From Clostridium cylindrosporum DSM 605 (GTDB lineage: Bacteria > Bacillota > Clostridia > Clostridiales > Caloramatoraceae): DNA of 64,000 nt. Positions 1-64,000 of this stretch are shown piece after piece. The notes beneath the pieces are model-generated. The model was not told the DNA's origin. It did not search any database and saw only the letters and a list, made by a program, of their open reading frames with translations. How positions within the stretch are numbered: the stretch's first letter is position 1; the number at the start of each line of letters is the position of its first letter. The DNA lies in the NCBI RefSeq assembly GCF_001047375.1, contig NZ_LFVU01000024.1, forward strand, positions 186,001 through 250,000. Direction: 5' to 3'. The position numbers were made by a program, and so were the translations under genes.

Positions 1-279
1 TTTTCACCGAAAACAAGGCTAGAAAAGGCAGATATCACCCTTATTCGCCCTATGATCTATCTTGAGGAATATCAAACAAGAAAGTTCTGTAGAGATAACT
101 CCCTACCTATAATTGAAAATCCATGCCCTGCTAATGGACATACTAAAAGAGAAGATATAAAAAATACTATAAAGATGCTTGGAAAAGACATTCCATCAAT
201 TAAAAAGAATCTATTTGGCTCACTAACAAACTCAGATCAGCTTTTTATATGGGATAAGGAAAAGATAAAGAAACACTAA
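1..279 (+). CDS. TtcA-like PP-loop tRNA thiolation protein, C-terminal part
   Basis: The reading frame is open from base 1, so the start lies outside the window. The visible 92 residues resemble the C-terminus of the TtcA / PP-loop ATPase family, which thiolates tRNA cytidine: an I-R-P-M-I-Y-L-E segment, then N-P-C-P followed by a K/R-rich stretch (HTKREDIKNTIKML), where family members have a conserved Cys-Pro before a helix. The N-terminal ATP-binding SGGxDS motif is not visible. There is no clear terminator after the stop. The family call rests on the C-terminal pattern only; another PP-loop ATPase is possible. Confidence 0.72.
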   Translation, partial: FSPKTRLEKADITLIRPMIYLEEYQTRKFCRDNSLPIIENPCPANGHTKREDIKNTIKMLGKDIPSIKKNLFGSLTNSDQLFIWDKEKIKKH

Positions 280-393
280 TTATAATGTTTTTCAATGACT
301 TCTTCTTCGTAAATCAACCTTTTGTAACTTATTAACTTCTTTTAAAATATAATTTAAATATAGATGAATTTTAGTAAGTTTATGGAGTGAAAA

Positions 394-906
394 ATGGAAG
401 TGTTAAAAGCTTTAAGAGAAAGAAGAAGTATTAGATTATATCTAAACACACCTATAGAGGATGATAAACTAAGAAGGGTGCTAGAAGCAGCTAGGATTTC
501 GCCAAGTGCAAAGAATAGACAGGAATGGAAGTTTGTTGTTGTTAAGGATGAAAAAACAAGACAAAGACTTTTACCTGTGGTTAGAGAGCGTAAATTTGTT
601 GTAGATGCACCTGTAATAATAGTTGCATGTGCTACGGAATCATCATTTATAATGCCCTGTGGCCAACCTGCATATACTACTGACTTATCTATTGCTATGT
701 CATATATGATTTTAGAGGCCTCAGAACTTGGACTTGGTACTTGCTGGATTGGGGGTTTTTACGAGGATCAGATTAAAGATATTCTTGGAATACCCGAAAA
801 TGTCAGAGTAGTAGCAATGACACCTCTTGGTTATCCAGCTGAAAAGCCAAATACAAGGCCGAGAAAGATGTTAGAAGAAATTGTTTGCTATGATAGATAC
901 AAATAA
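394..906 (+). CDS. Nitroreductase family protein
   Basis: 170 residues, the usual size of a compact FMN-dependent nitroreductase, a cytoplasmic oxidoreductase that uses NAD(P)H to reduce nitro compounds, quinones or flavins. The N-terminus has the FMN-phosphate contact RRSIRLY (about residues 9-15) and the family's P-S-A-K-N-R-Q segment (about 37-43). The Gly-rich LGLGTCWIGGF region (about 116-126) and the IPENVRVVAMTPLGYPA stretch are also typical. GGAGTG lies upstream of the ATG. It is monocistronic, and palindromic repeat A lies just after the stop. The natural substrate cannot be told from sequence. Confidence 0.88.
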   Translation: MEVLKALRERRSIRLYLNTPIEDDKLRRVLEAARISPSAKNRQEWKFVVVKDEKTRQRLLPVVRERKFVVDAPVIIVACATESSFIMPCGQPAYTTDLSIAMSYMILEASELGLGTCWIGGFYEDQIKDILGIPENVRVVAMTPLGYPAEKPNTRPRKMLEEIVCYDRYK

Positions 907-935
907 ATAGAGAATAATTATTAATCCTCATTACA

Positions 936-1009
936 AGTAGTGGCGTCTTCATCTAAAACCATAAGAACCTCTTCTTGAACTTCTCGTATCTTTAGATGAA
1001 GGCACTACT
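936..1009. repeat. Intergenic palindromic repeat, copy A
   Basis: The left arm 936-957 and right arm 991-1009 pair (AGTAGTG at one end, CACTACT at the other, with an inner 11-base match CTTCATCTAAA). The loop holds a small AAGAA/TTCTT hairpin. It lies between two convergent genes. The right half, CTCGT..CTTTAG...GGCACTACT, resembles the right half of copy D (32068-32096), so both appear to belong to one repeat family. There is no T-run, so it is not a standard intrinsic terminator. Confidence 0.6.
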
Positions 1010-1073
1010 ATCTTATAAACACAATACTTACATCACAGGTAACTTAACCATAAAAGCACCGTTAATCAAAGCT

Positions 1074-2921
1074 TTACTTTCTAGTATCCCAAACAATGTC
1101 TGCCCTATGTGATTTCATCATTTGAACACTACTTCTTGTAAATTTATATATTTCCTCTAAAAACTCAGTCCTATTAAAACTTCCCTTTTCCATATCATAA
1201 AGTTTTTTCTCAAGCCTTCCTGTATAATCAGTATCCATTAAAGCTTTTATAGGGAATATTTCAATTAACCTTTGACCTTTTTCAGTTATTAGAAGAGACT
1301 TACCCTTTTGTGTTATATAGTTTGCTGTTTTAAGCTTATTAATAGTTTCTGCTCTTGTTGCAGCTGTACCTATAGAATATCCATATAATATATTCTCATC
1401 TCTTTCCTCTTCGTCACTTGTGGATGTAGACTTACCACAGGTCTCCATAGCTTTAAGAAGGGTTTTTTCCGTATGATGCGCTGGTGGTTTTGTCTTCTTA
1501 CATTCAACCTTTAAGGACTTTACCTCAACTACCTCATTAAGCTTAAGGTCAGGCAGCAATTCATCCTTCTTGTCCTCTTTATATAACTTAAGCCAACCCT
1601 TTACCTTAAGAATCTTTCCCTTTGACCTAAATAATCTCTCATAGTTATCCCCTTGAATTGAGGTTATAACCTCTGCAATTTCAAATTCTGCTGGAGGCAT
1701 AAATTGAGATATAAATCTATTTTTAATAGCTTCATATACTATTTTCTCATCTTCACTTAAGGACTTTGGAATTATATATGTAGGAATGATTGCACTGTGA
1801 CTTTCAACCTTAGCATTATTAAAAACCTTCTTAGTATCCTGGAAAACTATTTCATCTTTAAATTCAAATGATGCCTTTAAAGTATCTAGAACCTTACTTG
1901 CCTTATCCTTTAAACTCTCCTCAAGAGCAGTACTTTCAGTTCTAGGATATGTTATATACTTTTTCTCATATAGACTTTGGGCAGTCTTTAGAACCTTATC
2001 AGCAGTAAATCCCTTAGCTTTACTTGTTACATACCCTTGAAGGTTACTTAGATTAAAAAGACTTGGAGGAAATTCTTTTTTATTTTCAATAGTTTTTTCT
2101 TTAACTATAGCTTCTTTTCCTTTAATTTCGTTTTTTAGCTTCTCCACACTTTCCTTACTTTTAAACTTATCCTTATCTCCATGGAAGAACCTTCCCGTAT
2201 ACTCTCCATCTTCTCCTACAAAGGTTCCTATTAAAGCATAGTATTCCTCTACCTTAAAGTTTTTAATTTGCATTTCTCTATCATATATCATCTTAAGAGT
2301 CGGCATAATAACTCTTCCTATATTAAGAAGATTCCCCTTACCTCTTGCATATTTCATAGTTGCAACGGAGGTGAAGTTAATACCTATAACCCAATCAGCT
2401 AACTGACGGCTTATTCCTGCATCTTGAAGAGGTTTCATTTCTTCATTTGTCTTAAGATTCTCAAGACCCTTCATTATCTCCTTTGGAGTCCACTCATTTA
2501 TTAGTATTCTCTTAATAGGCTTTTTTATCTTAAGATACGTGAAAATAAGGTAAGCTATAAGCTCTCCTTCTCTGTCATAGTCAGTTGCGGTTATAATCTC
2601 TACAACATCTTCTCTATTAACTAATGACTTTATAATATTAAGCTGTTTTTTTGCCCCACTATCCTCTATATTTCTATTTTTAGAGCTAGGCTTCACCTTA
2701 TACTTAAACTCATCTGGTATATATGGAAAGTTATTAAAATCCCATCTAGCAAGCTCTTCATTATAATCTTTACAATCACAAAGAGTTAGAAGGTGACCAA
2801 ATGCCCATGTGACGATATAGCCATTACCTTCATAATATCCATCCTTCTTACCCTTGCATCCTAGTGCCTCTACAATATTACGTGCTACAGAGGGTTTCTC
2901 TGCAAGTATTAATTTGTTCAT
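1074..2921 (-). CDS. topB: DNA topoisomerase III (type IA)
   Basis: 615 residues. A type IA topoisomerase that nicks one DNA strand and relaxes or decatenates DNA. The N-terminal Toprim domain has LAEKPSVA (residues 6-13) and the metal-binding D-Y-D-R-E-G-E (114-120). The catalytic Tyr is Tyr325 in YITYPRTES. The G-I-S-R-Q-L-A-D-W segment (169-177) is typical of the family. The protein ends without a C-terminal zinc ribbon, so it is slightly shorter than long TopB forms. AGGGTG precedes the ATG. It stands alone, convergent with the nitroreductase gene. Confidence 0.95.
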   Translation of the reverse strand: MNKLILAEKPSVARNIVEALGCKGKKDGYYEGNGYIVTWAFGHLLTLCDCKDYNEELARWDFNNFPYIPDEFKYKVKPSSKNRNIEDSGAKKQLNIIKSLVNREDVVEIITATDYDREGELIAYLIFTYLKIKKPIKRILINEWTPKEIMKGLENLKTNEEMKPLQDAGISRQLADWVIGINFTSVATMKYARGKGNLLNIGRVIMPTLKMIYDREMQIKNFKVEEYYALIGTFVGEDGEYTGRFFHGDKDKFKSKESVEKLKNEIKGKEAIVKEKTIENKKEFPPSLFNLSNLQGYVTSKAKGFTADKVLKTAQSLYEKKYITYPRTESTALEESLKDKASKVLDTLKASFEFKDEIVFQDTKKVFNNAKVESHSAIIPTYIIPKSLSEDEKIVYEAIKNRFISQFMPPAEFEIAEVITSIQGDNYERLFRSKGKILKVKGWLKLYKEDKKDELLPDLKLNEVVEVKSLKVECKKTKPPAHHTEKTLLKAMETCGKSTSTSDEEERDENILYGYSIGTAATRAETINKLKTANYITQKGKSLLITEKGQRLIEIFPIKALMDTDYTGRLEKKLYDMEKGSFNRTEFLEEIYKFTRSSVQMMKSHRADIVWDTRK

Positions 2922-2998
2922 ATAATCACCCTAAATGTTTAAATTTTATTTAACTATTATATCATAAGTATCGTGTTGTTTGATGTATGTGTGCTGTA

Positions 2999-3051
2999 AG
3001 TAGTGCTCTCGTCGTTTTAGCCAAGGACAACACATATTGCACCACACTACT
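2999..3051. repeat. Intergenic palindromic repeat, copy B
   Basis: The ends AGTAGTG (2999-3005) and CACTACT (3045-3051) are inverted. The middle, GTCGTTTTAGCCAAGGAC (3011-3028), closely matches the loop of copy C (31003-31020), and CTCGTCGTTTTAG also matches copy D. It is more degenerate than copies C and D: the internal stem is poor. It lies between two tandem minus-strand genes, upstream of topB. Confidence 0.5.
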
Positions 3052-3071
3052 CCCCATCAGCGCTTATCCAT

Positions 3072-3110
3072 AAAAATAGCTGCTGACAAATCTCCTCCGT
3101 CAACAGCTAC
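3072..3110 (-). terminator. Intrinsic terminator after the TSCPD gene
   Basis: Arms TAGCTGCTGAC (3077-3087) and GTCAACAGCTA (3099-3109) pair with one mismatch. Read on the minus strand, the hairpin is followed by TTTTT, 24 bases after the TSCPD gene stop. Confidence 0.75.
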
Positions 3111-3133
3111 AATAATCAATATTAAGGTTTATA

Positions 3134-3379
3134 TTATTTTGATAAATATTCTTCTAGTGCCTTAGATAATTGATCTGGACAAGATGTTCCTCTTCCTCCG
3201 CAATCAATTCCCTTAAGTCTTGATATTGCATCTTCTACCTTCATTCCTCTAATAAGAGATGATATACCCTGTAGGTTTCCACTGCATCCTCTTTCAAATT
3301 CTACCTTTTCTATAATTCCATCCTTTACATCAAAGTTAATTTTTGATGAGCATACTCCTTTTGTGTTATAACTGTTCAT
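3134..3379 (-). CDS. TSCPD domain-containing protein (TIGR03905-type)
   Basis: 81 residues, which is the whole length of the small free-standing TSCPD family. The name-giving motif is present as GTSCPDQLSKAL (about 64-75), with further Cys at 10, 33 and 60. Free-standing TSCPD proteins have no established function; the domain also occurs as a C-terminal appendage of vitamin B12-dependent ribonucleotide reductases, where it is thought to bind metal or nucleic acid. AGGAGG lies before the ATG. It is a single-gene unit with its own terminator. Confidence 0.88.
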   Translation of the reverse strand: MNSYNTKGVCSSKINFDVKDGIIEKVEFERGCSGNLQGISSLIRGMKVEDAISRLKGIDCGGRGTSCPDQLSKALEEYLSK

Positions 3380-3483
3380 AATAAGTCCTCCTAGTCTGTA
3401 TTTATATTATAGTTATATATATTTATTTTAAATTACATTATACTAAGCTTCAATGTTTTCTACATTAAAGTAAAGCATAAATA

Positions 3484-3514
3484 AAAAAAGCTATAGGAAA
3501 ACCTATAGCTTTTT
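3484..3514 (-). terminator. Intrinsic terminator after the zinc-ribbon gene
   Basis: Perfect hairpin: AAAAAGCTATAGG (3485-3497) and CCTATAGCTTTTT (3502-3514) with a four-base loop, directly after the stop codon at 3529. A-runs and T-runs on both sides would let it work in either direction. Confidence 0.85.
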
Positions 3515-3528
3515 ATATACAAAATTAA

Positions 3529-3684
3529 TTATCTTCTGTTTTGTTGAGCCTTCTTAGCTCTTCTGCAATCGATACATCTTGTCGGTTCGTTATCGAATCC
3601 TTTTTCTCTGTAGAATTCTTGTTCACCTTCAGTGAATACGAAATCATTACCACAATCTCTGCATACTAGTGTCTTATCTGCCAT
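3529..3684 (-). CDS. Small zinc-ribbon domain protein
   Basis: A 51-residue protein. It starts MADKTLVCRDCG and carries two CxxC knuckles (CRDC at 8-11 and CIDC at 37-40), the pattern of the small probable zinc-binding domain proteins common in Clostridia. Aromatic residues lie between the knuckles (FVFTEGEQEFYREKGF) and the C-terminus is Arg/Lys rich (RRAKKAQQNRR), which suggests nucleic-acid or ribosome contact, though that is inference. GGAGG sits eight bases before the ATG and a strong terminator follows, so it is a complete single-gene unit. Confidence 0.9.
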   Translation of the reverse strand: MADKTLVCRDCGNDFVFTEGEQEFYREKGFDNEPTRCIDCRRAKKAQQNRR

Positions 3685-3888
3685 TATATATTCCTCCATT
3701 TCAAAAGATTCAACTTGACTAAAAATTCTCTAAAATGGAGAAATTCCCGATCCAAAGTAAATCTTTATTTTCATTCTTGTATCATAATAACACATTCAAT
3801 TTTATTTTGCAAGTATATATATTGATGTTTATATATTAATTATAAAAATTTCAAAGCCTATAGAATTATGCCTTAAAATTATCATTAA

Positions 3889-4377
3889 TTATGCCTTAAC
3901 TAAGGATAATATAAATCTTATACTATCTTTACCATACTCAAAGCTTATTATAGCTTTATTAAGTTCTGCTAGTTGCCTACAAACAAAAAGTCCAAGACCT
4001 AGTCTCCCTACCCCTTCACTTTTATCATTGTATTTTATGAATGGTTCAAATAGCCTGTCCCTAATGCTTTTAGGTATTTGTCTACACTTATTAAATATCT
4101 CAAACTTTACCCTATCTTCCTCTTCATATAGCTTTAGGTAAACTCTTTTATCCCTAGAATATCTAACTGCATTATCTACAAGATGAACAACTATTGCCCT
4201 TATTTCACTTTTTATTCCTAGGGTATACTCCTCATCAAGCTCCATTTTTAAATCTATATTATTACTTTTTATCTTCTTACCAAATTCTTCAACAACTTCT
4301 TCAATAATATCCTTTAAACTAAACCTTTTATAATCAATCCTTAGATTTTCATCCTTTGGCTTAAGCATATTGCTCAC
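3889..4377 (-). CDS. Orphan histidine-kinase-type ATPase domain protein
   Basis: 162 residues that are almost only a HATPase_c domain. Visible are an N-box (HLVDNAVRYS, about 65-74), an F-box (RLFEPF, about 108-113) and a G2 box (GLGLFVCRQL, about 126-135). The G1 motif is atypical (FNKCRQIP), close to the N-x-G-x-x-I variant of VanS/BaeS-like kinases but without its glycine. There is no phospho-acceptor His helix, sensor or membrane segment. The first residues resemble the segment just after the dimerisation helices of a full kinase, so this could be a truncated kinase or a free-standing ATPase. GTG (4377) and ATG (4368) are both possible starts. No response regulator is nearby. Confidence 0.7.
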   Translation of the reverse strand: MSNMLKPKDENLRIDYKRFSLKDIIEEVVEEFGKKIKSNNIDLKMELDEEYTLGIKSEIRAIVVHLVDNAVRYSRDKRVYLKLYEEEDRVKFEIFNKCRQIPKSIRDRLFEPFIKYNDKSEGVGRLGLGLFVCRQLAELNKAIISFEYGKDSIRFILSLVKA

Positions 4378-4529
4378 CTACTCCTTTAAGTTTATTTAAA
4401 CCTTGAATCATATCTAATTTAACTTCTATGATATTTTAATCTTAATAATATATCCTATGACTATAGAGTAAAATATGGTAGTAAAATATAGGTAAATATA
4501 TATTTATACTTGTAAAATTACTTAACAAA

Positions 4530-4578
4530 GGAGGCTGTCCTAAAAGTATTATATCAAATACCATAACGGATAGCCTCC
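4530..4578. repeat. Inverted repeat between ATPase and antiporter genes
   Basis: GGAGGCTGTCC (4530-4540) pairs with GGATAGCCTCC (4568-4578) with one mismatch around a 27-base loop. It lies 49-97 bases past the antiporter stop and may serve as that gene's terminator, although no good T-run follows on the minus strand. The arm sequence resembles some insertion-sequence ends, but no transposase remnant is present. Confidence 0.45.
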
Positions 4579-4626
4579 TACTGAATATATAAATCAAAAC
4601 AAGTTTAATCTTATTTAAACTGTTTT

Positions 4627-5805
4627 CTACTTTTTAGTAAATACTACTTTTAGAAGTAGTGGAGTCACTATTGTAGTTACTATAACAACAACTAAAAGAG
4701 TTGGATACATTTCAGGAGTTATTATTCCTTTACTAATCCCTATAGTAGCAGTTATTATTGCAACTTCACCACGTGATATCATACCTACTCCTATTTGTAG
4801 GGATTCATCCCTTTCAAGTCCATACATTCTAGCTGATAGACCACATCCTATAACTTTACCTAAAATAGCAACAATTGATATTGCAATGATTGGCATAATT
4901 ACATCTACACCAAGCATTTTACGATCGATTGCAAGTCCAATACTACTAAAGAAAATAGGTGACATTAAGTAAATAGAAACATTTGAGAACTTCTCTTCAA
5001 ATCTGTGATTGTACTTAGTTAGTGCAATTACAAGTCCTGCAACATAAGCTCCTGTAATCGCTGCGATTCCAAGATAATGTTCAACAAATATTGAAAATAA
5101 TATAGTAATCCCTGCTACTACAAGTATAAGTGTCTCTGTTTTCTTATCCTTGTCTCCCTTTTCCATAAGCTTTTCTATAACTTTAGGTAAGAACTTAAGT
5201 GCTAGTGCTGAAATAATTACAAATGCAAGTATTTTACCTACTATAGTTAAAACACCAACAACTCCAGATACATCTCCTGTACCAGGTGCAATTATCATAA
5301 TAGCTACTGAAAGAATAATAATTCCAAGAATATCATCTATGATTGCGGCCCCTATAATATTAATACCTGCCCTTGTATTAAGCTTCCCAAGCTCATTAAG
5401 GGTTTGGACTGATATTGCAACGCTTGTTGCAGTTAGTATAACACCAACAAATATACTTTCTGTCATATTTCCAGTAAACATATAGGTTACCCCAGCACCT
5501 AAAACTAATGGAACTATAATACCACCTACAGCAATAATAAACGAAGAAAGTCCTGCGGTTTTAAACTTCTCAATATCAGTTTCAAGACCTGCCATAAACA
5601 TTAAAAATATTACCCCTACTTGAGCCATAACTTTGATTGGCTCACTTGCTTCAACTACATTAAATAGTGTTGGTCCAACAACTATACCTGAAAGTAGAAA
5701 ACCAAGTACCTTAGGCATTTTAAGCTTTTGACTTATTACACCTAGAATTTCACCAACAACTAGGATAATTCCTATTTGTAGTATAACCCCTGTTATCCCA
5801 TGCAT
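4627..5805 (-). CDS. Cation:proton antiporter (CPA2/KefB-type)
   Basis: 392 residues with about 12 membrane segments, the size of the bare Na+/H+ or K+/H+ exchanger domain of the CPA2 family. Typical segments are visible: KMPKVLGFLLSGIVVGPTLF near the N-terminus, FLMFMAGLETD, the ATSVAISVQTLNELG stretch, and GAAIIDDILGIIILS, whose paired Asp residues are the ion-binding site of this family. There is no C-terminal TrkA-N regulatory domain. I place the start at ATG 5805 because GGGAGG lies seven bases before it; an in-frame ATG at 5820 has only a weak site. The transported ion cannot be decided. Confidence 0.9.
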   Translation of the reverse strand: MHGITGVILQIGIILVVGEILGVISQKLKMPKVLGFLLSGIVVGPTLFNVVEASEPIKVMAQVGVIFLMFMAGLETDIEKFKTAGLSSFIIAVGGIIVPLVLGAGVTYMFTGNMTESIFVGVILTATSVAISVQTLNELGKLNTRAGINIIGAAIIDDILGIIILSVAIMIIAPGTGDVSGVVGVLTIVGKILAFVIISALALKFLPKVIEKLMEKGDKDKKTETLILVVAGITILFSIFVEHYLGIAAITGAYVAGLVIALTKYNHRFEEKFSNVSIYLMSPIFFSSIGLAIDRKMLGVDVIMPIIAISIVAILGKVIGCGLSARMYGLERDESLQIGVGMISRGEVAIITATIGISKGIITPEMYPTLLVVVIVTTIVTPLLLKVVFTKK

Positions 5806-5831
5806 GTTAATACCTCCCATATACCTTACTT

Positions 5832-5867
5832 AAAAAAGGGTAGAGCAATCTCGTTCTAAATTGCTCT
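5832..5867 (-). terminator. Intrinsic terminator after the yfhO-like gene
   Basis: AGAGCAAT (5842-5849) pairs with ATTGCTCT (5860-5867). On the minus strand ACCC and then TTTTTT follow. It lies about 140 bases past the stop of the YfhO-like gene and just before the antiporter start, so it separates the two units. Confidence 0.75.
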
Positions 5868-6010
5868 CCCTCTTTTAGTTTTGCATAAGTAAATTTAATT
5901 AAAATTATAACTGAGTATTAATACATATACAATGACTAATATCCAAGATTCATAAATACGATAACATTAATTCAATAAAATATAATAATTAAATTGGTTA
6001 TTATAATAGT

Positions 6011-8497
6011 TTACTTCCTTATATGTTTACTAATAATTATACATAGAAGAGTGATAACAGAAAGAGTGAATCCAAGATATATACTATATGGTATATATCT
6101 CATCTCAATGTTATAGCTACCTTTATCTAGGTTAAATGCTACGAATCCTTCATTTACAACAATTGGCTTTATAGCCTTGCCATTACTCTTTATCTTCCAT
6201 GATGAATCATATATAACAGGAAAAACTACAATTCCCCTTTGGCTTAATTCAAAACTTGCCTTAAGACTATTTTTTCCTCTTTGCAAACTTTGCTTCTTTA
6301 TTGAATTCATATTTTTAGTAGATGATTCAATATAATTCTTATCTATTTTAACTAGTTTAGGATTGTTACCTAGGTTAAAATCTAACTTTAATTTATCACC
6401 CGATTTAAGATACCCTATATAGATTTCACTTTTCCTTTTGCTATAATCTATATACTTTGAGAAATGGGACCTATCTCCTAGCTTAACATCATTTATAGTC
6501 ATAGAAATATTAAATGGTGTGTACTCATTAGGTGGTGATGTATTTAGCTTCAAGTAATATTCTCCATCATCCTTAATCTCTATCTCTTTGTTATTAAGTG
6601 GATAACTATGTAGGTTTTTAAGAACCTTTAAAGTATTACTAACATCCATAATTAAATCCTCTTCATTAAATACTTTCATATTCTGAGGTGAATACTCTAT
6701 ACTCGCACTATTATATAGTACCGCATCCTTTTCTATCATAGATGCTGGTAAGGTACTTCCTACTTTATCAAAGAATTTTATCTCTTGATTTGGTACTGAG
6801 AATATATAATAGTTCTTATACTTTTCTACAAGTTTACTTCCTATATATGGACAATAATTATATGGTGATATAAAGTACTTCTCCCCTGTAAACCTAGTTA
6901 TGATGTTCCGTCCACCTAATCTATTTATAACCTTCATATAAGCAGTATCAGTAAATACCTCTCCTGCTTCTCTATATCCCCACTTCATAAGAGAGTGAAA
7001 TCCTTCTACACCCTCTACACCTTGAGATAAATATGTGTTATATACTCCACCACTATCATTTATTTCAATTCTGCCTTTTTTCCCATATTTCTCACCGGCA
7101 TATTTAACTATTGATTTTATATCCTTAGCATAATCATTTGATTTGAAGTCTCTATTTTGATTTATATAAAACCCATAGGAAAACACTTCAAATGCCATTA
7201 ATATAGCTAGCAGTGATAATACTATGTTTTCTAAATTTACTTTCTTAAGTATTTTAAAGCTTCTATCTGATAGACTAAATATAACAATAAGACTTAAGTA
7301 TACTAAAATAAAACCAATATTTATAATAGCTACTTCCCTGCTCATAGATAAAAACTCAGGTCTTACTAGTAGCATCACTATGTATGATATAGAAAGTATA
7401 GATATGCTGATTATTAACTTTACACTTCCCCTTACTAATGACTTAAGTCCATTACAAATAATAATCCCTATATATATGTTAAGTAGAATATTATACCTAT
7501 AATTACCACCACATGCTTCATAGCCTAGATTAAATATATAATTAACACTATCACTAAACACAGCAAGTAGTAATAGTCCTATCGGTATAAGATATAAGCA
7601 CTCTCTTTTCACCTTATTGAATATGATAAATACCGGTACACATAGCATTCCAATAAGTGTTATATAGGTACTACTTAAAGAGTATTCAGCCCCTATGTGG
7701 TTACCTAGAAAAACTTCTAAAAGTCTAGAAATACTATTAGTAAAGTCTTGATGAGCACTTACATCCTTAGATGAGGTTAACATATATCCTATAGCTGGAA
7801 TAAGCACAAACCCAGCAAGTAATCCTGAGACAGTAGAATAGCCTATCATACTACTAACAAACTTTACTAGCCCTCTTTTTCCCTCTAGCACCATGTATCT
7901 TATAATCCCATACAGAGCAATATGAATCACTAACAAAGCTGCTAAATAATAGTTAGTTATTATTAAGAAAAACAATGATATAATATATAGCTTTTTTCCT
8001 TTTCCCCTTAGAACCTTCTCTATCCCTAGAAGAACAAGTGGAAGAAAAGCAAATGTATCTAACCACATTACATGAATAGAGCCATACATGATTATGTTAT
8101 AGCTTGAAAGATATATAATAGCACCTATCCATTTATATTTTTCTGTGCAAACTTTTTTGAAATAAAGAGATGCAAAATATACTATAAAGGTAATTTTTAT
8201 AGTCATAAAAATAGGGAGTAGGTCAACCATATCTGTCTTCCTAAATAACAAAAGTAATAGGTTAAATGGACTAAGCAGATAGTATATTATAAATGCATAT
8301 GATGAGTCACCAAGCCCCATATTCCAATTATATATAAGATCTCCTATATTAAACTGATTCTTAAAGTACTCAAGAAAGGGAAGCCCTTGAGCATAAAGGT
8401 CATTATATAGCACCTGTCCATTTATAAGATAAATAACATAGAAACTAAGACATGCTATAGTAAAGCTTATAACTATATCCCTTAAAAACTTCTTCAT
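6011..8497 (-). CDS. yfhO: YfhO family membrane protein (putative lipid-linked sugar transferase)
   Basis: 828 residues: a multi-spanning N-terminal half (about 12 segments to residue 450), a large extracytoplasmic domain (about 455-800) and one last membrane helix. The opening Y-N-D-L-Y-A-Q-G-L-P-F-L-E-Y and the N-W-N-M-G-L-G-D-S segment are hallmarks of YfhO / GT-C proteins. In Bacillus, Listeria and Staphylococcus, YfhO acts with CsbB (GT2) and GtcA (GtrA family) to put a sugar from a C55-phosphate carrier onto lipoteichoic acid. Here a GT2 and a GtrA gene lie directly upstream on the same strand, three bases away in the case of the GT2. The acceptor polymer in this organism is inferred. 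Confidence 0.88.
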   Translation of the reverse strand: MKKFLRDIVISFTIACLSFYVIYLINGQVLYNDLYAQGLPFLEYFKNQFNIGDLIYNWNMGLGDSSYAFIIYYLLSPFNLLLLLFRKTDMVDLLPIFMTIKITFIVYFASLYFKKVCTEKYKWIGAIIYLSSYNIIMYGSIHVMWLDTFAFLPLVLLGIEKVLRGKGKKLYIISLFFLIITNYYLAALLVIHIALYGIIRYMVLEGKRGLVKFVSSMIGYSTVSGLLAGFVLIPAIGYMLTSSKDVSAHQDFTNSISRLLEVFLGNHIGAEYSLSSTYITLIGMLCVPVFIIFNKVKRECLYLIPIGLLLLAVFSDSVNYIFNLGYEACGGNYRYNILLNIYIGIIICNGLKSLVRGSVKLIISISILSISYIVMLLVRPEFLSMSREVAIINIGFILVYLSLIVIFSLSDRSFKILKKVNLENIVLSLLAILMAFEVFSYGFYINQNRDFKSNDYAKDIKSIVKYAGEKYGKKGRIEINDSGGVYNTYLSQGVEGVEGFHSLMKWGYREAGEVFTDTAYMKVINRLGGRNIITRFTGEKYFISPYNYCPYIGSKLVEKYKNYYIFSVPNQEIKFFDKVGSTLPASMIEKDAVLYNSASIEYSPQNMKVFNEEDLIMDVSNTLKVLKNLHSYPLNNKEIEIKDDGEYYLKLNTSPPNEYTPFNISMTINDVKLGDRSHFSKYIDYSKRKSEIYIGYLKSGDKLKLDFNLGNNPKLVKIDKNYIESSTKNMNSIKKQSLQRGKNSLKASFELSQRGIVVFPVIYDSSWKIKSNGKAIKPIVVNEGFVAFNLDKGSYNIEMRYIPYSIYLGFTLSVITLLCIIISKHIRK

Positions 8498-8500
8498 CCT

Positions 8501-9445
8501 CTACTCTTCCTTTTCTGACTCTAAATTACTTTCTTTAATAAAGTAAAGAGGTCTTTTCTTACTTTCCATGTATACCCTAGACAAATACTCTCCAATTATC
8601 CCAAGTGCTATTAGCTGAACTCCACCTAGAAATGTAACTATACATATTGTTGAAGCATAGCCTGGCATATCTATACCGGTTATTAAAGTCTTACAAAATG
8701 TAAATGCAAAGTATATAAAACTTAACACTGCAAACATAATTCCTATAAATGAGGATACCTTAAGTGGAGTTGTTGAAAATGATACTACTCCTTCAATAGC
8801 ATACTTAAACAAACTCCAAAAGGACCATTTACTATCTCCTACTTCCCTATCAAAGCTTTCATACTCTATCCACTTAGTATCGTAGCCTACCCACTCAAAT
8901 ATCCCCTTTGTAAACCTATGATACTCTTTAAGTGAAAGCACAGAATCAACCATTTGCCTAGTCATCATTCTATAATCAGTTGCTCCAACCTCGATGTTAA
9001 CATCTGATATTTTATTAATTATCCTATAGAACTTCTTCGAAAAATACCCTCTAAACTTTGATTCTCCATTTCTTTTAACTCTCTTAGCAGCTACGGAATC
9101 ATAGCCATCTTCAATATGTTTTATCATGGTGGTAAGAAGTTTTGGTGGGTGCTGAAGATCCACATCCATAACTACTACATAATCACCTTTAGAAGAGGTT
9201 AAACCTGCAAGCATTGCTGCTTCTTTGCCAAAATTTCTAGAAAATGATATATACCTTACACTTTTATCCATAAGTGAAAGATGCTTTAATAAGTTTAAGG
9301 TAGCATCACTACTACCATCATTAACAAATATATACTCAAATACATAATTATTTATAGAACTAGTTATTTCACTGCACTTAGCATAAAAAGTATCAATTAC
9401 CTTCTCTTCATTATAGCAAGGAACTACTATACTTATAGTTTTCAT
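8501..9445 (-). CDS. GT2 polyprenyl-phosphate glycosyltransferase (CsbB/GtrB-like)
   Basis: 314 residues. An N-terminal GT-A domain begins SIVVPCYNEEK (about 4-14) and has FVNDGSSD (about 40-47) and the metal-binding D-V-D in VVVMDVDLQHPP (about 91-102). Two C-terminal membrane helices (about 230-255 and 265-290) are typical of DPM1/GtrB-like enzymes that load a sugar onto undecaprenyl phosphate at the inner face of the membrane. It sits between GtrA (flippase-like) and YfhO (extracellular transfer), completing the three-part pathway. The sugar donor (GlcNAc or glucose in relatives) cannot be read from sequence. Confidence 0.92.
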   Translation of the reverse strand: MKTISIVVPCYNEEKVIDTFYAKCSEITSSINNYVFEYIFVNDGSSDATLNLLKHLSLMDKSVRYISFSRNFGKEAAMLAGLTSSKGDYVVVMDVDLQHPPKLLTTMIKHIEDGYDSVAAKRVKRNGESKFRGYFSKKFYRIINKISDVNIEVGATDYRMMTRQMVDSVLSLKEYHRFTKGIFEWVGYDTKWIEYESFDREVGDSKWSFWSLFKYAIEGVVSFSTTPLKVSSFIGIMFAVLSFIYFAFTFCKTLITGIDMPGYASTICIVTFLGGVQLIALGIIGEYLSRVYMESKKRPLYFIKESNLESEKEE

Positions 9446-9470
9446 TTCCCATTCCCCAATCTATATTAAT

Positions 9471-9842
9471 CTAAGTCCTTTTCAAAGCCTTCTTTACTAA
9501 AATAAAATTAACAGGAACACAAATAGCATAAACGAAAAATGGCGCTATCTCACGTCCTATTCCCATGGAAATATATATGTTGAGAAGCCCAATTTGAAGT
9601 AGATAATTAAATCCATGGGCACACAAAAACTTAAAACCTCCAGACTTCGTAGGCGTTGTGTTAAATGTAAAGTAATTTGATACTATAAAGTTAAACACAA
9701 AGCTAATTCCATAGCCTATCGTATATGCTATATTATTTCCTATGTATAATCCTAAAACAAGGTATATTCCATAGTGGATTAAAGTGGCTCCCCCTCCAAC
9801 TATAACAAACCTTATAAATTGTTTTATCGAAGTTGATTTAAT
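9471..9842 (-). CDS. GtrA family protein with apparent ATT start
   Basis: About 123 residues with four membrane helices. GtrA/GtcA proteins are thought to flip the polyprenyl-phosphate sugar made by the adjacent GT2 enzyme. The first conventional start codon is a GTG at 9698, but the frame is open upstream and encodes 48 more residues that fit the family N-terminus (QFIRFVIVGGGATLIHYG, then GNNIAYTIGYGISF), including the first two helices. No ATG, GTG or TTG occurs in that stretch. The best start is an ATT at 9842, eight bases after AAGGGGG. Alternatively the original start codon has been lost. It lies 25 bases before the GT2 gene. Confidence 0.8.
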   Translation of the reverse strand: MKSTSIKQFIRFVIVGGGATLIHYGIYLVLGLYIGNNIAYTIGYGISFVFNFIVSNYFTFNTTPTKSGGFKFLCAHGFNYLLQIGLLNIYISMGIGREIAPFFVYAICVPVNFILVKKALKRT

Positions 9843-9875
9843 ATATAAAACCCCCTTATATTGCTTTCAATCTTC

Positions 9876-10664
9876 TTATAACTCAACCCTATAACTTCTA
9901 TAATAGCTTATAGTTTCATATGAAAGTTTCTTATATACCCTCTCTCCAGCTTCAGATGCTTGAAGAATTACCCTTTTAGCACCAAGGTCAAATCCTATAT
10001 TAGTAGATTCCTGAGCTATAAAGCTTCCAAGACCGTGGCCTCTATACCCATCTACAACTCCAACATAATATATTCCTGCTGTATCCCCTGAAAGAATGGT
10101 AGTTGCTATTCCTACAGGTTTATTCGTAGCATCTTCATAAACTATTAATGCTTTAGCATTATCATTTGAAACCATTGGAAGATTGAAAATAGCCTTAGAA
10201 GCTTCCTCTGTCTTCCCAAAAGCATTCTCAACAACCTTAGCCATATCTGCTATTTCCTTTTCTCTTTCAACAATCTTCATAGTAAATCCCTTAGGATTAT
10301 CTACTCCAACTATTCTTTCATTACATATCATACAAGTAGACCCTGGAACTCTAGCAGGCTTTAAACCCTTTGCCTTTAGAAGATCCTCTAATCTTTCATT
10401 GTCATGGGTTCTAACCCATACTGCATAACTTCTATTAAGATTTTTAAAGAACTTATCTACCTTATCTAAAAACTCTTCTGATTTAGAATCCTCTAGACAT
10501 ATACCACCATTAAGATGTCCATCTAAACAATCTATCCCAATTGTATGTATTAAATATCCATCCCCCTCGTATAGGATTCCTTCCTCAATGTGATTCACTC
10601 TATTTTTAATTGCAGCTACTAAATTATCATCTGCACGCTTTAAATTCATTTCTAACTCTTTCAT
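9876..10664 (-). CDS. GNAT family N-acetyltransferase
   Basis: About 262 residues. The C-terminal half is a GNAT acetyltransferase domain: GIYYVGVVDGYRGHGLGSF holds the acetyl-CoA loop (R/Q-x-x-G-x-G/A as RGHGLG, about 222-227) and the final VYKKLSYETISYYRSY is the usual closing segment. The N-terminal half has no recognised motif and could form a degenerate second GNAT fold. The start at 10664 is preferred because GGAGGG lies seven bases before it. It is on the same strand as the GtrA-GT2-YfhO genes, 33 bases upstream, so it may be co-transcribed, but a role in sugar transfer is not indicated. Confidence 0.85.
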   Translation of the reverse strand: MKELEMNLKRADDNLVAAIKNRVNHIEEGILYEGDGYLIHTIGIDCLDGHLNGGICLEDSKSEEFLDKVDKFFKNLNRSYAVWVRTHDNERLEDLLKAKGLKPARVPGSTCMICNERIVGVDNPKGFTMKIVEREKEIADMAKVVENAFGKTEEASKAIFNLPMVSNDNAKALIVYEDATNKPVGIATTILSGDTAGIYYVGVVDGYRGHGLGSFIAQESTNIGFDLGAKRVILQASEAGERVYKKLSYETISYYRSYRVEL

Positions 10665-10670
10665 ATTCAT

Positions 10671-10990
10671 ACCCTCCTAAAGGAATATTTTACTACAATT
10701 TCATAACTTATTATAGATTTTCTATTTGTATAAATTAAAACCACCCTTTAACATAATAATACACATATTCAATATACTTACAATTAGGTATTATTAAGTT
10801 TATCAAACTATTTACATAATACAACTTATACTACTGTATTTGTGAATTAACAATTAACTATCTATTAATCCAGTATTAACTTTTATCATTATATACATAA
10901 ATACCTAGAAAGCTAAAATATAAATTAATATAACCATTACCCAATAAAGGTTTGTACCTTATAAATCTTTATAACAATGGAGGTGTTAAT
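10671..10990. other. AT-rich divergent intergenic region
   Basis: About 320 bases between the leftward GNAT gene and the rightward permease gene. It must hold both promoters. I see no convincing riboswitch fold, no hairpin with a T-run and no small gene with a ribosome binding site. No riboswitch-like purine aptamer core was found before the permease. Confidence 0.5.
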
Positions 10991-12361
10991 ATGAAAATCG
11001 AAACTCGAAGTATCGAATGGGTACCTCATAATGAAAGACATGGTCATCCTAAAAGTCTTTTCTCAGTATGGTTTGGAGCTAATATGCACATAACAACACT
11101 TGTTTCAGGTGCACTATGTGTAACCATTGGTTTAAACTTGTTTTGGTCTATTGTAGCGGTTATTCTAGGTGCTTTAATAGGTGCTATTTTTACAGCATCC
11201 CACTCCGCACAAGGCCCTACTCTTGGAGTTCCACAAATGATTCAAAGCCGTGCACAGTTTGGTGTAATTGGTGCAGTAATTCCCTTAGCAGTTGTTGTTT
11301 TTATGTATTTAGGATTCTTGGCAAGTAGTGGACTACTTGGTGCTCAAACTATAGTAGCTACCTTTGATATTCATCTTACTCCAGCAATAGTAGTCATGAG
11401 TATATGTACATTTATCATTGCCCTTTTCGGTCATGACTTAATTCACAAGATGCAAAAGTTTTTCACAATTTTCTTTCTTGCAACATATATAATACTCACA
11501 TTTCTTGTTTTCCAAGTTGATATTCCAGCAGGTGCATTTAACGCGAATAATTTCAATCTAGCTAACTTTATATTAGGAGTTGCTATTGTTGCAACATGGC
11601 AGATTTCATACGCACCTTATGTTGCTGATTATTCTAGATATCTTCCTGAGGATACTTCAGCTCCTGCAACATTTTGGTACAGCTATATAGGTCTTGTACT
11701 AGCTAGTATATGGATGATGCTTCTAGGTGTTTTCCTAACAACAGCTATTCCTGGATTCCTAGATAATACTGGACCTAACCTTGCAAAGCTATATGGTCCA
11801 TTTGCAATTATAATGCTATTTAGCATTATCTTTGGTCAATTCTCTATTAATGTATTCAACCTATATGGAGCATTTATGTCTACAGTTACTACAATAGAGC
11901 CATTTGCTAAAATGAAAGTAACCCCAAAAGTACGTGGTGGATTTATGTTTGTACTAATGGCAATTGCAACTGGAATTCAAATATGGGGACAAGGTCAATT
12001 CCTTGAACTATTTGGTAACTTTATTTCATTTATCTGCTACCTACTAATTCCATGGACTGCTATTAATCTAGTAGACTACTACATGGTTAGACATGGAAAA
12101 TATTCAGTAAAGGACTTCTTCGATATTAATGGTATATACGGAAAGGTTAACTGGAGTGCAGCTTTAGCTTATATTGCAGCTATACTATTCCAAATACCAT
12201 TTATGAACTTAAGTTTCTATGTAGGACCAGCAGCACAAGCCCTTGGTGGTGCAGACCTTGCTTGGATACTAGGACTTGTTGTTCCAGCAGTTATATACTA
12301 CTATCCAATGAAGAAGGTTGCTAGAAGAGAACTTGAAAGAGGATCTAATTTAAATTTATAG
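10991..12361 (+). CDS. NCS1 family purine/cytosine-type permease
   Basis: 456 residues, about 12 membrane segments. The conserved start of the NCS1 family (SIEWVPHNERHGHPKSLFSVWFGANM is visible as separate blocks around residues 6-32) and the S-H-S-A-Q-G-P segment after the second helix identify a nucleobase or related cation symporter of the purine-cytosine permease type (PF02133). ADYSRYLP (about 212-219) is another family block. GGAGGT lies just before the ATG at 10991; an upstream in-frame ATG has no ribosome site. A terminator follows at once, so it is a single-gene unit. The exact substrate (cytosine, purines, hydroxymethylpyrimidine) is unknown. Confidence 0.9.
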   Translation: MKIETRSIEWVPHNERHGHPKSLFSVWFGANMHITTLVSGALCVTIGLNLFWSIVAVILGALIGAIFTASHSAQGPTLGVPQMIQSRAQFGVIGAVIPLAVVVFMYLGFLASSGLLGAQTIVATFDIHLTPAIVVMSICTFIIALFGHDLIHKMQKFFTIFFLATYIILTFLVFQVDIPAGAFNANNFNLANFILGVAIVATWQISYAPYVADYSRYLPEDTSAPATFWYSYIGLVLASIWMMLLGVFLTTAIPGFLDNTGPNLAKLYGPFAIIMLFSIIFGQFSINVFNLYGAFMSTVTTIEPFAKMKVTPKVRGGFMFVLMAIATGIQIWGQGQFLELFGNFISFICYLLIPWTAINLVDYYMVRHGKYSVKDFFDINGIYGKVNWSAALAYIAAILFQIPFMNLSFYVGPAAQALGGADLAWILGLVVPAVIYYYPMKKVARRELERGSNLNL

Positions 12362-12375
12362 GTAAGTAATATCAT

Positions 12376-12425
12376 CACCTGTTGACTAGGATTATCCTTA
12401 GTTGATAGGTGCTTTGTTTGTTACT
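12376..12425 (+). terminator. Intrinsic terminator after the permease
   Basis: CACCTGTTGACTAGGA pairs with the segment ending TTAGTTGATAGGTG (12376-12411), followed by a T-rich tail CTTTGTTTG. It starts 15 bases past the stop. Confidence 0.75.
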
Positions 12426-12488
12426 TTGCTTAGATACTTTACTTATAGTAAGATGCCTTTGAATAATATCCACTCTGGTAAAATATGT

Positions 12489-12494
12489 TATAAT
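12489..12494 (+). promoter_or_regulatory. Extended -10 element (TGnTATAAT)
   Basis: The sequence TGTTATAAT ending at 12494 is a perfect extended -10 box, 42 bases before the ATG of a 12-codon ORF and about 135 bases before the small membrane protein. No good -35 is present at normal spacing, as is common for extended -10 promoters. Confidence 0.5.
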
Positions 12495-12535
12495 ATTGCT
12501 ATATTTATCTTTTAGAAATAATTTGGAGGTATTCA

Positions 12536-12574
12536 ATGGAAGATGAAAAAATTGATGAAAAGAAAACTAATTAA
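12536..12574 (+). CDS. Possible 12-codon leader ORF or gene remnant
   Basis: GGAGGT at ideal spacing precedes ATG-GAA-GAT and an open frame of 12 codons encoding MEDEKIDEKKTN, then TAA. Its ribosome site is better than most in the window. It lies between an extended -10 box and the next gene (start 12629). It could be a translated leader, or the start of a gene whose remainder has been lost. No homology is recognised. Confidence 0.3.
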   Translation: MEDEKIDEKKTN

Positions 12575-12628
12575 GGTTAAAGACAAAAATTCATTTTGGC
12601 ATTAGCTTTTAATAATAAGGAGTATTTT

Positions 12629-13129
12629 ATGATAAATAATAAAAAATTAATTTATACACTATCTGTAGTTATTTTTATTCTTTTCTCATTAATTATTTAT
12701 CTTACAATATTTATACAGCCTAACATTACCTTTACTACTCAAGTTAATACAGTTAGCAATGAGGATTATAAGAGAATAATCAACAATAATCAGATAGAAT
12801 CACCTAATAAGAGAATTGAGCAATTTAAACATATAAATGTAGAAATAAAAGTTAAAACGCCTTTTAACTTAATAAGCAATGTAAAAATAGATAGAGATAT
12901 ACTTGAGGCACACTTAAAAAACAATTCTAAAATACAAATACTTAGCGGTGGTTCCTTCGAACACAGTAATGGTAAGGAATACGGTGAAAACATTGAAATA
13001 TATTTAAATGATATTGGTGATAATGAATTACTAAATGCTATTAGAGATTTGAAATATAAAGTAAAGTGGAAAAATATATGGCGAAAGCCTGATAAAAAGA
13101 TTTTTTACTTTAAAGATTACCTACAATAA
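12629..13129 (+). CDS. Hypothetical membrane-anchored protein
   Basis: 166 residues: a short basic N-terminus, one membrane helix (about 7-29, LIYTLSVVIFILFSLIIYL), then a hydrophilic domain of about 135 residues, probably outside the membrane, with no Cys and no recognised motif. The start is ATG 12629, which has AAGGAG six bases upstream; an upstream TTG in the same frame has none. I do not recognise the family. Its neighbours (permease, a small membrane protein) give no functional hint. It ends just before a terminator shared with the convergent gene. Confidence 0.75.
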   Translation: MINNKKLIYTLSVVIFILFSLIIYLTIFIQPNITFTTQVNTVSNEDYKRIINNNQIESPNKRIEQFKHINVEIKVKTPFNLISNVKIDRDILEAHLKNNSKIQILSGGSFEHSNGKEYGENIEIYLNDIGDNELLNAIRDLKYKVKWKNIWRKPDKKIFYFKDYLQ

Positions 13130-13139
13130 ATTTCAATAT

Positions 13140-13175
13140 ATAAAAATCTCCTCTGTATTGTTACCAGAGGAGATA
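13140..13175. terminator. Terminator between convergent genes
   Basis: ATCTCCTCTG (13146-13155) pairs perfectly with CAGAGGAGAT (13165-13174). Read leftward a TTTTTA run follows, so it serves the minus-strand gene best; the rightward tail AAAATTT is weaker. Confidence 0.8.
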
Positions 13176-13183
13176 AAATTTAT

Positions 13184-13669
13184 CTACATCTTCATGTTTT
13201 CCATGCTGTTTATTATTGAAGGATTAACCATACCAAAGATCATTGCAATATGTGCAACAACTAAAAATCCGCCTACAAGAATAAAGTGAATCTTCATTTT
13301 TTCTTTGCTAGTTCTGTTTTTAAATATTATACCAAGTTCTAGTAATGCAAGTGGCAATAGGAATACAACTCCACTTAAATAAAAACCTACTGCAACTACA
13401 TCTACCCAAGTATGCCATCCCGAAGTTAAAGTAAGTGGGATTACAGCGTTCTTAAATAAATATATAAAAATACCTGTAAAATAAAGACCAACGAATATAC
13501 TGCAAATCTTGTTTAATGTCCTTATACCCCCATTTTCTATTCTATTGAATATAATAAAAAATTCTGTGATGGTTATTGTTTCAGCCATCACAACAGGAAT
13601 AACCATAAATATGATTAGATTCCAAGGTTGATTCTCTGCCAAAAGAGACATATAATGTGTCATTTCCAT
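13184..13669 (-). CDS. Four-helix integral membrane protein of unknown function
   Basis: 161 residues with four predicted helices (about 18-40, 53-73, 91-113 and 126-147). An acidic/polar patch inside the first helix region (AETITITEFFIIFNR) and two His in the last (HFILVGGFLVVAHIAM) are notable because buried His can ligand metal or haem, but nothing proves this. It resembles small permease-like proteins annotated only as domains of unknown function in Clostridia. Spacing to other genes shows a single-gene unit. The start ATG at 13669 has GGGGGA upstream. Confidence 0.75.
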   Translation of the reverse strand: MEMTHYMSLLAENQPWNLIIFMVIPVVMAETITITEFFIIFNRIENGGIRTLNKICSIFVGLYFTGIFIYLFKNAVIPLTLTSGWHTWVDVVAVGFYLSGVVFLLPLALLELGIIFKNRTSKEKMKIHFILVGGFLVVAHIAMIFGMVNPSIINSMENMKM

Positions 13670-13856
13670 AATAAAATTCCCCCTTAGTTATTATGTATAT
13701 TGAAATTATAATAATTTTCTATGAAGATATTATGAAGGAGGATGTATTTTTTGTTTCTTAGAATCTCGCCTACTAATTAAATTTTTACTTTCATCGATAA
13801 AAAGACTAGGTACTCATGTACAATTCTAAATTGATTATATTTAAGGAGGAACCTAT

Positions 13857-14117
13857 ATGCCAAATATACTTTAAGTCGCAGGTCCAAATTCAAAATATAA
13901 ATTACCTGATGCAGAACCTGCTGGTTTCCTAGCTGGGTTGTGGCATGGATTGATAGCTCCAATTACATTTATAGTTAGTGTATTTAGTCCTAATGTAAGT
14001 ATATATGAAACAAATAACAATGGCCTTTCATATGAATTTGGATTTATTATAGGGGTTTCATCATCACTAGGTAAGGGTAGTTCAATAGCTCATGATTCAG
14101 TTAATATAGCTCCCTAA
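13857..14117 (+). pseudogene. Decayed small lipoprotein gene
   Basis: A well-placed AAGGAGG (13843-13849) precedes ATG and five codons, then an in-frame TAA, then 80 open codons: VAGPNSKYKLPDAEP, then GFLAGLWHGLIAPITFIVSV, then a Y-E-x-N-N-x-G and FGFIIGVSSSLG stretch. I recognise this as the mature part of a small exported protein family in Firmicutes that normally begins with a lipoprotein signal peptide ending in C-A-G-P/S-N. Here the signal peptide and the lipobox Cys are gone (V-A-G-P-N replaces C-A-G-P-N). A terminator follows at 14163. The function of intact members is unknown to me. Confidence 0.65.
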
Positions 14118-14162
14118 AAATAAGCATAAAACTTGTATAATAATTAACTTCAATTATTGTAC

Positions 14163-14201
14163 AAAAGTAGTTAGATGTTTTACAACCTAACTACTTTTTT
14201 T
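14163..14201 (+). terminator. Intrinsic terminator after the lipoprotein remnant
   Basis: AAAAGTAGTTAG (14163-14174) pairs with CTAACTACTTTT (14187-14198), followed by a run of Ts. The strong terminator after a broken gene suggests the gene was functional recently. Confidence 0.85.
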
Positions 14202-14251
14202 GCGTGTAACAATAGGAAAGAATAAAATATTAATTCCTAGGAGGTTACAAT

Positions 14252-14830
14252 ATGCACTTAAATGCTGAATTATTCGCACTTATAAACGGTCTAGACCATA
14301 AATTTATGTTTCTAGATGAAATAATGATTTTCTTCTCTAAGTATGTCCCAATTATTTTTATGGCTGTACTTGCTTTAGTTTATATGTATGGAGTATATAA
14401 AAAAAATGAAACTATAAGATATATTGCAGTTCATACATTTATGATTACACTGATAAATTTAATCATAAGCTTCTTCATTGGTCTCATTTACTACATTCCA
14501 AGACCATTTGTTAGGGGAAAAGTTAATTTATTAATGCCCCATGTAATTGATGCATCATTCCCAAGTGATCATGCAGTAGGCACAATGAGTATTGCTTTAG
14601 GACTAAATATGTTAAACGAAGTATTTGGAGAAGTATTAATCCCGATATCCTGTTTAGTCGGATTTTCAAGGGTTTATGTTGGACATCATTTCCCATCTGA
14701 CGTAATAGGTGGATATATCTTGGTTTTTGTTGTTAATTATTTATATAAAGGTTTCTTAAAAGGTAAAGTTGAAAATATATATTTAAATATAGAATCATTT
14801 TTATTCGGAAAATTAGATGCTCTAATTTAA
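14252..14830 (+). CDS. PAP2 family phosphatase, undecaprenyl-diphosphatase BcrC-like
   Basis: 192 residues, about five membrane helices. The PAP2 signature is complete in two of three blocks: FPSDHAVG (about 103-110, catalytic His106) and SRVYVGHHFPSDV (about 139-151, SRx5Hx3D). The first block is Y-I-P-R-P-F, without the usual leading Lys in the normal position. BcrC-type enzymes remove a phosphate from undecaprenyl diphosphate outside the membrane, recycling the lipid carrier for peptidoglycan and teichoic acid synthesis, and contribute to bacitracin tolerance. AGGAGG precedes the ATG. Confidence 0.88.
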   Translation: MHLNAELFALINGLDHKFMFLDEIMIFFSKYVPIIFMAVLALVYMYGVYKKNETIRYIAVHTFMITLINLIISFFIGLIYYIPRPFVRGKVNLLMPHVIDASFPSDHAVGTMSIALGLNMLNEVFGEVLIPISCLVGFSRVYVGHHFPSDVIGGYILVFVVNYLYKGFLKGKVENIYLNIESFLFGKLDALI

Positions 14831-14884
14831 GATAATGGTTCTGCAGGATGTGAGGAATTAATAGTCCTACAAAGCTTAACTTAA

Positions 14885-14926
14885 AAAGGCTTATGACAAT
14901 TGAAATTACACTTGTCATAAGCCTTT
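14885..14926. terminator. Bidirectional terminator between convergent genes
   Basis: AAAGGCTTATGACAA (14885-14899) pairs perfectly with TTGTCATAAGCCTTT (14912-14926), between the PAP2 gene and the DUF2284 gene that converge here. Confidence 0.85.
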
Positions 14927-14929
14927 CAT

Positions 14930-15556
14930 TTACAGCTTAAAATTCTCTATAAAACTTATTATCTCTGCTTCATTGATGGGATTTTCACTTAAAAGACACG
15001 AAACTACAGAAGCATACTCAGGTGCTTTCTTATCTTTATACCATAATAATTTATAATTAAAAAAGTCTAAGCATATGCTTTCAACATCAAGTCCTAGAGA
15101 TTCCATGGTAAAGCGCATTTGTGTAGGTTTCTTACATGAACCTTGATTACTCTTAAGGGCACATGGCTTACAAAGCCTACAACTTCCACCTGCAAGCATT
15201 ATTCCATTGCAGCGATCTTCTAGTGCTCTCATAATTTTATTAGTCCTTGATTTTAATATAGAGTTAGATACCTTTATCTTCATATACTCTTGCTTAGTGT
15301 AATCAAATTGACTTAAATTGCAGGAAAGCAAAAGTACCATAGCATATTTAAACTTTTTAGAATATGACATAAAAGAAGGGCTATAGGGAGGACATGACCA
15401 TTTGCTCCCGTAGTTAGGGCACCCTTCCATGCAAAGCTGTGAAAACTTATCCTTCTTCTCATACTTAGATAACTCATTTATCTCAATTGTAGCTACTTTA
15501 GCTGATATTATTATCTCTGCTTTAGGAGTCTTAGTTCTAAAAGTTGTACTAATCAT
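14930..15556 (-). CDS. DUF2284 metal-binding protein
   Basis: 208 residues with the Cys pattern of DUF2284: C-x-x-G-C-P-N-Y-G (about 42-50), W-S-C-P-P-Y (about 53-58), then GGSCRLCKPCALKSNQGSCKKP (Cys at about 125, 128, 131 and 140). The spacing suggests an iron-sulfur or other metal cluster and the family is annotated as predicted metal-binding. No reaction is established. It follows rtcB by 42 bases on the same strand and may be co-transcribed with it. AGGGTGA precedes the ATG. Confidence 0.85.
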   Translation of the reverse strand: MISTTFRTKTPKAEIIISAKVATIEINELSKYEKKDKFSQLCMEGCPNYGSKWSCPPYSPSFMSYSKKFKYAMVLLLSCNLSQFDYTKQEYMKIKVSNSILKSRTNKIMRALEDRCNGIMLAGGSCRLCKPCALKSNQGSCKKPTQMRFTMESLGLDVESICLDFFNYKLLWYKDKKAPEYASVVSCLLSENPINEAEIISFIENFKL

Positions 15557-15598
15557 TTTACATCACCCTTATCTTAGAGATTATAATCTCACTGTATA

Positions 15599-16696
15599 TT
15601 AGGAACTTTTGTAATTATATATAGGCTTTATTATACTAATAATCTCTACAGTGTCTTTAATATTTTTCACTATCTCCTCCATAGACTTATATGCCATAGG
15701 AGCCTCATCTATAGTTGCTATACTAACTGTACTACTATATATGCCCTTCATTGAATATAAGAATTCATCTATAGATATATTCTTACGACTTTCAGTTCTA
15801 CTCATAAGCCTACCTGCTCCATGTGGTGCGGAATAGTTCCACTCACTACTTCCAAGACCCTTACATATAAGACTTCCATCCCTCATATTAATAGGAATAA
15901 GTAACCTCTCCCCTTTTCTTGCTGATACTGCACCTTTTCTTAGTATCATACTTTCTGTATCTATATAATTATGAATAGTGTTAAATTCATCTACCACTTC
16001 TAGGTTAAGTCCTTTTAATATACTATTCACCATAGCACGTCTATTTAGATTCGCATATTCTTGAACTATTTTCATATCGTGAATATAATCATGAAAATCC
16101 TCTCCATCTAGATATGCAAGTGAAGATAGGTTAACATCTCCTCCATGGGTCTTTATTGCTTTTCTTTGATAATACTGTGCAACTTCGCATCCTAGGTGCC
16201 TACTTCCTGAATGAATACACAGGTATATATTATTACTATCATCTCGATTTAGTTCTATAAAGTGGTTTCCTCCACCAAGTGTTCCAAGACTTAGCTCTGC
16301 CCTTTTCAGATTCACTATACCTCTACACTTTAATGCCTTAAGATTTATATCACTTAGATAACTATGAGAGGTCTTTCTAATATTATGACCACTTGGAACG
16401 CTACGTTTTATAATGTTATCAAGCTTATCGAGACTTATATTAGTTGAGGATAACTTTGCTGTTATAACTCCACATCCTATGTCTACACCTACAAGATTTG
16501 GCACTATCTTATCCTTAATTGTTATAGTGGTCCCTATAGTGCATCCCTTTCCTGCGTGAACATCAGGCATAACTGCTACTCTTTGTCCCTCCATGAAAAC
16601 TTCATCACAAAGCTCTCTAATTTGGATCTTAGCACTTTCATCTATATTATCAGTGTACACTCTAGCATTAGCATACTTCCCCTTAATTTCTATCAA
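15599..16696 (-). CDS. rtcB: RtcB family RNA ligase
   Basis: 365 residues, the shorter bacterial RtcB form. RtcB joins 2',3'-cyclic phosphate or 3'-phosphate RNA ends to 5'-OH ends using GTP and Mn2+. All key residues are present: GVDIGCGV (Asp72, Cys75), GGGNHFIEL (His145), HSGSRHLG (His162, His167) and PHGAGRLMSR, whose His292 is the guanylylated residue of the family. The start is a TTG at 16696 with GGGAG eight bases upstream. No RtcA or RtcR regulator is near. The RNA target in this organism is unknown; tRNA or rRNA repair is the usual inference. Confidence 0.93.
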   Translation of the reverse strand: MIEIKGKYANARVYTDNIDESAKIQIRELCDEVFMEGQRVAVMPDVHAGKGCTIGTTITIKDKIVPNLVGVDIGCGVITAKLSSTNISLDKLDNIIKRSVPSGHNIRKTSHSYLSDINLKALKCRGIVNLKRAELSLGTLGGGNHFIELNRDDSNNIYLCIHSGSRHLGCEVAQYYQRKAIKTHGGDVNLSSLAYLDGEDFHDYIHDMKIVQEYANLNRRAMVNSILKGLNLEVVDEFNTIHNYIDTESMILRKGAVSARKGERLLIPINMRDGSLICKGLGSSEWNYSAPHGAGRLMSRTESRKNISIDEFLYSMKGIYSSTVSIATIDEAPMAYKSMEEIVKNIKDTVEIISIIKPIYNYKSS

Positions 16697-16851
16697 GATA
16701 ACAACTCCCTATAATAACTTAATAATTCAAACTGAATTTTTTATAAAAATATAATATGCTTATATTTTATTATTTTGCTAAAAATTTAAATATTATTCTT
16801 TAGCTTACTTCGAATAATCTTATAATCCTTCATATGTACTTCAACGTAATC

Positions 16852-17463
16852 CTAGAAACTCTTACTGTGATTAGGATGAACTAAATGAGCCATCTCATGT
16901 AAAACTACATAATCAATGCATTCCCTATCTCGCCTTATTAGCTCTAGATTAAGATTAATCTTTCTAAGACGTACATTGCAACTTCCCCATCTAGTTTTCA
17001 TAGGACGAATAGTTATAGAGGATACTCTTAAGTTAAGGGTCTTTTCCCACTTTTCTATATATTCATTAAATACTATTTTTGCTTCACTTAAGTACCAATT
17101 GTTTAAAACTTCTCTTTTTTCACAAAAATCATCCACATTATCCACATAAATTTCTATATTTGATGAAGATAATACTACCTTTTCCACAGAAGACTTCCCT
17201 ACTTTAAGAGTATATGATTTTCCTAAATAGTATAAAATGTCTCCACTAACTAACTTTATTCCATTTATGCTCTCTTCACTAGTTTTAGACCTTCTCACCT
17301 TTTCTAATGACTTTTGTATCCATTTTTCCTTTTTCTGAACAAACTTTAATGCCTCACTTTCAGACAAACCAAAAGGAACAGTTAAATTCACTGTTCCATC
17401 TTGCTTTACTCTAAGTGTTAAGTTTTTTACTTTCTTGTATGTTATATTAACCTTGTAATTCAT
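16852..17463 (-). CDS. YgjP/SprT-like zinc metallopeptidase, cut short by an amber codon
   Basis: 203 residues of the YgjP-like (DUF45/M48-related) family. The zinc site H-E-M-A-H-L-V-H-P-N-H-S (about 188-199) is present, after the family's RWGSC segment (about 159-163). The frame ends TAG directly after HSKSF, where relatives have Trp. Beyond the TAG the same frame continues for 21 codons (DYVEVHMKDYKIIRSKLKNN then I) to a TAA at 16786, and this matches the usual end of the family, W-x-x-V-E-x-x-M-x-D-Y-K. A single TGG-to-TAG change therefore explains it. The zinc ligands remain, so some activity is conceivable. It is the last gene of the PadR-DUF1700-DUF4097 group, 11 bases after DUF4097. 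Confidence 0.85.
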   Translation of the reverse strand: MNYKVNITYKKVKNLTLRVKQDGTVNLTVPFGLSESEALKFVQKKEKWIQKSLEKVRRSKTSEESINGIKLVSGDILYYLGKSYTLKVGKSSVEKVVLSSSNIEIYVDNVDDFCEKREVLNNWYLSEAKIVFNEYIEKWEKTLNLRVSSITIRPMKTRWGSCNVRLRKINLNLELIRRDRECIDYVVLHEMAHLVHPNHSKSF

Positions 17464-17474
17464 AAACTCTCCAA

Positions 17475-18560
17475 TTAATTAACTCTTATATAATTTTCTA
17501 TGCCTTCAACACTTTCATTCGATAAATCCACACCACCAGTTGAAATATTCATCTTATATTCAGGTCCAGCAGCTGATGAATATTTTCCTTGGTATAATCC
17601 TTTATCCATGTTTAACTTCATATTTTTAAGGCTTAGGAATTCTTCCTTATTTGTTGCTGTAGAGGCATAGCTACATTCAATTTTACCTGATAAATTATAT
17701 TTATCAAATGGCATTTGAATATTAGCCCATCCACCTGTTGCAATGTTTACATTTTTACCTAATGGTATAAAGCTGTTAACTTCTATATCTCCTGTTGAAA
17801 CTACACTAAACTTTTCTGGTAGTTTGCTTATATTATAGTTTGAAAGTTCTCCACCAGAGTTTATCTTAATACCTCCAGCTTTTATACTTACATCACTTGC
17901 ATTTATAAACTCTCTAAAATCTAAGTTAATATCATTCCATTGATCAATGTTTATCTTCTTAAGAGAATTAAAGTATGGAAGCTTTACTTTAAGAATTGGG
18001 GAAGTAATATTGACATAATCCTTTAACACCTTATTATCTACTACGATAAACTCAGACTCTCTATCACTAGACAGACTATTAACATCTATATTTACCCCTT
18101 TAGGTAGTTCAATTATCAATTTACTATTCATTTTTCTATCTATTGTATATATATTTGTAGCAATTGATGCAATTCCTTCACTTATATTAAATCTATCCAT
18201 AAATCTATTTTTAAGTTTTGGCTTAAGTGAAAGGGTCTTATTTGCTTTATCATAATTCTGATTTAGTTTAATATCTTTTGTAAATCCTTCGTAGGTTTTT
18301 ACATGTATTAGATTATCTTTACTGCTCCTAAGTTCAACTAAAAAGCCATGGTTAAATGAGTAATCAAAATCTAACTTTAAATTATCTACATCCTCACTAA
18401 AGGTCTGAACATCCTTTTCCTTAGCTGATATATTATCTATATTATACTCTACTTGCTTTATAAGTTTTGGAATACCTATGAATCCAGATGGGATAGCCCC
18501 TATAATTCCTATCACTATTAATATAGCGGATAGTATTAACGCTTTTTTAGTTTTACTCAT
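17475..18560 (-). CDS. DUF4097-type beta-strand repeat protein, membrane anchored
   Basis: 361 residues: one N-terminal membrane helix (about 7-29), then a long domain made of short alternating beta strands with repeated S/N-G-G and D-I/V-x-I patterns, as in the DUF4097 putative adhesin-like family (an extracytoplasmic beta-solenoid). It overlaps the upstream DUF1700 gene by eight bases, so translation is probably coupled. In Firmicutes PadR, DUF1700 and DUF4097 genes commonly form an operon linked to envelope stress. That role is an inference here. GGAGGGG precedes the ATG. Confidence 0.82.
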   Translation of the reverse strand: MSKTKKALILSAILIVIGIIGAIPSGFIGIPKLIKQVEYNIDNISAKEKDVQTFSEDVDNLKLDFDYSFNHGFLVELRSSKDNLIHVKTYEGFTKDIKLNQNYDKANKTLSLKPKLKNRFMDRFNISEGIASIATNIYTIDRKMNSKLIIELPKGVNIDVNSLSSDRESEFIVVDNKVLKDYVNITSPILKVKLPYFNSLKKINIDQWNDINLDFREFINASDVSIKAGGIKINSGGELSNYNISKLPEKFSVVSTGDIEVNSFIPLGKNVNIATGGWANIQMPFDKYNLSGKIECSYASTATNKEEFLSLKNMKLNMDKGLYQGKYSSAAGPEYKMNISTGGVDLSNESVEGIENYIRVN

Positions 18561-19299
18561 AAATATTCCCCTCCTTTTCCTTACCTTCTAATATATCTTC
18601 ATTTACTTCACTGTCTGATTCATCCTTTTTCTTCTTAACTCTTATATACATGAATCTTGTTTTAACCCATGAAATATATGATAGGATTATATACTTTAAG
18701 AATCTTGCGATATGAATGAATATTGTCCAACAAATAATCAATGCTCCAATTGCTATAAGTGATAGAAAGAACACAAATGCACCCATAGTCCCTTCTGCAG
18801 GCATTATAGTAAATGAGAAAACAAGCCCAAATATAGAACCTACACTGGAGAATATAAGTCCTATAAATCCTGTAAACATACTACCTAGTATACTAAGTGC
18901 AAAGGGAAGCATTGCAACTGTAAAAACTAATATAAACCCTATTACTATCCAAGTAGGGAATTTTCCGTTTATTATGTCACTTGAATTAAGAAAGTTCCTA
19001 CACTTATCAAATCCTTCGTATGCTAGATTCTTAGCTTTTCTATACATTGATTTATAATCTGTCTTAGATGAGAAACTTTCCTTATCTCCTTTATTCTCAC
19101 CTTTTATCTCCATTATAAGTTCCGTAGCTATTGCCTTAGGTGAACCAAGAGAAGTTATAACCTCCTCTTCACTTTTTCCCTCTAGCTTTCCATTTAGAAA
19201 AAACTCTTCATAGTCCCTTAGTATGTCATTTATCTCATATTCAGTAAAATGCCCTTTAAGATAATCCTTCAGGATTTCTAGAAAATCTTTTTTATTCAT
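18553..19299 (-). CDS. DUF1700 family membrane protein
   Basis: 248 residues. The N-terminal 60 residues are the DUF1700 head: KKDFLEILKDYLKG, then E-x-x-D-I-L-x-D-Y-E-E-F-F and the EEVITSLGSPKAIATEL helix. It is followed by several membrane helices (about 115-200) and a charged C-terminal tail. Such proteins are paired with PadR regulators and DUF4097 proteins, perhaps as a signalling or anti-sigma-like partner; no biochemical function is known to me. Its ATG shares one base with the padR stop codon (TAATG), showing tight coupling. Confidence 0.88.
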   Translation of the reverse strand: MNKKDFLEILKDYLKGHFTEYEINDILRDYEEFFLNGKLEGKSEEEVITSLGSPKAIATELIMEIKGENKGDKESFSSKTDYKSMYRKAKNLAYEGFDKCRNFLNSSDIINGKFPTWIVIGFILVFTVAMLPFALSILGSMFTGFIGLIFSSVGSIFGLVFSFTIMPAEGTMGAFVFFLSLIAIGALIICWTIFIHIARFLKYIILSYISWVKTRFMYIRVKKKKDESDSEVNEDILEGKEKEGNIYE

Positions 19300-19625
19300 T
19301 AACTATCACCCTTTCTATACATTTTTAAGATAGAATTAACGTCAAGTACAAATTGATCCCATTCCTCTATCATTATCCTCAGTTTCTCTTTTCCCTGATT
19401 TGTTATCCTGTAATATTTTCTATCTGGGCCCTCATCTGATTTCACCATATATGTTTCAAAGTTCCCTTCTGTTGTAAGCCTTCTAAGAACAGGATATATA
19501 GTACTTTCCTTAACTATCATAACTCTTGATATGGTTTCCATTATTTCATAGCCATACATATCCCTATCATTAACAAGGGTTAAAACACAAATTTCGAATA
19601 CTCCCTTTCTAAGCTGTGTACTCAT
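19299..19625 (-). CDS. PadR family transcriptional regulator
   Basis: 108 residues, the size of PadR-s1 regulators: a winged helix with DMYGYEIME and the ESTIYPVLRRLTTEGN recognition region (about 38-53), then DRKYYRITNQGKEKL and a C-terminal dimerisation helix. It is the first gene of a four-gene unit and probably represses it. Upstream (19644-19876) lie several copies of a near-palindromic box of the PadR operator type, the nearest 19 bases before the start codon. The inducing signal is unknown; envelope damage or a membrane-active compound is the common theme in relatives. Confidence 0.93.
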   Translation of the reverse strand: MSTQLRKGVFEICVLTLVNDRDMYGYEIMETISRVMIVKESTIYPVLRRLTTEGNFETYMVKSDEGPDRKYYRITNQGKEKLRIMIEEWDQFVLDVNSILKMYRKGDS

Positions 19626-19643
19626 AACTTCTCCCCTCCCCTA

Positions 19644-19876
19644 CTAGTATGTATTGCGATATAGCAACTTAATAAAAATCCTGAAAATAACTTTTTACGT
19701 GTTATTTCAAGTTAAATAATATTCGCCTACTATGCAAAGCGAAATAGTAATTAAAATAAAAAGTAAACTCCTAGTCTACTATGTATTACGTTATAGTCAT
19801 GTAAAGTTTAAGGGTACTACGCAGTACATAGTACCCTTAAATCTATAGTATCATACTATTTCGTAATACACAATAG
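19644..19876. promoter_or_regulatory. Cluster of five PadR-like operator boxes
   Basis: Related 20-24 base boxes: 19644-19666 (CTAGTATGTATTGCGATATAG), 19727-19750 (CTACTATGCAAAGCGAAATAG), 19776-19798 (CTACTATGTATTACGTTATAG), 19814-19834 on the minus strand (TACTATGTACTGCGTAGTA) and 19853-19876 on the minus strand (CTATTGTGTATTACGAAATAG). The shared form is CTAnTATGTATTrCGwwATAG. The first box overlaps the likely promoter of padR; the last sits close behind the surface-protein gene that ends at 19891. Confidence 0.65.
19808..19840 (-). terminator. Hairpin after the Lys-rich surface protein gene
   Basis: TTAAGGGTACTA (19808-19819) pairs perfectly with TAGTACCCTTAA (19829-19840), 51 bases past the stop at 19891. 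The tail on the minus strand is only weakly T-rich. It also contains one of the PadR-like boxes, so a regulatory use cannot be excluded. Confidence 0.55.
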
Positions 19877-19890
19877 CATAATACCATAAA

Positions 19891-21096
19891 TTATTTTTTC
19901 TTTCTCTTTAATATTGCAGCAGACCCAATTACTGTGAATGCAGCAATATATGTTACCCCAGCTAGACCGTTAAACTTACTTTTATTATCTGCGACTTTAT
20001 CTAAAGAATCTTTACTTATTTTGTTATTCTTTTGTATTTCCTCATTTGGCTTTAGTTTTTTATCGGTTACGACGTAGTCTCCACCTCTATTTATGTTAAA
20101 CTTAGTGTATCCATCTTCATCTACCTTTTCACTTTCCTTAAAGTCTAATATATCTGTTCCAGCATTTCTATAATATATATATACAGTTTCCCCTGAAAAT
20201 TCTTCTCCAACCTTAACATTAAAATCCATCTTAACAGGGAAGTTATCTTTATTATCAAATCTAATTTGCATTATATCCTGACCATTTGCGGCACTTGATA
20301 ATCCAACTTCATTAAATGTTTTTGCTCCAAGATTCGTTGTTTCTGATGTGTTAATAATATTATCTACATTTTCACCATGAATAGTCCATGTATACCAACC
20401 ATAATCAAATTCAAGACTTGCAGTTTCCTGAAACATTGAATTCAATACATACCTTGGCATTCTTTTTTCACTACCCATGTTAAAGTAAATCCTCTCCCCT
20501 GGAGTTGACCTTCTTGCTCTTAGGGCAACATCTACCCAAGGGTCAATTACTTCTAACTTACTTACAGATCTATTAGTAGTGTTTGTCCCTTTATCTTTAG
20601 TAACCACTGCTTCTAATTCTCTGCCTTTATTTTCACTTAAAGTAGTACTTGAAGTAGTATTCTTTAAAGGTTTATTTACATCTGATATGTTAGTTCCTTT
20701 ATTATTACTACTTGTTACAGTAAGCTCTCTATTACTTTCTAACTCTTTATTTTTATAATTAAATTTATTTACTTTATCTTTGTTTTTTTGTTTTTTCTTA
20801 TTTTCTTTATGTCTTATTTGTTTTTCCTTAATAGCTTTTTTATGATTTAACTTATTATACTCTTCATTTCCTTCTATCTCTTCACTTTTATATGAATATA
20901 GTTTATTCTCCTTTAATTCAAAACCTTTTTCTTTATCGTCAATTTTATTTTTTCCATTAAAACTTTCTTTTGTTTTATGTTTATTATTTTCCTTTTTCTT
21001 TGCTTGTACTGGCATAATTATATTAGAAATTAAAGTGCTTAATCCTAAAAATACTACCATCACTAAAATAAATCTCCGGCTAATAAAACCTTTCAT
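19891..21096 (-). CDS. Exported Lys-rich surface protein, unknown family
   Basis: 401 residues. A signal peptide (1-32, ending P-V-Q-A) is followed by a very Lys/Asn/Glu-rich, low-complexity region (33-125) with many KK and KEN/KNK clusters. Next come a Ser/Thr-rich linker (about 126-185) and a compact domain (about 186-345) starting IDPWVDVALRARRSTPGERI. A final membrane helix (about 377-396) ends in KRKKK, a stop-transfer tail without an LPxTG motif. The protein should be anchored in the membrane with its basic stalk crossing the wall. It lies just after the polymer operon terminator and may serve that operon, but this is inference. No homology is recognised. Confidence 0.75.
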   Translation of the reverse strand: MKGFISRRFILVMVVFLGLSTLISNIIMPVQAKKKENNKHKTKESFNGKNKIDDKEKGFELKENKLYSYKSEEIEGNEEYNKLNHKKAIKEKQIRHKENKKKQKNKDKVNKFNYKNKELESNRELTVTSSNNKGTNISDVNKPLKNTTSSTTLSENKGRELEAVVTKDKGTNTTNRSVSKLEVIDPWVDVALRARRSTPGERIYFNMGSEKRMPRYVLNSMFQETASLEFDYGWYTWTIHGENVDNIINTSETTNLGAKTFNEVGLSSAANGQDIMQIRFDNKDNFPVKMDFNVKVGEEFSGETVYIYYRNAGTDILDFKESEKVDEDGYTKFNINRGGDYVVTDKKLKPNEEIQKNNKISKDSLDKVADNKSKFNGLAGVTYIAAFTVIGSAAILKRKKK

Positions 21097-21229
21097 GAAT
21101 ACCCTACCCCTTCTTTTGTACTTTTATTATCACATAGGTTTTACATATAACATACAGTATTATACATGTTTTTCTAGAAATATGCTTATAATTCGACATA
21201 ATGTGAAAATATTACCACAAATAATTAAA

Positions 21230-21265
21230 TTAAAAACTCCCTAATGCGATATACTCACATTAGGG
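21230..21265 (-). terminator. Terminator of the VTC-CotH-GT2 operon
   Basis: CCCTAATG (21239-21246) pairs with CATTAGGG (21258-21265). On the minus strand the hairpin is followed by AGTTTTTAATTT. It lies 13 bases past the GT2 gene stop and closes the six-gene operon. Confidence 0.8.
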
Positions 21266-21277
21266 CTAAAAATATTA

Positions 21278-22675
21278 CTATCTTCCCTGATGAACCCTAG
21301 TTATCTTCTCCCAACTAAGCTTATTCTTTTTATATCCAATAAATGCACTTAGCCTATATAATGAACAAAGTTGCCTAAATCCAAAACACTCTAAAAAACT
21401 AATACCTATAAGAACTAGTCCCATCTTCAATGAAATTGTATTTCTAAATAAGTAACTTTCAAATGTTATAGATGCTACAGAAACTATAAAACTATACAGA
21501 ATAAATATCCCTAAATATAGTACCATAAAGTCAAAGTTTAAAAGCCCTATGTAATATGAAAGTGGTATTATAACTATCCCCAAAAGTTCAATTATAGGAG
21601 CTAAAAGCTCGAAAAACACATAATAAATATATGCAACAAGTCCTACTGCTCCGTATCTTGGATTAATAAATACATATTTATGCTCCCATAGACTTTGAGT
21701 AAGTCCCATATGCCAACGCCTACGCTGCTTCTTTAAATCCGATAATTTCTCTGGAACCTGAGTCCAACAAACAGCATCAGGTACATATCCTATATTATAA
21801 TCAATTCGATTCTTAATACAATAGGTATGAAGTTTTATTACCATTTCCATGTCTTCCCCTACTGTATCCGATTCATATCCCCCAGCTCCTATAGCAGATT
21901 GTTTCTTAAAAAGCCCTATGGCACCTGATATTATAAGATTTGAATTCATCTTATTAAATGAAACCCTAGTAGATAAAAACGATCTATAGTACTCTACTAT
22001 TTGAAATAATACTATAAGTTTTGTCTTAGGTTTCCTACCTATTATTTTACCATTTTCTATTACATATGAGTTGGATATCTTGACATTACCTCCAACTGCT
22101 ACAGTCTTATCATCCTCCATAAAAGGTTCAACCATTTTGCTAAGGGTATCCTCCTGTAGAACAGAATCTGCATCAAGTGATAGAAATAGAGGATATCTAC
22201 TAACATTAATACCCATATTAAGAGAGTCAGCTTTCCCTCCATTTTCTTTATTTATTAGAGTTATTGTAACTTGTCCTATAGCTTTTTCAAATATCTCTTC
22301 ACAATCCTTTGAATTTACAAGCTTTCTAATAGGCCTATATACCCTTTTTAGACCATACTTCTCTATAACCTTACTACTTGTTCCATCAGTTGACCCATCA
22401 TTAATAATTACTATTTCATACTCTGGATAATCTAGATGAAGAAGTGAATCTATACTTTCTATAATAGTTACTTCCTCATTATAAGCAGGAACTATTATAG
22501 ATATAGGCATATAGTTAAGCTTATTTGATAATGTCATGTTATTCATAAACTTTCTTCTCTTAAAGAACTTTTCAAGATCTACTATAGAGAAGAATATAGA
22601 GAAGAAAAATATAATAGCATATAGGAACATATAAATCATAAAGAATACATTTAATAAATATATAATATCCTCCAT
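21278..22675 (-). CDS. Processive family 2 glycosyltransferase (BcsA/hyaluronan-synthase type)
   Basis: 465 residues: an N-terminal membrane helix, a cytoplasmic GT-A domain and four C-terminal helices. Catalytic motifs of processive synthases are all visible: PAYNEE (about 60-65), INDGSTDG (about 91-98), D-A-D in LSLDADSV (about 168-175), GED (about 263-265) and Q-R-R-R-W (about 308-312). Enzymes of this type polymerise and export a beta-linked polysaccharide. The ATG overlaps the stop of the HEAT-repeat gene (TAATG). It is the last gene of the operon, and its product is probably the polymer on which the other members act. The sugar cannot be predicted. Confidence 0.9.
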   Translation of the reverse strand: MEDIIYLLNVFFMIYMFLYAIIFFFSIFFSIVDLEKFFKRRKFMNNMTLSNKLNYMPISIIVPAYNEEVTIIESIDSLLHLDYPEYEIVIINDGSTDGTSSKVIEKYGLKRVYRPIRKLVNSKDCEEIFEKAIGQVTITLINKENGGKADSLNMGINVSRYPLFLSLDADSVLQEDTLSKMVEPFMEDDKTVAVGGNVKISNSYVIENGKIIGRKPKTKLIVLFQIVEYYRSFLSTRVSFNKMNSNLIISGAIGLFKKQSAIGAGGYESDTVGEDMEMVIKLHTYCIKNRIDYNIGYVPDAVCWTQVPEKLSDLKKQRRRWHMGLTQSLWEHKYVFINPRYGAVGLVAYIYYVFFELLAPIIELLGIVIIPLSYYIGLLNFDFMVLYLGIFILYSFIVSVASITFESYLFRNTISLKMGLVLIGISFLECFGFRQLCSLYRLSAFIGYKKNKLSWEKITRVHQGR

Positions 22676-23859
22676 TATACTTTTACCTCCCCTCTCTCGT
22701 CTATGATTATTGATTCATATGAGAGTAAATTTATATTTTCTTCATGACTCTTGTAGGCTATATATTCATCATAGTCAATGAAATTCTTAGTAAACATAGC
22801 ATAAAACATTATATCCTTAGCAAACTTGTCATCTCCAGATATAATATCCTGAACTAATTTATAATCTCTTCCCTTTGATATTAATGTCATAGCTGTATTG
22901 TATCTAACATAGTAGTTATTATCAGATACAAGTCTTCTTAACTTATCCTCAGCCTTAGTTACGTCATACTTAAGCATTGCCTTAGATGCCACTACTCTAA
23001 CTTCCCAATTTGGATTATCTAGCATGGATATAATTAAAGGCTCAGAGTCTATATCCTTTACAACCTCAAAGTACTTAATTATTCTCATAATTACTTCCTT
23101 AAGTGTATTTTTATCCTTTAGTTTCTCTATTAAAAGTGGGCTACACTTTCTATAGCCTGTATTTGAAAAATGGCTAATAACTATATTAATCATCTGTGGA
23201 GTAAAGTTTTTCATCTCCTCCATTAACCTTAGGTTAAGTTCCTCTATGTCTCCTTCAAATGAATCTATAGAATCAATTACTATTTTTTCATTAAAGTATA
23301 GCCCTCTTAAAGATATTATCCTAAGTGCATCAACAAACCCATTTAAGTCTCCAATTTTTGATAGGGCCTTTAGTGCATTTACTCTAATATATATAGATTC
23401 TGTATTTAGATTTTCTAAAAGAATTTTATTAATTATTTTATCATTAATTCTAAATTCACCAATTAGGTATATATAGTAGGCAAATTTCATAATAGACTTC
23501 CTATCTACCTTTGAAAATATCCTTACTATTTTGTCTTGAAAGTTTAATATATATTTCTTAGCAAATAATATATTTTCATTATTAGCATATTCCATATACT
23601 TTTTACTAAAAACCTTAAAATAAATAGGAGTATCTAAGGCATCACTTACTAAGTTTAATTCTATATCACTTAATTCTATCCCATTCCTAGTCTTCTCTAA
23701 ATGCTCTAATACAAACTTACCAAACCCCGTTTCAATTTCCTTTAGCTTTTTATTTTCTAACTTTTCCTTTATCCTAGCTATTCCTACATATATCATTATG
23801 CAAATAACAACATAGGAAAAAACACCTAAAGATATTATAATAAAGCTAGTTCCACCCAT
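22675..23859 (-). CDS. HEAT-repeat protein with N-terminal membrane anchor
   Basis: 394 residues: one N-terminal membrane helix (about 4-28), then a cytoplasmic helical domain. Several HEAT-like repeats are clear from about residue 135 on, for example SIYIRVNALKALSKIGD, PNWEVRVVASKAMLKYD and NNYYVRYNTAMTLISKG. HEAT solenoids are protein-protein scaffolds. Its overlap with the GT2 gene suggests that it docks with or regulates the synthase at the membrane, as other co-encoded scaffold proteins do in polymer systems; this is inference. GGGTAGG precedes the ATG. Confidence 0.85.
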   Translation of the reverse strand: MGGTSFIIISLGVFSYVVICIMIYVGIARIKEKLENKKLKEIETGFGKFVLEHLEKTRNGIELSDIELNLVSDALDTPIYFKVFSKKYMEYANNENILFAKKYILNFQDKIVRIFSKVDRKSIMKFAYYIYLIGEFRINDKIINKILLENLNTESIYIRVNALKALSKIGDLNGFVDALRIISLRGLYFNEKIVIDSIDSFEGDIEELNLRLMEEMKNFTPQMINIVISHFSNTGYRKCSPLLIEKLKDKNTLKEVIMRIIKYFEVVKDIDSEPLIISMLDNPNWEVRVVASKAMLKYDVTKAEDKLRRLVSDNNYYVRYNTAMTLISKGRDYKLVQDIISGDDKFAKDIMFYAMFTKNFIDYDEYIAYKSHEENINLLSYESIIIDERGEVKV

Positions 23860-23898
23860 AATAATTACCTACCCTCTATAATCATCCTTTGTTTAATA

Positions 23899-26031
23899 TT
23901 ACTTTCCAAAAACCTCACGCATTTTGTAGTACACAGGTTTTAATCTTTCATGATAATCTGGTTTGTTCCACTTACTCCATCTAAACATACCAAAACCAAG
24001 ACTTTTTTCATTTTTCTCTGTCTTTATTATTAAAGATGAATATATACCTCTAACACTAACATCTGATGGGTTAATAGACTTCATTATATCTCCTCTAACT
24101 TTTCTTTTAGAAGGATCAGAAAAGTTGAGTAGTTGCCATGGAAGCCTTATTTCTATGTTGTCATCTGATACATAAAAGTCTGAAAGACTGTTGTAATTCT
24201 TAGAATTTATATTAGCATTTCCGTATATAAGCTTACCTGTTTCGAAATGTATAGGTTTATATTTCTTTTTATTTGGCCCTACAGTTATTTCATGACGTAT
24301 AGTTAAATAAATTTTATTGAACTTGTCCATATCTTTACTATATTTCTCAGTATATTTTTCATCCTCAGGGTAAGGGCTTTTATCCTTTAATAATGGATTA
24401 TAATAATCATGCACATATACCCTTGAGTTATATTTACCATCTAATTTGATAACGAAATCTACTCCTCTAGTAAAATTAAGTCCAAGAAGACTTGACTTTA
24501 CTGCTCCTGACTTTGGAGTTATATCTAATGGTATATATATTTTATCCCTATTTATATCAAGGCCTTTTTTGTACACTTTCATGTATATATATTTTTCATC
24601 ACTTGTTATAGATAGGCTAGAGTCTTTATCTTTAGTTACTATATCTGACTCCTTCCATTCTGATATATCTCCATCTGGATAGGATTTAACTCTTTCCTTT
24701 CCTGGATCAAATGCCAATATTCCATAGTTTTGTTCACTTGTTTGGGCATTTTGCCAGTATGCAGCCCTTTCAAGGTCTATTCCGTCCATTACGTTCCAGC
24801 TTTTTTTAAACCATTCATCCTGCCAAGAGAATATAATTGCCCCACTTGAACCGGACTTTACTATGTCATCATATAAATCAGCTGTAGCATTTGCCTGCTT
24901 AAACTCATTTACATTTCCATGGTTATATCCTCTAGACTCATCTACATGAGCAAGTCCCCTAGAAGTAGGAATTCCAAATTCTGATATAACCACTGGAATA
25001 CTATGATACTTAATTAGGTCATTTAAATATGCTCTATAACTGTTTTTTCTACCCTTTTCATCTCTATATGCATTATATTTTGGATCAAGGTTAAGAAAGT
25101 CAGGATAATAGGGATATACATGATATGATGCAAACATACCAGATTTAAAATTACTAGTGGATTTTATTTTCTCAGTATCTACACTACCAATAGTGTTATA
25201 TTCCTCAGGTTCATAAGGGTGATCTAATGGGTCTGTTGTTGGCCAATTTGAGAATGCTATAAGTCTTTGATGTTTGTAATTTTCCGTCTCATACTTTATA
25301 GCAAAATCTCCAACCTCTGCAAGTAATACTTCAAATGGACTTGCACCCTTTACTGTATATAAGTAGTTTCCTTTATAACTGGTTTTATCCTCATTAAAAA
25401 GGTCTGTCTGCTGAACAAAATTTCCATCCCATTCTATTCCTAGGATATAGCCAAGTACATATTTAGATACATCCTTCGTATATCTACCACTAGAGTAATC
25501 TCCATTAGGTGGAATATATGCCCTTCCATGTATAACATTAATAGTGCTTTGAATATCTCTTATAAAGTGATTCTTAATCTTAAAGCTAAACCCATTCATA
25601 GTATCTTCTATATTATTTTCATTAACCCATATTCCATGAATAATGTATAAAGGTTTATCCTTACCCCTATTAAATTCATAAAGTGCTTCATAGAAATCAG
25701 GTGATAAAAGTGTATACACTCTTATTACATTGGCATTCATTGCGTATATCTGATTAAACCACCTTAGGTACTCCGCTTTAGTTATCCCAAACTCATTAGG
25801 AAAGTATCCCGGTTTACCTACTCCTATATTTACACCCTTTAAGAAAATCTTCTCAAAGTTATCCTTATTCTTAATGACTATATCCTTACCACTGGTCTTA
25901 GCCTCTACAATTAAATTCTTATGTGTACATTTATTTTCCATTGGAAAAATACTAGTGTAGTAAAATAACCCTATCAATATCGTTGAGATAAGAATTCCTA
26001 CAATTATTTTTATGTATTTTATTGGACTCAT
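23899..26031 (-). CDS. Membrane-anchored glycosidase-like protein (GH-A TIM-barrel type)
   Basis: 710 residues: an N-terminal membrane anchor (about 6-28) and an extracytoplasmic domain. Residues about 55-420 look like a clan GH-A barrel: FLKGVNIG at the start, NANVIRVYTL, then YILGIEWDG with a candidate acid/base Glu, and PVVISEFGIPT with a candidate nucleophile Glu, then IIFSWQDEWFKKSW. A second beta-rich domain (about 450-705) follows, possibly carbohydrate-binding. It could trim or transglycosylate the polymer exported by the GT2 synthase of the same operon. The assignment of the two Glu is from pattern only; the exact GH family is not known to me. Confidence 0.75.
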   Translation of the reverse strand: MSPIKYIKIIVGILISTILIGLFYYTSIFPMENKCTHKNLIVEAKTSGKDIVIKNKDNFEKIFLKGVNIGVGKPGYFPNEFGITKAEYLRWFNQIYAMNANVIRVYTLLSPDFYEALYEFNRGKDKPLYIIHGIWVNENNIEDTMNGFSFKIKNHFIRDIQSTINVIHGRAYIPPNGDYSSGRYTKDVSKYVLGYILGIEWDGNFVQQTDLFNEDKTSYKGNYLYTVKGASPFEVLLAEVGDFAIKYETENYKHQRLIAFSNWPTTDPLDHPYEPEEYNTIGSVDTEKIKSTSNFKSGMFASYHVYPYYPDFLNLDPKYNAYRDEKGRKNSYRAYLNDLIKYHSIPVVISEFGIPTSRGLAHVDESRGYNHGNVNEFKQANATADLYDDIVKSGSSGAIIFSWQDEWFKKSWNVMDGIDLERAAYWQNAQTSEQNYGILAFDPGKERVKSYPDGDISEWKESDIVTKDKDSSLSITSDEKYIYMKVYKKGLDINRDKIYIPLDITPKSGAVKSSLLGLNFTRGVDFVIKLDGKYNSRVYVHDYYNPLLKDKSPYPEDEKYTEKYSKDMDKFNKIYLTIRHEITVGPNKKKYKPIHFETGKLIYGNANINSKNYNSLSDFYVSDDNIEIRLPWQLLNFSDPSKRKVRGDIMKSINPSDVSVRGIYSSLIIKTEKNEKSLGFGMFRWSKWNKPDYHERLKPVYYKMREVFGK

Positions 26032-26056
26032 AGCTTCTCACCCTTTTTAGTATTTA

Positions 26057-27385
26057 CTATCTTTCATTTTTACTATTCCCAGTAAGTTCTAGGTATTCAC
26101 CAGTTTCGAAATACTTGTCCATCCATCTTCCATGATCTTTTATAAATTTTTTCATAGTACTTATCTCTTTTTCGTAGCTTTTATCTTCTCTTAATCCTAT
26201 TTCAGCTACTGCATTATCTATTGACTTTAATACATGATGTTCACTTAAATAGGTTTTTCTAAGAGCCTTATACCTTTTTGAAAGCTTATCTAGAAAATAC
26301 TGATCAGTTAGAAGCTTTTCAAACCAAGGCTCACCCTTCATCCTAAGATATCTATGATTCTTCACCTCATCAAAGTTCCCCATGGATATATTAAAGTCTA
26401 AAGCAGGTCCTACCTTTAATTTTGATCCTAGCTCTTTATAAAAATATATCCCTTTCTTTCCTGCTTTTATATTAAAGAAAAATTCATTAAGGATTACATA
26501 ATCAATGAAGCTATCAATATCTATATATTCTCTATATCCAAATCTTGGGTCGGAATACATTAGAGAATACATTCTCTTTTCTATAGAGTCTAAATCATTT
26601 TGAATATACCTTAACTGACTTTGTGTAACATCACCCTTATCTGGATAAATGCATGTAAGTTGACTCTTCTTCTTTATTCTTTCTGTATATGTAGATAAGT
26701 AATTATCCCCTTGTTTTAAGCTATCCCCCGCTACAATGTAACCTGTTATCTCATAGGCATTAATACTCTTAGCGAGGTTTACTCTATCTTTACTTACCTT
26801 AGTACTTTCAACTATAGAATAAACACCCTTATAATCCTTCATTGTGATTCCTTCAACCTGTGATGTTTTAATAAAAACCTCACAGAGCTTAGCTTGGGGA
26901 GTATAATCCATTATTTTTGATGCTATATTATATACAATGTAGTTTCTAATGAGAGACTTATCTCCATCTGGAGAATTTAATATCCACTTTGAATTTCTTT
27001 TCATACCTAGGACTTCAATATCCCTGGGCTTTCCTTCATTATCTCTTATGTTTATAATATATTTTCCCTTAGAATCTTCTTGAAGATTTATCTCTACATT
27101 TGAACTTTTATTGCTATGTCCCGTAATATTATTTTCTAATTTCTCATTTTGATATAACTCCATCTTAGCTTTCACTATATCTTTACCTATATCTTTACCC
27201 TTTGAATCTATAACTATAATAGGAAGCTTAGATGTGAACTTAACATTTTTATTAGCTATAATTGACCTTTGATTCAAATAATCCATATAGCCAATATAAA
27301 CATATTTATATGAAAGTATTAAAGTAACTCCAAGTACCATAATTAATATTGCTATCATAGTATTATATCTTAACTTATCATTCAT
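26057..27385 (-). CDS. CotH-like kinase family protein, membrane anchored
   Basis: 442 residues: an N-terminal membrane helix (about 8-31), then a domain of the CotH type, atypical protein kinases known from Bacillus spore coat assembly. Matching blocks are LPIIVIDSKGKDI (about 54-66), KDYKGVYSIVES (about 184-195), FIDYVILNEFFFN (about 291-303) and KVGPALDFNISMGN (about 320-333). In active CotH enzymes the last block normally carries D-x-D; here it reads D-F-N, and the loop after NEFFFN lacks an expected Asp. The activity is therefore uncertain. It lies between DUF4956 and the glycosidase-like gene with gaps of 11 and 25 bases. Confidence 0.82.
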   Translation of the reverse strand: MNDKLRYNTMIAILIMVLGVTLILSYKYVYIGYMDYLNQRSIIANKNVKFTSKLPIIVIDSKGKDIGKDIVKAKMELYQNEKLENNITGHSNKSSNVEINLQEDSKGKYIINIRDNEGKPRDIEVLGMKRNSKWILNSPDGDKSLIRNYIVYNIASKIMDYTPQAKLCEVFIKTSQVEGITMKDYKGVYSIVESTKVSKDRVNLAKSINAYEITGYIVAGDSLKQGDNYLSTYTERIKKKSQLTCIYPDKGDVTQSQLRYIQNDLDSIEKRMYSLMYSDPRFGYREYIDIDSFIDYVILNEFFFNIKAGKKGIYFYKELGSKLKVGPALDFNISMGNFDEVKNHRYLRMKGEPWFEKLLTDQYFLDKLSKRYKALRKTYLSEHHVLKSIDNAVAEIGLREDKSYEKEISTMKKFIKDHGRWMDKYFETGEYLELTGNSKNER

Positions 27386-27396
27386 ATAATCTCATC

Positions 27397-28065
27397 CTAA
27401 CCCATCATTTCTCCTGTTTGAGAGACTATATTAACAGTCTTAACCCCTGGAGTTGAATATAATAACTGCATAAGTTTTATATCTTCATTTTCTTTTAGCC
27501 TTATCTCACATACAATCTCTAGTGTAGATTCAGTTGTATTTTTAGCTCTCATTTTATAGTTTTTCAGTGATGAAAATATATTTTTCATAATTGTCTCTTC
27601 ACTTAAACGCTCTGCTTTTATGACTAAAAGATATTTATCCTCACTTTTCATAGCCAATGTTATAATAAATAAAGTAACCATAATAAAAATAGACCCGATA
27701 ATCGCAACTTGAATGTTATCCGTTCCAACAGAAAGTCCTACGCCTATCCCCCAAAATATAAAAGCTGTATCCCTAGGGTCCTTTATAGCTGTCCTAAAAC
27801 GTACAATTGAAAGTGCTCCTACCATTCCAAGTGATAATGCTACGTTACTTCCTATAACCATTATCACAATAGCTGTTATTAGAGTTATCATTATTAATGA
27901 TATATTGAAGTTTTTGCTATATACTACTCCCTTATATGTAAGCCTGTATGTTATATATATACCTATAGCAATAACCAGTGCAATAAATAGGGACTTTGAA
28001 ATCTTAACTGCTGAATAAACCTGCTCATTATCAATGAGATACTGCATAATCATCGATATTTCCAT
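27397..28065 (-). CDS. DUF4956 membrane protein
   Basis: 222 residues with four membrane helices (about 25-150) and a cytoplasmic C-terminal domain. The DUF4956 signature is clear: SLGMVGALSIVRFRTAIKD followed by PRDTAFIFWGIGVG. Such proteins are often encoded next to VTC-type polyphosphate polymerases, as here, and may form the membrane channel or anchor for them; this pairing is a neighbourhood observation, not a demonstrated complex. GGAGG lies seven bases before the ATG. The next gene starts 11 bases later. Confidence 0.9.
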   Translation of the reverse strand: MEISMIMQYLIDNEQVYSAVKISKSLFIALVIAIGIYITYRLTYKGVVYSKNFNISLIMITLITAIVIMVIGSNVALSLGMVGALSIVRFRTAIKDPRDTAFIFWGIGVGLSVGTDNIQVAIIGSIFIMVTLFIITLAMKSEDKYLLVIKAERLSEETIMKNIFSSLKNYKMRAKNTTESTLEIVCEIRLKENEDIKLMQLLYSTPGVKTVNIVSQTGEMMG

Positions 28066-28104
28066 AAATGTTCCTCCAATTACTATTATTCATTAACCTT
28101 ATAT

Positions 28105-28833
28105 CTATATATGGAATCCTCCATATATCTTTCTAGAACTACAATACTTACTTATAGAACTATTTACACAATCCCTAGATGATAATATATCTTGAAACCA
28201 CTTGTATAAATATTTTTCATACTTAACTTCAAGAAGTGGTCTATTAATATCAAGTGTGGGGATCATATTTAGGTCCTTTGAAAAAATATCAAACTCTGTT
28301 TCACTATGGGATATTTCTGTATCTAGTGTTACTCTTATTCCATATTCATCTTTATAAAATGCCTCTCTTTTATACTCTAGGGTGGATACGGGTTTATAAA
28401 TATCCGATACCATGATTGCATAAATCTTCAATGCTATTCCATCACTATAATTAAGTAAAACATCATACTCTCCATTAATAAGCCTTTTAGCATGTTCCCT
28501 AGATATAATAAGTGTTTCTTTTCTTTGATTAAGGTTAAACTTATATTTCACTTCAAGTTTAGCTTTATTATCATTAGGATTATATACTCTTATCCTTATT
28601 TTCTTTCTATTTTGTTCCCCTTCTATCTTGTCGTGATAATCAAGATTATTAATAGAATCAAAGTAAACACTTCGAACCCTATATCCTTCATCAATACTAT
28701 GTAAATCCTTATTGAAAAACACAGGAAACACAGATTTAAAATAATAATAGTCCTCAAGTGTAATAAAGTATTTCATTTCTCGCCTTGAGACTTTAACTGC
28801 CTTTGAGTTTTCATACTTCTTATAATCAAGCAT
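28105..28833 (-). CDS. VTC domain-containing polyphosphate polymerase-like protein
   Basis: About 242 residues, one VTC tunnel domain (triphosphate tunnel fold, as in yeast Vtc4, which makes polyphosphate from ATP). Basic and acidic tunnel residues appear at the expected places: SRREMKYF (about 16-23), GYRVRSVYFD (about 49-58), RKKIRIRVYN (about 74-83), KLEVKYK (about 89-95), LEYKREAFY, RVTLDTE and PLLEVKYEKYL, ending SISKYC. No SPX domain or membrane helix is present. The start at ATG 28833 is preferred over an in-frame TTG at 28851. It is the first gene of the six-gene operon. Confidence 0.87.
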   Translation of the reverse strand: MLDYKKYENSKAVKVSRREMKYFITLEDYYYFKSVFPVFFNKDLHSIDEGYRVRSVYFDSINNLDYHDKIEGEQNRKKIRIRVYNPNDNKAKLEVKYKFNLNQRKETLIISREHAKRLINGEYDVLLNYSDGIALKIYAIMVSDIYKPVSTLEYKREAFYKDEYGIRVTLDTEISHSETEFDIFSKDLNMIPTLDINRPLLEVKYEKYLYKWFQDILSSRDCVNSSISKYCSSRKIYGGFHI

Positions 28834-28942
28834 AGAGCATATACCTTCCAATCCTTATTTAACCTTTTATGTTAGTAAAATACATTTATTATCCTATTTC
28901 CATGTTATTGATTTTTTTTCTATTTCCCCTATAAAATAGAAA

Positions 28943-28980
28943 AAGGTCCTAAAAAGATGGTGTATCTTTTTAGAATCCTT
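28943..28980 (-). terminator. Hairpin downstream of the LiaF-like gene
   Basis: AAGGTCCTAAAAAGAT (28943-28958) pairs with ATCTTTTTAGAATCCTT (28964-28980) with one bulge. On the minus strand the tail TTTTCTATTTTATA follows. It lies 175 bases past the LiaF-like gene and before the VTC operon. The rest of 28834-29154 (321 bases) is AT-rich with no other visible feature and must contain the operon promoter. Confidence 0.6.
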
Positions 28981-29154
28981 ACTTTAAATCTTATATTAAA
29001 TTTTCCATAGACTTCTATGCCTAGCTGTATAGCCTAATGTAAATAACAGGATTATTCTATTTAAATCATTATACCACATATACTAAAAATTGAAATAATT
29101 AAAATAGGTTGTTAACAATCATTATTGTTTAATAGCATATTTAAAATCTCATAT

Positions 29155-29832
29155 TTACTTTATTTCTGTTCCTCCGAATATACTTATAGCCTTTATATAT
29201 ATAGTTGGAACATCTTCCCTTATCACCTGGCTAGTTTTATTTGAATTGCCTCCTAATATAGGTATACTTGATACTTTAACCTTTACATTAGGTGGGACAA
29301 TTATGTCTGCACCTCCAAAAATCACTAATGAATTTATAACAACATCTTCATCAATAATTGCATTTTTTAGGTTTAAATCAACCCCTCCAAATATCGCAGT
29401 TAAATTAGCTCCAACAAACTTTTCATATGGAAAATTAATATCATTTCCTGAAAAAAATGCTGTATATTCTGGTAATCCATCACTACTAAAGCTTTTTTCA
29501 TAGAACTTATCCTTACTAAAGTCTTTTCTAAAGATAATTTGTAGACCTATAAAAATAAATATTATTGGTATAATAAGCTTACTTAATATATACCAAGATA
29601 TAATATTTTGAGCTGATAAAAGTAGCATAACCCCAACAACTAATCCTATAAGTGCACTTATCTTAGACCCTCTTTGAAATAGACCCATTATACTTGGAAC
29701 AATTATAAATAGAGTCCACCAACCTTCAAAAAACAAGTTAAAATTCCATAGATCTAAAGCATTTCCTCCAAACAAAACACCTAAAACAATAAAAAGTAAA
29801 CCCCATAATAGGTTACTTGACTTGTTTGCCAT
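29155..29832 (-). CDS. LiaF-like membrane protein
   Basis: 225 residues. The N-terminal half has four short membrane helices (LLWGLLFIVLGVLFGG, then GWWTLFIIVPSIMGLF and others), as in the LiaF transmembrane domain. The C-terminal half (about 130-225) is a right-handed beta repeat with I/V-F-G-G motifs (AIFGGVDLNL, VIFGGADIIVPP, SIFGGTEIK), the LiaF C-terminal / cell-wall-active antibiotic response domain. LiaF-type proteins restrain LiaRS-type envelope-stress signalling, but no kinase or regulator lies next to it here, so that role is open. AGGAGGGAG precedes the ATG. Confidence 0.88.
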   Translation of the reverse strand: MANKSSNLLWGLLFIVLGVLFGGNALDLWNFNLFFEGWWTLFIIVPSIMGLFQRGSKISALIGLVVGVMLLLSAQNIISWYILSKLIIPIIFIFIGLQIIFRKDFSKDKFYEKSFSSDGLPEYTAFFSGNDINFPYEKFVGANLTAIFGGVDLNLKNAIIDEDVVINSLVIFGGADIIVPPNVKVKVSSIPILGGNSNKTSQVIREDVPTIYIKAISIFGGTEIK

Positions 29833-29965
29833 TTTATTCTCCCTCCTATTAACTTAAAATAACAATATTCACAAATTACCACAATTGGTAGCTATAATTA
29901 TATATTATATCTTACTAAGTTAAATGTGAATCTTTATTTTAGTTATAGTTTCTTAATATCTTTAA

Positions 29966-30036
29966 TAAAAAAGATAGCCTATGCACACTTTCATGGTAAA
30001 TCTAATCTTCATACCATAAAATATACATAGACTATC
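29966..30036 (-). terminator. Terminator after the small hydrophilic protein gene
   Basis: GATAGCCTATG (29973-29983) pairs with CATAGACTATC (30026-30036) with one mismatch, and an inner ATGGTA/TACCAT pair extends the fold. On the minus strand TTTTTTATT follows. Confidence 0.75.
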
Positions 30037-30061
30037 TAGTTTCTTATATTATATGAATTTA

Positions 30062-30241
30062 CTATCTGTTCCCTTTAAGCTTATCTTCTACCTTATTTAG
30101 GCTACTTTCAACAGAACTTACTGAACTAGAAATTGTACCTTCTATCTTATCTTCGATTCTCTCAGCTGCTTCTGAAATACTGCTTCCATTGATGTTTAGG
30201 CTATCCTTAACCTTATTAACAAAACTCTTTTCTCTATCCAC
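30062..30241 (-). CDS. Small hydrophilic helical protein
   Basis: 59 residues, highly charged and probably one or two amphipathic helices (EAAERIEDKIEGTISSSVSS, VESSLNKVEDKLKG). No membrane helix, Cys or known motif is present. GTG at 30241 is chosen because AGGAGG lies eight bases before it. The terminator at 29966 and the long upstream gap make it a single-gene unit. The composition resembles late-embryogenesis or CsbD-like small stress proteins, but the similarity is only general, so no function is assigned. Confidence 0.65.
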   Translation of the reverse strand: MDREKSFVNKVKDSLNINGSSISEAAERIEDKIEGTISSSVSSVESSLNKVEDKLKGNR

Positions 30242-30426
30242 TATAATCACCTCCTAAATATCTTTTAGTTAGTGTGCACATTTCTATAGAATTTATGTTG
30301 TTAATATAGACCATAAGGAACACACTTTTAACAATATAAAATTTTCAGTAATTTATTGTAAATTTTGGTATAATATTTAAAAATACATATATATAAATAC
30401 TAATATATTTTTAAGGAGTGATATGA

Positions 30427-30972
30427 TTGGATAGCTTCAAAAAAGCTAAGAAATGGATTCTTATTGGTATTCCTATAATAAGTATAGTAGGAAGTCTAAT
30501 GCATTTTGCATATGAATGGTCTGGAAACCTTGCCCTAGTTGGTTTATTTACTCCTGTTAATGAAAGCATATGGGAACATTTAAAAATGGCATTCTTCCCT
30601 ACCCTAGCATGGTGGATTTTAGGCTACCTGATTTATAGAGGTGATTTTTCTTTTAATACAAGAACATGGTTATCATCTGCAGTAGTTGCATCTATTACTG
30701 CTCCATTAGTTGTAGTTACATTTTACTATACATACACAGGAGCCTTTGGAATTGAATCATTAGTTCTTGATATATTTTCACTGTTTCTTGGAATATTTAT
30801 AGGTCAAATACTAGGGCTTCATCTATATAGATATGGAAAATTTAATCCTCTAGTATCTGGGGTTTTATATTTAATACTAATACTTGTCATACTTGCATTT
30901 ATTGTATTTACCTTTAACCCACCACATATTCCATTGTTTTTAGATTCACAGACAGGAACATATGGGATATAG
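30427..30972 (+). CDS. DUF6512-type membrane protein
   Basis: 181 residues, about six membrane helices. A conserved-looking block near the N-terminus (FTPVNESIWEHLKMAFFPTLAWW, positions about 41-63) carries polar Asn, Glu and His next to the second helix. The start is TTG at 30427, with AAGGAG eight bases upstream; the nearby ATG runs into a stop. This family is widespread in Firmicutes without known function. Palindromic repeat C follows the stop by 20 bases. Confidence 0.8.
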   Translation: MDSFKKAKKWILIGIPIISIVGSLMHFAYEWSGNLALVGLFTPVNESIWEHLKMAFFPTLAWWILGYLIYRGDFSFNTRTWLSSAVVASITAPLVVVTFYYTYTGAFGIESLVLDIFSLFLGIFIGQILGLHLYRYGKFNPLVSGVLYLILILVILAFIVFTFNPPHIPLFLDSQTGTYGI

Positions 30973-30973
30973 G

Positions 30974-31053
30974 ATGTAAGTGTAGTGCTTTGCCAGGATG
31001 TGTTGTTTTATCCAAAGACAACACATCCTGGCAATCAAACTTTCACCTACATA
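30974..31053. repeat. Intergenic palindromic repeat, copy C
   Basis: A perfect 16-base stem, TGCCAGGATGTGTTGT (30991-31006) with its complement at 31018-31033, around an 11-base loop TTTATCCAAAG. Outer arms ATGTAAGTG... and ...CACCTACAT pair imperfectly. The loop region GTTGTTTTATCCAAAGAC matches copy B. No T-run follows. It lies between two convergent genes. Confidence 0.7.
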
Positions 31054-31081
31054 TCTTTTCTCGTAGTCGAAATAAAGCTTT

Positions 31082-31528
31082 TTAAATCCTTTTATCCTTA
31101 AAACTAAAATAAGGACCTAAGCCAGTTTCATGTGTCCTTACATAAGTCCAATTAAATTGTTTATCTACAACATAAATGTCTGACTTATAAAAATCCAAAT
31201 CACATATTAGGTTATCTGCACTAAGAACCTTAGCTCCGTCAAGAATCAGAACATCATTTGAATGTTGATAAAAAACATAACATGAATTTTTAGCTATACT
31301 ATTAAAAGCTTTATTAGCTTCTTCAGCTTGTAAACAAGTTCTTTTATTATAGCTAAATAAATGCCATAGGTATCCACAACATCCATCGGTGTTATAAAGA
31401 AAAATATCTTCCTTTTCTTTGTCACTTAGATAATCCGCAAAACTATCTTCCCATTGCTTTCGTAGATAAATTCCCCATTTAGGTATTTCTATAACTTTAA
31501 TATTTTTAAGTAGTCGAATTGAATTCAC
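31082..31528 (-). CDS. DUF4275-like protein
   Basis: 148 residues, soluble. The segment Y-L-R-K-Q-W-E-D-S-F-A (about 21-31) followed by LSDKEKEDIFLY and the Cys-rich GCCGYLWHLFSY (about 49-60) resembles the DUF4275 family of Bacillus and Clostridia. Aromatic residues are frequent. No catalytic motif is recognised. The start GTG at 31528 has AAGGAG seven bases upstream. It converges on DUF6512 with repeat C between them. I am fairly but not fully sure of the family. Confidence 0.7.
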   Translation of the reverse strand: MNSIRLLKNIKVIEIPKWGIYLRKQWEDSFADYLSDKEKEDIFLYNTDGCCGYLWHLFSYNKRTCLQAEEANKAFNSIAKNSCYVFYQHSNDVLILDGAKVLSADNLICDLDFYKSDIYVVDKQFNWTYVRTHETGLGPYFSFKDKRI

Positions 31529-31634
31529 TTAATCACTCCTTGTAGACTCTCAATTCCCACATAATATAAAACTGTTACTTCATAAAATAAATATATTGCG
31601 GCATTGATATAAATAAAACTTGTACTATAGTTCG

Positions 31635-31769
31635 TTATTTTTGAAAAAACCTAAAAAGTGCTTTAAACATACCAGTAAAATTAAAGGCTGAGCCTACAAA
31701 ACTTGCTACGATACCCAAAACTATACCAATTCCTACGAAATACATTGTAGCTATTAAAATATTATCCAT
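31635..31769 (-). CDS. 44-residue single-helix membrane protein
   Basis: ATG at 31769 with GGGAG upstream opens a frame of 44 codons ending TAA at 31635. The product is one hydrophobic helix (about 4-29, with Gly at 13, 15 and 19) followed by a basic tail FKALFRFFQK. It could be a small regulatory or toxin-like membrane protein, but no antisense RNA or partner is evident. It is unrelated in position to its larger neighbours and I do not recognise a family. Confidence 0.55.
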   Translation of the reverse strand: MDNILIATMYFVGIGIVLGIVASFVGSAFNFTGMFKALFRFFQK

Positions 31770-31911
31770 ATATTAAAACTCCCTTCAAGTATTTCACAAT
31801 ATACAACTGTTATGTCTTAAGCATATTATAATTACATACCATACTTTACCATACATTATAATATAAACTTCTATTTTAATTATGTTCTATCTTAGTAAGT
31901 ATCATTGCAAA

Positions 31912-32096
31912 TAGTGTAGCCTCTAGCTAAAACAATAGAGTCTAGAGTTAGAAATTCTAATCCTTACAAATACTCTTAGTCCTAGTAAGATATCGGCAAG
32001 CAAAGTGGTTTAGATATCGCACTTGGTCTGAGGGGATTTGTAAGGATTAGAATTTTTTCTCAAAGATCTCGTTGTTTTAGCTAGAGGCTACACTAC
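31912..32096. repeat. Long structured palindromic repeat, copy D
   Basis: A 185-base element with two nested perfect stems: an outer 21-base stem (31913-31933 with 32074-32094; arm AGTGTAGCCTCTAGCTAAAAC) and an inner 20-base stem (31952-31971 with 32036-32055; arm AAATTCTAATCCTTACAAAT). The central 64 bases carry a direct repeat AGATATCG. The right side CTCGTTGTTTTAGCTAGAGGC matches the motif of copies A, B and E. It occupies most of the gap between the 44-residue protein and gloA. It contains no ORF. Confidence 0.75.
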
Positions 32097-32123
32097 TGCA
32101 AATTAATATTTTCGGTAGAGTGA

Positions 32124-32504
32124 TTATAATCTTATTACCTCTACCTTATATCCATCTGGATCAGTTACGAAGTAGTATCTTGGTTTTTCACCTGGTAGTC
32201 CTTTAAGGTCTGTTACCTCATATCCACTTTTTATATGTTCTTCACGAAGTCCTTCAAGGTCCTCTACTCCTACAGCTATATGGCTAAATCCATTTCCTAT
32301 TTCGTATGGAGTTTCTTGATTGTAGTTATATGTAAGTTCTAGATCATATGTCCCATTTTCATCTGTCATATAAACTATTGTGAATTTATACTCTGGGAAA
32401 TCCTTTCTTGAACTTTCAACAAATCCTAATGCTTCACTATAGAATTTAAGTGATGCTTCAAGGTCCATAACTCTTATACAAGTATGTAACATTTTTGTTT
32501 TCAT
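32124..32504 (-). CDS. gloA: Lactoylglutathione lyase-like VOC protein (glyoxalase I type)
   Basis: 126 residues, one VOC fold of two beta-alpha-beta-beta-beta modules. The four metal ligands of glyoxalase I are in place: His in LHTCIRV (about 6), Glu in LELTYN, His in FSHIAVGV and Glu in KVEVIRL near the end. The enzyme isomerises the hemithioacetal of methylglyoxal and a thiol; in Clostridia lacking glutathione another thiol may be used. The start is ATG 32504 with AAGGAAG eight bases upstream; an in-frame GTG lies nine bases earlier. Single-gene unit. Confidence 0.88.
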   Translation of the reverse strand: MKTKMLHTCIRVMDLEASLKFYSEALGFVESSRKDFPEYKFTIVYMTDENGTYDLELTYNYNQETPYEIGNGFSHIAVGVEDLEGLREEHIKSGYEVTDLKGLPGEKPRYYFVTDPDGYKVEVIRL

Positions 32505-32520
32505 ATTATCCACTTCCTTT

Positions 32521-32548
32521 TTGAAACTTTATTCTATTATACTATAAT
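32521..32548 (+). promoter_or_regulatory. Sigma-A-type promoter of the pentapeptide-repeat gene
   Basis: TTGAAA (32521-32526), 16-base spacer, TATAAT (32543-32548), 35 bases before the ATG. AGGAGG follows at 32571. Confidence 0.7.
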
Positions 32549-32582
32549 AGGGCTAATAGAATACACCTATAGGAGGAACATT

Positions 32583-33164
32583 ATGTCCAATATAAGTACA
32601 TATAATGATGATTTAACTTTTAATAAACTCGTAGAGATAGATTCTAGTATTACTAACAAGTCATTTCTTGACTGTAGATTCCAAGGCTGTGACTTTTCAA
32701 GTTCAAACTTTTCAGGCTCTAATTTTCAAAACTGCATATTTGAGAATTGTAATTTATCCCTTACTAACTTCACAGGTGCAAGACTAGTTGATGTTAAGTT
32801 TAAGGAGTGTAAGATTATTGGAATTAATTTTAGCAAATGTGACACTTCATTCGTACTAGATGTCTCATTTGAAGATTCTATAATGAGAAACTGTAGTTTC
32901 TCTACTCTTTCACTTAAGAAAACCAATTTTTCAAAGTGTAGTGTTTTAGACAGTGACTTTATTGATGCTAACCTTACTGAAGCAAACTTTAGCTCTTCTA
33001 CTTTAACTGGTACGGTTTTTAGCAATACCAACTTAACTAAAGCCGACTTCACAGGTGCTAGTGATTATGACATAAACCCTTTAAATAATAACATTAAAAG
33101 ATGTAAATTCACTATGCCAGAGGCAATGAGGCTACTTAATAGCTTTGATATAGTTATAAAGTAA
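32583..33164 (+). CDS. Pentapeptide repeat protein
   Basis: 193 residues made of about 25 tandem A/C/S-(D/N)-(L/F)-x-x units, e.g. CRFQGCDFSSSNFSGSNF and ANLTEANFSSSTLTG, which fold into a right-handed four-sided helix. The closing segment MPEAMRLLNSFDIVIK resembles the C-terminal helix of Qnr/MfpA/McbG-like proteins, which mimic DNA and protect gyrase from quinolones or microcin. Many pentapeptide proteins have other roles, so gyrase protection is only a possibility. It has its own promoter. Confidence 0.88.
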   Translation: MSNISTYNDDLTFNKLVEIDSSITNKSFLDCRFQGCDFSSSNFSGSNFQNCIFENCNLSLTNFTGARLVDVKFKECKIIGINFSKCDTSFVLDVSFEDSIMRNCSFSTLSLKKTNFSKCSVLDSDFIDANLTEANFSSSTLTGTVFSNTNLTKADFTGASDYDINPLNNNIKRCKFTMPEAMRLLNSFDIVIK

Positions 33165-33252
33165 AACAAGACTCCTCTTTTACAACTTCTTTTATAATCA
33201 GGAATATGTAGGGATATAATAATAGTAACTTATAAAAAAGCAGGAGGATTAT

Positions 33253-34236
33253 ATGAAGAAAATAGCAGTTATATTTAATGGTGGAACAATTTCAATGAAG
33301 GTTGATGAGAAGCTAAAGGCAGCTGTTCCATCTCTTTCAAGTGAAGAGATAATGGCTATGGTAACTGGAATTGAAGGCTATGCAGAAATAGAGACCCATA
33401 CATTCTCCTCACTTCCTGGCCCCCATGTAACTCCTGAAATAATGCTTAAGCTATCAAAGTTTATTGAAGATTTTGTGGAAAGAGATGATATAGATGGAGT
33501 TGTGGTAACCCATGGAACGGATACATTAGAGGAAACAGCTTACTTAGTAGATTTAACTCTTACAACCCATAAACCAGTTATATTTACAGGAGCTATGAGA
33601 AGTAGTTCTGAGCTTGGATATGATGGACCTTCAAATCTTTCAGCATCAATTTGTACATCTATATCAAATGATGCAAAAAATCGTGGTGTTCTTGTTTGCT
33701 TAAGTGGAGAATTAAATTCTGCTTCTGAGGTTACAAAAACCAATTCAATGAGCCTTGATACATTTAAAACTCCAAACTTTGGTCCAATCGGAATAGTTGA
33801 TAATAATAGAGCAATCTTTTATAGAAGCAGGATAGAAAGACCTCACTTTAATATTAAGAGAATTGAATCTAATGTATCACTAATAAAATGTGCGTCTGGT
33901 ATGGATTCAAGATTTATTGACTTCTGTATAGATAATAATGATAAAGGAATAGTTATTGAGGCACTTGGCCGTGGAAATGTACCAAAGGCTATGGTTCCAG
34001 GTATAAAAAGGGCAATAGATAGAGGAATTCCTGTGGTTATAGTATCAAGATGCTTCGAAGGTAGGGTTAGTGATTCCTATGGATATGAAGGTGGAGGTCA
34101 TAATCTTCGAAACTTAGGTGCAATATTTGGTGACACTCTTCCTGGTCAGAAAGCTAGGATAAAACTTATGGTAGCTTTAAGTGCATTAACTTCAATGGAA
34201 GATATTCGAAAATTATTCGAGAATGAATTGTTCTAA
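33253..34236 (+). CDS. L-asparaginase
   Basis: 327 residues, the size of bacterial asparaginases. Both catalytic threonine blocks are present: FNGGTISM (Thr12) and VVVTHGTDTLEETAY (about 83-97, with the T-D-x-x-x-E signature), and the Lys-containing segment FTGAMRSSSELGYDGP (about 115-130) follows. The enzyme hydrolyses asparagine to aspartate and ammonia. There is no signal peptide, so it is cytoplasmic. GGAGG precedes the ATG. It appears to be a single gene, followed 91 bases later by an SPFH gene with its own ribosome site. Confidence 0.92.
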   Translation: MKKIAVIFNGGTISMKVDEKLKAAVPSLSSEEIMAMVTGIEGYAEIETHTFSSLPGPHVTPEIMLKLSKFIEDFVERDDIDGVVVTHGTDTLEETAYLVDLTLTTHKPVIFTGAMRSSSELGYDGPSNLSASICTSISNDAKNRGVLVCLSGELNSASEVTKTNSMSLDTFKTPNFGPIGIVDNNRAIFYRSRIERPHFNIKRIESNVSLIKCASGMDSRFIDFCIDNNDKGIVIEALGRGNVPKAMVPGIKRAIDRGIPVVIVSRCFEGRVSDSYGYEGGGHNLRNLGAIFGDTLPGQKARIKLMVALSALTSMEDIRKLFENELF

Positions 34237-34326
34237 ATACAAAGAGCAACACGTGAGGTTAACATTTCCATATATAAATGATATATTAAACTATAGGGTT
34301 TAATTATTTATTGGGGAGATGATAAA

Positions 34327-35187
34327 ATGAAAGAAAAAGCAATAACTGCTGGTAACGGTGGTCTTATGCTACTAGTAGTTCTATTTTTATTGATCGTTTC
34401 TACTAGTTCTGTAATTTATGGAGCTGGCCCTGGAAGTGCCATATTCTTAGTACTTGGTATACTAGGTGAGGTTCTTTGGATATTTCTTGCGGGTGGACTT
34501 TTTACACTTCAACCAAACGAATCATGTGTATTGATACTATTTGGGGATTATAAAGGAACAGTTAAAGATTCTGGTTTCCACTGGACTAATCCACTATACA
34601 CTAAGAAGAAAATATCACTAAGATCAAGAAATCTTAATGGAGATAAACTTAAAGTTAATGATGAAGCTGGGAACCCAATTGAAATCGCAACGGTTGTGGT
34701 ATGGAGAGTTGAGGATACCTTTAAGGCTATGTTCGATGTTGATAGCTATACTGATTATGTATCTATTCAAAGTGAATCTGCACTAAGACATTTAGCCGGG
34801 CTTTATCCATATGATACTGGAGAAGATGAAAGTGGCCTATCGCTTAGAGGAAGCTCAGATGAGGTGTCAGGGGCACTTCAAAGAGAACTTCAAGAAAGAC
34901 TTTCTAAAGCTGGGGTTATTGTTGAAGAGGCTAGAATAAGTCACCTTGCATATGCACCTGAAATTGCAGCTGCAATGCTTCAACGTCAACAGGCAAATGC
35001 TATTATCGCAGCTAGACAAAAAATAGTAGAAGGTGCAGTAACAATGGTTGATATGGCACTTAATAAGCTAAAGAAGGATAATATAGTGAATCTTGATGAT
35101 AAGGAAAAGGCTGCTATGGTAAGTAACCTACTCGTAGTTCTATGTAGCGAAAAGTCTACTCAACCAACTATCAATTCAGGAAAATAA
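34327..35187 (+). CDS. SPFH domain / Band 7 family protein
   Basis: 286 residues: two N-terminal hydrophobic segments (about 9-29 and 36-57), then an SPFH/Band 7 domain starting [17 protein letters not shown] (about 60-76), with the [17 protein letters not shown] block (about 84-100). The [12 protein letters not shown] segment (about 223-234) is typical for flotillin-stomatin-type proteins, which form membrane-associated rings and organise microdomains or proteases. No NfeD partner gene lies next to it. A terminator follows. Confidence 0.9.
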
Positions 35188-35192
35188 TATAT

Positions 35193-35230
35193 AAGGACAA
35201 GTACTCCTATGAGTGACTTGTCCTTTAATT
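35193..35230. terminator. Bidirectional terminator after the SPFH gene
   Basis: AAGGACAAGT (35193-35202) pairs perfectly with ACTTGTCCTT (35216-35225), with T-rich sequence after it. It lies between the SPFH gene and the convergent marR gene. Confidence 0.75.
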
Positions 35231-35234
35231 TAAC

Positions 35235-35663
35235 TTATTTTATCTTACTTAACATCTTTGTAAGTGAAATTTTAATTTCCTCGATTTCTGTTTCAGTAAA
35301 TTCTTCAAATATTCTATCAAAGCCCTCTGTCATTTTATCCTTACACTTAAGAGCAAATTCATATCCCTTATCTGACAACATAATATATGTATTTCTTTTA
35401 TCGCTACCTATTTTGTACTTCTTAACGTATCCTGCTGCCTCGAGTCTTGAGACTATTCCTGAAATAGTTCCTTTACTAAGGCTCATTTCAGTACATATAT
35501 CACTTATAGTCATCTCTTTATTATGTCCTATTAGCTTGATTATGATTATTTGCTGATGTGTAAGTCCATTTCCCTTAAGGCTATCTGCGATTATGTTTGT
35601 TGTTTTTGAGTATACTTCACGAATTAGCATCGCTATTTGAAAAGAATCTACCTTCTTGTCCAT
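35235..35663 (-). CDS. MarR family transcriptional regulator
   Basis: 142 residues with the MarR winged helix: LTHQQIIIIKLIGHN (about 34-48), TISDICTEMSLSKGTISGIVSRLEAAGYV (about 53-81, recognition helix) and the wing SDKRNTYIMLSDKGYE. It is the second gene of a two-gene unit, 13 bases after an HsmA-type membrane protein. A perfect 14-base-arm palindrome overlaps the promoter of that unit (36088-36119), so it most likely represses its own operon. The ligand is unknown. GGAGG lies before the ATG. Confidence 0.93.
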   Translation of the reverse strand: MDKKVDSFQIAMLIREVYSKTTNIIADSLKGNGLTHQQIIIIKLIGHNKEMTISDICTEMSLSKGTISGIVSRLEAAGYVKKYKIGSDKRNTYIMLSDKGYEFALKCKDKMTEGFDRIFEEFTETEIEEIKISLTKMLSKIK

Positions 35664-35676
35664 TTTACTCCTCCGA

Positions 35677-36072
35677 TTAATGTCCCATACCTATAACCAT
35701 ACCTACAAAATATGGGATTAACCATATAAGCCATACTACTATGCTAAACTTATGAAAGAATTTCTTTTTCTTATCGTCATTTTTAAAAATTACCATTGTA
35801 GCCCAAAGTGCATGAAATAGCATAAGTGCTATGGCAATTACCCCTGTTATACCGTGTATATTTCCAGTAAGACTAGTAGTTAATTCTAGGTTGGACTTTG
35901 CTATTTTTCCCATTGTTATAGTTCCTATTGTATCACAAATAAGCCCTATCCAAAATATAAGTACATGAGACTTTTTAAGCGTCCCTGACTTTCTTTCACC
36001 AAAAACGCCAACAGTATAAAATACTAGCGCCAAGCTTATTGTTATAGTTGCAAATAGTAAAATTGAACTCAT
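35677..36072 (-). CDS. HsmA family (TIGR03987) membrane protein
   Basis: 131 residues, four membrane helices. The FWIGLICDTIGTITMGKI block (about 40-57) and GNIHGITGVIAIALMLFHALWA (about 70-91, with two His) match the small TIGR03987/HsmA family, linked in other bacteria to heme-related or drug stress responses. The paired His inside membrane helices would suit heme or metal binding; this is inference. It is the first gene of a MarR-controlled pair with a clear promoter and operator. GAGGTG precedes the ATG. Confidence 0.82.
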   Translation of the reverse strand: MSSILLFATITISLALVFYTVGVFGERKSGTLKKSHVLIFWIGLICDTIGTITMGKIAKSNLELTTSLTGNIHGITGVIAIALMLFHALWATMVIFKNDDKKKKFFHKFSIVVWLIWLIPYFVGMVIGMGH

Positions 36073-36087
36073 TTATAAATCACCTCT

Positions 36088-36140
36088 AATAAAATAGTTT
36101 GTATGCAAACTATTTTATTCCTATATATACCTAATGTCAA
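36088..36140 (-). promoter_or_regulatory. Promoter and MarR operator of the hsmA-marR unit
   Basis: On the minus strand TTGACA (36135-36140), 17-base spacer, TAAAAT (36112-36117). Overlapping the -10 is a palindrome with perfect 14-base arms, AATAAAATAGTTTG (36088-36101) and its complement (36106-36119), four bases apart. The core TAGTTTGnATnCAAACTA has the usual MarR-operator shape. Binding would block the polymerase. Confidence 0.8.
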
Positions 36141-36142
36141 AT

Positions 36143-36178
36143 AAAAAAAGGTGCTTGATATTTAATCTATCACACCTT
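36143..36178 (-). terminator. Terminator of the hydrogenase operon
   Basis: AAGGTGCTTGATA pairs with TATCACACCTT (to 36178), and on the minus strand a run of seven Ts follows. It lies 36 bases after the hypE stop. Confidence 0.85.
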
Positions 36179-36213
36179 CTTAGGAAATCTGCTTTATTAA
36201 ACTTGCCTAATCA

Positions 36214-37218
36214 TTAACATATTCTTGGTAGAACCTCTCCACTCATCATAGGAAGTCTTTTTATTCCACCAAGGGATGTTTTTACATTCACTTCCCCACT
36301 TATCCTCTCTACAACCTCACCTATGATACTACTATCAACTCCTAGACTGGATTGCTTCATAATGCCTAGAAGATTATCTGCATCATCACCATGCACTATA
36401 ACTATTACTTTCCCTTCATTAGCTACATATAATGGGTCAATTCCTAGGAGTCTACTCATAGCACTTACATTTTTCTTAACTGGTATAGTATCTTCATCTA
36501 TCAGCATACTTTTACCTGCAAGTGATGCTATTTCATTAAGAGACTGGGCTACTCCTCCACGAGTCGGGTCTCTCATAATTCTAATTCTAGCATTGGAATC
36601 TAAAATTCTACTAATCAAGGGATATAAGCTACTACAATCACTTTCTATGCTTCCAAGTGTACTAAGGCCTTCTCTTTCATTCATAATACACATACCATGA
36701 TCGCCAATACTACCACTTAGTATTATCTTATCACCTACTTCTATGCTATTTGGAGATAAGCTATGTCTACTATCTAAAACTCCGATTCCTGTAGTATTTA
36801 TGTATACTCTATGTCCCCTTCCCCTTTCAACTATCTTGGTATCACCTGCTACAATGCTGACATCATTCTTTCTTGCTTCGTTTCCCATAGACTTTGCTAT
36901 TTTATCAAGGGAATCAAGGGAAAAGCCTTCTTCTATGATAAATCCGGCTGTTATGTATAGTGGCTTTGCACAGCTAACAGCTAAGTCATTTATAGTTCCA
37001 CATATGCTAAGCTTTCCTATGTCTCCCCCGGTGAAAAATATAGGGTCTACAACGAAACTATCTGTAGTTAATGCTATATCCCCATGTACTTTTCCAATTA
37101 TCGATGAATCACTTTGCTTAAGAAGTATAGGATTATTAAAGTGCTTATAAAATATACTTTCTATAAGATGTGAACTTTCCTTTCCTCCACTTCCATGGGC
37201 AATACTTACTACATCCAT
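36214..37218 (-). CDS. hypE: Hydrogenase maturation factor HypE
   Basis: 334 residues, the usual size. HypE dehydrates the carbamoyl group passed on by HypF to a thiocyanate on its C-terminal Cys, the source of the CN ligands of the [NiFe] site. The protein ends P-R-I-C, the required carrier tail. AHGSGGKES at the N-terminus and the PurM-like ATP-binding blocks (DIALTTDSFVVDP, SVVAGDTKIVERG as IVAGDTK) are present. It is the last gene of the operon, nine bases after hypD, with AGGAGG before the ATG and a terminator behind it. Confidence 0.96.
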   Translation of the reverse strand: MDVVSIAHGSGGKESSHLIESIFYKHFNNPILLKQSDSSIIGKVHGDIALTTDSFVVDPIFFTGGDIGKLSICGTINDLAVSCAKPLYITAGFIIEEGFSLDSLDKIAKSMGNEARKNDVSIVAGDTKIVERGRGHRVYINTTGIGVLDSRHSLSPNSIEVGDKIILSGSIGDHGMCIMNEREGLSTLGSIESDCSSLYPLISRILDSNARIRIMRDPTRGGVAQSLNEIASLAGKSMLIDEDTIPVKKNVSAMSRLLGIDPLYVANEGKVIVIVHGDDADNLLGIMKQSSLGVDSSIIGEVVERISGEVNVKTSLGGIKRLPMMSGEVLPRIC

Positions 37219-37227
37219 GTTTTCCTC

Positions 37228-38304
37228 CTAAATATACGAATATTCTATATTACAAGCCCCTTCACTTGATACCATACAAGGTCCAAGTGGACTTAATGGT
37301 GTACACTTTCTCTTAAAATATATACAATCCCTCGGGGACCTTCTTCCTGTTATTATGTACTTACAGCTACATTTATCATCATCTTCTATAACCTTATCAT
37401 CTATATAAAATCTATGTCTAGCATCGTATATTTTATAATCATGCCTTAGTTCATATCCTGAATTCTCAATTCTTCCTATACCTCTCCAAAGGCTACTAGA
37501 TGATAAAAACACTTCACTTATCAAATCCTTAGCTAAAATATTTCCCTCTTCACTTACTGCCCTACTATAAAGATTATTACACCTATAATCCTTATTTATA
37601 ATTAAATTAATTAAGGAATATATTCCTCCTAAAATATCAATTGCTTCAAACCCACACATGGTCATTGGAGTATTACTTTCCCTCGCTAAGTTATCAAATA
37701 CTTTATTTCCTACTATAGTTCCTACATGCCCTGGACAAATAAAACCATCTATACTAGTTTCATTATCAAGTATTAGGGATTTAAGGGCATTTGGCATTGT
37801 TTTAAGATAGTTTAATATAGAAAAGTTTTTTATATTACTTTCCCTAGCTTTCTTTAATGTAAGTGCAATACTAGGCGCTGTTGTTTCAAATCCAACACAT
37901 ATAAGCACAACTTCACTTTTTATATTATTCTTAGCTATGTTCAATGCTTCAAGTGGAGAGTGAACTATCCTTATATCATATCCTCTACTTCTAGAATTAC
38001 TAAGTGCATCTCTACTTCCAGGAACTCTTAGAACATCTGAAAATGTAGCTAAAATAACATTTTCAGATGTTGCTACTTCTATTCCCAGATCTATATATTC
38101 TCTAGGAGTTACACATATAGGACATCCTGGCCCAGATATAAGCTTTATATTACTTGGAAGAATAGATGGTATTCCATAGTTATAAATACTTCTAGTATGG
38201 GTTCCACATATCTCCATTATTTTTATATCATGCTTTAACATAGATGAAGCTTTATGTATTGAATTTATAATCTTTTTACCTAAATCAATATTATTAAAGT
38301 CCAT
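37228..38304 (-). CDS. hypD: Hydrogenase maturation factor HypD
   Basis: About 358 residues. HypD carries a [4Fe-4S] cluster and, with HypC, assembles the Fe(CN)2CO unit. All signature blocks are present: EICGTHT (about 31-37), GPGCPICVTP (about 59-68), GFETTAPS, and FICPGHVGTIVG (about 190-201). Cys-rich C-terminal ligands (C-S-C, R-D-C, C-T-P, C-N-I) follow. Start is ATG 38304 after GAGG; hypC ends two bases earlier, so translation is coupled. Confidence 0.96.
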   Translation of the reverse strand: MDFNNIDLGKKIINSIHKASSMLKHDIKIMEICGTHTRSIYNYGIPSILPSNIKLISGPGCPICVTPREYIDLGIEVATSENVILATFSDVLRVPGSRDALSNSRSRGYDIRIVHSPLEALNIAKNNIKSEVVLICVGFETTAPSIALTLKKARESNIKNFSILNYLKTMPNALKSLILDNETSIDGFICPGHVGTIVGNKVFDNLARESNTPMTMCGFEAIDILGGIYSLINLIINKDYRCNNLYSRAVSEEGNILAKDLISEVFLSSSSLWRGIGRIENSGYELRHDYKIYDARHRFYIDDKVIEDDDKCSCKYIITGRRSPRDCIYFKRKCTPLSPLGPCMVSSEGACNIEYSYI

Positions 38305-38305
38305 A

Positions 38306-38530
38306 TTAATCCTCACTTAAACTTGCTATTTCCTTAAGAAGTTCTAAATTTTCCCTTGCACCTTCTTCACTAATCTTTTCTATAGCACATCCTACATGAA
38401 CAAGTACATAGTCTCCTATTTGTAGATTTTCTATTAGTGATGTATTAACTGTCATCTCAACTCCCTCAAAATCAACTATAGACTCCCTTTGATAAACCTT
38501 AACAACCATTCCTGGAACCGCAACACACAT
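38306..38530 (-). CDS. hypC: Hydrogenase maturation chaperone HypC
   Basis: 74 residues. HypC begins M-C-V-A-V-P-G, and the Cys directly after Met is essential for holding the Fe(CN)2CO group and binding the large subunit. This fixes the start at 38530 (GAGGTG precedes it) rather than an upstream in-frame ATG at 38548. The Y-V-L-V-H-V-G-C-A-I block (about 42-51), conserved in the family, is present. It overlaps neither neighbour and lies between hypF and hypD. Confidence 0.96.
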   Translation of the reverse strand: MCVAVPGMVVKVYQRESIVDFEGVEMTVNTSLIENLQIGDYVLVHVGCAIEKISEEGARENLELLKEIASLSED

Positions 38531-38540
38531 ATAATCACCT

Positions 38541-40775
38541 CTATGCATCCTTAATTAATTCATTTGCAATAAATATCTGTCCAAGAGATATACCACTATC
38601 ATTACAAGGAACAATTCTATGAGTTAGTACCTTAAAACCATTATTTTTAAGTGAATTATAAATCCCCTCTAACAAAAGGCCATTTTGAAATACTCCTCCA
38701 CTTAGTGCAACTGTATTTATACTGCTTTCATTCCTTAACCTTATGCATATATAAGCTACGAAACCAATAATGGTATTGTGAAGTTTTAATGCTATGTCCT
38801 CATATGATATAGATAGTTTCATGTCCTTAAGTATCCCCCTTATTATACCTGTAGTATCAATAGTAAAAGGCTCGGCACTTACTTTATAATCATATATCCC
38901 ACTGTACTTTCCACCTTTAGCTAACTCCTCTAGATAAACTGCCGCCTCACCCTCATAGCTAATATCACCTTTAAATCCTAATATAGAAGCAATTCCATCA
39001 AACAGCCTTCCTATACTTGATGTATGGGGACAATTAATCTTCTTATCTATCATTTTAAGAATTACATCTACATCCTCTTCATCTTTGAAAACAGAGTTTA
39101 GAAAATCTCTAGATTTAGTAGCTGTATAAATTAATCCTATCCCTATCTTCCAAGGTGATAGAGTTGCCCCATCTCCTCCTGGAAGTACAAAGGGATTTAT
39201 ATATCCCTTTCTTTCATAACTTTTTACTGTACATATAAGAAATTCTCCACCAAGAAGTTCTCCATCCTCACCATAACCTAGCCCATCAAATGCAATTCCA
39301 ATAACACTATTAAAGTAACCATTCTCAGCCATACACGAAACTATATGTGCATGATGATGATAGATTTGCAATTTATCTATACTTGATTCACTTAAAATAG
39401 GGTTACTTTTCATATATAGGTGAAGGTCATAGGCAAGAAGCTTCTCATCAATGTCATATATATTCTTAAAGTTATCAAAAACCTTTTTATATCTTTTCTC
39501 TGTAGCTAAAGAATCTATATCTCCTATATAGGGAGAAGTAAACACATAATTGTCCTTACTTAATGATATTGTGTTTTTCATAAGTGCACCAAAGGATATA
39601 ATCCCATCTGTCACTTCTTTCTTTATGGATAGTGGATAGTAGCCTCTTCCTGGTCTTATAACTCTTACAGCTTCCCCTTGAACCTTTACTATAGAGTCAT
39701 CTACTCCTATGTGTATATCTCTATTGTGAAGTAGATAGTAATCCGCTATTTCTTGCACTTTATCTAGTTCATGATCCTCATATATAATAGGTTCACTTCC
39801 TCTATTAGCACTTGTAAATACAAGGGATTCTATACCATCTTGAAATAACATAACATGAAGAGGAGTATATGGAAGAACTACCCCTAGAGTTGAAAGATTA
39901 GATATACTATTCATATCACCTTTATTAACCTTCTCAAGTATTACAATAGGCTTAACACTTCCACTTAGTGTATCCTCCTCAAGTCTTGATATATAGCAGT
40001 ATTTTCTTACTATATCTATATTTTTCATCATAATACCTAGAGGCTTTCTAGCACGCCTCTTCCATCCTCTAAGTTTTTCAACTACTTTCTCTGAGGTTAT
40101 ACATATTAAGTTATATCCAGTTAGCCCCTTAACACACAATATATTTCCCTTTCTTAAAAGCTCTACTATACTTTTGATCTCGTCATTACACTTTACAATT
40201 TCTCCATTTCTATCTAGCAACTTAAGTGAAGGACCACATTCTCTACAACATATAGGCTGTGAATGAAATCTTCTATCTATTAGATTCTCATACTCTTCTT
40301 TGCATTTACTACACATACTAAAATCATTCATAGTGGTACCTTCCCTATCGTAGGGAAGGGATTTTGTTATTGAGTATCTAGGTCCACAGTTTGTACAGTT
40401 TGTAAATGGATACCTATATCTTCTACCAACTTCCTCTATATCTCTTAGACAATTATCACAGGTAGCTATATCAGGAAGCATTGGAACTGTCCCCTTATCC
40501 CTTTGACTTTCTATAACCTGAAATCTCTTATGTCCAATTACCTCAAGATTCAATACTGATATATCATCAATTCTACTAAGTAAAGGTGCCCTATTATTTA
40601 GATCCTTAAGAAATATATCTATGCTATTCTTCTCTCCCTCTACCTCTATATAAACTCCATTAGAATCGTTTCTCACAAAGCCCTTTAGTTTATTTTCTGT
40701 GGCTATTTTATATACAAATGGTCTAAATCCTACTCCTTGAACATTTCCCTTTACTTTAACAAGCTTTCTTATCAT
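38541..40775 (-). CDS. hypF: Carbamoyltransferase HypF
   Basis: 744 residues, full length. Domains in order: acylphosphatase-like (1-90, KVKGNVQGVGFRPFVYK), two zinc-finger repeats (CDNC, CTNC, CSKC, CREC; about 108-185), YrdC/Sua5-like nucleotide-binding domain (about 200-380) and Kae1-like C-terminal domain with HHHAHIVSCMAENG (about 476-489). It activates carbamoyl phosphate and transfers the group to HypE. Its ATG overlaps the hypB stop by four bases (ATGA). Confidence 0.96.
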   Translation of the reverse strand: MIRKLVKVKGNVQGVGFRPFVYKIATENKLKGFVRNDSNGVYIEVEGEKNSIDIFLKDLNNRAPLLSRIDDISVLNLEVIGHKRFQVIESQRDKGTVPMLPDIATCDNCLRDIEEVGRRYRYPFTNCTNCGPRYSITKSLPYDREGTTMNDFSMCSKCKEEYENLIDRRFHSQPICCRECGPSLKLLDRNGEIVKCNDEIKSIVELLRKGNILCVKGLTGYNLICITSEKVVEKLRGWKRRARKPLGIMMKNIDIVRKYCYISRLEEDTLSGSVKPIVILEKVNKGDMNSISNLSTLGVVLPYTPLHVMLFQDGIESLVFTSANRGSEPIIYEDHELDKVQEIADYYLLHNRDIHIGVDDSIVKVQGEAVRVIRPGRGYYPLSIKKEVTDGIISFGALMKNTISLSKDNYVFTSPYIGDIDSLATEKRYKKVFDNFKNIYDIDEKLLAYDLHLYMKSNPILSESSIDKLQIYHHHAHIVSCMAENGYFNSVIGIAFDGLGYGEDGELLGGEFLICTVKSYERKGYINPFVLPGGDGATLSPWKIGIGLIYTATKSRDFLNSVFKDEEDVDVILKMIDKKINCPHTSSIGRLFDGIASILGFKGDISYEGEAAVYLEELAKGGKYSGIYDYKVSAEPFTIDTTGIIRGILKDMKLSISYEDIALKLHNTIIGFVAYICIRLRNESSINTVALSGGVFQNGLLLEGIYNSLKNNGFKVLTHRIVPCNDSGISLGQIFIANELIKDA

Positions 40776-41434
40776 TTTCCCCTCTTATTATTTATTTCAC
40801 TTATAATAAGATTAGAGAGTTCCTCTATTCCCTTATTTTCTCTACATGAAACATTGATTACCTTTATATCTCTATTTATAGACTTTACATCACTATAAAA
40901 CTCATCTAGATTAAAGTCTGTATACTCTATTAGGTCTGTTTTATTAAGTACAACTATATCTGCACTTTTGAACATTGCTGGATACTTTAAAGGTTTGTCA
41001 TTTCCCTCAGTTGTACTTATAACAACAATTCTCATATCTTCGCTTAAATCATAGGATGCAGGACAAACAAGGTTCCCTACGTTTTCTATAACAAGTAGGT
41101 CCAAAGCCTCTATATTCATTTCATCTACTGCCCTTTCAATCATTGAAGCGTCTAGATGACATCCCCCACCTGTATTCACTTGAACAACCTCTATGTTATG
41201 TGCCTCTATCCTCTGGGCGTCACGGGTAGTGTATAAGTCTCCTTCAATAACACCTACAGTTATTCTATCTCTTAATCTTTCAATTAGATGTTCAAGTACA
41301 GTTGTTTTCCCAGCTCCTGGTGAACCTAGTAGGTTAATCGTATATATTTTCTTTTCATCTAGATAATTTTTAAGCTTTCTCGCTACATCATCATTACTCT
41401 CTAAGATATTCTTTTTTAAGGTTAACTGCTTCAC
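40772..41434 (-). CDS. hypB: Hydrogenase nickel incorporation GTPase HypB
   Basis: 220 residues. Walker A GSPGAGKTTVLE (about 37-48), switch/Walker B GVIEGDLYTTRDA and LLVIENVGNLVCP, and the guanine-specific NKTDL (about 164-168) are present. The metal site G-G-G-C-H-L-D (about 98-104) is present. It lacks the His-rich stretch and the N-terminal CxxCGC motif of some HypB forms, so nickel storage is unlikely. It acts with HypA, whose gene ends two bases before, in placing Ni in the large subunit. Confidence 0.96.
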   Translation of the reverse strand: MKQLTLKKNILESNDDVARKLKNYLDEKKIYTINLLGSPGAGKTTVLEHLIERLRDRITVGVIEGDLYTTRDAQRIEAHNIEVVQVNTGGGCHLDASMIERAVDEMNIEALDLLVIENVGNLVCPASYDLSEDMRIVVISTTEGNDKPLKYPAMFKSADIVVLNKTDLIEYTDFNLDEFYSDVKSINRDIKVINVSCRENKGIEELSNLIISEINNKRGK

Positions 41435-41436
41435 CT

Positions 41437-41778
41437 CTATTCCCCCTCTATTCTATATAGTAGTAGTTCCTCTCCTGATATAATGTTACTGCTATACTCA
41501 TTGCATGTTGGACACTGTCTTTCAGTAAACTTTATATCAAATTCTCTTTGGCACTTATCACAAAACGCCCTTGCATTAACATTCTCAATTTCAAGAACGG
41601 CATCAGAGCATATTGTATTCTTCTTTATAGATTGAAATGCAAAATTCAAAGCAGAGTTTAGTGTACATGTAAACTCTCCTATTTTAAGAATTACCTTCGT
41701 TACCTTCTTAATGTTATTTTCCCTAGCTATATCCTCAACCATCTCTATAACACTACATATCATTGATACCTCATGCAT
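41437..41778 (-). CDS. hypA: Hydrogenase nickel incorporation protein HypA
   Basis: 113 residues, full length. The N-terminus M-H-E-V-S gives His2, the nickel ligand. The zinc site is formed by two CxxC pairs, CDKC (about 73-76) and CPTC (about 89-92). HypA delivers Ni to the large subunit together with HypB. It starts right after the endopeptidase gene, one base away. Confidence 0.96.
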   Translation of the reverse strand: MHEVSMICSVIEMVEDIARENNIKKVTKVILKIGEFTCTLNSALNFAFQSIKKNTICSDAVLEIENVNARAFCDKCQREFDIKFTERQCPTCNEYSSNIISGEELLLYRIEGE

Positions 41779-41779
41779 T

Positions 41780-42235
41780 TTATCTCTCCTTTAAAATAAC
41801 TTTAATAGCCTTACAAACTTCCCTACATATAAAATCAAAATTCTCCTGAAGCGTAGATGATAGTTCTATACCAAAGTCTAGATTATCTATCTCAACCCCT
41901 ATAAGATAGCCTTTTATATGTCTATATTCACTTCTTAATACCTTTAACAAACTTTCCTCATGCTGAGTAAATGCCCCATCTAAGAAGTCATCACACTCCT
42001 CAAAGGAAAGCTTAGTTACTATTCCAGGTGCTATATTAAAATACGTACTGTCAATTATAATGACCATATCCCCATCTTCTATTTGGTCTAGACAATACAT
42101 ATAATCCGTCTCCCCAACTATTACCTTCACATTATCTCCAAGGTCCTTCCCTTTCTCAATAATACTTTCTACAATTCTAACGCCTATAGCATCATCTGAT
42201 AGTAGGATATTACCTATGCCAAAAATCTTAATCAT
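41780..42235 (-). CDS. [NiFe]-hydrogenase maturation endopeptidase
   Basis: 151 residues of the HyaD/HybD/HycI family. It cuts the C-terminal peptide of the large subunit after Ni insertion. The N-terminal GIGNILLSDDAIG (about 6-18) has the conserved acidic residue, VIIIDSTYF (about 58-66) supplies the second Asp and TQHEESLL (about 90-97) the His; these coordinate the Ni of the substrate. It overlaps the large-subunit stop by four bases. Confidence 0.94.
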   Translation of the reverse strand: MIKIFGIGNILLSDDAIGVRIVESIIEKGKDLGDNVKVIVGETDYMYCLDQIEDGDMVIIIDSTYFNIAPGIVTKLSFEECDDFLDGAFTQHEESLLKVLRSEYRHIKGYLIGVEIDNLDFGIELSSTLQENFDFICREVCKAIKVILKER

Positions 42236-43665
42236 ACTAAATTAATTTCAAATGGGGAGTACCTATCACTTGTAATATGTGCTGCACAGTTAAGGCATGG
42301 GTCAAAACTCCTAACTATTCTTCCTATCTCCACTGGATGCTGAACATTGTTAATAGTAGTCCCTATAAGAGCTTGTTCCACTGTTCCTAGAACACCCTTT
42401 TCATCTGTTGGTCCTAAATTCCAAGTAGATGGTGGTATGAGAGTATAGTTAGCTATTTTTCCTCCTGATATGTTAACCCAGTGACCAAGTGTGCCCCTTG
42501 AAGCATCTGTGAGCCCTACTCCAAATGCCTTCTCTGGTACTTTCCACTTTTCTTGATATGGTGGCCCTAGCTTTACAACTGCTAAAAGAGATTCTATACA
42601 TTCACATATTTTTCTAGCTTCCAGCGCCCTTGCTATAATTCTATCCATTACAGAGACACCCCTTGTGTAAATCCCTGATAAAATCATTCTTGCAAGTGGT
42701 CCTCCCTCCATAGCATGTCCTTTATACCTTGCAGCTGCAACCCAGCTATATGCACCTTCTTTATATGCATTTGGACTTGGAGGAGGAGCTGTTCCAGGTT
42801 TACTTGTTTGATTACCTGTTTCAGGGATTAGCCAAGAATTCTTAATGCTTTCTGTAATATTGTTTCTATCAAATTCCTCTCTTATATACTGATTAGTGCT
42901 AGATTTTAATATAACTCCAGGTGATACATACTTAACTGGAAACTTAGGATTATCATATAATCCATAACTCATAAAATTCTGAGGTCCAGCCCCCATTGTG
43001 TAATAATCTTTGTAGTAGCTAGCTATAATATTAATGTCCTCAAGTAAGTTCCCCTCTATAAACTCTTTGATTTCCCTAACTGTATATAAACACGCCTGCA
43101 TTTGCTGCACATTCATATCTATAGTTGTGCCACCTACAAAGATCCCATGACCATGTGGTACTTTACCAATAATTGTAGCCGCAGCTCTATGTGCATCTCG
43201 ACTATATTTAACAGCCTTAACATAATCTCCATTTAGCTTTGCTGTAATATTAATAGGCAATCTATAATCTGCATCATTTGGTGATATTGTTTTATAAAGA
43301 GGGCTTACATTATCTATTTGAACAAAGTCAGGAAGAGTAAAAAAGTATATCTGCCTTAAATGATTTTGAAGAAACTCAAAGCCATTTGCAATCTCACGTA
43401 CTACAACTCCATTAAAATCCGGTGCCACATTAAGTGCATTCTCAAGGGCAAGTGTTGCGGCTAGTGTATGGTGGGTTGAACATATTCCACATACTCTAGG
43501 GGATAGCCATATAGCATCAAGCGGATCTCTTCCTTGAAACATTTTCTCAAAACCTCTAAACTGTCCTCCACTACTTTTGGCACTAACTACCTTATTTCCC
43601 TCAACCTCTACCTCAATCTTCAAAAGTCCACTTACCCTAGTTACAGGGTCAATTACAATTTTCAT
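42232..43665 (-). CDS. [NiFe]-hydrogenase large subunit
   Basis: 477 residues. The catalytic subunit that binds the Ni-Fe(CN)2CO site. Ligand Cys: R-V-C-G-I-C near residues 57-62 (Cys59, Cys62) and D-P-C-L-N-C-A-A-H at 455-463 (Cys457, Cys460). A 14-residue tail after His463 (starting I-T-S-D) is the peptide removed by the endopeptidase of the next gene. It lies three bases downstream of the small subunit. The operon encodes no membrane cytochrome, NAD-reducing or ferredoxin-type partner, so the electron acceptor is unknown. Confidence 0.96.
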   Translation of the reverse strand: MKIVIDPVTRVSGLLKIEVEVEGNKVVSAKSSGGQFRGFEKMFQGRDPLDAIWLSPRVCGICSTHHTLAATLALENALNVAPDFNGVVVREIANGFEFLQNHLRQIYFFTLPDFVQIDNVSPLYKTISPNDADYRLPINITAKLNGDYVKAVKYSRDAHRAAATIIGKVPHGHGIFVGGTTIDMNVQQMQACLYTVREIKEFIEGNLLEDINIIASYYKDYYTMGAGPQNFMSYGLYDNPKFPVKYVSPGVILKSSTNQYIREEFDRNNITESIKNSWLIPETGNQTSKPGTAPPPSPNAYKEGAYSWVAAARYKGHAMEGGPLARMILSGIYTRGVSVMDRIIARALEARKICECIESLLAVVKLGPPYQEKWKVPEKAFGVGLTDASRGTLGHWVNISGGKIANYTLIPPSTWNLGPTDEKGVLGTVEQALIGTTINNVQHPVEIGRIVRSFDPCLNCAAHITSDRYSPFEINLV

Positions 43666-43667
43666 AT

Positions 43668-44558
43668 CTATACCCCTCCATAATGAACAAATGGCTCGTT
43701 TTTATCTGGGAAATCAGGTCCTGTACAGCCTATACATGTTGTATTTACCCCAACAGGCCAAAACTCTGTTTGATTCCATCTAACTCTAGGACAATCCGCC
43801 TTAGTTTTAGGTCCTCTGCACCCTAGCATAAACATACACTCAGAATCTCCTAGCTTCTGGGCAAATATTCCCTTATCAAAGAATGGTCTTCTTTCACATA
43901 GGTCATGAATAGTCTTTCCATAATATGCAATTGGCCTTCCATCACTATCAAGCTGAGGTATTCCAAATGAAACTAGATATCCTATAGTTCCAAGGCTCCA
44001 AATAGGGTTCGTTGGACATCCAGGCAATTTTATAACATCATTTCTTCCTAAAAATTCAGGAATACTTACAGCCTCAGTTACATTAGGTCTAGCTGCTGTA
44101 GGTCCTCCATAGCACGCACATGTTCCTATAGCTATAATGTGTTTTGCTTTTTTTGCAAGCATTGCTGTTATTTCAGCGGCTGTTATTTCCTTCCCCTTAT
44201 ATGTAGCAACCCTTGTACATAGTCCATTATCTTTTTTAGGAATTGCACCACAAATCATAAATATAAAATCTGTATCCATTAAAGCCATGACCCTCTCGTA
44301 GGCTACTTCTCCCTCATCTCCAGATATAGTTCCTAAAAATGTTAGGTTAACTAAATTCTTAAGAAAATATAGAACATCAGGGCTTTCTGCATCTAATAGA
44401 GATATAATCTGGCCAAAGCATCCTGATGTTTCAAGCCATATAGCATTAGGCTTTTTTACTTTTCCTAAATTTATATCATTAATTGCTCTTTTTATATAAG
44501 CATTTGCAAGTCCATCTGGATTACTATTAAGTCTAGGGCATGAAAAGTCATTATCCAT
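43668..44558 (-). CDS. [NiFe]-hydrogenase small subunit
   Basis: 296 residues. It carries the iron-sulfur chain. Proximal-cluster Cys appear in LETSGCFGQ, GTCACYGG and PGCPTNP; the distal His/Cys set in HDLCERRP, with further Cys in MLGCRGPKTKADCP; and the medial cluster in TCIGCTGPDFPD. There is no Tat signal peptide (no RRxFxK) and no C-terminal membrane helix, so the enzyme is most likely cytoplasmic. GGAGGGAG precedes the ATG at 44558. It is the first hydrogenase structural gene, 72 bases after a 230-residue protein of unknown function. Confidence 0.95.
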   Translation of the reverse strand: MDNDFSCPRLNSNPDGLANAYIKRAINDINLGKVKKPNAIWLETSGCFGQIISLLDAESPDVLYFLKNLVNLTFLGTISGDEGEVAYERVMALMDTDFIFMICGAIPKKDNGLCTRVATYKGKEITAAEITAMLAKKAKHIIAIGTCACYGGPTAARPNVTEAVSIPEFLGRNDVIKLPGCPTNPIWSLGTIGYLVSFGIPQLDSDGRPIAYYGKTIHDLCERRPFFDKGIFAQKLGDSECMFMLGCRGPKTKADCPRVRWNQTEFWPVGVNTTCIGCTGPDFPDKNEPFVHYGGV

Positions 44559-44589
44559 ATATACTCCCTCCTATACCACATATATATGA

Positions 44590-44620
44590 AAACCCCCTTA
44601 AGGTAATAACACCTTAAGGA
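44590..44620 (-). terminator. Terminator or attenuator ahead of the hydrogenase genes
   Basis: CCTTAAGGT (44596-44604) pairs perfectly with ACCTTAAGG (44611-44619), with outer CC/GG pairs. On the minus strand GGGTTTTC follows. It lies 11 bases after the stop of the 230-residue protein and 32 bases before the small subunit ATG, with no room for a normal promoter downstream, so it probably sets the ratio between the two rather than ending transcription. Confidence 0.65.
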
Positions 44621-44630
44621 GGTAAAATTC

Positions 44631-45323
44631 TTAGCACCCAAACATAGCCTTATGCCTAATATAATTTCTCTTAAACCTCTCAATATGTTCATTAAGAAGT
44701 TCATCTAAAGTTTTACCCTTTATCTTTTGAGTTTTAGCTACACTTAAACATGGAATATTATCAGCAAGCATCATGAAAATAGTCCTAAACCCATCAACAA
44801 ATAAATCCATTGTCTGCTCAGGAGATAAATCCCTTGTCATATCTACAACTTTTAAGAAGCCAACTTTAAAATCTTCTAAAATACTATCCATCTCTATTTT
44901 AAGCTTATCAGAACTAATAGGTCTTTTTGGAGGAGTAGAATACTTATCACACTGGAAGGTATTATAGTGAACTCTATATACATCCTTAAATTTATTAGTA
45001 TGAAAAAGTAATATATCATCAAGGCCTAACCCTTGAACTCCTTCAGTTCTAATCTTTTTCATACATGGAATATTATCAACACTTAATTCAATAAATCCTC
45101 GAAGAAGCTGTATATGCATATCAAGTAACTGCTCATCTGTTACATAATCCTTATACCCTTTAGCTCTAGTAAATAAATATCCAATCATTTTCTCAAGACT
45201 TAATTTAATATCCTCTAGCTCATTTTGACTAACTTCCCTATACTGAGATAAATTAATTTCAAACTCTTCTATATCTATATAAGCAGCTGGAACAATTAAC
45301 TTTTTTGGAATACTATAAAACAT
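44631..45323 (-). CDS. Unknown protein with duplicated DNIPC-His-His motif, upstream of hydrogenase
   Basis: 230 residues, soluble, mostly helical. It is built from two copies offset by exactly 105 residues. Each has D-N-I-P-C (83-87 and 188-192), then His after 21 residues (His108, His213) and another after 11 (His119, His224), with similar contexts (GLGLDDILLFHTNKFKDVY and GKTLDELLNEHIERFKRNY). The exactly conserved Cys/His spacing suggests a metal or cofactor site in each half. I do not recognise the family. Being first in the hydrogenase transcription unit, it could sense, store or supply a metal, or pass on electrons. AAGGAG precedes the ATG. Confidence 0.8.
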   Translation of the reverse strand: MFYSIPKKLIVPAAYIDIEEFEINLSQYREVSQNELEDIKLSLEKMIGYLFTRAKGYKDYVTDEQLLDMHIQLLRGFIELSVDNIPCMKKIRTEGVQGLGLDDILLFHTNKFKDVYRVHYNTFQCDKYSTPPKRPISSDKLKIEMDSILEDFKVGFLKVVDMTRDLSPEQTMDLFVDGFRTIFMMLADNIPCLSVAKTQKIKGKTLDELLNEHIERFKRNYIRHKAMFGC

Positions 45324-45480
45324 CCTATACTCCTTTTACATAATGACTTACATAATTATCATATTCATTCAAATTATATTATGTGAAAGAAGAGCCCTTA
45401 GATGTTACTTAGTTTTATGTTATATTAATAGTATTTAGTAATATGTTTACAGTTTTAAAAAGAGAATTGGGGGTTATTAA

Positions 45481-46329
45481 ATGCCTGTAAAAATAGTAAC
45501 TGATAGTACATCCTATATTCCAGAGAGTCTAGCTTTAGAATATGATATACAGGTTGTTTCTTTAAATGTTATTTTAAATGGGGTAGGTCATAGAGAACTT
45601 GATTTATCAAATGAAACCTTCTATATAGAAATGGAGAAGGCAAGTGAAATTCCAACCTCATCGCAACCTAATCCATCGGATTTATATAGCATATTTGAAA
45701 ATATAGTTAAAGACGGAGATATAGCACTTGGAATATTTATATCCTCTAGTATGAGTGGTACATTCTCTAGCGCCCACTTAGTTCGTGATATGATTATAGA
45801 AAATTATCCAGATGCACAAACTTATATAATGGATTCCAGAACAAATTGTATGCAAATGGGGTTTATTGCACTTGAATGTGCAAAGGCTGCAAAGAATGGC
45901 AAGTCAATTGATGAGATAATATCTATTGGTAATAATGTCCTACATAATAGCAAATTCCTTTTCACACCTGATACACTAGACTACCTAAAAAAAGGTGGAA
46001 GAATAGGTGGTGCCGCTGCTTTATTCGGAAATCTTCTTCAAATTAAACCTATACTAACAGTAGTAAACGGGGAAACATCGGTATATTCAAAGGTTAGAAC
46101 TAAGAAAAAGGCAGTTGAAGCAATTATTAATTCCCTTTTAAAGGATATAGATGGAAAGTCCCTTGGAGGAGTCATAGTTCATCATATTAATTGCTTTGCT
46201 GAAGGGGAAAAGATAGCAGCTAAACTTGAAGATATACTAGGAGTAAAGGTAGGCGTTCAGTCTATAGGACCTGTTATTGGACTTCATGTAGGTCCAGGAA
46301 GTGTAGGTATTGCATATTTTAAAAAATAA
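45481..46329 (+). CDS. DegV family fatty-acid-binding protein
   Basis: 282 residues, standard DegV/FakB fold. DSTSYIPESL at the N-terminus, TSSQPNPSDLY (about 59-69), SSSMSGTFSSA (about 88-98) and GPVIGLHVGPGSVGIAYF at the C-terminus are family blocks that bind a fatty acid carboxylate. In Firmicutes FakB proteins present fatty acids to the FakA kinase; no fakA is in this window. GGGGG precedes the ATG. A strong terminator follows. Confidence 0.93.
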   Translation: MPVKIVTDSTSYIPESLALEYDIQVVSLNVILNGVGHRELDLSNETFYIEMEKASEIPTSSQPNPSDLYSIFENIVKDGDIALGIFISSSMSGTFSSAHLVRDMIIENYPDAQTYIMDSRTNCMQMGFIALECAKAAKNGKSIDEIISIGNNVLHNSKFLFTPDTLDYLKKGGRIGGAAALFGNLLQIKPILTVVNGETSVYSKVRTKKKAVEAIINSLLKDIDGKSLGGVIVHHINCFAEGEKIAAKLEDILGVKVGVQSIGPVIGLHVGPGSVGIAYFKK

Positions 46330-46358
46330 ATCTTAATGTAACTTAAAGAATCTTTTAC

Positions 46359-46408
46359 TTAAAAAGCCTGCTAATAAGATTAATACTTATTAGCAGGCTC
46401 TTTTTTAC
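46359..46408. terminator. Bidirectional terminator after degV
   Basis: AGCCTGCTAATAAG (46365-46378) pairs perfectly with CTTATTAGCAGGCT (46386-46399), flanked by AAAAA and TTTTTT. It serves degV and the convergent 96-residue protein gene. Confidence 0.9.
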
Positions 46409-46695
46409 TTTTTCTGTTCGAATACGTAATATGTTAAATTATTAAATTCTGTTCTATATAGTTTATAATCACCTAAGGTAAAAATGATTGCTCCAACTGC
46501 CTTGCCACGGTTATCTCTTAATTCTAGATTTATCTTATCAGAGATACTAGCAATATTTATACTAACAATATCTGTATATGTAGCACCCTCTTGTACACTA
46601 TTCATTATAGTAACATAGAAATATCTACTTTTTTTCATGAATTCCTTAATGTCTTGTATCATTTGTTCCATATTTTCAAAACTAGCACCTACCAC
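46405..46695 (-). CDS. Conserved-looking small protein of unknown function
   Basis: 96 residues, soluble, alpha/beta: an N-terminal amphipathic helix (MEQMIQDIKEFMKKS, about 9-23) and four beta strands (YFYVTIM, YTDIVSINIAS, KAVGAIIFTLG, YKLYRTEFNN and so on). No Cys and no catalytic motif. The start is GTG at 46695 with GAGGTG upstream; it lies 26 bases after the first of two histidine kinase genes and could be co-transcribed with it as an accessory or receiver-like partner, though it has no receiver-domain Asp pattern. Family not recognised. Confidence 0.7.
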   Translation of the reverse strand: MVGASFENMEQMIQDIKEFMKKSRYFYVTIMNSVQEGATYTDIVSINIASISDKINLELRDNRGKAVGAIIFTLGDYKLYRTEFNNLTYYVFEQKK

Positions 46696-46721
46696 AATCT
46701 ACACCTCTTAAAATTAAAATT

Positions 46722-48815
46722 TTAATTATATATATCTGAAAACTCAATGCTAATTCTCTCTACACTACTTTGATACATTGAATTTTCAAGTCTCTCATCC
46801 TCTATATCAGTAATATAAGCTGGAAGCTCTATGATAAATTCACTTCCCTCACCGAATTTACTATTAACAGTTATTGTACCATTATGCATATCTACAAGTG
46901 ACTTTACAAGTGATAAACCTATTCCACTTCCTTCTTTATTTCTAGCAAGTGTTTTGTCTACTTGTCCAAATCTATCAAATATTAGGTTTAACTTATCCTC
47001 TGGAATACCTATACCTGTATCTTTAACCGATATTTGAACCTTGTCACCTTTATCATATAAACTTACTAGAATTTCCCCGTCACTACTAACAAACTTTATA
47101 GCATTAGATAGAAGATTAAGTATTATTCTCTCAATTTTATCAGCATCAAAGGCCATTAACTTTTCCTCTATGTCAGTATCAAATATCATCTCTATACCCT
47201 TATTTCCCGCATAATCGGCTACGGATAAAGTAATATTCTCAACTACATTTACAATATCCAGGTTCTTTAGGCTAAGCTTTAAATATCCAGAGTCAACCTT
47301 TGATTGGTCAATTAAATTATTAACGAGCCTTAATAATCTATAACAGTTTTGCTTCATAGTCTTTAAATATTTACTTAAGTTTTCTTGAAATTCATTTGGA
47401 AGTTCCACTTTCTTAGGTAAATTTAATATTTGTATAGCTCCTAAAATAACATTTAAAGGAGTTTTTAGCTCATGGGATATATTTGAAAAGAACTCCATAA
47501 GTACTCTATTATACTCCTTTGTTACCTCAATATCCTTCTTTAGCGACTTTACTTCCTTGATATAACTTATATCTCTTACTATAGTTAAAATTGCTGGCTT
47601 ACCCTTAAATGAAAAGTAAGCTGATCCAGACTCTATATCTAAAACTTCACCATCTGCCCGTATAATCTTCATTTGAACAAATGGTAAACTACATTTCTCA
47701 TTATAAATCTCCATCGTACGATGACTGACTAATTCTTTATTATCAGTGTGCATAAAGCTAGATGTTGACATACCGATCAAATCATCTGCACTCTCAACTC
47801 CTAAAAGCTTTGCAGCTCCTTCATTAGCAAAAATATACCTTCCATCTCTATGTACCATAATAGCATCTCTTGAATACTCAACAAGCATTTCATAGCACTT
47901 TTCATTACTAATAAGAACTTCCTCTACATCTCTTCGTTTAAAAGACTCTCTTTTTAACATTTCATTTATAAATTCTAATTCCATCTCTTTAGACTTTAGG
48001 TTATTACCCATGACGAAATAGGGCCTTTTCAAACCTATTTCAACTATACCTTTATACATATAGTAGAAAGAAATAACCATCAAAATATGTCCAGTAGTAT
48101 TAAACCAACTATGTATACTTTTAGAGAAAGCTAGAAGTACTTCTGATATCATACTAATAATACATGTAAGCATTATATACTTAAGTTTAAGATATTCTCT
48201 CTTCCTTCTAACCTTAAAACAAAGAATCGCTGTTAAAATATATATACTAGATATAATAACATCACTTATAATCTTAAAAACTGTTACTCCCTTTCCCACA
48301 ACATAACAGCTTGGAAATATCCTAAAATAATATATAGAAAGAATCAAAGAAATAGCGATTAGTGAATAGATAGAGAAAATTGTGCTAAATTTAAATTTTT
48401 TGATAGGCTTATATAGTACTATAACTGAAACTAACATTGTAATTGCCCCAATGTATCTTCCTACAATCCAAGACTGTGTATGTACATCTGGTGATATATA
48501 TCTTATTATTCCAATTCCTTTAAATGAAGCTGCATGAAATAAATTTACTATTGCTGACCAAAAGAAACCAGAACCTAAAGTTAAAAAATAATTATTACTT
48601 GATATGTCATATGTATTTACACACATTATAAATATGAATAACGCAATTACTGAAACGAAAAGCTCCACTATACTATGAAATAGTAAGTAATTCTCTATAC
48701 TTATAATGACTAACCCAACTATGAAACAAGCTAAAATCCCTTGGCTAAATACTGTCTTACTACTTATAGTAATCGTACTTTTTATATTTTCCCTAGATGT
48801 TACTATAGAATTCAT
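46722..48815 (-). CDS. MASE3-PAS sensor histidine kinase, paralog 1
   Basis: 697 residues. About eight membrane helices (1-260) form a MASE3-type sensor region (SNNYFLTLGSGFFWSAIVNLFH). A PAS domain follows (about 300-420, EYSRDAIMVHRDGRYIFANEGA), then HisKA with the phospho-acceptor His448 in FFSNISHELKTPLN. The HATPase domain has ILNLLSNAIKF, DTGIGIPEDKL and GSGIGLSLVKS. It autophosphorylates in response to an unknown membrane or PAS signal and should pass phosphate to a regulator encoded elsewhere. A paralog lies directly upstream. Such orphan kinases in spore formers may feed Spo0A; this is inference. Confidence 0.92.
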   Translation of the reverse strand: MNSIVTSRENIKSTITISSKTVFSQGILACFIVGLVIISIENYLLFHSIVELFVSVIALFIFIMCVNTYDISSNNYFLTLGSGFFWSAIVNLFHAASFKGIGIIRYISPDVHTQSWIVGRYIGAITMLVSVIVLYKPIKKFKFSTIFSIYSLIAISLILSIYYFRIFPSCYVVGKGVTVFKIISDVIISSIYILTAILCFKVRRKREYLKLKYIMLTCIISMISEVLLAFSKSIHSWFNTTGHILMVISFYYMYKGIVEIGLKRPYFVMGNNLKSKEMELEFINEMLKRESFKRRDVEEVLISNEKCYEMLVEYSRDAIMVHRDGRYIFANEGAAKLLGVESADDLIGMSTSSFMHTDNKELVSHRTMEIYNEKCSLPFVQMKIIRADGEVLDIESGSAYFSFKGKPAILTIVRDISYIKEVKSLKKDIEVTKEYNRVLMEFFSNISHELKTPLNVILGAIQILNLPKKVELPNEFQENLSKYLKTMKQNCYRLLRLVNNLIDQSKVDSGYLKLSLKNLDIVNVVENITLSVADYAGNKGIEMIFDTDIEEKLMAFDADKIERIILNLLSNAIKFVSSDGEILVSLYDKGDKVQISVKDTGIGIPEDKLNLIFDRFGQVDKTLARNKEGSGIGLSLVKSLVDMHNGTITVNSKFGEGSEFIIELPAYITDIEDERLENSMYQSSVERISIEFSDIYN

Positions 48816-49045
48816 TGTGCCCCCCCAAAAGTCATATTACAGTGTTTTACATTAAAACACTATTAACTACCCCAAATACCTTTAATCTCACCTAAATTAC
48901 ATACTCTTAATACCAAATATAACATTTAATGACATCTTCATATTTTAACCTTAAGTATATCGTCTTTAAAATTATGAACTTTATGTTAATACTTACATAA
49001 TACATGAATATCCATAAAAATTACAACTATAAAATTCCAATAAAT

Positions 49046-49094
49046 ATAAAAAGGTGCTTATAATATCATATTTTATCGACATTATGAGCACCTT
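49046..49094 (-). terminator. Terminator of kinase paralog 2
   Basis: AAGGTGCTTATAAT (49051-49064) pairs with ATTATGAGCACCTT (49081-49094), one mismatch, with TTTTTATATT behind it on the minus strand. It separates the two kinase genes, which therefore have separate promoters. The rest of 48816-49163 (about 350 bases) is AT-rich with nothing else visible. Confidence 0.8.
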
Positions 49095-49163
49095 ACTAAC
49101 CTTTAATAAATATTTTAATTGATCTAAATTTAATTTGTAATTTTATAATTTCTTAACATTCTA

Positions 49164-51257
49164 TTAACTATATATATCTGAAAACTCTATACTAATTCTC
49201 TCTACACTACTTTGGTACATTGAATTTTCTAGTCCCTTATCCTCTATATCAGTAATGTAAACAGGAAATTCTATTATAAATTCACTTCCCTCACCAAATT
49301 TACTGTTAACAGTAATTGTCCCATTATGCATATCTACAAGTGACCTTACAAGTGAAAGGCCTATTCCGCTTCCCTCCTTATTTCTAGCAAGGGTCTTATC
49401 TACTTGTCCAAATCTATCAAATATTAAATTTAGCTTATCCTCTGGAATGCCTATACCAGTATCTTTAACAGAAATTGCAATAGCATCACCTTTATCATAT
49501 AGGTTTACTATTATTTTACCTCCATTAGAGATAAATTTTATTGAATTAGATAAAAGATTAAGTATTATTCTTTCAATTTTATCTGCATCAAATGCCATTG
49601 TTTTTTCCTCTGTATCCGTATCAAAGATCACTTCAATTCCCTTATCATATGCATAATCTGCAACAGACAGTGTAATATTTTCAACTACACTTACTATGTC
49701 TAGGTTTTTCAAGTTAAGTTTTAGATATCCTGAATCAAGCTTTGATTGATCTATTAGATTATTTACAAGTCTTAATAATCTATAACAATTCTGTTTCATA
49801 GTTTTTAAATATCTACTTAACTTGGCCTCAAATTCATCTGGAAGCTTACTTTTACTAGGTAACCCAAGTATTTGTATTGCCCCAAGTATAACATTTAGTG
49901 GTGTTTTTAATTCATGGGATATATTTGAAAAGAATTCCATAAGAACCCTATTATATTCCTTTGTTACTTCTATATCTTTCTTCAAAGATTTTACTTCTTT
50001 TATATGACCTATATCCCTTATAATAGTTAAAATGCTAGGTTCACCTTTATATGCAAAATATGATGATCCTGCTTCAACATCTCTAACTTCTCCACTCGCT
50101 TGTAAAAGCTTCATTTGAGCAAATGGCATGCTACACTTTTTATTATAAATCTCTCTAATCCGGTGACCTGCTAAATCTCTAGTTTCTGTAGGTGTAAAAT
50201 CTGATACAGCCATACCAATTAAATCATCGGAATCATTAACTTCAAAAAGCTGTGCGGCACCATCATTAGCAAAAACATATTTATCATTTCTATGTACTAA
50301 AATAGCATCCCTTGAATACTTAACAAGCATTTCATAGCATTTCTCATTACTAATAAGAATTTCCTCAACGCCTTTACGCTTACTTGATTCCACTGTTAGC
50401 ATTTCATTTATAAACTGTAATTCCATATTTTTAGACCTTAAATTATTATCCATACTTAAATAAGGTCTTTTCAAACCTACTTCAACTATACCTTTATACA
50501 TATAGTAACAAGCAACAGCCTTTAGAATATGTCCTGTTGCGCTTAGCCAATGACTAACACTAATATATATACTGAAAAACAATTCTGATATAACACTAAT
50601 AAAGCATGATATCATAATATACTTAAGTCTTGTATCCTTTTGCCCTTTTCTCATTTTATAACAAAGAATAGCAGTTACAAAAAATATGCATGATATTATA
50701 ATTTCACTATAAACTTTAAAATTAGTTAAAGTATTTCTACCGGTAAAGCACTGTGGGAATATCCTAAAATAATATATAGACAATATTAAGAAAACAGAAA
50801 TTAGTGAGTATACTCCGAAAACTATACCAAAATTTAATCTCTTCATAGGTTTATTTACTAATACAACAGAAATAAGCATTGTAAATGACTCAATATATCT
50901 TGCTAAAATCCAGAACTGTGTAGGTATATCTGAAGATGTGTAACTTAATATTCCTACTCCTGGAAACACTATAATATGTAACAAATCCAAAATTGCTACC
51001 CAAAAGTATCCAGAACTTAGAACTAAAAAGTAATTATTATTTGAGATGTCATATGTGTTTATACACATGAGAAATACAAATAAGGCTATTATTGAACTAA
51101 AAAGCTCAGATGTGCTATGGAATAACAAGTAATTTTGTGTACTTAATATCCCTAAAGCAATTACAAAACAAATTATAAACCCCTGGTCAAATATCCTCTT
51201 CCGCTTAATGTTAGCAATATCCTTTAACCTTTCCTTAGATGTTACGATAGAAATCAT
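49164..51257 (-). CDS. MASE3-PAS sensor histidine kinase, paralog 2
   Basis: 697 residues, the same length and domain order as paralog 1. The kinase half is nearly identical from the linker KEVKSLKKDIEVTKEYNR through His448 to the last residues, while the sensor half and PAS differ at many positions. Codon third positions have diverged, so this is an older tandem duplication kept under selection in the kinase core. The common core implies a shared regulator, the different sensor different signals. GGGAGGG precedes the ATG at 51257. Confidence 0.92.
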   Translation of the reverse strand: MISIVTSKERLKDIANIKRKRIFDQGFIICFVIALGILSTQNYLLFHSTSELFSSIIALFVFLMCINTYDISNNNYFLVLSSGYFWVAILDLLHIIVFPGVGILSYTSSDIPTQFWILARYIESFTMLISVVLVNKPMKRLNFGIVFGVYSLISVFLILSIYYFRIFPQCFTGRNTLTNFKVYSEIIISCIFFVTAILCYKMRKGQKDTRLKYIMISCFISVISELFFSIYISVSHWLSATGHILKAVACYYMYKGIVEVGLKRPYLSMDNNLRSKNMELQFINEMLTVESSKRKGVEEILISNEKCYEMLVKYSRDAILVHRNDKYVFANDGAAQLFEVNDSDDLIGMAVSDFTPTETRDLAGHRIREIYNKKCSMPFAQMKLLQASGEVRDVEAGSSYFAYKGEPSILTIIRDIGHIKEVKSLKKDIEVTKEYNRVLMEFFSNISHELKTPLNVILGAIQILGLPSKSKLPDEFEAKLSRYLKTMKQNCYRLLRLVNNLIDQSKLDSGYLKLNLKNLDIVSVVENITLSVADYAYDKGIEVIFDTDTEEKTMAFDADKIERIILNLLSNSIKFISNGGKIIVNLYDKGDAIAISVKDTGIGIPEDKLNLIFDRFGQVDKTLARNKEGSGIGLSLVRSLVDMHNGTITVNSKFGEGSEFIIEFPVYITDIEDKGLENSMYQSSVERISIEFSDIYS

Positions 51258-51459
51258 TGTACGCCCTCCCTATAAGTCTTATTATAATAGAACTTAATCT
51301 ATTATCTAATCTAAATATCCTTTTCTCATATCTTATAAGCATTATACTATTTATGGCATTATTTGTAACATTGTGTATTACTTGTATAGTTATATCGTCT
51401 TAACAATAGTAGACTTTATTATACAACTCTGACTTCTGAGTATAAGTCAACCTATAATA

Positions 51460-51506
51460 AATTAAAAGCTAGTACTTAATATATTTAATACATTAGTACT
51501 AGCCTT
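51460..51506 (-). terminator. Terminator after the amidase gene
   Basis: AAAGCTAGTACT (51465-51476) pairs with AGTACTAGCCTT (51495-51506) with one G-U type mismatch; on the minus strand TTTTAATTTATTA follows. Confidence 0.75.
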
Positions 51507-51540
51507 AAAAATGCAAAACTTCTTCCTACATAGCTAAAAG

Positions 51541-52395
51541 TTATTTAGAGTTACTTAGATAGCTTTCAACTCCCATTATAATCCCATTTGTTATTTTATC
51601 TTGATAATTTTTATCAGACATTAATCTATCCTCATTAGGATTTGATAGGAATCCCATTTCAACAATAACAGATGGAACCTTACTCCAGTTGAATCCTGTC
51701 ATATCACTTCTCGGAACTATACCTCTAGATAATGAACCTGTACTTTCTTTCATCTTCTTTTCTATAAATTCAGAAGCCTTCTTACTTTCCTCTTCAATCC
51801 CCTTAGCATATTCCCCTGATGGATAGAGAATAGAGAATCCTGTAACAGCTGATGATTCATTTGAATCCGCATGTATCCTAACTACAAGATTTGCATTACT
51901 TTCGTTACCTATTTTAGCTCTATCTATATTAGTTAAGGAAACATCGTTTGTAGTTCTTGTCATAACTACATTATATCCTTTAGCTTCAAGCTTACCCTTA
52001 AGAATCATAGAAACCTCAAGGTTAAGTTCATACTCTTCCTTCTTAGTTGAAATCCCTGTTGCACCTGATGATACACCAGGCTTTTTTTCATTTGATCCAG
52101 GTGCTAATGGCTCTGGAGTAGTTATCTGTTTTCTTTGATGCCCTGGATCTATACAAATAGTATAATTTATATTTTTCTTCTCATTTGTTTGTGCTTTATT
52201 CTCTATATTTGTTACAGCATTTATTTCCGTAGCCTCACTTGCTGAAAGCTTTTTACTATTTGCTTTAGCCTTATCAAAGGCAGACATAGAATCTTCTACC
52301 TTAACATATTTATCATCCTTTTTAGAATCTAAGTCTTTACTTGAACATGATACTAAGAAAATAGCTAAGAATATAACTATAATAAATTTCTTCAC
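51541..52395 (-). CDS. N-acetylmuramoyl-L-alanine amidase lipoprotein (Amidase_3)
   Basis: 284 residues. A lipoprotein signal peptide ends L-V-S-C (Cys17), so the protein is anchored outside the cell. The zinc amidase domain (about 78-280) has CIDPGHQRK (His ligand), KEEYELNLEV (Glu ligand), VVRIHADSN (His ligand) and PSVIVEMGFLSNPNE (catalytic Glu). It cleaves the amide bond between MurNAc and the peptide. The start is GTG at 52395. It follows the YARHG gene by four bases, and both probably form a wall-related unit. Confidence 0.93.
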   Translation of the reverse strand: MKKFIIVIFLAIFLVSCSSKDLDSKKDDKYVKVEDSMSAFDKAKANSKKLSASEATEINAVTNIENKAQTNEKKNINYTICIDPGHQRKQITTPEPLAPGSNEKKPGVSSGATGISTKKEEYELNLEVSMILKGKLEAKGYNVVMTRTTNDVSLTNIDRAKIGNESNANLVVRIHADSNESSAVTGFSILYPSGEYAKGIEEESKKASEFIEKKMKESTGSLSRGIVPRSDMTGFNWSKVPSVIVEMGFLSNPNEDRLMSDKNYQDKITNGIIMGVESYLSNSK

Positions 52396-52399
52396 AATA

Positions 52400-53080
52400 C
52401 TACTTCCTTTCCAGTGACTTAATTAGCTTTATATTTGCTTTTTCATAGGTATTAAGTCCACTTTCATCTCCAGCAAAGTTAGGGTTTTCTTTGTACCAAG
52501 TTTTTGATGCAAAGTACTCTCTATACATTTCTGATTTAAATACATATCCATGTCTTGCAAATATCTCATTTCTTATAAGTGCAAGCTTGTCCTTATCAAA
52601 ACCTGAAAATTCACCTTCAGTTAGATACTTTGAGCTACTTTCTGGGATTAAGTATCCTTCATCACTATCAATATTTTTCGATTTGTTATCATCACTATAT
52701 TCCATATTGCTTGGTTTCTTATCTTCATTTACTTTATTTTGAGTAATAGTAGCTGTATTATTTTCACCTTTAGAACCTGAACCTGCTATCAGCTTATAAC
52801 CTATAAAGCCAGAAGTACATGCTAGAACTAAAACTACCGCAACTATACTTAAAACCTTTATTACCTTACTTCCATCATTCACTTCCTCATAACTGTGAAC
52901 ATTATGTTCCTTATAACTTTGTCCTTTATTACTGCTCATTTTCATAGTAGACTCAATATCTCTATCTGAATACCTTGCTTCTTCTCTCACTTTATCTGAA
53001 GTTCTTCTTATAGGGGTTCCGCATTTATTGCAAAACTTTTCTTGGTCCTTGCTTTTTGACCCACAGTTAGTACAATACAT
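52400..53080 (-). CDS. Zinc-ribbon, membrane helix and YARHG domain protein
   Basis: 226 residues: an N-terminal double-knuckle zinc ribbon (CTNC at 3-6, CNKC at 17-20), a polar linker, one membrane helix (about 73-95), then a Ser/Asn-rich stalk and a C-terminal YARHG domain (about 160-225, with LIRNEIFARHGYVFKSEMY and TWYKENPNF). YARHG domains are extracellular and often occur in envelope proteins. Co-transcription with the amidase suggests that it senses or positions wall hydrolysis. AAGGAGGAG precedes the ATG. Confidence 0.88.
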   Translation of the reverse strand: MYCTNCGSKSKDQEKFCNKCGTPIRRTSDKVREEARYSDRDIESTMKMSSNKGQSYKEHNVHSYEEVNDGSKVIKVLSIVAVVLVLACTSGFIGYKLIAGSGSKGENNTATITQNKVNEDKKPSNMEYSDDNKSKNIDSDEGYLIPESSSKYLTEGEFSGFDKDKLALIRNEIFARHGYVFKSEMYREYFASKTWYKENPNFAGDESGLNTYEKANIKLIKSLERK

Positions 53081-53268
53081 ATTTTCTCCTCCTTGTATAT
53101 AATAAAAAGAGAATTAAACCTTATAGCTTAATCCTCCTTATATTATCCTAGAAAAAGTTACATATATCAATAATATCTACAATACTTCTTATATTAGTCA
53201 TTTATTATTCCTATAATTCTTTACAAATATATTCTTAATTCCTATTAGTATATTCTACATTTTTCTAC

Positions 53269-53274
53269 TATAAT
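53269..53274 (+). promoter_or_regulatory. -10 box of the ECF S-component gene
   Basis: TATAAT at 53269-53274, with a poor -35 (TTAGTA at 53245-53250, 18-base spacer), 40 bases before the ATG. I see no riboswitch fold between it and the gene. Confidence 0.4.
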
Positions 53275-53313
53275 CTCAATGTATAAAGTACAACATGAGA
53301 AAGGAGAACTATT

Positions 53314-53879
53314 ATGCAGGCTAAAAAAACCACTATTATGGTATTTTGTGGAATTGCCATAGCATTAAACATTGCACTTGGAACTGTTGCAAGTAGTCTT
53401 AAATTACCTGTATACCTAGATGTTATAGGTACAATATTTATTGCTGTATACTATGGGCCATATTATGGTGCAGTAACAGGAGGTCTTACAAATTTTCTTT
53501 GGGGATTTATTCTTGGACCAAAAACTATTCCATTCTTAATAGTTAGTGTAGCAGTAGGACTTATCGTCGGATTTATAAGTAGAAAATTTGAATTTAAAAT
53601 GATAACTGCAATTTAACAGGACTTATATTGAGTATTGTATGCCCATTAATAGGGACTCCTATAGGGGTATGGGTATATGGTGGCCTTAGTGGCACAGGAT
53701 TTGATTTCTTATTTTTATGGTTACAAAAATCAGGCCAAGACATCTTTGTATCTTCATTTATAGCAAAAGTAACAGGTAACTTTTTAGATAAGATTATTTC
53801 TTGCTTAATAGTATATTTTATTGTTAATGCAATGCCAAATATGTATAAACCAAGTAAAGATAATAATATCGCTGTATAA
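53314..53879 (+). pseudogene. ECF transporter S component, frameshifted
   Basis: The first frame encodes 100 residues (MQAKKTTIMVFCGIAIALN, then four helices with the GTIFIAVYYGPYYGAVTGG block typical of ECF S components) and stops at TAA 53614. The continuation is in another frame from about 53618: TGLILSIVCPLIGTPIGVWV up to NAMPNMYKPSKDNN, ending 53879. Adding one T in the sequence AATTTAAC at 53610-53617 restores one frame of about 188 residues, the normal length. S components bind a vitamin or other small substrate and join the EcfAA'T module. Either a real one-base deletion or a sequencing error. Confidence 0.8.
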
Positions 53880-53885
53880 ATAACT

Positions 53886-53925
53886 AAGCTGATGGCAAAT
53901 ATAAGTTGTCATCAGCTTTTCTTTA
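53886..53925 (+). terminator. Terminator after the ECF S-component gene
   Basis: AAGCTGATGGCAA (53886-53898) pairs with TTGTCATCAGCTT (53906-53918) with one mismatch, then TTCTTT. Confidence 0.8.
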
Positions 53926-53970
53926 TATATTTTCTTATTACTATCTAATTCCAAGGCATGCTCAAGTTAT

Positions 53971-54525
53971 CTATTTAAATAATTTATTTTTTATATCCTC
54001 AATTGACCTTACCATATCATCCTCAAGCAAAGCTACGAAGGGTATGTCTAATCCTTTTTCATTTAAAATAGACTTTAACTCCTCAATAAACACGCCTTCT
54101 TCATTAACCATTTTCAAGGTATCGATGCATTCTTTATAGTTTTCTATACATGAGAACTCTCCACCAAAGTTTCCTCTATATGTTAAATTAACTCCACAGC
54201 TCGGACTACCATCTATCCCTACAACTCCAAGAACATCGTAGCCATTATCCATGTAATTTTTAACCTGATTTACTGTAGGCTCAAGTATTATCCTACATTG
54301 CTCCCTAAAAAATGGAGTATCAAATTGATCCTTTACATGTCCCCATCTTTTGATTCCATACACATGCATTTCTGGGCATGGAAGTTGGATTACTCCAACA
54401 TCTTCACTATGTAATATATCAACTAAATTCTTAATCATTGATTTAAATGTACTTAATCCCTCAACCTTTGAATTACAGTTTAAGATGCAATGACAAAGTA
54501 GGATTATTTTTCTGCCTCTTTCCAT
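53971..54525 (-). CDS. TudS-related putative desulfidase (CD3072-like)
   Basis: About 184 residues related to TudS, a [4Fe-4S] enzyme that removes sulfur from thiouracil. Cys appear at the expected three zones: LLCHCILNCNSK near the N-terminus, QLPCPEMHVYG in the middle and GSPSCGVNLTY. Start: ATG 54525, with GAGGTG five bases upstream, inside the end of the oxidoreductase gene (22-base overlap), so the two are translationally coupled. The substrate is unknown. The call rests on the C...C...SPSCG pattern and the CHCxLN start. Confidence 0.82.
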   Translation of the reverse strand: MERGRKIILLCHCILNCNSKVEGLSTFKSMIKNLVDILHSEDVGVIQLPCPEMHVYGIKRWGHVKDQFDTPFFREQCRIILEPTVNQVKNYMDNGYDVLGVVGIDGSPSCGVNLTYRGNFGGEFSCIENYKECIDTLKMVNEEGVFIEELKSILNEKGLDIPFVALLEDDMVRSIEDIKNKLFK

Positions 54526-56633
54526 TTTTTCACCTCGCAAAGTAGTGCTTTATAAACAGGGAATCCTGATATAGGGTCTCTATTATCTATATTTATTAAC
54601 TTATTTGTATTTGCAAGTCTCCAGCTTTTCTTTTGAGTAGGGTTTCCTCCACCCATATTAACTTCAACTCCACCGTTTTTCATATCACTTGATACATTAG
54701 CGTAAAACACAACTTCTCCATATTTGGTTTTAACTAACACTTTATCTCCATCCTCTATGCTGCGTCTTTTAGCCTCATCTAAACTTATCATAACCTCTGG
54801 ATTTGGTTGATACTTTAAAAGCCCTGGTATATTAAGATGTTGAGATCGAAATGTGTTTTGGATTCTAGCACCTGTATTTAGAACTAGGGGATACTCTTTA
54901 TGTACATCAGGTGTACTTATAGGGCTCTCAATAGGTTCAACATATTTAGGTAGTCCATCATATCCGTAGCTTTTAAGTAACTGTGACTTTATTTCTAGCT
55001 TTCCTGATGGGGTATCAAATCCAGATTTTCCATCCTCTCTAAGCTTTCCTGATTGGTATTTTTTATAATGAATTTCTGGCTTCGGTAGCTCAAATCCATT
55101 GGGATTCTCATTTAGCGCCCTTATTATGTTTGGCGCCTTTGCAAATGCCATTTCAAAAAGCTCATTTTCATCCCTTGGATAAAGTTTTCCATATCCTAGT
55201 CTTTTAGCTATTTCATGTAGGATGTAAAGATCATTTCTCGCTTCCCCTATAGGCTCTATTATTCTCTCCCTTTTTAGTATGAGTCCTGGATAGGTAACAT
55301 ATGATTCATCCTCATAATGTGTCGTTGAAGGAAGTACTACATCAGCATATAGTGCATCCTTTGTCATAAATCTATCTACAACACATAGGAAATCTAATTC
55401 TCGAAGGGCCTCTTCATACTTTTCTGGATTAGGGTAAGATGTTAATATTGATGAACCTATATTTAAAAGTGCCTTAATTTTGTATGGGTCCCCATTTAGA
55501 ACTGCATTTGGAAACTCCATAAAATGAGCCCCTCCTACAAGTTCATAAAATAATGGATATTTATCTGCTCCAATTGGCTTAACCCTAGGCTTTTCACATT
55601 TAAACTCCTTTATAGTTGGATTAGCCTTAGGACTTATTAATAGTCCCCCTTTAACATCAAGGTTCCCAGTTAAAGCCCATAATATATAAAGGGCTCTTAT
55701 ACATTGAACTCCACAGTTTGAATATTCAAGTCCTGTATATGTAACTATAGCAGCATTATTTGCTGTAGCTATTTCACGTGCAAGGGAATATATATCTTCC
55801 TTTTCTATTCCTGTTATTTTACTTACCCTATCCAGGGTAAATTCCTGTACATAATCTACAAGTTCCTTAAATCCATATGTATAGTTTTCTACGAAATCTA
55901 TATCATATAATTTTTCATCTATTATTATTTTTATAATAGAAAGTATTAAAGCACCATCTGTACCTGAACGTACTGGTATGTATTTATCTGCTCTTTTTGC
56001 TATGTCACTTTTATAATGGTCTATGGCTATTATTCTAGTACCTTTCTCTTTTGCCTTAAGAACTCTTTTAAATGTAAACTGTGGAGAATCCGTGGATGGA
56101 TTTGCTCCCCAAACAACTAATAAATTCGTGTTTTCTATATCTGGAGTAAGCCTTGCTCCCATAATGCCATATGTAGTCATAGGAGCAATAACTCCAAATG
56201 AGTTATAACAAACAGACCCTACACTTGCCATATTAGGTGAACCTAAGGGTTCAAATATTCCCGCTGTAGGACCTGTTAGAAAATCACGTGCAGAATGCTC
56301 GAAAACTCCTCTACCTGTATGGCTCATAACCGACTCTGGTCCATACTTTTTGCTAATATCTTTAATACTCTTTCCTATATAGTCTAATGCTTCTTCCCAG
56401 GAAGATTCACGAAATTTTCCTTCTCCCTTTTCTCCACTACGAATAAGGGGTTTTTTAATCCTATCATTAGAATAAACAACATCCTTAGAATGTTTTCCTC
56501 TTAAACATAGGGAAGAAAATCTTGCTCCCTTTAATGGTTTTACATCGGATATCTTACCATTTTCAATTTCCACTTCAACTTGACATCCTCCTGGACATAC
56601 TCCACATATACCTTGCTTTATTTTTGTATTCAT
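54504..56633 (-). CDS. Molybdopterin-dependent oxidoreductase (DMSO reductase family)
   Basis: 709 residues. A [4Fe-4S] domain at the N-terminus has C-G-V-C-P-G-G-C (Cys10, 13, 17) and Cys43. Molybdopterin-binding domains follow, with VGSVCYNSFG (Cys142, a possible Mo/W ligand), LLVVWGANPSTDSP (about 179-192) and, at the C-terminus, the MopB ligand-binding beta barrel (QHLNIPGLLKYQPNPEV onwards). No Tat signal is present, so it is cytoplasmic. No membrane or iron-sulfur partner subunit is adjacent. The only partner is the overlapping TudS-like gene, hinting at sulfur or thio-base chemistry. Substrate unknown; formate, polysulfide and acetylene-hydratase-like relatives are possible. Confidence 0.9.
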   Translation of the reverse strand: MNTKIKQGICGVCPGGCQVEVEIENGKISDVKPLKGARFSSLCLRGKHSKDVVYSNDRIKKPLIRSGEKGEGKFRESSWEEALDYIGKSIKDISKKYGPESVMSHTGRGVFEHSARDFLTGPTAGIFEPLGSPNMASVGSVCYNSFGVIAPMTTYGIMGARLTPDIENTNLLVVWGANPSTDSPQFTFKRVLKAKEKGTRIIAIDHYKSDIAKRADKYIPVRSGTDGALILSIIKIIIDEKLYDIDFVENYTYGFKELVDYVQEFTLDRVSKITGIEKEDIYSLAREIATANNAAIVTYTGLEYSNCGVQCIRALYILWALTGNLDVKGGLLISPKANPTIKEFKCEKPRVKPIGADKYPLFYELVGGAHFMEFPNAVLNGDPYKIKALLNIGSSILTSYPNPEKYEEALRELDFLCVVDRFMTKDALYADVVLPSTTHYEDESYVTYPGLILKRERIIEPIGEARNDLYILHEIAKRLGYGKLYPRDENELFEMAFAKAPNIIRALNENPNGFELPKPEIHYKKYQSGKLREDGKSGFDTPSGKLEIKSQLLKSYGYDGLPKYVEPIESPISTPDVHKEYPLVLNTGARIQNTFRSQHLNIPGLLKYQPNPEVMISLDEAKRRSIEDGDKVLVKTKYGEVVFYANVSSDMKNGGVEVNMGGGNPTQKKSWRLANTNKLINIDNRDPISGFPVYKALLCEVKKWKEAEK

Positions 56634-56828
56634 GAAGATACTCCTTTCAAAAACTTATTTAAATTATATAAGATACTACCTTAAGTATATTATTCTACAA
56701 AGTATTTACATTTCTATCTTATCATTACTAAATATTCAATGTATAATAGATAAAACATTTAAAAAGTTATAATTCTATAATATTTATCTATAAACTTAAT
56801 CAGTTCATTACTACTAGATAAACTAATA

Positions 56829-56862
56829 AAAGCCTAGGCAGGATACTTCCTACTTAGGCTTC
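56829..56862 (-). terminator. Terminator after the alanyl-tRNA editing gene
   Basis: AAAGCCTAGGCAGGA pairs with TCCTACTTAGGCTT (to 56862), two mismatches; on the minus strand TTTTATT follows. It lies 18 bases after the stop at 56880. Confidence 0.8.
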
Positions 56863-56879
56863 ATAATCTTAAAAGCAAT

Positions 56880-58097
56880 TTATAAATTGTCTCTTAATCT
56901 TCTTAATGCATAATCAAGGGCATTATCTACATTGTTAATTCCCTTTCCTGCACCCTGTGCTAGATTGGCATTTCCGCCGCCTTTTCCATCTACTAAGGTT
57001 ATTGCATCCTTAAGTAGATCATTCATACTAACTTTCTTAATGTTCTTAGATGATGTAAATATAACACTAACCTTATCCTCATTTATAGATGCAAATAATA
57101 TAATTCTATTATCCTCTTCTATAAGCTTTGAAGCAAGCTTACTTAGATGTTTAGCATCTTCTCCATTATAAACCTTCTTTATAACATTAATATCTCCAAG
57201 GCTTTCTCCACTATCAATAAGTTCCTTAATCTGATAACTAGATAACTCATTTTTAAGCTTCTTATTCTCTTCATTTAAATTTCTGCTACCATTTATAATA
57301 TTATTAACTGTATTAACTATACTGTCTTCCCCAGCATTTAATATACTACTAATCTCACGAACAATCTTCTCTTTATTGAATAGGTCTTCTATTGCCCTCT
57401 TACCTGCAACATATTCAATTCTAGTGTTTCCCTTATTCTTTTCCCATCTTTTTATCTTAATTAATTGAAGTTCTATGGTATTTCTTGGGTGAATTCCACA
57501 ACAAGCATTTATATCTAAATCCTCTATTTTAACAACCCTTATCTCCTCATTAGTCTTTGGTAGGTCCCGTCTTAGCTTTAATTTCTTAAGCTCCTGCTTA
57601 GATGGTGAGAAACTATCAACTACTAATCCCTTTATAATAGCATCGTTAGCAAGCTTTTCAGCCTCATGGATTTTATCCTCTTCTAGAAATCCAATTATAT
57701 CAACTGTACTTATTTCATTACCTAGATGAAATCCTACAGTGTTAGAATTAAAATACTCATAAAAACATCCTGAAAGAACATGTTGTGCTAGATGCTGCTG
57801 CATTCCATCAAGTCTTCTTTCCCAGTTTATAGTACACTTTAATTTCTCTTTTCTCTTAAGGTTAGTCTCTAGAACATGGAATATAACTCCATCCTCCTCA
57901 TAAACCTCCTTAACCTCTATACCTTCTATAACTCCAGTATCACAGGGCTGTCCTCCCCCTCCTGGGAAAAATGTTGTTTTATCTAATGCTACATGAAAGT
58001 CTCCGTTTTTCTCCACAACATTAATAGCATTTGCTTTGAATTCCTTTAAATATCTATCTTCATAATATAACTTCTCTGTTTTACTCAAGTTTATCAT
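56880..58097 (-). CDS. Alanyl-tRNA editing protein (AlaX-L, DHHA1-containing)
   Basis: About 405 residues. A free-standing editing module: N-terminal AlaRS-like beta barrel (TTFFPGGGGQPCDTG, about 41-55), the editing site H-L-A-Q-H (about 102-106) with C-C-G-I-H further on, a coiled region (about 240-300) and a C-terminal DHHA1 domain ending DGKGGGNANLAQGAG. It hydrolyses Ser or Gly wrongly attached to tRNA-Ala. Start ATG 58097 is preferred since GAGGAAGG lies just upstream; an earlier in-frame ATG (58124) has no ribosome site. Single-gene unit. Confidence 0.9.
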   Translation of the reverse strand: MINLSKTEKLYYEDRYLKEFKANAINVVEKNGDFHVALDKTTFFPGGGGQPCDTGVIEGIEVKEVYEEDGVIFHVLETNLKRKEKLKCTINWERRLDGMQQHLAQHVLSGCFYEYFNSNTVGFHLGNEISTVDIIGFLEEDKIHEAEKLANDAIIKGLVVDSFSPSKQELKKLKLRRDLPKTNEEIRVVKIEDLDINACCGIHPRNTIELQLIKIKRWEKNKGNTRIEYVAGKRAIEDLFNKEKIVREISSILNAGEDSIVNTVNNIINGSRNLNEENKKLKNELSSYQIKELIDSGESLGDINVIKKVYNGEDAKHLSKLASKLIEEDNRIILFASINEDKVSVIFTSSKNIKKVSMNDLLKDAITLVDGKGGGNANLAQGAGKGINNVDNALDYALRRLRDNL

Positions 58098-58228
58098 TCC
58101 TTCCTCATATGCCTTATTATACATTAACAGACTTCTAAGAATATATAATTAATCATTAAAGCATTTTCATCACTTTTTATTATTATAGGCAAAAAATAGA
58201 TTTATATTTTGCAAGGATTTATCTAAAA

Positions 58229-59065
58229 TTAGTTATATTCTAGAACAAGCCCTACTCCTACTTCCTTTACATCACATACATTTGATAACTCTATTTTGGA
58301 CTTTAAATCTGTACAGTGACATGGATGCATAACCTTAATATTATTATCTTTAATGTACTTACATGTATAGTCAATTACATCCTTTTTAGGACTCAGCAAA
58401 TGAAAACCACCAATTACATCAGCTACTCTATTATCTTTACATACTTTCTTAGCATATTCAATTATGTTACATATTCCTGAATGTGCACATCCAGTTATTA
58501 TAACCAGTCCCTTAGAAGACTTGTACACTAGTGCAGAATCATCAAGTAAATAATCATCTACTTCTCCACTTTTCATTTTAACCTTACCTATAGGAGTTTT
58601 ATTTTCTACATTATTACTTCTTTCTATTTCTCCAAGGTAAATTAGTTTACTTGTTACCCAAATAGGGTCAGCACTAAGCTTTAAATTAAAATGTTTAATT
58701 AATGTATCCTTAGAAATTAAAGATCCTATATTTTGATTATTATGCCTCTTATCTAGAAATGAGTTTGGATGTGCTATCATCTCAGGCTTTGTATAGCTTG
58801 TTCCTTCAATAGTATATTCAGAATAATGGTTAATCAAATGGGATAACCCCCATGTGTGGTCAATATGACCGTGTGAAATTGCTATATAATCAATTTTCTT
58901 AAGATCTATGTTCATTTTCATACTATTTTTTAAAAATATATCAGAATATCCAACATCAAACAAAATACTTTGTCCCTCTTCTTCAATATAGAAAGAAAGA
59001 CCTGGTTCACCTGAAAAGTATCTATCAATATATGTATTATTATCTACAACTACAGTTAACTTCAT
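58229..59065 (-). CDS. MBL fold metallo-hydrolase
   Basis: 278 residues of the metallo-beta-lactamase superfamily. The HxHxDH motif is present as SHGHIDHTWGL (about 63-73), with GCAHSGICNII (about 192-202) carrying the next His, and MHPCHCTD near the C-terminus. The opening VDNNTYIDRYFSGEPGLSFYI and LFDVGYSD are typical of the branch named after the 7,8-dihydropterin-6-methyl aminobenzene phosphate synthase. The true substrate is not predictable. AAGGTAGGG precedes the ATG at 59065. Confidence 0.88.
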   Translation of the reverse strand: MKLTVVVDNNTYIDRYFSGEPGLSFYIEEEGQSILFDVGYSDIFLKNSMKMNIDLKKIDYIAISHGHIDHTWGLSHLINHYSEYTIEGTSYTKPEMIAHPNSFLDKRHNNQNIGSLISKDTLIKHFNLKLSADPIWVTSKLIYLGEIERSNNVENKTPIGKVKMKSGEVDDYLLDDSALVYKSSKGLVIITGCAHSGICNIIEYAKKVCKDNRVADVIGGFHLLSPKKDVIDYTCKYIKDNNIKVMHPCHCTDLKSKIELSNVCDVKEVGVGLVLEYN

Positions 59066-59102
59066 ATCTTACCCTACCTTTTAGTATTTATATCATTATA
59101 TC

Positions 59103-59136
59103 AAAAAAAGACCTAGAAAATCTCAAGGTCTTTTTA
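59103..59136. terminator. Terminator between DUF2089 operon and MBL gene
   Basis: AAAAGACCT pairs with AGGTCTTTT (59106-59133 region) around a 13-base loop, flanked by A-runs and T-runs. On the minus strand a T-run follows, 12 bases after the last operon gene. Confidence 0.75.
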
Positions 59137-59147
59137 TAAATATATAA

Positions 59148-59420
59148 CTACACTTTTACTAAAACATAGCTACCATCTTTTCCTTCTACTTCAACAAGTG
59201 TTAATCCCTTATATCCCTTTAATTCCTTTAAGGCATATGCAATCATATCCATATCTAATGCATTTAGTATCTCATTTGCCTTTTGTGCACTTTCGTCCTT
59301 CATATTACTATTATTCAAACACTTTTGTATGAATTTAGTTAATCGAACCCCACTAGTTAGAATAAACATAGGTACTGGTATACTTAAATTAATACTTTTA
59401 TTCCTTATTACTACCTTCAT
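59148..59420 (-). CDS. Small protein of the DUF2089 operon, unknown
   Basis: 90 residues. The N-terminal part (VVIRNKSINLSIPVPMFIL, about 3-21) resembles the VRVNLPVPVITSIL segment of the adjacent 125-residue protein (about 59-72), so the two share a domain. The C-terminal part (GLTLVEVEGKDGSYVLVKV) is a beta strand pair, similar in position to the EIVTVDSSKGDKVRVVVE end of the neighbour. It therefore looks like a shortened paralog lacking the N-terminal helix region. It starts eight bases after that gene. No function known. Confidence 0.72.
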   Translation of the reverse strand: MKVVIRNKSINLSIPVPMFILTSGVRLTKFIQKCLNNSNMKDESAQKANEILNALDMDMIAYALKELKGYKGLTLVEVEGKDGSYVLVKV

Positions 59421-59428
59421 TGCACTAC

Positions 59429-59806
59429 CTACTCAACTACAACTCTAACTTTATCGCCTTTACTTGAATCAACTGTCACTATTTCTCCTAGTGTTTCGTT
59501 TTCTAAGGCAGATATAATTGCTACTGATAGGGCTTCAAAGTCAATCCCCTCAACATATTCATTTTTAATAGGTAGTTTACCAGTTGCTCTAAGTATAGAT
59601 GTAATTACCGGAACAGGTAAATTAACTCTTACATTATCTCCATCGATAGACTCAACTAATACCCTAAGCATTCTTTCACTGTACTTCTTTAGTGTAAGTT
59701 CTGCACCATGCTTTTCATACATTGCTTCAATAAGATCCGAGCCCTTTTCTATATCTAGCTTTCCCTCTTTAACCATAGATAGTACCCTTTGTAATTCTTC
59801 TCTCAT
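59429..59806 (-). CDS. SHOCT-like domain protein of the DUF2089 operon
   Basis: 125 residues. The N-terminus (MREELQRVLSMVKEGKLDIEKGSDLIEAMY) reads as a SHOCT-like helix pair, a small domain often involved in oligomerisation. The C-terminal 70 residues contain LRVLVESIDGDNVRVNLPVP and a final beta segment also found in the next gene. AGGAGGG precedes the ATG. It follows the DUF2089 regulator by 14 bases. In related genomes such trios are common; the function is not known to me, a stress or envelope role would be inference. Confidence 0.78.
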   Translation of the reverse strand: MREELQRVLSMVKEGKLDIEKGSDLIEAMYEKHGAELTLKKYSERMLRVLVESIDGDNVRVNLPVPVITSILRATGKLPIKNEYVEGIDFEALSVAIISALENETLGEIVTVDSSKGDKVRVVVE

Positions 59807-59820
59807 TTCAATTCCCTCCT

Positions 59821-60189
59821 TTAATCCTTCAATCTTTTCACTGCTTCCTCTGGAGAAACTTCTCCCTTTTCTAATGCATCTATTATGTCCCTTGTAGAAC
59901 CTGTATTTACTACATCCTTAGTATTCTTACCTCCAAGAGAGCTTATAACTTCATCAAGCTTCGCTCTAACTGTTGGATATGATATTCCCATTTCCTTCTC
60001 AACGTCCTTAATACTCCCTCTGCATTTTACAAAAACCTCTATAAATTTAAGTTCTTCATTATTTAAATACTGAAATCTTGAAAACTCAAAATCATTCTCT
60101 ATAGTAGTTCTACATTCATTACATTGAAGTTTCTTTATTTTTAACTTACCCCTACATACAGGGCATATTGTAATTGCTTTATATGTCAT
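59821..60189 (-). CDS. DUF2089 family putative regulator
   Basis: 122 residues: a zinc ribbon (CPVC at 9-12, CNEC at 23-26), a helical HTH-like region (ELKFIEVFVKCRGSIKDVEKEMGISYPTVRAKLDEVI, about 46-82), in the style of sigma-70 region 4, and a short C-terminal SHOCT-like helix (EKGEVSPEEAVKRLKD). The recognition-helix look of MGISYPTVRAKLD supports DNA binding. It is the first gene of a three-gene unit; its promoter carries an 8-base-arm palindrome (60218-60236), probably its own operator. Confidence 0.88.
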   Translation of the reverse strand: MTYKAITICPVCRGKLKIKKLQCNECRTTIENDFEFSRFQYLNNEELKFIEVFVKCRGSIKDVEKEMGISYPTVRAKLDEVISSLGGKNTKDVVNTGSTRDIIDALEKGEVSPEEAVKRLKD

Positions 60190-60212
60190 TTTATTCCTCC
60201 TAGTACTTTTAT

Positions 60213-60239
60213 ATTATACTTGTTTTATAAACAAGTCAA
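60213..60239 (-). promoter_or_regulatory. Promoter and palindromic operator of the DUF2089 operon
   Basis: On the minus strand TTGACT (60234-60239), a 15-base spacer and TATAAT (60213-60218), followed by AGGAGG and the ATG at 60189. A perfect palindrome ACTTGTTT-TAT-AAACAAGT (60218-60236) fills the spacer, an ideal position for a repressor. Confidence 0.7.
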
Positions 60240-60461
60240 CACAATATATTAATATCTTTAATATTAATATCAATTATATCAATGTATTTTTTAATATAAC
60301 ATTAATATAATTCATTTATACATTAACTATATTAATATATATTATTATCTTTATAATTCATAATTATATATCTTTTCAGTTAAGTCGTTATTCTTTATAG
60401 ATTATTTCGCTTTTAAAATATATTATTGTATTATACTATATTTAAATCTGAGGTGATTATT

Positions 60462-61757
60462 ATGAATAATATATTCTTAACTGGAGAGATACAAGTTGGT
60501 AAAACCACTCTTTTAAATAAAATTCTCGAGAAAATCAACCTTTCTATTGGAGGGTTTCAGGTAGATAGAACAATTGAGCAAAAGGGAAGTTCATATATAA
60601 AGGAATTTTTTATTATTTCATTAATAAATGGACAAGATTCATTTAAAATAGCAACAATTAAATCAGTTAATGATGTTTGTGACGTAAAGGTTTTTACTGA
60701 TTCCTTTGAAACTGTAGCTAACACTATTATTAATGAAAGTTTAAACTCTAGAAACTTAATAGTTCTCGATGAGCTTGGTACTATGGAAAATGAAGCTACT
60801 TACTTTCAAGAATCTGTTTTTAGTGTTCTTAATAGCCCTAAACTAACCCTTGGAGTTATAAAAAAGAAGCCTGGAAAATTCATAGATAAAATAAGAAAAC
60901 GAAATGATGTAATGCTAATCGAAGTAACAAAGGAAAATAGAGATTACCTACTTGATGATATTTTAGAAATTATAGAAAAGCACTTCCCTGGAATTATAAG
61001 AAAAAACTACTTTTCATCAAACACTAATAGAATCAAGTGGTATGATCTTGCATTAGGATACAAAGGATGTGAGTACCCTCAGGTATTCCTAGATAAAATA
61101 TACTCATATATAGATAACATGGACAACATGACAATTCTTGATATGGGAAGTGGTACAGGTGCATTTACAATACCTCTTAGCCAAAAAGCAAAATCTATAA
61201 CTGCCCTAGACTCTTCAATAAATATGATTAGTCACTTAAAGAACAAATGTGAAAATGAGGGAATCAAAAACGTTAATTATCTAATATCTCCATTTGAAGA
61301 TATAGATATTCCTCCCCATGACATAATCATCAATGCCTTTTCAGTAGGAGTTACCAAAGACTACGAAGTACTCCAAAAGCTTTGTGACACTACTAAGAAA
61401 TTCGCCTTTATAATATCACATCATGAAAATGATACATATAAATTTGGTGAAGAGGAGCTTTCAAAAAGACTTGGCCGTAAACTTACAGAAAAAAGGCACA
61501 GTACTAACGAGGGTATATTCCCTATGCTTGATAAATTAAATCTGGATTATGATTATAGTGAGGTAGAGTTTAGCTTTCCCCAATATTTTAAGGATATGGA
61601 TGATGCCATGAACTTCTTTATAACCTACTTTAATATAAATGAAGAGAGAGAAATCTCAATCCTTCAAAACTATTTAGATGAAACTTTAATAGCAAAGGAT
61701 ACTGGATATATTCATCCCGAGGATAGACTTTCAAGATTTATAGTTATAAAAAAGTAG
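60462..61757 (+). CDS. Fusion of a THEP1-type NTPase and a SAM methyltransferase
   Basis: 431 residues. Domain 1 (about 1-175) is a P-loop NTPase like THEP1 (nucleoside-triphosphatase): Walker A TGEIQVGKTTLLNK (about 5-18), Walker B LIVLDELGTMENEA (about 101-114). Domain 2 (about 190-431) is a class I methyltransferase: MTILDMGSGTGAFTIPL (about 222-238) is the SAM-binding loop and ITALDSSINMISHL (about 247-260) the acidic strand end. The start ATG 60462 has GAGGTG upstream; an earlier in-frame ATG has none. I know of no characterised fusion of this kind, so its substrate is open. Single-gene unit with repeat E behind it. Confidence 0.85.
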   Translation: MNNIFLTGEIQVGKTTLLNKILEKINLSIGGFQVDRTIEQKGSSYIKEFFIISLINGQDSFKIATIKSVNDVCDVKVFTDSFETVANTIINESLNSRNLIVLDELGTMENEATYFQESVFSVLNSPKLTLGVIKKKPGKFIDKIRKRNDVMLIEVTKENRDYLLDDILEIIEKHFPGIIRKNYFSSNTNRIKWYDLALGYKGCEYPQVFLDKIYSYIDNMDNMTILDMGSGTGAFTIPLSQKAKSITALDSSINMISHLKNKCENEGIKNVNYLISPFEDIDIPPHDIIINAFSVGVTKDYEVLQKLCDTTKKFAFIISHHENDTYKFGEEELSKRLGRKLTEKRHSTNEGIFPMLDKLNLDYDYSEVEFSFPQYFKDMDDAMNFFITYFNINEEREISILQNYLDETLIAKDTGYIHPEDRLSRFIVIKK

Positions 61758-61770
61758 GTAGGGCTTTGAT

Positions 61771-61860
61771 GTAAGTTAGCAGTCCTGCAGGTCGTGGTGT
61801 TATTAGTTAAAACTACGAGACTGACAACACCATGGCCTTGCAGTGAAACTACTTCCACAT
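61771..61860. repeat. Intergenic palindromic repeat, copy E
   Basis: CTGCAGGTCGTGGTGTT (61785-61801-side) pairs with AACACCATGGCCTTGCAG (61826-61843) with a few mismatches; outer arms ATGTAAGTTAG and AACTACTTCCACAT also pair. The loop, read on the minus strand, is CTCGTAGTTTTAACTAA, matching copies B and D. It lies between convergent genes and has no T-run. Confidence 0.6.
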
Positions 61861-61966
61861 AACAAAGTCTGATTACCTTTAGGTGAAAGTTCTTCTTTTA
61901 GTTTTAATAACGTTTTTCATAAATATAGATTAATCCTTCTTAGTGAAAGACATCATATATACATTT

Positions 61967-63052
61967 TTATAGCTTTTCTTTAATTTCTTTTATCATATTT
62001 TTAAATTCTTCATTGTTATGAACTAGAGCAAATTCCTTCAACTCTAGTGATGCTATTAGCATTTCTACAAAGTTTACAGTTACAATCTCTTCTTTAGGAA
62101 TATCAATTTTACTTAGAAACCATACATTACTGTAATCAATAGGCCTACCTATATTCTCTAAATCAATAAAGTTTAATGTTTCCTTTAAGGCATTAATACA
62201 TTTATCTTCTAAGTTATTTTTAGCATATAATTGGGCTAGTGCTAAATTCATATCCATACTTATATTTGGGTATCCTTCATTTTCAAAAACCTTAATAAAA
62301 TTAGATACTAATTTTATATATCTTTCTGATATATAAATATCCTCATCAAAATATGAACACCCTAAGCTTGATATAGTACCATACATCTCATTAATTTGAA
62401 CTATTAGTTTTTCTTGAAGTAGTTTCCTAGCTTCTTTAACCTTGCCCTGTTCAGCATAAATGCTAGCTATTATAGCAGTTGTATCACAAATTTGTTGCTG
62501 TATTCCTTTGTAAAGTTCAAGCGCCTTATCAAAGTCTTTAAGAACTGTATATCCTACACCTAGTTGCATAATTGCACCATTTACTATGTCCTTATCTGTA
62601 CAGTTTTCTACTATATCTTCAAAGATAGGTATAGTCTTTCCTAGAGTATCTTTTTGCCTTTCCTCACCTTTAGTTAATCCACATGAAAAGTTCAGCATAA
62701 CAGCTAAGCTGAATTTTAAGCTATAACTTGAAGGATACTCTTCTATATACTTCATACATAAATCATATCCCACTTCTTCCTGTCCTTCATTAAATAGACT
62801 TTGGCACTCCCTAACTATAGCTTCCTCCTCTTCCTTAGATAGACTATTATTATAGTTTAACAACTTATCTATACTCACAGAAAAGAATCTTGCAAGAATA
62901 GGAAGTAGGGTTATATCCGGGTATGAAATTCCACTTTCCCACTTAGATACAGCTGGAGTAGAAACCCCTACAAAGTTTGCAAGTTGTTCTTGGGTTATAC
63001 CTTTTTCCTTTCTTAACTTACTTATAACTTCTCCTATTTTTAGCTTTTCCAT
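61967..63052 (-). CDS. XRE family regulator with C-terminal TPR domain
   Basis: About 361 residues. The N-terminal helix-turn-helix (IGEVISKLRKEKGITQEQLA, then VGVSTPAVSKWESGISYPDI) is the Cro/C1 type, followed by about 290 residues of TPR-like helix pairs (e.g. DKALELYKGIQQQICDTTAIIASIYAEQGKVKEARKLLQE). Such proteins often bind a peptide or partner through the TPR part (as in Rap/NPR or PlcR regulators), but no signal peptide gene is visible next to it. The start ATG 63052 has GGAG eight bases upstream. A palindrome at 63152-63172 is a likely binding site. Confidence 0.9.
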   Translation of the reverse strand: MEKLKIGEVISKLRKEKGITQEQLANFVGVSTPAVSKWESGISYPDITLLPILARFFSVSIDKLLNYNNSLSKEEEEAIVRECQSLFNEGQEEVGYDLCMKYIEEYPSSYSLKFSLAVMLNFSCGLTKGEERQKDTLGKTIPIFEDIVENCTDKDIVNGAIMQLGVGYTVLKDFDKALELYKGIQQQICDTTAIIASIYAEQGKVKEARKLLQEKLIVQINEMYGTISSLGCSYFDEDIYISERYIKLVSNFIKVFENEGYPNISMDMNLALAQLYAKNNLEDKCINALKETLNFIDLENIGRPIDYSNVWFLSKIDIPKEEIVTVNFVEMLIASLELKEFALVHNNEEFKNMIKEIKEKL

Positions 63053-63151
63053 TATCAACACTCCAATTGCTTATTAGTAGCATCCTCTAGTTAGAGTATA
63101 GTTTAATCTTTTATCACAAACAATGGATTAATAGTTAATGTTTTGAAATAG

Positions 63152-63172
63152 GTATTAACCTATAGTTAATAC
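63152..63172. promoter_or_regulatory. Palindrome upstream of the XRE-TPR gene
   Basis: GTATTAAC (63152-63159) and GTTAATAC (63165-63172) form a perfect inverted repeat around CTATA, 100 bases before the start codon; a related half site TTAATAGTTAAT lies at 63128-63139. It is a candidate XRE operator for autoregulation. Confidence 0.5.
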
Positions 63173-63216
63173 ACACCTACTCATCATATTGTTTATGACC
63201 TTGTACTCTCAATTTT

Positions 63217-63254
63217 AATACCCCCATTTGATATAGCTACCAAATGGGGGTATT
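63217..63254 (-). terminator. Terminator after the spore-surface-like gene
   Basis: AATACCCCCATTTG (63217-63230) pairs perfectly with CAAATGGGGGTATT (63241-63254). It lies 55 bases past the stop at 63309. The tail on the minus strand is only AAAATTGA, so efficiency is uncertain. Confidence 0.7.
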
Positions 63255-63308
63255 ATTACTTAGTTTATATTAAATTTATAACATTGAACCTAATAATAAA
63301 TCTAAGAC

Positions 63309-64000
63309 TTATTCATCTCCGCATGAATTAGCTAGGAAGCTACCTTGTTCAACAACAATTCTTCCAGAGTTGTAGTTTGGTTCACCTTGTTCGTCTGATA
63401 TAAATCTTAAGCGGAAACTTTGATTATTTGTGTTATTATTTCTATGAGTTATTCTTAATACGAAAGTTCCTTCTGTTTGTTCAGTACCTCTTACAAGTGT
63501 ACCAGTACCTTCTATTATAGTAACATTTCTATTTCTACATATTACGTCTGTAACTTCTGCATCTATTAACTGTGCTACGCCTGCTTCTTGATATACTACT
63601 AATCCATTCTCTAAATCATCATTACAATTACCTTCACTACATACATCTACTGTCAATGTAACCACATTTCCTTCTGGAGTAGTTGTTCCAGTAACTGGTC
63701 CTGGTTGATTATTTTCGCCACGTGATATTACCCCACATAAACCTTGGCATGTTCCTTCACCTGGAGTTGGTGGACAAGGACGAGTTCTTATAAACTCTAA
63801 TATATCTTCTAGTTGGAACTCTATTAGCATTTCTTTTTTGATAATACTTCTTAAAGTTCTCTCTACAGATCTATCAATTCTCTCTAAGTCACTAATTGAT
63901 GCAGATCCCTGTGCACCTACAATTTCTTCTACTTTTCTTGCTTCAGCATTTATTAGTCTTCCAAGTCCAAATTGTTCTACTGCAAGTGATGCAAGAAGAA
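63309..64000 (-). CDS. Probable spore-surface or exosporium-associated protein, partial
   Basis: The frame is open to the window edge, so the N-terminus is missing; 229 residues are visible. The first part, LASLAVEQFGLGRLINAEARK, followed by a charged helix to about residue 57, resembles the leader region found in spore-surface and appendage proteins of Bacilli and Clostridia (the 'EFGLxHIINAEGEK' pattern). Next comes a Cys/Pro-rich linker (RTRPCPPTPGEGTCQGLCG), then a beta-rich domain with Thr/Val strands and several Cys (CSEGNC, DVICRN, NSCGDE). Such domains can self-assemble by disulfides. The assignment is from resemblance only; it could also be a vegetative surface protein. Confidence 0.7.
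   Translation of the reverse strand, partial: LLASLAVEQFGLGRLINAEARKVEEIVGAQGSASISDLERIDRSVERTLRSIIKKEMLIEFQLEDILEFIRTRPCPPTPGEGTCQGLCGVISRGENNQPGPVTGTTTPEGNVVTLTVDVCSEGNCNDDLENGLVVYQEAGVAQLIDAEVTDVICRNRNVTIIEGTGTLVRGTEQTEGTFVLRITHRNNNTNNQSFRLRFISDEQGEPNYNSGRIVVEQGSFLANSCGDE

What the first reader, a model, noticed from the sequence alone, without database searches (positions are those of the whole stretch)
21278..28833. Six-gene operon joining VTC polyphosphate polymerase, DUF4956, CotH kinase, glycosidase-like, HEAT and processive GT2 proteins
All six genes are on one strand with gaps of 40 bases or less, two of them overlapping, and one terminator at the end. The processive GT2 synthase would make and export a polysaccharide, the anchored glycosidase-like protein could trim it outside, the HEAT protein could be a membrane scaffold, and the VTC, DUF4956 and CotH proteins bring ATP-dependent phosphate chemistry. 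A polymer system in which a polysaccharide or its protein carrier is phosphorylated or linked to polyphosphate would be new to me. The VTC-DUF4956 pairing is known from gene neighbourhoods; the combined function is inference.
Basis: partly seen in the sequence, partly recalled or inferred. Interest (0 to 1): 0.8.

Follow-up and report, generated by a model that had tools for sequence, protein, structure and literature searches.

The report
Biofilm-sugar operon with exported-polyphosphate module
Six neighbouring genes, kept in the same order in many gut and soil bacteria and often switched by the biofilm signal c-di-GMP, look like a machine that makes a surface sugar polymer together with a module that may push polyphosphate through the membrane and phosphorylate something outside the cell.

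Summary
In detail: VTC > DUF4956 > CotH > 710-aa glycosidase-like > HEAT > processive GT2 on one strand, gaps of 39 bases or less, HEAT/GT2 overlapping, terminator-like hairpins on both sides. It is not a chance array. The same six genes in the same order recur in 41 of 118 loci with the 710-aa family, and they make up part of the published but functionally unexplained Clostridium perfringens locus NELoc-2. Two modules can be separated. The core is GH-HEAT-GT2 (88 loci; HEAT and GT2 fused in one). The accessory trio VTC-DUF4956-CotH joined apparently once, and exists alone elsewhere, including in this genome. c-di-GMP-I riboswitches lie directly before VTC in 10 of 28 trio loci, and EAL/GGDEF genes flank many, so this is a c-di-GMP-linked synthase-dependent exopolysaccharide operon. 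VTC and DUF4956 occur in exactly the same 64 of 398 genomes. DUF4956 is a remote MgtC homologue, VTC keeps the polyphosphate-polymerase residues, and CotH is predicted to lie outside the membrane. My model, the last steps inferred: VTC-DUF4956 makes and exports polyphosphate, which CotH uses to phosphorylate the polymer or a partner protein. Weak point: this window's own CotH lacks the family's RGxSS loop.

The parts
28105..28833 (-). VTC-domain (triphosphate tunnel) polyphosphate polymerase, no membrane helix
   Evidence: Pfam PF09359 1.8e-33. Profile matches yeast Vtc4 structures at 8.5e-8; Vtc4 K200, R264, R266, K281, K294, R361, R373 fall on conserved basic residues of the family alignment
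27397..28065 (-). DUF4956 membrane protein: five helices (N-out, C-in) plus cytosolic ACT/ferredoxin-like domain, remote MgtC homologue
   Evidence: Pfam PF16316 2.6e-11; AlphaFold2 pLDDT 84.9; top PDB hits are the MgtC C-terminal domains 2lqj and 7qa5; hhalign to an MgtC profile 2.1e-6
26057..27385 (-). CotH-family kinase with N-terminal membrane anchor, predicted outside; lacks the RGxSS loop kept in 55 of 57 relatives
   Evidence: Pfam PF08757 3.3e-38; profile matches the solved CotH 5jd9; alignment A4; motif count; topology
23899..26031 (-). 710-aa glycosidase-like protein: N-terminal anchor, clan-A TIM barrel, C-terminal beta domain; E200 and E351 are the catalytic candidates
   Evidence: AlphaFold2 pLDDT 90.2, pTM 0.90; best fold match GH157, Z 34.4 over 311 residues; E351 invariant and E200 at least 90% in 52 sequences
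22675..23859 (-). HEAT-repeat protein, N-out/C-in anchor, cytosolic repeats; synthase partner
   Evidence: Pfam HEAT_2 1.3e-10; positive-inside count N-out/C-in in 61 of 66 relatives; N-terminal HEAT-like repeats fused to GT2 in L057
21278..22675 (-). Processive GT2 polysaccharide synthase (DGS, DAD, GED, QRRRW)
   Evidence: Pfam PF00535 2.1e-26; nearest curated family PgaC/IcaA 150 bits against a cut-off of 422
21239..21265 (-). Terminator-like hairpin after the last gene (11 pairs, T-run)
28943..28980 (-). Terminator-like hairpin before the operon, after the upstream gene
   Evidence: z-score -3.08

Best explanation
This is a synthase-dependent exopolysaccharide operon of the c-di-GMP-controlled kind, carrying an add-on polyphosphate/kinase module. 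GT2 with its HEAT partner polymerises and extrudes a beta-linked polymer, possibly an amino sugar because GT2 is nearest PgaC/IcaA and seven relatives' operons contain a polysaccharide deacetylase. The anchored clan-A glycosidase-like protein trims or rearranges the polymer outside. In the add-on, VTC makes polyphosphate from ATP in the cytosol. DUF4956, its obligate MgtC-like membrane partner, receives the chain and carries it across, as the membrane part of the yeast VTC complex does. CotH sits outside, where ATP is scarce, and uses exported polyphosphate to phosphorylate the nascent polymer or a co-exported protein. Shown by computation: operon, conservation, module split, obligate VTC-DUF4956 pairing, residue conservation, predicted topology, c-di-GMP riboswitches in relatives. 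Inferred: polymer chemistry, polyphosphate export, CotH donor and substrate.
For: Exact six-gene order in 41 of 118 loci; GH-HEAT-GT2 consecutive in 88. HEAT-GT2 fusion. c-di-GMP-I riboswitch at the VTC start in 10 of 28 trio loci; EAL, GGDEF or HD-GYP motif genes within three ORFs in 27 of 39 trio loci. VTC and DUF4956 in the identical 64 of 398 genomes, 74 of 75 DUF4956 genes within 3 kb of VTC on the same strand; both also ring in the same 3 of 14 control genomes. CotH within 6 kb in 42 of 78 VTC loci. Where CotH is absent, the Cthe_2159 family, mostly with an N-terminal export-type segment, usually takes its place. Vtc4 catalytic residues kept. Predicted topology: VTC cytosolic, CotH and GH outside, HEAT inside. 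No PPK1 in the genome, so VTC is a candidate polyphosphate maker. Deacetylase gene in 7 loci, all of them trio loci.
Against: No c-di-GMP riboswitch reaches threshold before this window's own operon, and no GGDEF/EAL gene adjoins it, though the genome has 17 GGDEF matches. This window's CotH lacks the RGxSS loop and may be impaired. MgtC proteins are known as regulators, not channels (general knowledge). VTC-DUF4956(-CotH) mostly occurs without this polysaccharide synthase, so its own job need not concern polysaccharide. Nothing tested here shows polyphosphate synthesis or export.
Confidence: 0.5

Rival explanations
1. Same exopolysaccharide operon, but exported polyphosphate is itself a matrix component: a polyanion that complexes a partly deacetylated, cationic polymer. 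CotH or Cthe_2159 only anchors or phosphorylates a surface protein.
For: A contiguous CotH, poly-phosphate polymerase and DUF4956 set is also attached to Pel operons (PMC7112168), and Pel is partly cationic (general knowledge). Polysaccharide deacetylase genes occur in seven trio operons. Cthe_2159, named a carbohydrate-binding family, can replace CotH.
Against: CotH, an enzyme family, is present in all 41 complete trio operons, and its DFN motif is kept in all 57 copies checked, which suggests catalysis matters. No deacetylase adjoins this window's operon.
Confidence: 0.2
2. CotH is a regulatory or structural protein kinase acting on the synthase complex, and VTC-DUF4956 serves phosphate or energy homeostasis; the trio is merely co-regulated by c-di-GMP.
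For: The authors of PMC7112168 proposed CotH regulation of Pel synthesis. Standalone trio loci often carry divergent two-component-type genes. MgtC relatives are regulators (general knowledge).
Against: CotH has an N-terminal anchor with predicted N-in/C-out topology (33 of 37; 22 of 22 standalone copies have the hydrophobic segment), which puts the kinase on the wrong side for regulating a cytosolic synthase with ATP.
Confidence: 0.2
3. VTC here is not a polymerase but another triphosphate-tunnel enzyme (for example a tripolyphosphatase), and the module does something unrelated to polyphosphate.
For: Triphosphate-tunnel enzymes have several activities (general knowledge); the match to Vtc4 is remote, E 8.5e-8.
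Against: It falls in the Pfam VTC family with no CYTH match, and the seven mapped Vtc4 tunnel residues are kept.
Confidence: 0.1

Closest known systems
Clostridium perfringens NELoc-2, CP4_0463-CP4_0468 (Lepp 2010, PMC2879425)
   Same: Same six gene types in the same order; annotated lengths 230, 222, 497, 685, 377 and 466 aa resemble this window and closely match Clostridium-type loci L245-L247.
   Different: NELoc-2 has a second VTC-DUF4956-type pair, a resolvase and a sigma factor; no function has been assigned, and the DUF4956-sized protein was labelled a tubulin/FtsZ GTPase. I compared annotations, not its sequence.
Gram-positive Pel operon accessory set: CotH, poly-phosphate polymerase, DUF4956, DUF4832 (PMC7112168)
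   Same: The same trio joined to an exopolysaccharide operon.
   Different: A different synthase: no pelDEADAFG genes here, but GT2 with HEAT and a different glycosidase-like family.
PNAG synthase systems IcaADBC / PgaABCD
   Same: Processive GT2 nearest to PgaC/IcaA; a deacetylase in some relatives' operons.
   Different: Far below the family cut-off; no IcaD/PgaD partner seen; HEAT partner and polyphosphate module added; no deacetylase in this window's operon.
Yeast VTC polyphosphate polymerase complex (PMC9911596)
   Same: TTM polymerase domain with conserved catalytic residues, and an obligate membrane partner.
   Different: The membrane part is an MgtC-like separate protein, not the fused or Vtc1-type domain; no SPX domain.
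Clostridial cellulose synthase ccsZABHI (PMC7710045)
   Same: A clostridial synthase operon with a TIM-barrel glycosidase (GH5 CcsZ).
   Different: GT2 scores 50 bits against the cellulose-synthase model (cut-off 699); the glycosidase-like protein has no Pfam match, so it is not recognisably GH5; HEAT and the trio are absent from the described Ccs set.

Membership tests
Synthase-dependent exopolysaccharide operon | Membrane-embedded processive GT2 with D,D,D,QxxRW | tested here: met
   Pfam GT2 matches, four predicted helices, QRRRW
Synthase-dependent exopolysaccharide operon | Associated extracytoplasmic glycosidase or deacetylase | tested here: met
   TIM-barrel model with N-in/C-out anchor
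Synthase-dependent exopolysaccharide operon | c-di-GMP control | tested here: inconclusive
   Riboswitches and EAL/GGDEF genes in relatives; none found at this window's operon
PNAG (IcaA/PgaC) system | GT2 above the PgaC/IcaA equivalog cut-off | tested here: not met
   150 bits against 422
PNAG (IcaA/PgaC) system | De-N-acetylase in the operon | tested here: not met
   None in the window's operon; seven relatives have one; eight deacetylase matches lie elsewhere in the genome
VTC polyphosphate polymerase | VTC domain with catalytic tunnel residues | tested here: met
VTC polyphosphate polymerase | Polyphosphate synthesis from ATP | not testable with these tools
   needs purified protein
CotH kinase | Pfam CotH domain with conserved Asp (DFN) and Lys | tested here: met
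   D330 and K106 invariant in alignment A4
CotH kinase | RGxSS-type loop before the Lys | tested here: not met
   Present in 55 of 57 relatives; window reads INLQEDS-KGKY
MgtC family | Helical N-terminal domain plus ACT-like C-terminal domain | tested here: met
   AlphaFold2 model, PDB hits 2lqj and 7qa5, hhalign 2.1e-6
MgtC family | Above the PF02308 gathering score | tested here: not met
   No PF02308 match for this protein; relatives' DUF4956 genes match at 8e-5 to 9e-4, below the cut-off. So filed as a remote homologue, not a member
GH157 | Sequence-level family membership | tested here: inconclusive
   Best fold match, Z 34.4, 17% identity, but no sequence match in PDB; no CAZy models at hand
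Pel operon | pelDEADAFG genes adjacent | tested here: not met
   No such genes seen next to the operon (by reading the ORF list)

The most novel reading that the evidence does not exclude
VTC-DUF4956 is a bacterial polyphosphate polymerase-translocase, with MgtC-like DUF4956 as the channel. It supplies polyphosphate as the phosphoryl donor for extracytoplasmic CotH kinases, which phosphorylate an exopolysaccharide or surface protein outside the cell, under c-di-GMP control.
Probability: 0.28. Interest if true: 0.92.

Novelty: new variant of a known kind. Interest (0 to 1): 0.62.

Why it matters
DUF4956 has almost no literature (three papers in the library name it), yet with bacterial VTC it forms one of the tightest gene pairs seen here. 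If the pair exports polyphosphate, it answers how a CotH-type kinase can work outside the cell without ATP, gives a function to an MgtC-like family, and adds phosphate chemistry to c-di-GMP-controlled biofilm polymers. It would also give a testable function to a disease-associated but unexplained locus (NELoc-2) and to a system found across Bacillota and in Actinomycetota.

Tried and rejected
Single-sequence searches of VTC and CotH against PDB gave nothing; profiles were needed. The 710-aa family has no sequence match in PDB even at E 10 and none in PHROGs. Rejected: orthology to cellulose, PNAG or NodC synthases (all far below cut-offs). Rejected: Pel accessory set as such (no pel genes). 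Rejected: a c-di-GMP riboswitch before this operon. A sub-threshold rli56 hit (28.6 bits, cut-off 47) at 28926-29011 overlaps the terminator-like hairpin and is not taken as evidence. Considered: that trio and core are merely neighbours; rejected because the order and short gaps persist between proteins only about 30-50% identical. Malformed calls and one bad coordinate set (84) gave no data. A naive K/R count left CotH and GH topology ambiguous; net charge settled it. The GH tree needs 3 label changes, explained by three core-labelled rows on contigs cut near the operon (L049, L113, L138). A lead from a twisted-stalk gene cluster with a CotH protein had no VTC or DUF4956 and was dropped.
Full report
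OBSERVATION. The window holds six minus-strand genes in the order VTC (28105-28833), DUF4956 (27397-28065), CotH (26057-27385), a 710-aa protein (23899-26031), HEAT (22675-23859) and GT2 (21278-22675), with gaps of 39, 11, 25, 39 and -1 nt. Pfam confirms five of the families and none for the 710-aa protein. A terminator-like hairpin follows GT2 and another lies between the upstream gene and VTC.

CONSERVATION. A search with the 710-aa protein found it in 27 of 391 genomes of the class, scattered over many families. Local profiles show all six genes in exactly this order in 41 of 118 loci, and GH-HEAT-GT2 consecutive in 88; at least two loci are the same sequence seen through two collections, so the independent number is a little lower. 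Median gaps in the six-gene loci are 19 nt or less. Five species in the genus of G249 (loci L245-L249) carry the six genes; three of these have lengths (681-686, 374-376, 470-475 aa for GH, HEAT, GT2) very close to the NELoc-2 annotation.

TWO MODULES. GH-HEAT-GT2 occurs without the trio in about half of the loci. One genome fuses N-terminal HEAT-like repeats to GT2 in a 1010-aa protein (the repeats were seen by eye, and the separate HEAT profile did not reach it). In the GT2 tree, loci with and without the trio separate on one branch, although that branch has support of only 67; the GH tree agrees apart from rows on cut contigs. The trio therefore seems to have joined, or left, the synthase once. 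The trio also stands alone: this genome has a second VTC-DUF4956-CotH set on contig 11, and most VTC loci in the phylum lack the synthase.

VTC-DUF4956 IS AN OBLIGATE PAIR. Among 398 genomes of the phylum, VTC occurs in 64 and DUF4956 in exactly the same 64; 74 of 75 DUF4956 genes lie within 3 kb of a VTC gene on the same strand. Both families also ring in the same three of 14 control genomes, including an archaeon. CotH occurs in 56 genomes, 50 of them shared, and lies within 6 kb of 42 of 78 VTC matches. Of 38 pair loci examined, 20 have CotH alone nearby, 12 have the Cthe_2159 family instead, 1 has both and 5 neither by local profiles; two of those five do hold CotH by Pfam. Nearly every CotH or Cthe_2159 copy there has an N-terminal hydrophobic segment (22 of 22 and 12 of 14).

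WHAT THE PROTEINS ARE. VTC: the family profile matches yeast Vtc4 (8.5e-8), and Vtc4 K200, R264, R266, K281, K294, R361 and R373 fall on basic residues conserved in the 20 aligned sequences; R264A/R266A/E426N was used to inactivate yeast VTC (PMC9911596). No VTC has a membrane helix. DUF4956: the model (pLDDT 84.9) has five long helices and a beta-alpha-beta-beta-alpha-beta domain. The two best PDB matches are MgtC C-terminal domains, profile comparison with MgtC gives 2.1e-6 over nearly the whole length, and the MgtC Pfam model weakly hits DUF4956 genes of relatives. Invariant basic residues R89, R91, K95 and R98 lie in and beside a loop predicted cytosolic. CotH: a remote match to the solved CotH 5jd9, with D330 and K106 invariant, but this window's copy lacks the RGxSS loop that 55 of 57 relatives keep. 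710-aa protein: a confident model (90.2) of a clan-A TIM barrel; the best fold match is GH157 (solved with laminari-oligosaccharides; Z 34.4, 2.3 A, 311 residues), clear of GH2 enzymes at 27.9. E351 is invariant and E200 conserved in at least 90% of 52 sequences, as expected of a retaining pair; some 1000-residue paralogues look degenerate. GT2: nearest PgaC/IcaA but far below its cut-off. Topology by charge: CotH N-in/C-out 33 of 37, GH 89 of 95, HEAT N-out/C-in 49 of 65 (61 of 66 by K/R count).

REGULATION. c-di-GMP-I riboswitches lie directly at the VTC start in 10 of 28 trio loci scanned (L085, L089, L091, L095, L097, L102, L107, L110, L111, L112). EAL, GGDEF or HD-GYP motif genes lie within three ORFs in 27 of 39 trio loci and 10 of 41 core loci, confirmed by Pfam for examples; no background rate was measured. 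The window's operon has neither, although the genome has 17 GGDEF matches.

MECHANISM. Shown computationally: an operon conserved as a unit, two modules, an obligate VTC-DUF4956 pair, conserved catalytic residues, predicted sides of the membrane, c-di-GMP control in relatives. Inferred: GT2-HEAT makes and extrudes a beta-linked polymer, possibly an amino-sugar polymer (nearest PgaC; deacetylase genes in seven trio operons); GH edits it outside; VTC makes polyphosphate and DUF4956 carries it across, by analogy with the yeast complex; CotH, outside and without ATP, uses it as donor. The substrate could be the polymer, GH, CotH itself or a surface protein. That the trio lives mostly without this synthase warns against tying its function to this polymer.

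KNOWN OR NEW. The gene list is known: it is NELoc-2 of C. perfringens (PMC2879425), found again in later strain surveys (PMC11677781, PMC5964661) with no function assigned. The same accessory set was noted beside Gram-positive Pel operons (PMC7112168). New here, as far as the library shows: the breadth and fixed order, the core/accessory split, the riboswitches, the one-to-one VTC-DUF4956 pairing, the MgtC relation, the CotH/Cthe_2159 alternation, and the glycosidase-like family's fold. No bioRxiv papers and few subscription papers could be searched.

LIMITS. Its CotH may be degenerate, so the kinase step should be tested on canonical relatives. Hydrophobicity and charge counts are crude topology predictors. 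NELoc-2 was compared by annotation only.

Noticed in passing
L003 (genome contig 11, 5000-24000), 6491-9740: A second, standalone VTC-DUF4956-CotH set in the same genome, with an intact-looking CotH (PKGNSS and DYN motifs).
   Followed up: partly
L183-L222, genes beside VTC: Standalone VTC-DUF4956 loci often lie next to divergent genes of about 225 and 410 aa, shown by Pfam in L200 to be a response regulator and a histidine kinase; the signal is unknown.
   Followed up: partly
L183, L185, L188, L192, L201, L203, L217: Cthe_2159 (PF14262, carbohydrate-binding) replaces CotH near VTC-DUF4956; no paper found in the library that links it to polyphosphate.
   Followed up: partly
L044, L051, L108, L117, L120, L130, L135: Core-type operons with several paralogues of the glycosidase-like family (about 1015, 736 and 720 aa) around HEAT-GT2; the long one appears to have lost catalytic-site residues in L044 and L051.
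   Followed up: no
window 6011-9445 (-): YfhO-like membrane protein next to a GT2 of the polyprenyl-phosphate glycosyltransferase type, probably a wall-polymer glycosylation pair (by eye).
   Followed up: no
window 19891-21096 (-): 401-aa surface-type protein downstream of the operon terminator, N-terminal and C-terminal hydrophobic segments, no Pfam or NCBIfam match.
   Followed up: no
window 46722-51257 (-): Two tandem, highly similar 697-aa membrane histidine kinases with a PAS-like region (by eye).
   Followed up: no
window 36214-44558 (-): [NiFe] hydrogenase structural genes with hyp maturation genes in one run (by eye).
   Followed up: no

Follow-up and report, generated by a model that had tools for sequence, protein, structure and literature searches.

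The [NiFe] hydrogenase cluster of Clostridium cylindrosporum DSM 605 is headed by a gene for a 230-residue protein with two three-helix repeats, in which every Cys and His residue lies on a regular grid of ligand positions. The retention of this grid in an alignment made blind to Cys and His is the firmest result of our analysis. We consider it very probable that the protein is a soluble helical-bundle metalloprotein carrying a metal site. A role as the non-heme electron partner of the hydrogenase, in the operon place held in many related clusters by a cytochrome-b5-like protein, is a tentative further reading. The stretch of DNA analyzed, hereafter the window, comprises 64,000 nucleotides.

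The gene opens with an ATG and is the first of ten in the cluster, being followed by the genes of the small subunit, the large subunit, a protease, hypA, hypB, hypF, hypC, hypD, and hypE (Table 1). The hypA gene was identified by its Pfam match (PF01155, 5e-31), while the other hyp genes were named from sequence and are matched as such in other clusters. Between the end of the open reading frame (ORF) and the ATG of the small subunit at 44558 lie 72 bases containing a strong hairpin. An earlier sequence-only reading had described the gene as standing at the head of the operon, 72 bases before the small subunit with a hairpin in between, and it was right on all three points. As a promoter-like site (10 of 12 matches) precedes the ORF and our consensus scan gave no such same-strand match in the stretch from the ORF to the small subunit, transcription of the hydrogenase probably runs through the ORF. 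The hairpin (MFE of the spacer -24.4 kcal/mol, z -3.09) may act as attenuator, stability element, or partial terminator. Together with Cys/His sites that could sense metal or oxidants, its strength would suit a metal or redox sensor regulating the operon in concert with the hairpin. This we regard as very unlikely, given that the protein showed neither a DNA- nor an RNA-binding domain, that the corresponding spacer of C. celatum holds no hairpin of comparable strength (z -1.17), and that the window yielded no Rfam match.

Table 1. Coordinates of the hydrogenase cluster, the ligand elements of its first gene, and neighboring features within the window.
Feature	Position	Strand	Remarks
Promoter-like site	45358..45387	-	upstream of the ORF; consensus match only
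ORF, 230 aa	44631..45323	-	two 3-helix repeats and Cys/His grid; heads the hydrogenase cluster
Element A1, residues 70-87	45063..45116	-	H70, S81, C87
Element B1, residues 108-125	44949..45002	-	H108, H119, C125
Element A2, residues 175-192	44748..44801	-	F175, L186, C192
Element B2, residues 213-230	44634..44687	-	H213, H224, C230
Hairpin, 14 bp	44592..44623	-	between ORF and small subunit
[NiFe] hydrogenase small subunit	43668..44558	-	
[NiFe] hydrogenase large subunit	42232..43665	-	both active-site Cys motifs present
Hydrogenase maturation protease	41780..42235	-	
hypA, hypB, hypF, hypC, hypD, hypE	36214..41778	-	in that order
HsmA-family membrane protein, then MarR-like gene	35235..36072	-	just behind hypE
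697-residue protein	46722..48815	-	histidine-kinase-like C-terminal part
697-residue protein	49164..51257	-	histidine-kinase-like C-terminal part

Three further observations concern the cluster and its surroundings. In the small subunit, the first Cys of E-C-T-G-C, the usual proximal-cluster motif of group 1 enzymes, is replaced by Thr. Across 100 clostridial small subunits this position is occupied by Ala, Val, Thr, or Ile in most cases and by Cys in three; a Cys near the N-terminus (C7), present in 73 of the 100, may be the substitute ligand. Behind hypE, an HsmA-family membrane protein (TIGR03987, 2.8e-54) is encoded next to a MarR-like gene, resembling, in reversed gene order, the heme-sensing HsmRA pair of C. 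difficile as described in an excerpt of PMC12670364. Because of this pairing, HsmA was set aside as a candidate membrane anchor of the hydrogenase. Finally, the two adjacent, near-alike 697-residue proteins look like a recent tandem duplication.

The two halves of the ORF product align at an offset of 105 with 29 identities over 125 positions. Their local ungapped score of 107 was reached by none of 500 shuffles, which peaked at 44. The sequence DNIPC occurs at residues 83-87 and 188-192, each time followed by His (+21, +32) and Cys (+38), and the same +11/+17 spacing is found in the preceding helix (H70...C87), making the underlying unit H-x10-H-x5-C on four helices. The two exact C-x20-H-x10-H repeats first noticed at this offset are accordingly present in the window protein; the spacing is not absolutely fixed, the second half of the C. 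celatum protein showing +20 instead of +21 from Cys to His, and the described motif was incomplete, the Cys at +38 and the spacing in the preceding helix having been missed.

Defined by homology together with [H/C]-x10-[H/C]-x5-C on four helices (ligand places 0, +11, and +17 of each), the family is most fully represented by C. senegalense, which carries the motif on each helix and fills 12 of the 12 places; the fullest copies read H-x3-F-x3-F-x2-H-x3-[F/I]-x-C. Written in the order A1 B1 A2 B2, the grid is HHC HHC HHC HHC in C. senegalense, YHC HHC HHC HHC in C. ihumii, HSC HHC FLC HHC in the window protein (9 of 12), CHC CHC HLC HCC in C. celatum, and LHC QHC YLC HYC in I. porci. No Cys or His lies off the grid in the window protein (9 residues) or in the C. 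celatum protein (11 residues). The four grid Cys are kept in all five of these core members, with only two His positions being equally constant. Between the window protein and C. celatum, His is exchanged for Cys at 70, 108, and 224, which is the behavior of metal ligands.

Such a grid could be an artifact of aligning the sequences by their Cys and His. Both residue types were therefore masked in all ten homologs, the sequences were realigned, and grid occupancy was subsequently counted in seven of them. The fraction of Cys/His residues falling on the grid amounted to 10 of 11 in C. celatum (hypergeometric p 6e-15), 11 of 15 in C. senegalense (p 4e-15), 10 of 13 in C. ihumii (p 1e-13), 6 of 10 in both I. 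porci and G041 (p 2e-7 each), 6 of 13 in G093 (p 2e-5), and 2 of 7 in G029 (p 0.03), with the last grid place mostly lost to an end gap. Grid and masking test together support the idea, voiced at the outset, of a Cys/His metal or cofactor site.

Structure prediction from five sequences gave a model of the window protein with a pLDDT of 79.6 and a pTM of 0.74, its first 27 residues being unreliable. Helices are predicted at 33-55, 63-84, 101-122, 138-163, 168-189, and 206-228, and the C. senegalense model shows the same helix order at lower confidence (pLDDT 71.6). In the model, the His places of the grid are the 8th and 19th residues of helices 22 or 23 residues long, with the Cys just past the helix ends. 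Neither Pfam nor NCBIfam nor the PDB provided a match to the window protein. PDB sequence searches with the protein and with a profile brought up no credible relative, the best hit being an ATP synthase subunit at E 0.013, Foldseek matched neither model to a PDB entry at E <= 0.001 and likewise found nothing in BFVD, and the best VIA result had a Z of 5.1 (rmsd 6.0, 93 aligned).

Residues 11 apart on one helix are separated by about 16 angstroms, so that one helix is unable to give both to a single metal. We propose that the four core helices, two in each three-helix repeat of the model, pair in antiparallel fashion, which would gather the ligands into a layer at either end of the bundle. The first layer would comprise C87, H108, C192, and H213 (Cys2His2), the second C125, H119, C230, and H224 together with H70, and each might bind a metal or small metal cluster. 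With two Cys and two His, the first proposed layer would be compatible in ligand count with a Rieske-type 2Cys-2His [2Fe-2S] cluster. Rieske sites are formed by two short loops, C-x-H and C-x2-H, on a beta scaffold; the ligands of the window protein are 6-21 residues apart on helices instead, and the Rieske spacing is absent among all of its Cys and His residues. Rubrerythrin and other ferritin-like di-iron proteins (PF02915) share the helical bundle and metal-type residues in its core, and relatives of the window protein adjoin rubrerythrin genes. Di-iron carboxylate sites use Glu/His ligands, in contrast to the Cys/His ligands found here, and the window protein has no PF02915 or other Pfam match.

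The family is small and confined to one order in the genomes searched. A homolog was detected in 10 of 225 genomes of the order, a PF14720 small subunit in 111, and both together in 2, namely the window genome and C. celatum (G063), which belong to different families of the order. Searches of the class (2 of 391 genomes, both within the order) and of the phylum (3 of 398, of which two lie beyond the order and are weak, at E 2e-4 and 1e-3, in frames that look unrelated) revealed no convincing member beyond it. Phage and plasmid collections gave no tblastn match at E <= 0.1, and none of 31 pattern matches in viral contigs was a relative. A wider profile of ten rows raised the count within the order to 16, the six added genomes being weak (E 1e-4 to 6e-4); four of them have the N-terminus of proteins from a spoVR-rubrerythrin cluster and two lie in long unrelated frames, and we kept to the count of 10. 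The cluster proteins in question occur in several Clostridium genomes (L159-L162, L165, L166) and combine a constant N-terminus, MFISxPKxFFVP, which is common to the window protein, with a very variable remainder (86 to 354 residues).

In both genomes that combine a homolog with a PF14720 match, the homolog stands directly 5' of the small subunit, at gaps of 72 and 99 bases, so the link to [NiFe] hydrogenase, first seen in the window, was found twice. A factor dedicated to the enzyme, as the sequence-only reading had suggested, would be found only with it; the remaining eight homolog-bearing genomes are without a PF14720 match, including those with the fullest grids, C. senegalense and C. ihumii. 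The co-occurrence check that this reading had put forward thus came out partly against it. In the latter two genomes the neighbors are a chemoreceptor-like and an adenosine-deaminase-like gene, in two others (G029, G041) rubrerythrin and spoVR, and in the remaining four other genes. In the tree of the protein itself, the two hydrogenase-linked members stand apart, with C. celatum joining I. porci (92/93), a topology compatible with either one linkage event or two.

This distribution bears on two further explanations. A metal store or metallochaperone (for nickel, iron, or zinc) that is co-produced with the hydrogenase and provides or buffers its metals would agree with the many Cys/His ligands and with hypA and hypB in the same cluster. 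HypA and HypB are themselves hydrogenase-cluster proteins with metal ligands, unlike the window protein in being separately encoded nickel insertion proteins and in sharing no sequence match with it; the HypA profile did not match the protein, nor did other known metal carriers. In C. celatum, the homolog precedes the two structural subunits only, with no hyp genes next to them, and the grid is fullest where PF14720 is absent, making this explanation rather unlikely. We also consider it unlikely that the protein is a metal protein related to sporulation or oxidative stress, its adjacency to the hydrogenase being incidental or a matter of stationary-phase co-regulation. Relatives with the N-terminus MFxSxPKxFxxP do follow rubrerythrin in the spoVR-rubrerythrin cluster of several Clostridium genomes, and the [NiFe] genes mbhS and mbhL of C. 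acetobutylicum are expressed throughout stationary phase according to an excerpt of PMC2530871. Against this explanation, the gene immediately precedes that of the small subunit in two genomes from different families, and much of the grid is lost in the rubrerythrin-linked relatives.

The operon place itself was surveyed in 100 small-subunit regions and the window, the 100 being nearly all of the best-scoring PF14720 matches, with weaker and partly different subunits left out. In 37 of the 101 clusters the gene immediately before the small subunit has a cytochrome b5 domain; such a gene follows the protease in 18 and lies nearby otherwise in 6, and 38 clusters contain neither this nor a window-type gene. 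In 61 hydrogenase-associated cytochrome-b5-like proteins, the heme-ligand-like His residues are kept in 59. The two clusters with a window-type gene in front, those of the window and C. celatum, have no cytochrome b5 in the region, an absence that is not significant at this number (Fisher p 0.15). On the genome level, cytochrome b5 occurs in 3 of 10 genomes with a homolog vs 143 of 215 without (p 0.036), a comparison not independent by descent, on which we place no weight. A quick tree of the small subunits (one short row, L142, dropped) unites the window and C. celatum in a clade of eight (SH-aLRT 99), the other six members of which have neither gene; a hidden homolog heading these six clusters was looked for and none was seen. 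As the next row outside the clade has cytochrome b5 at its head, the latter was probably lost in the clade, with two of the eight now carrying a window-type gene in its place. Two cases are suggestive of a replacement rather than proof of it. The seven clade members besides the window genome come from a different family of the order, which suggests movement of the operon between lineages.

Like the window protein, the cytochrome-b5-like protein (PF00173) is small, soluble, and equipped with conserved ligand-type residues, and it is encoded in the same position. It differs from the all-helical, Cys-rich repeat of the window protein, in which Pfam detects no Cyt-b5 domain, and descent from the 61 cytochrome-b5-like proteins or their N-terminal extension is unsupported (hhalign probability 0.5%). 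A cytochrome-b5-like gene of the hydrogenase-associated type is found elsewhere in the window genome (L167:3843-4406, G000:C26), beside a LysM-domain-like gene. The window protein could alternatively be a true cytochrome replacing cytochrome b5, its core His binding b-type heme at two levels of the bundle. A His arrangement of i and i+11 in a core stripe is similar to that of di-heme helical bundles, aromatics stand between the His residues, the gene takes the operon place of a heme protein, and an HsmA-type heme-binding protein is encoded behind hypE. Since the Cys positions are more constant than the His positions, three His are turned into Cys in C. celatum, and no ferrochelatase match was obtained in the window genome, we deem this explanation decidedly improbable. 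The lack of a ferrochelatase match would itself favor a non-heme partner.

The preferred reading of the protein as a non-heme electron partner gains support from the cytochrome-b5-like gene filling the same operon place in 37 clusters; for the electron-transfer role proposed at the outset this is circumstantial backing, the redox role itself being conjectural. In this place, the protein would take up electrons from the clusters of the small subunit. Several findings stand against it: the eight homolog-bearing genomes without PF14720, the cytochrome-b5-like gene elsewhere in the window genome, the separation of the two hydrogenase-linked members in the protein tree, the Fisher test, the distance between i and i+11 ligands, and the six sister clusters with neither gene, according to which a partner need not be encoded there. 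In its most specific form, the reading envisages an all-helical redox carrier whose two Cys/His sites are pseudo-symmetric, each a mixed-ligand iron-sulfur cluster or a binuclear metal site. Having taken over from a heme protein as electron partner of a soluble [NiFe] hydrogenase of group 1 type, this carrier would have made the enzyme independent of heme in a bacterium that has no ferrochelatase match; in this entirety we judge the reading quite unlikely.

Searches of the literature on hypothetical genes upstream in clostridial [NiFe] operons, and on cytochrome b5 with hydrogenase, gave no description of the protein at the level of titles and abstracts, by which we do not claim its absence from print. 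A survey of eight acetogenic Clostridium genomes (PMC9431212) reports group 1a enzymes without Tat signals, three of which adjoin a cytochrome b5 gene. As cytochrome b5 thus accompanies only some of the soluble group 1 [NiFe] hydrogenases of clostridia that lack Tat signals, a protein that occupies this operon slot and bears a clear metal-ligand grid offers a candidate electron partner open to direct testing. Beyond the hydrogenase, the family grades from members with 12 filled ligand positions to members with only a few, a natural gradation suited to study the rise and decay of metal sites in helical bundles.
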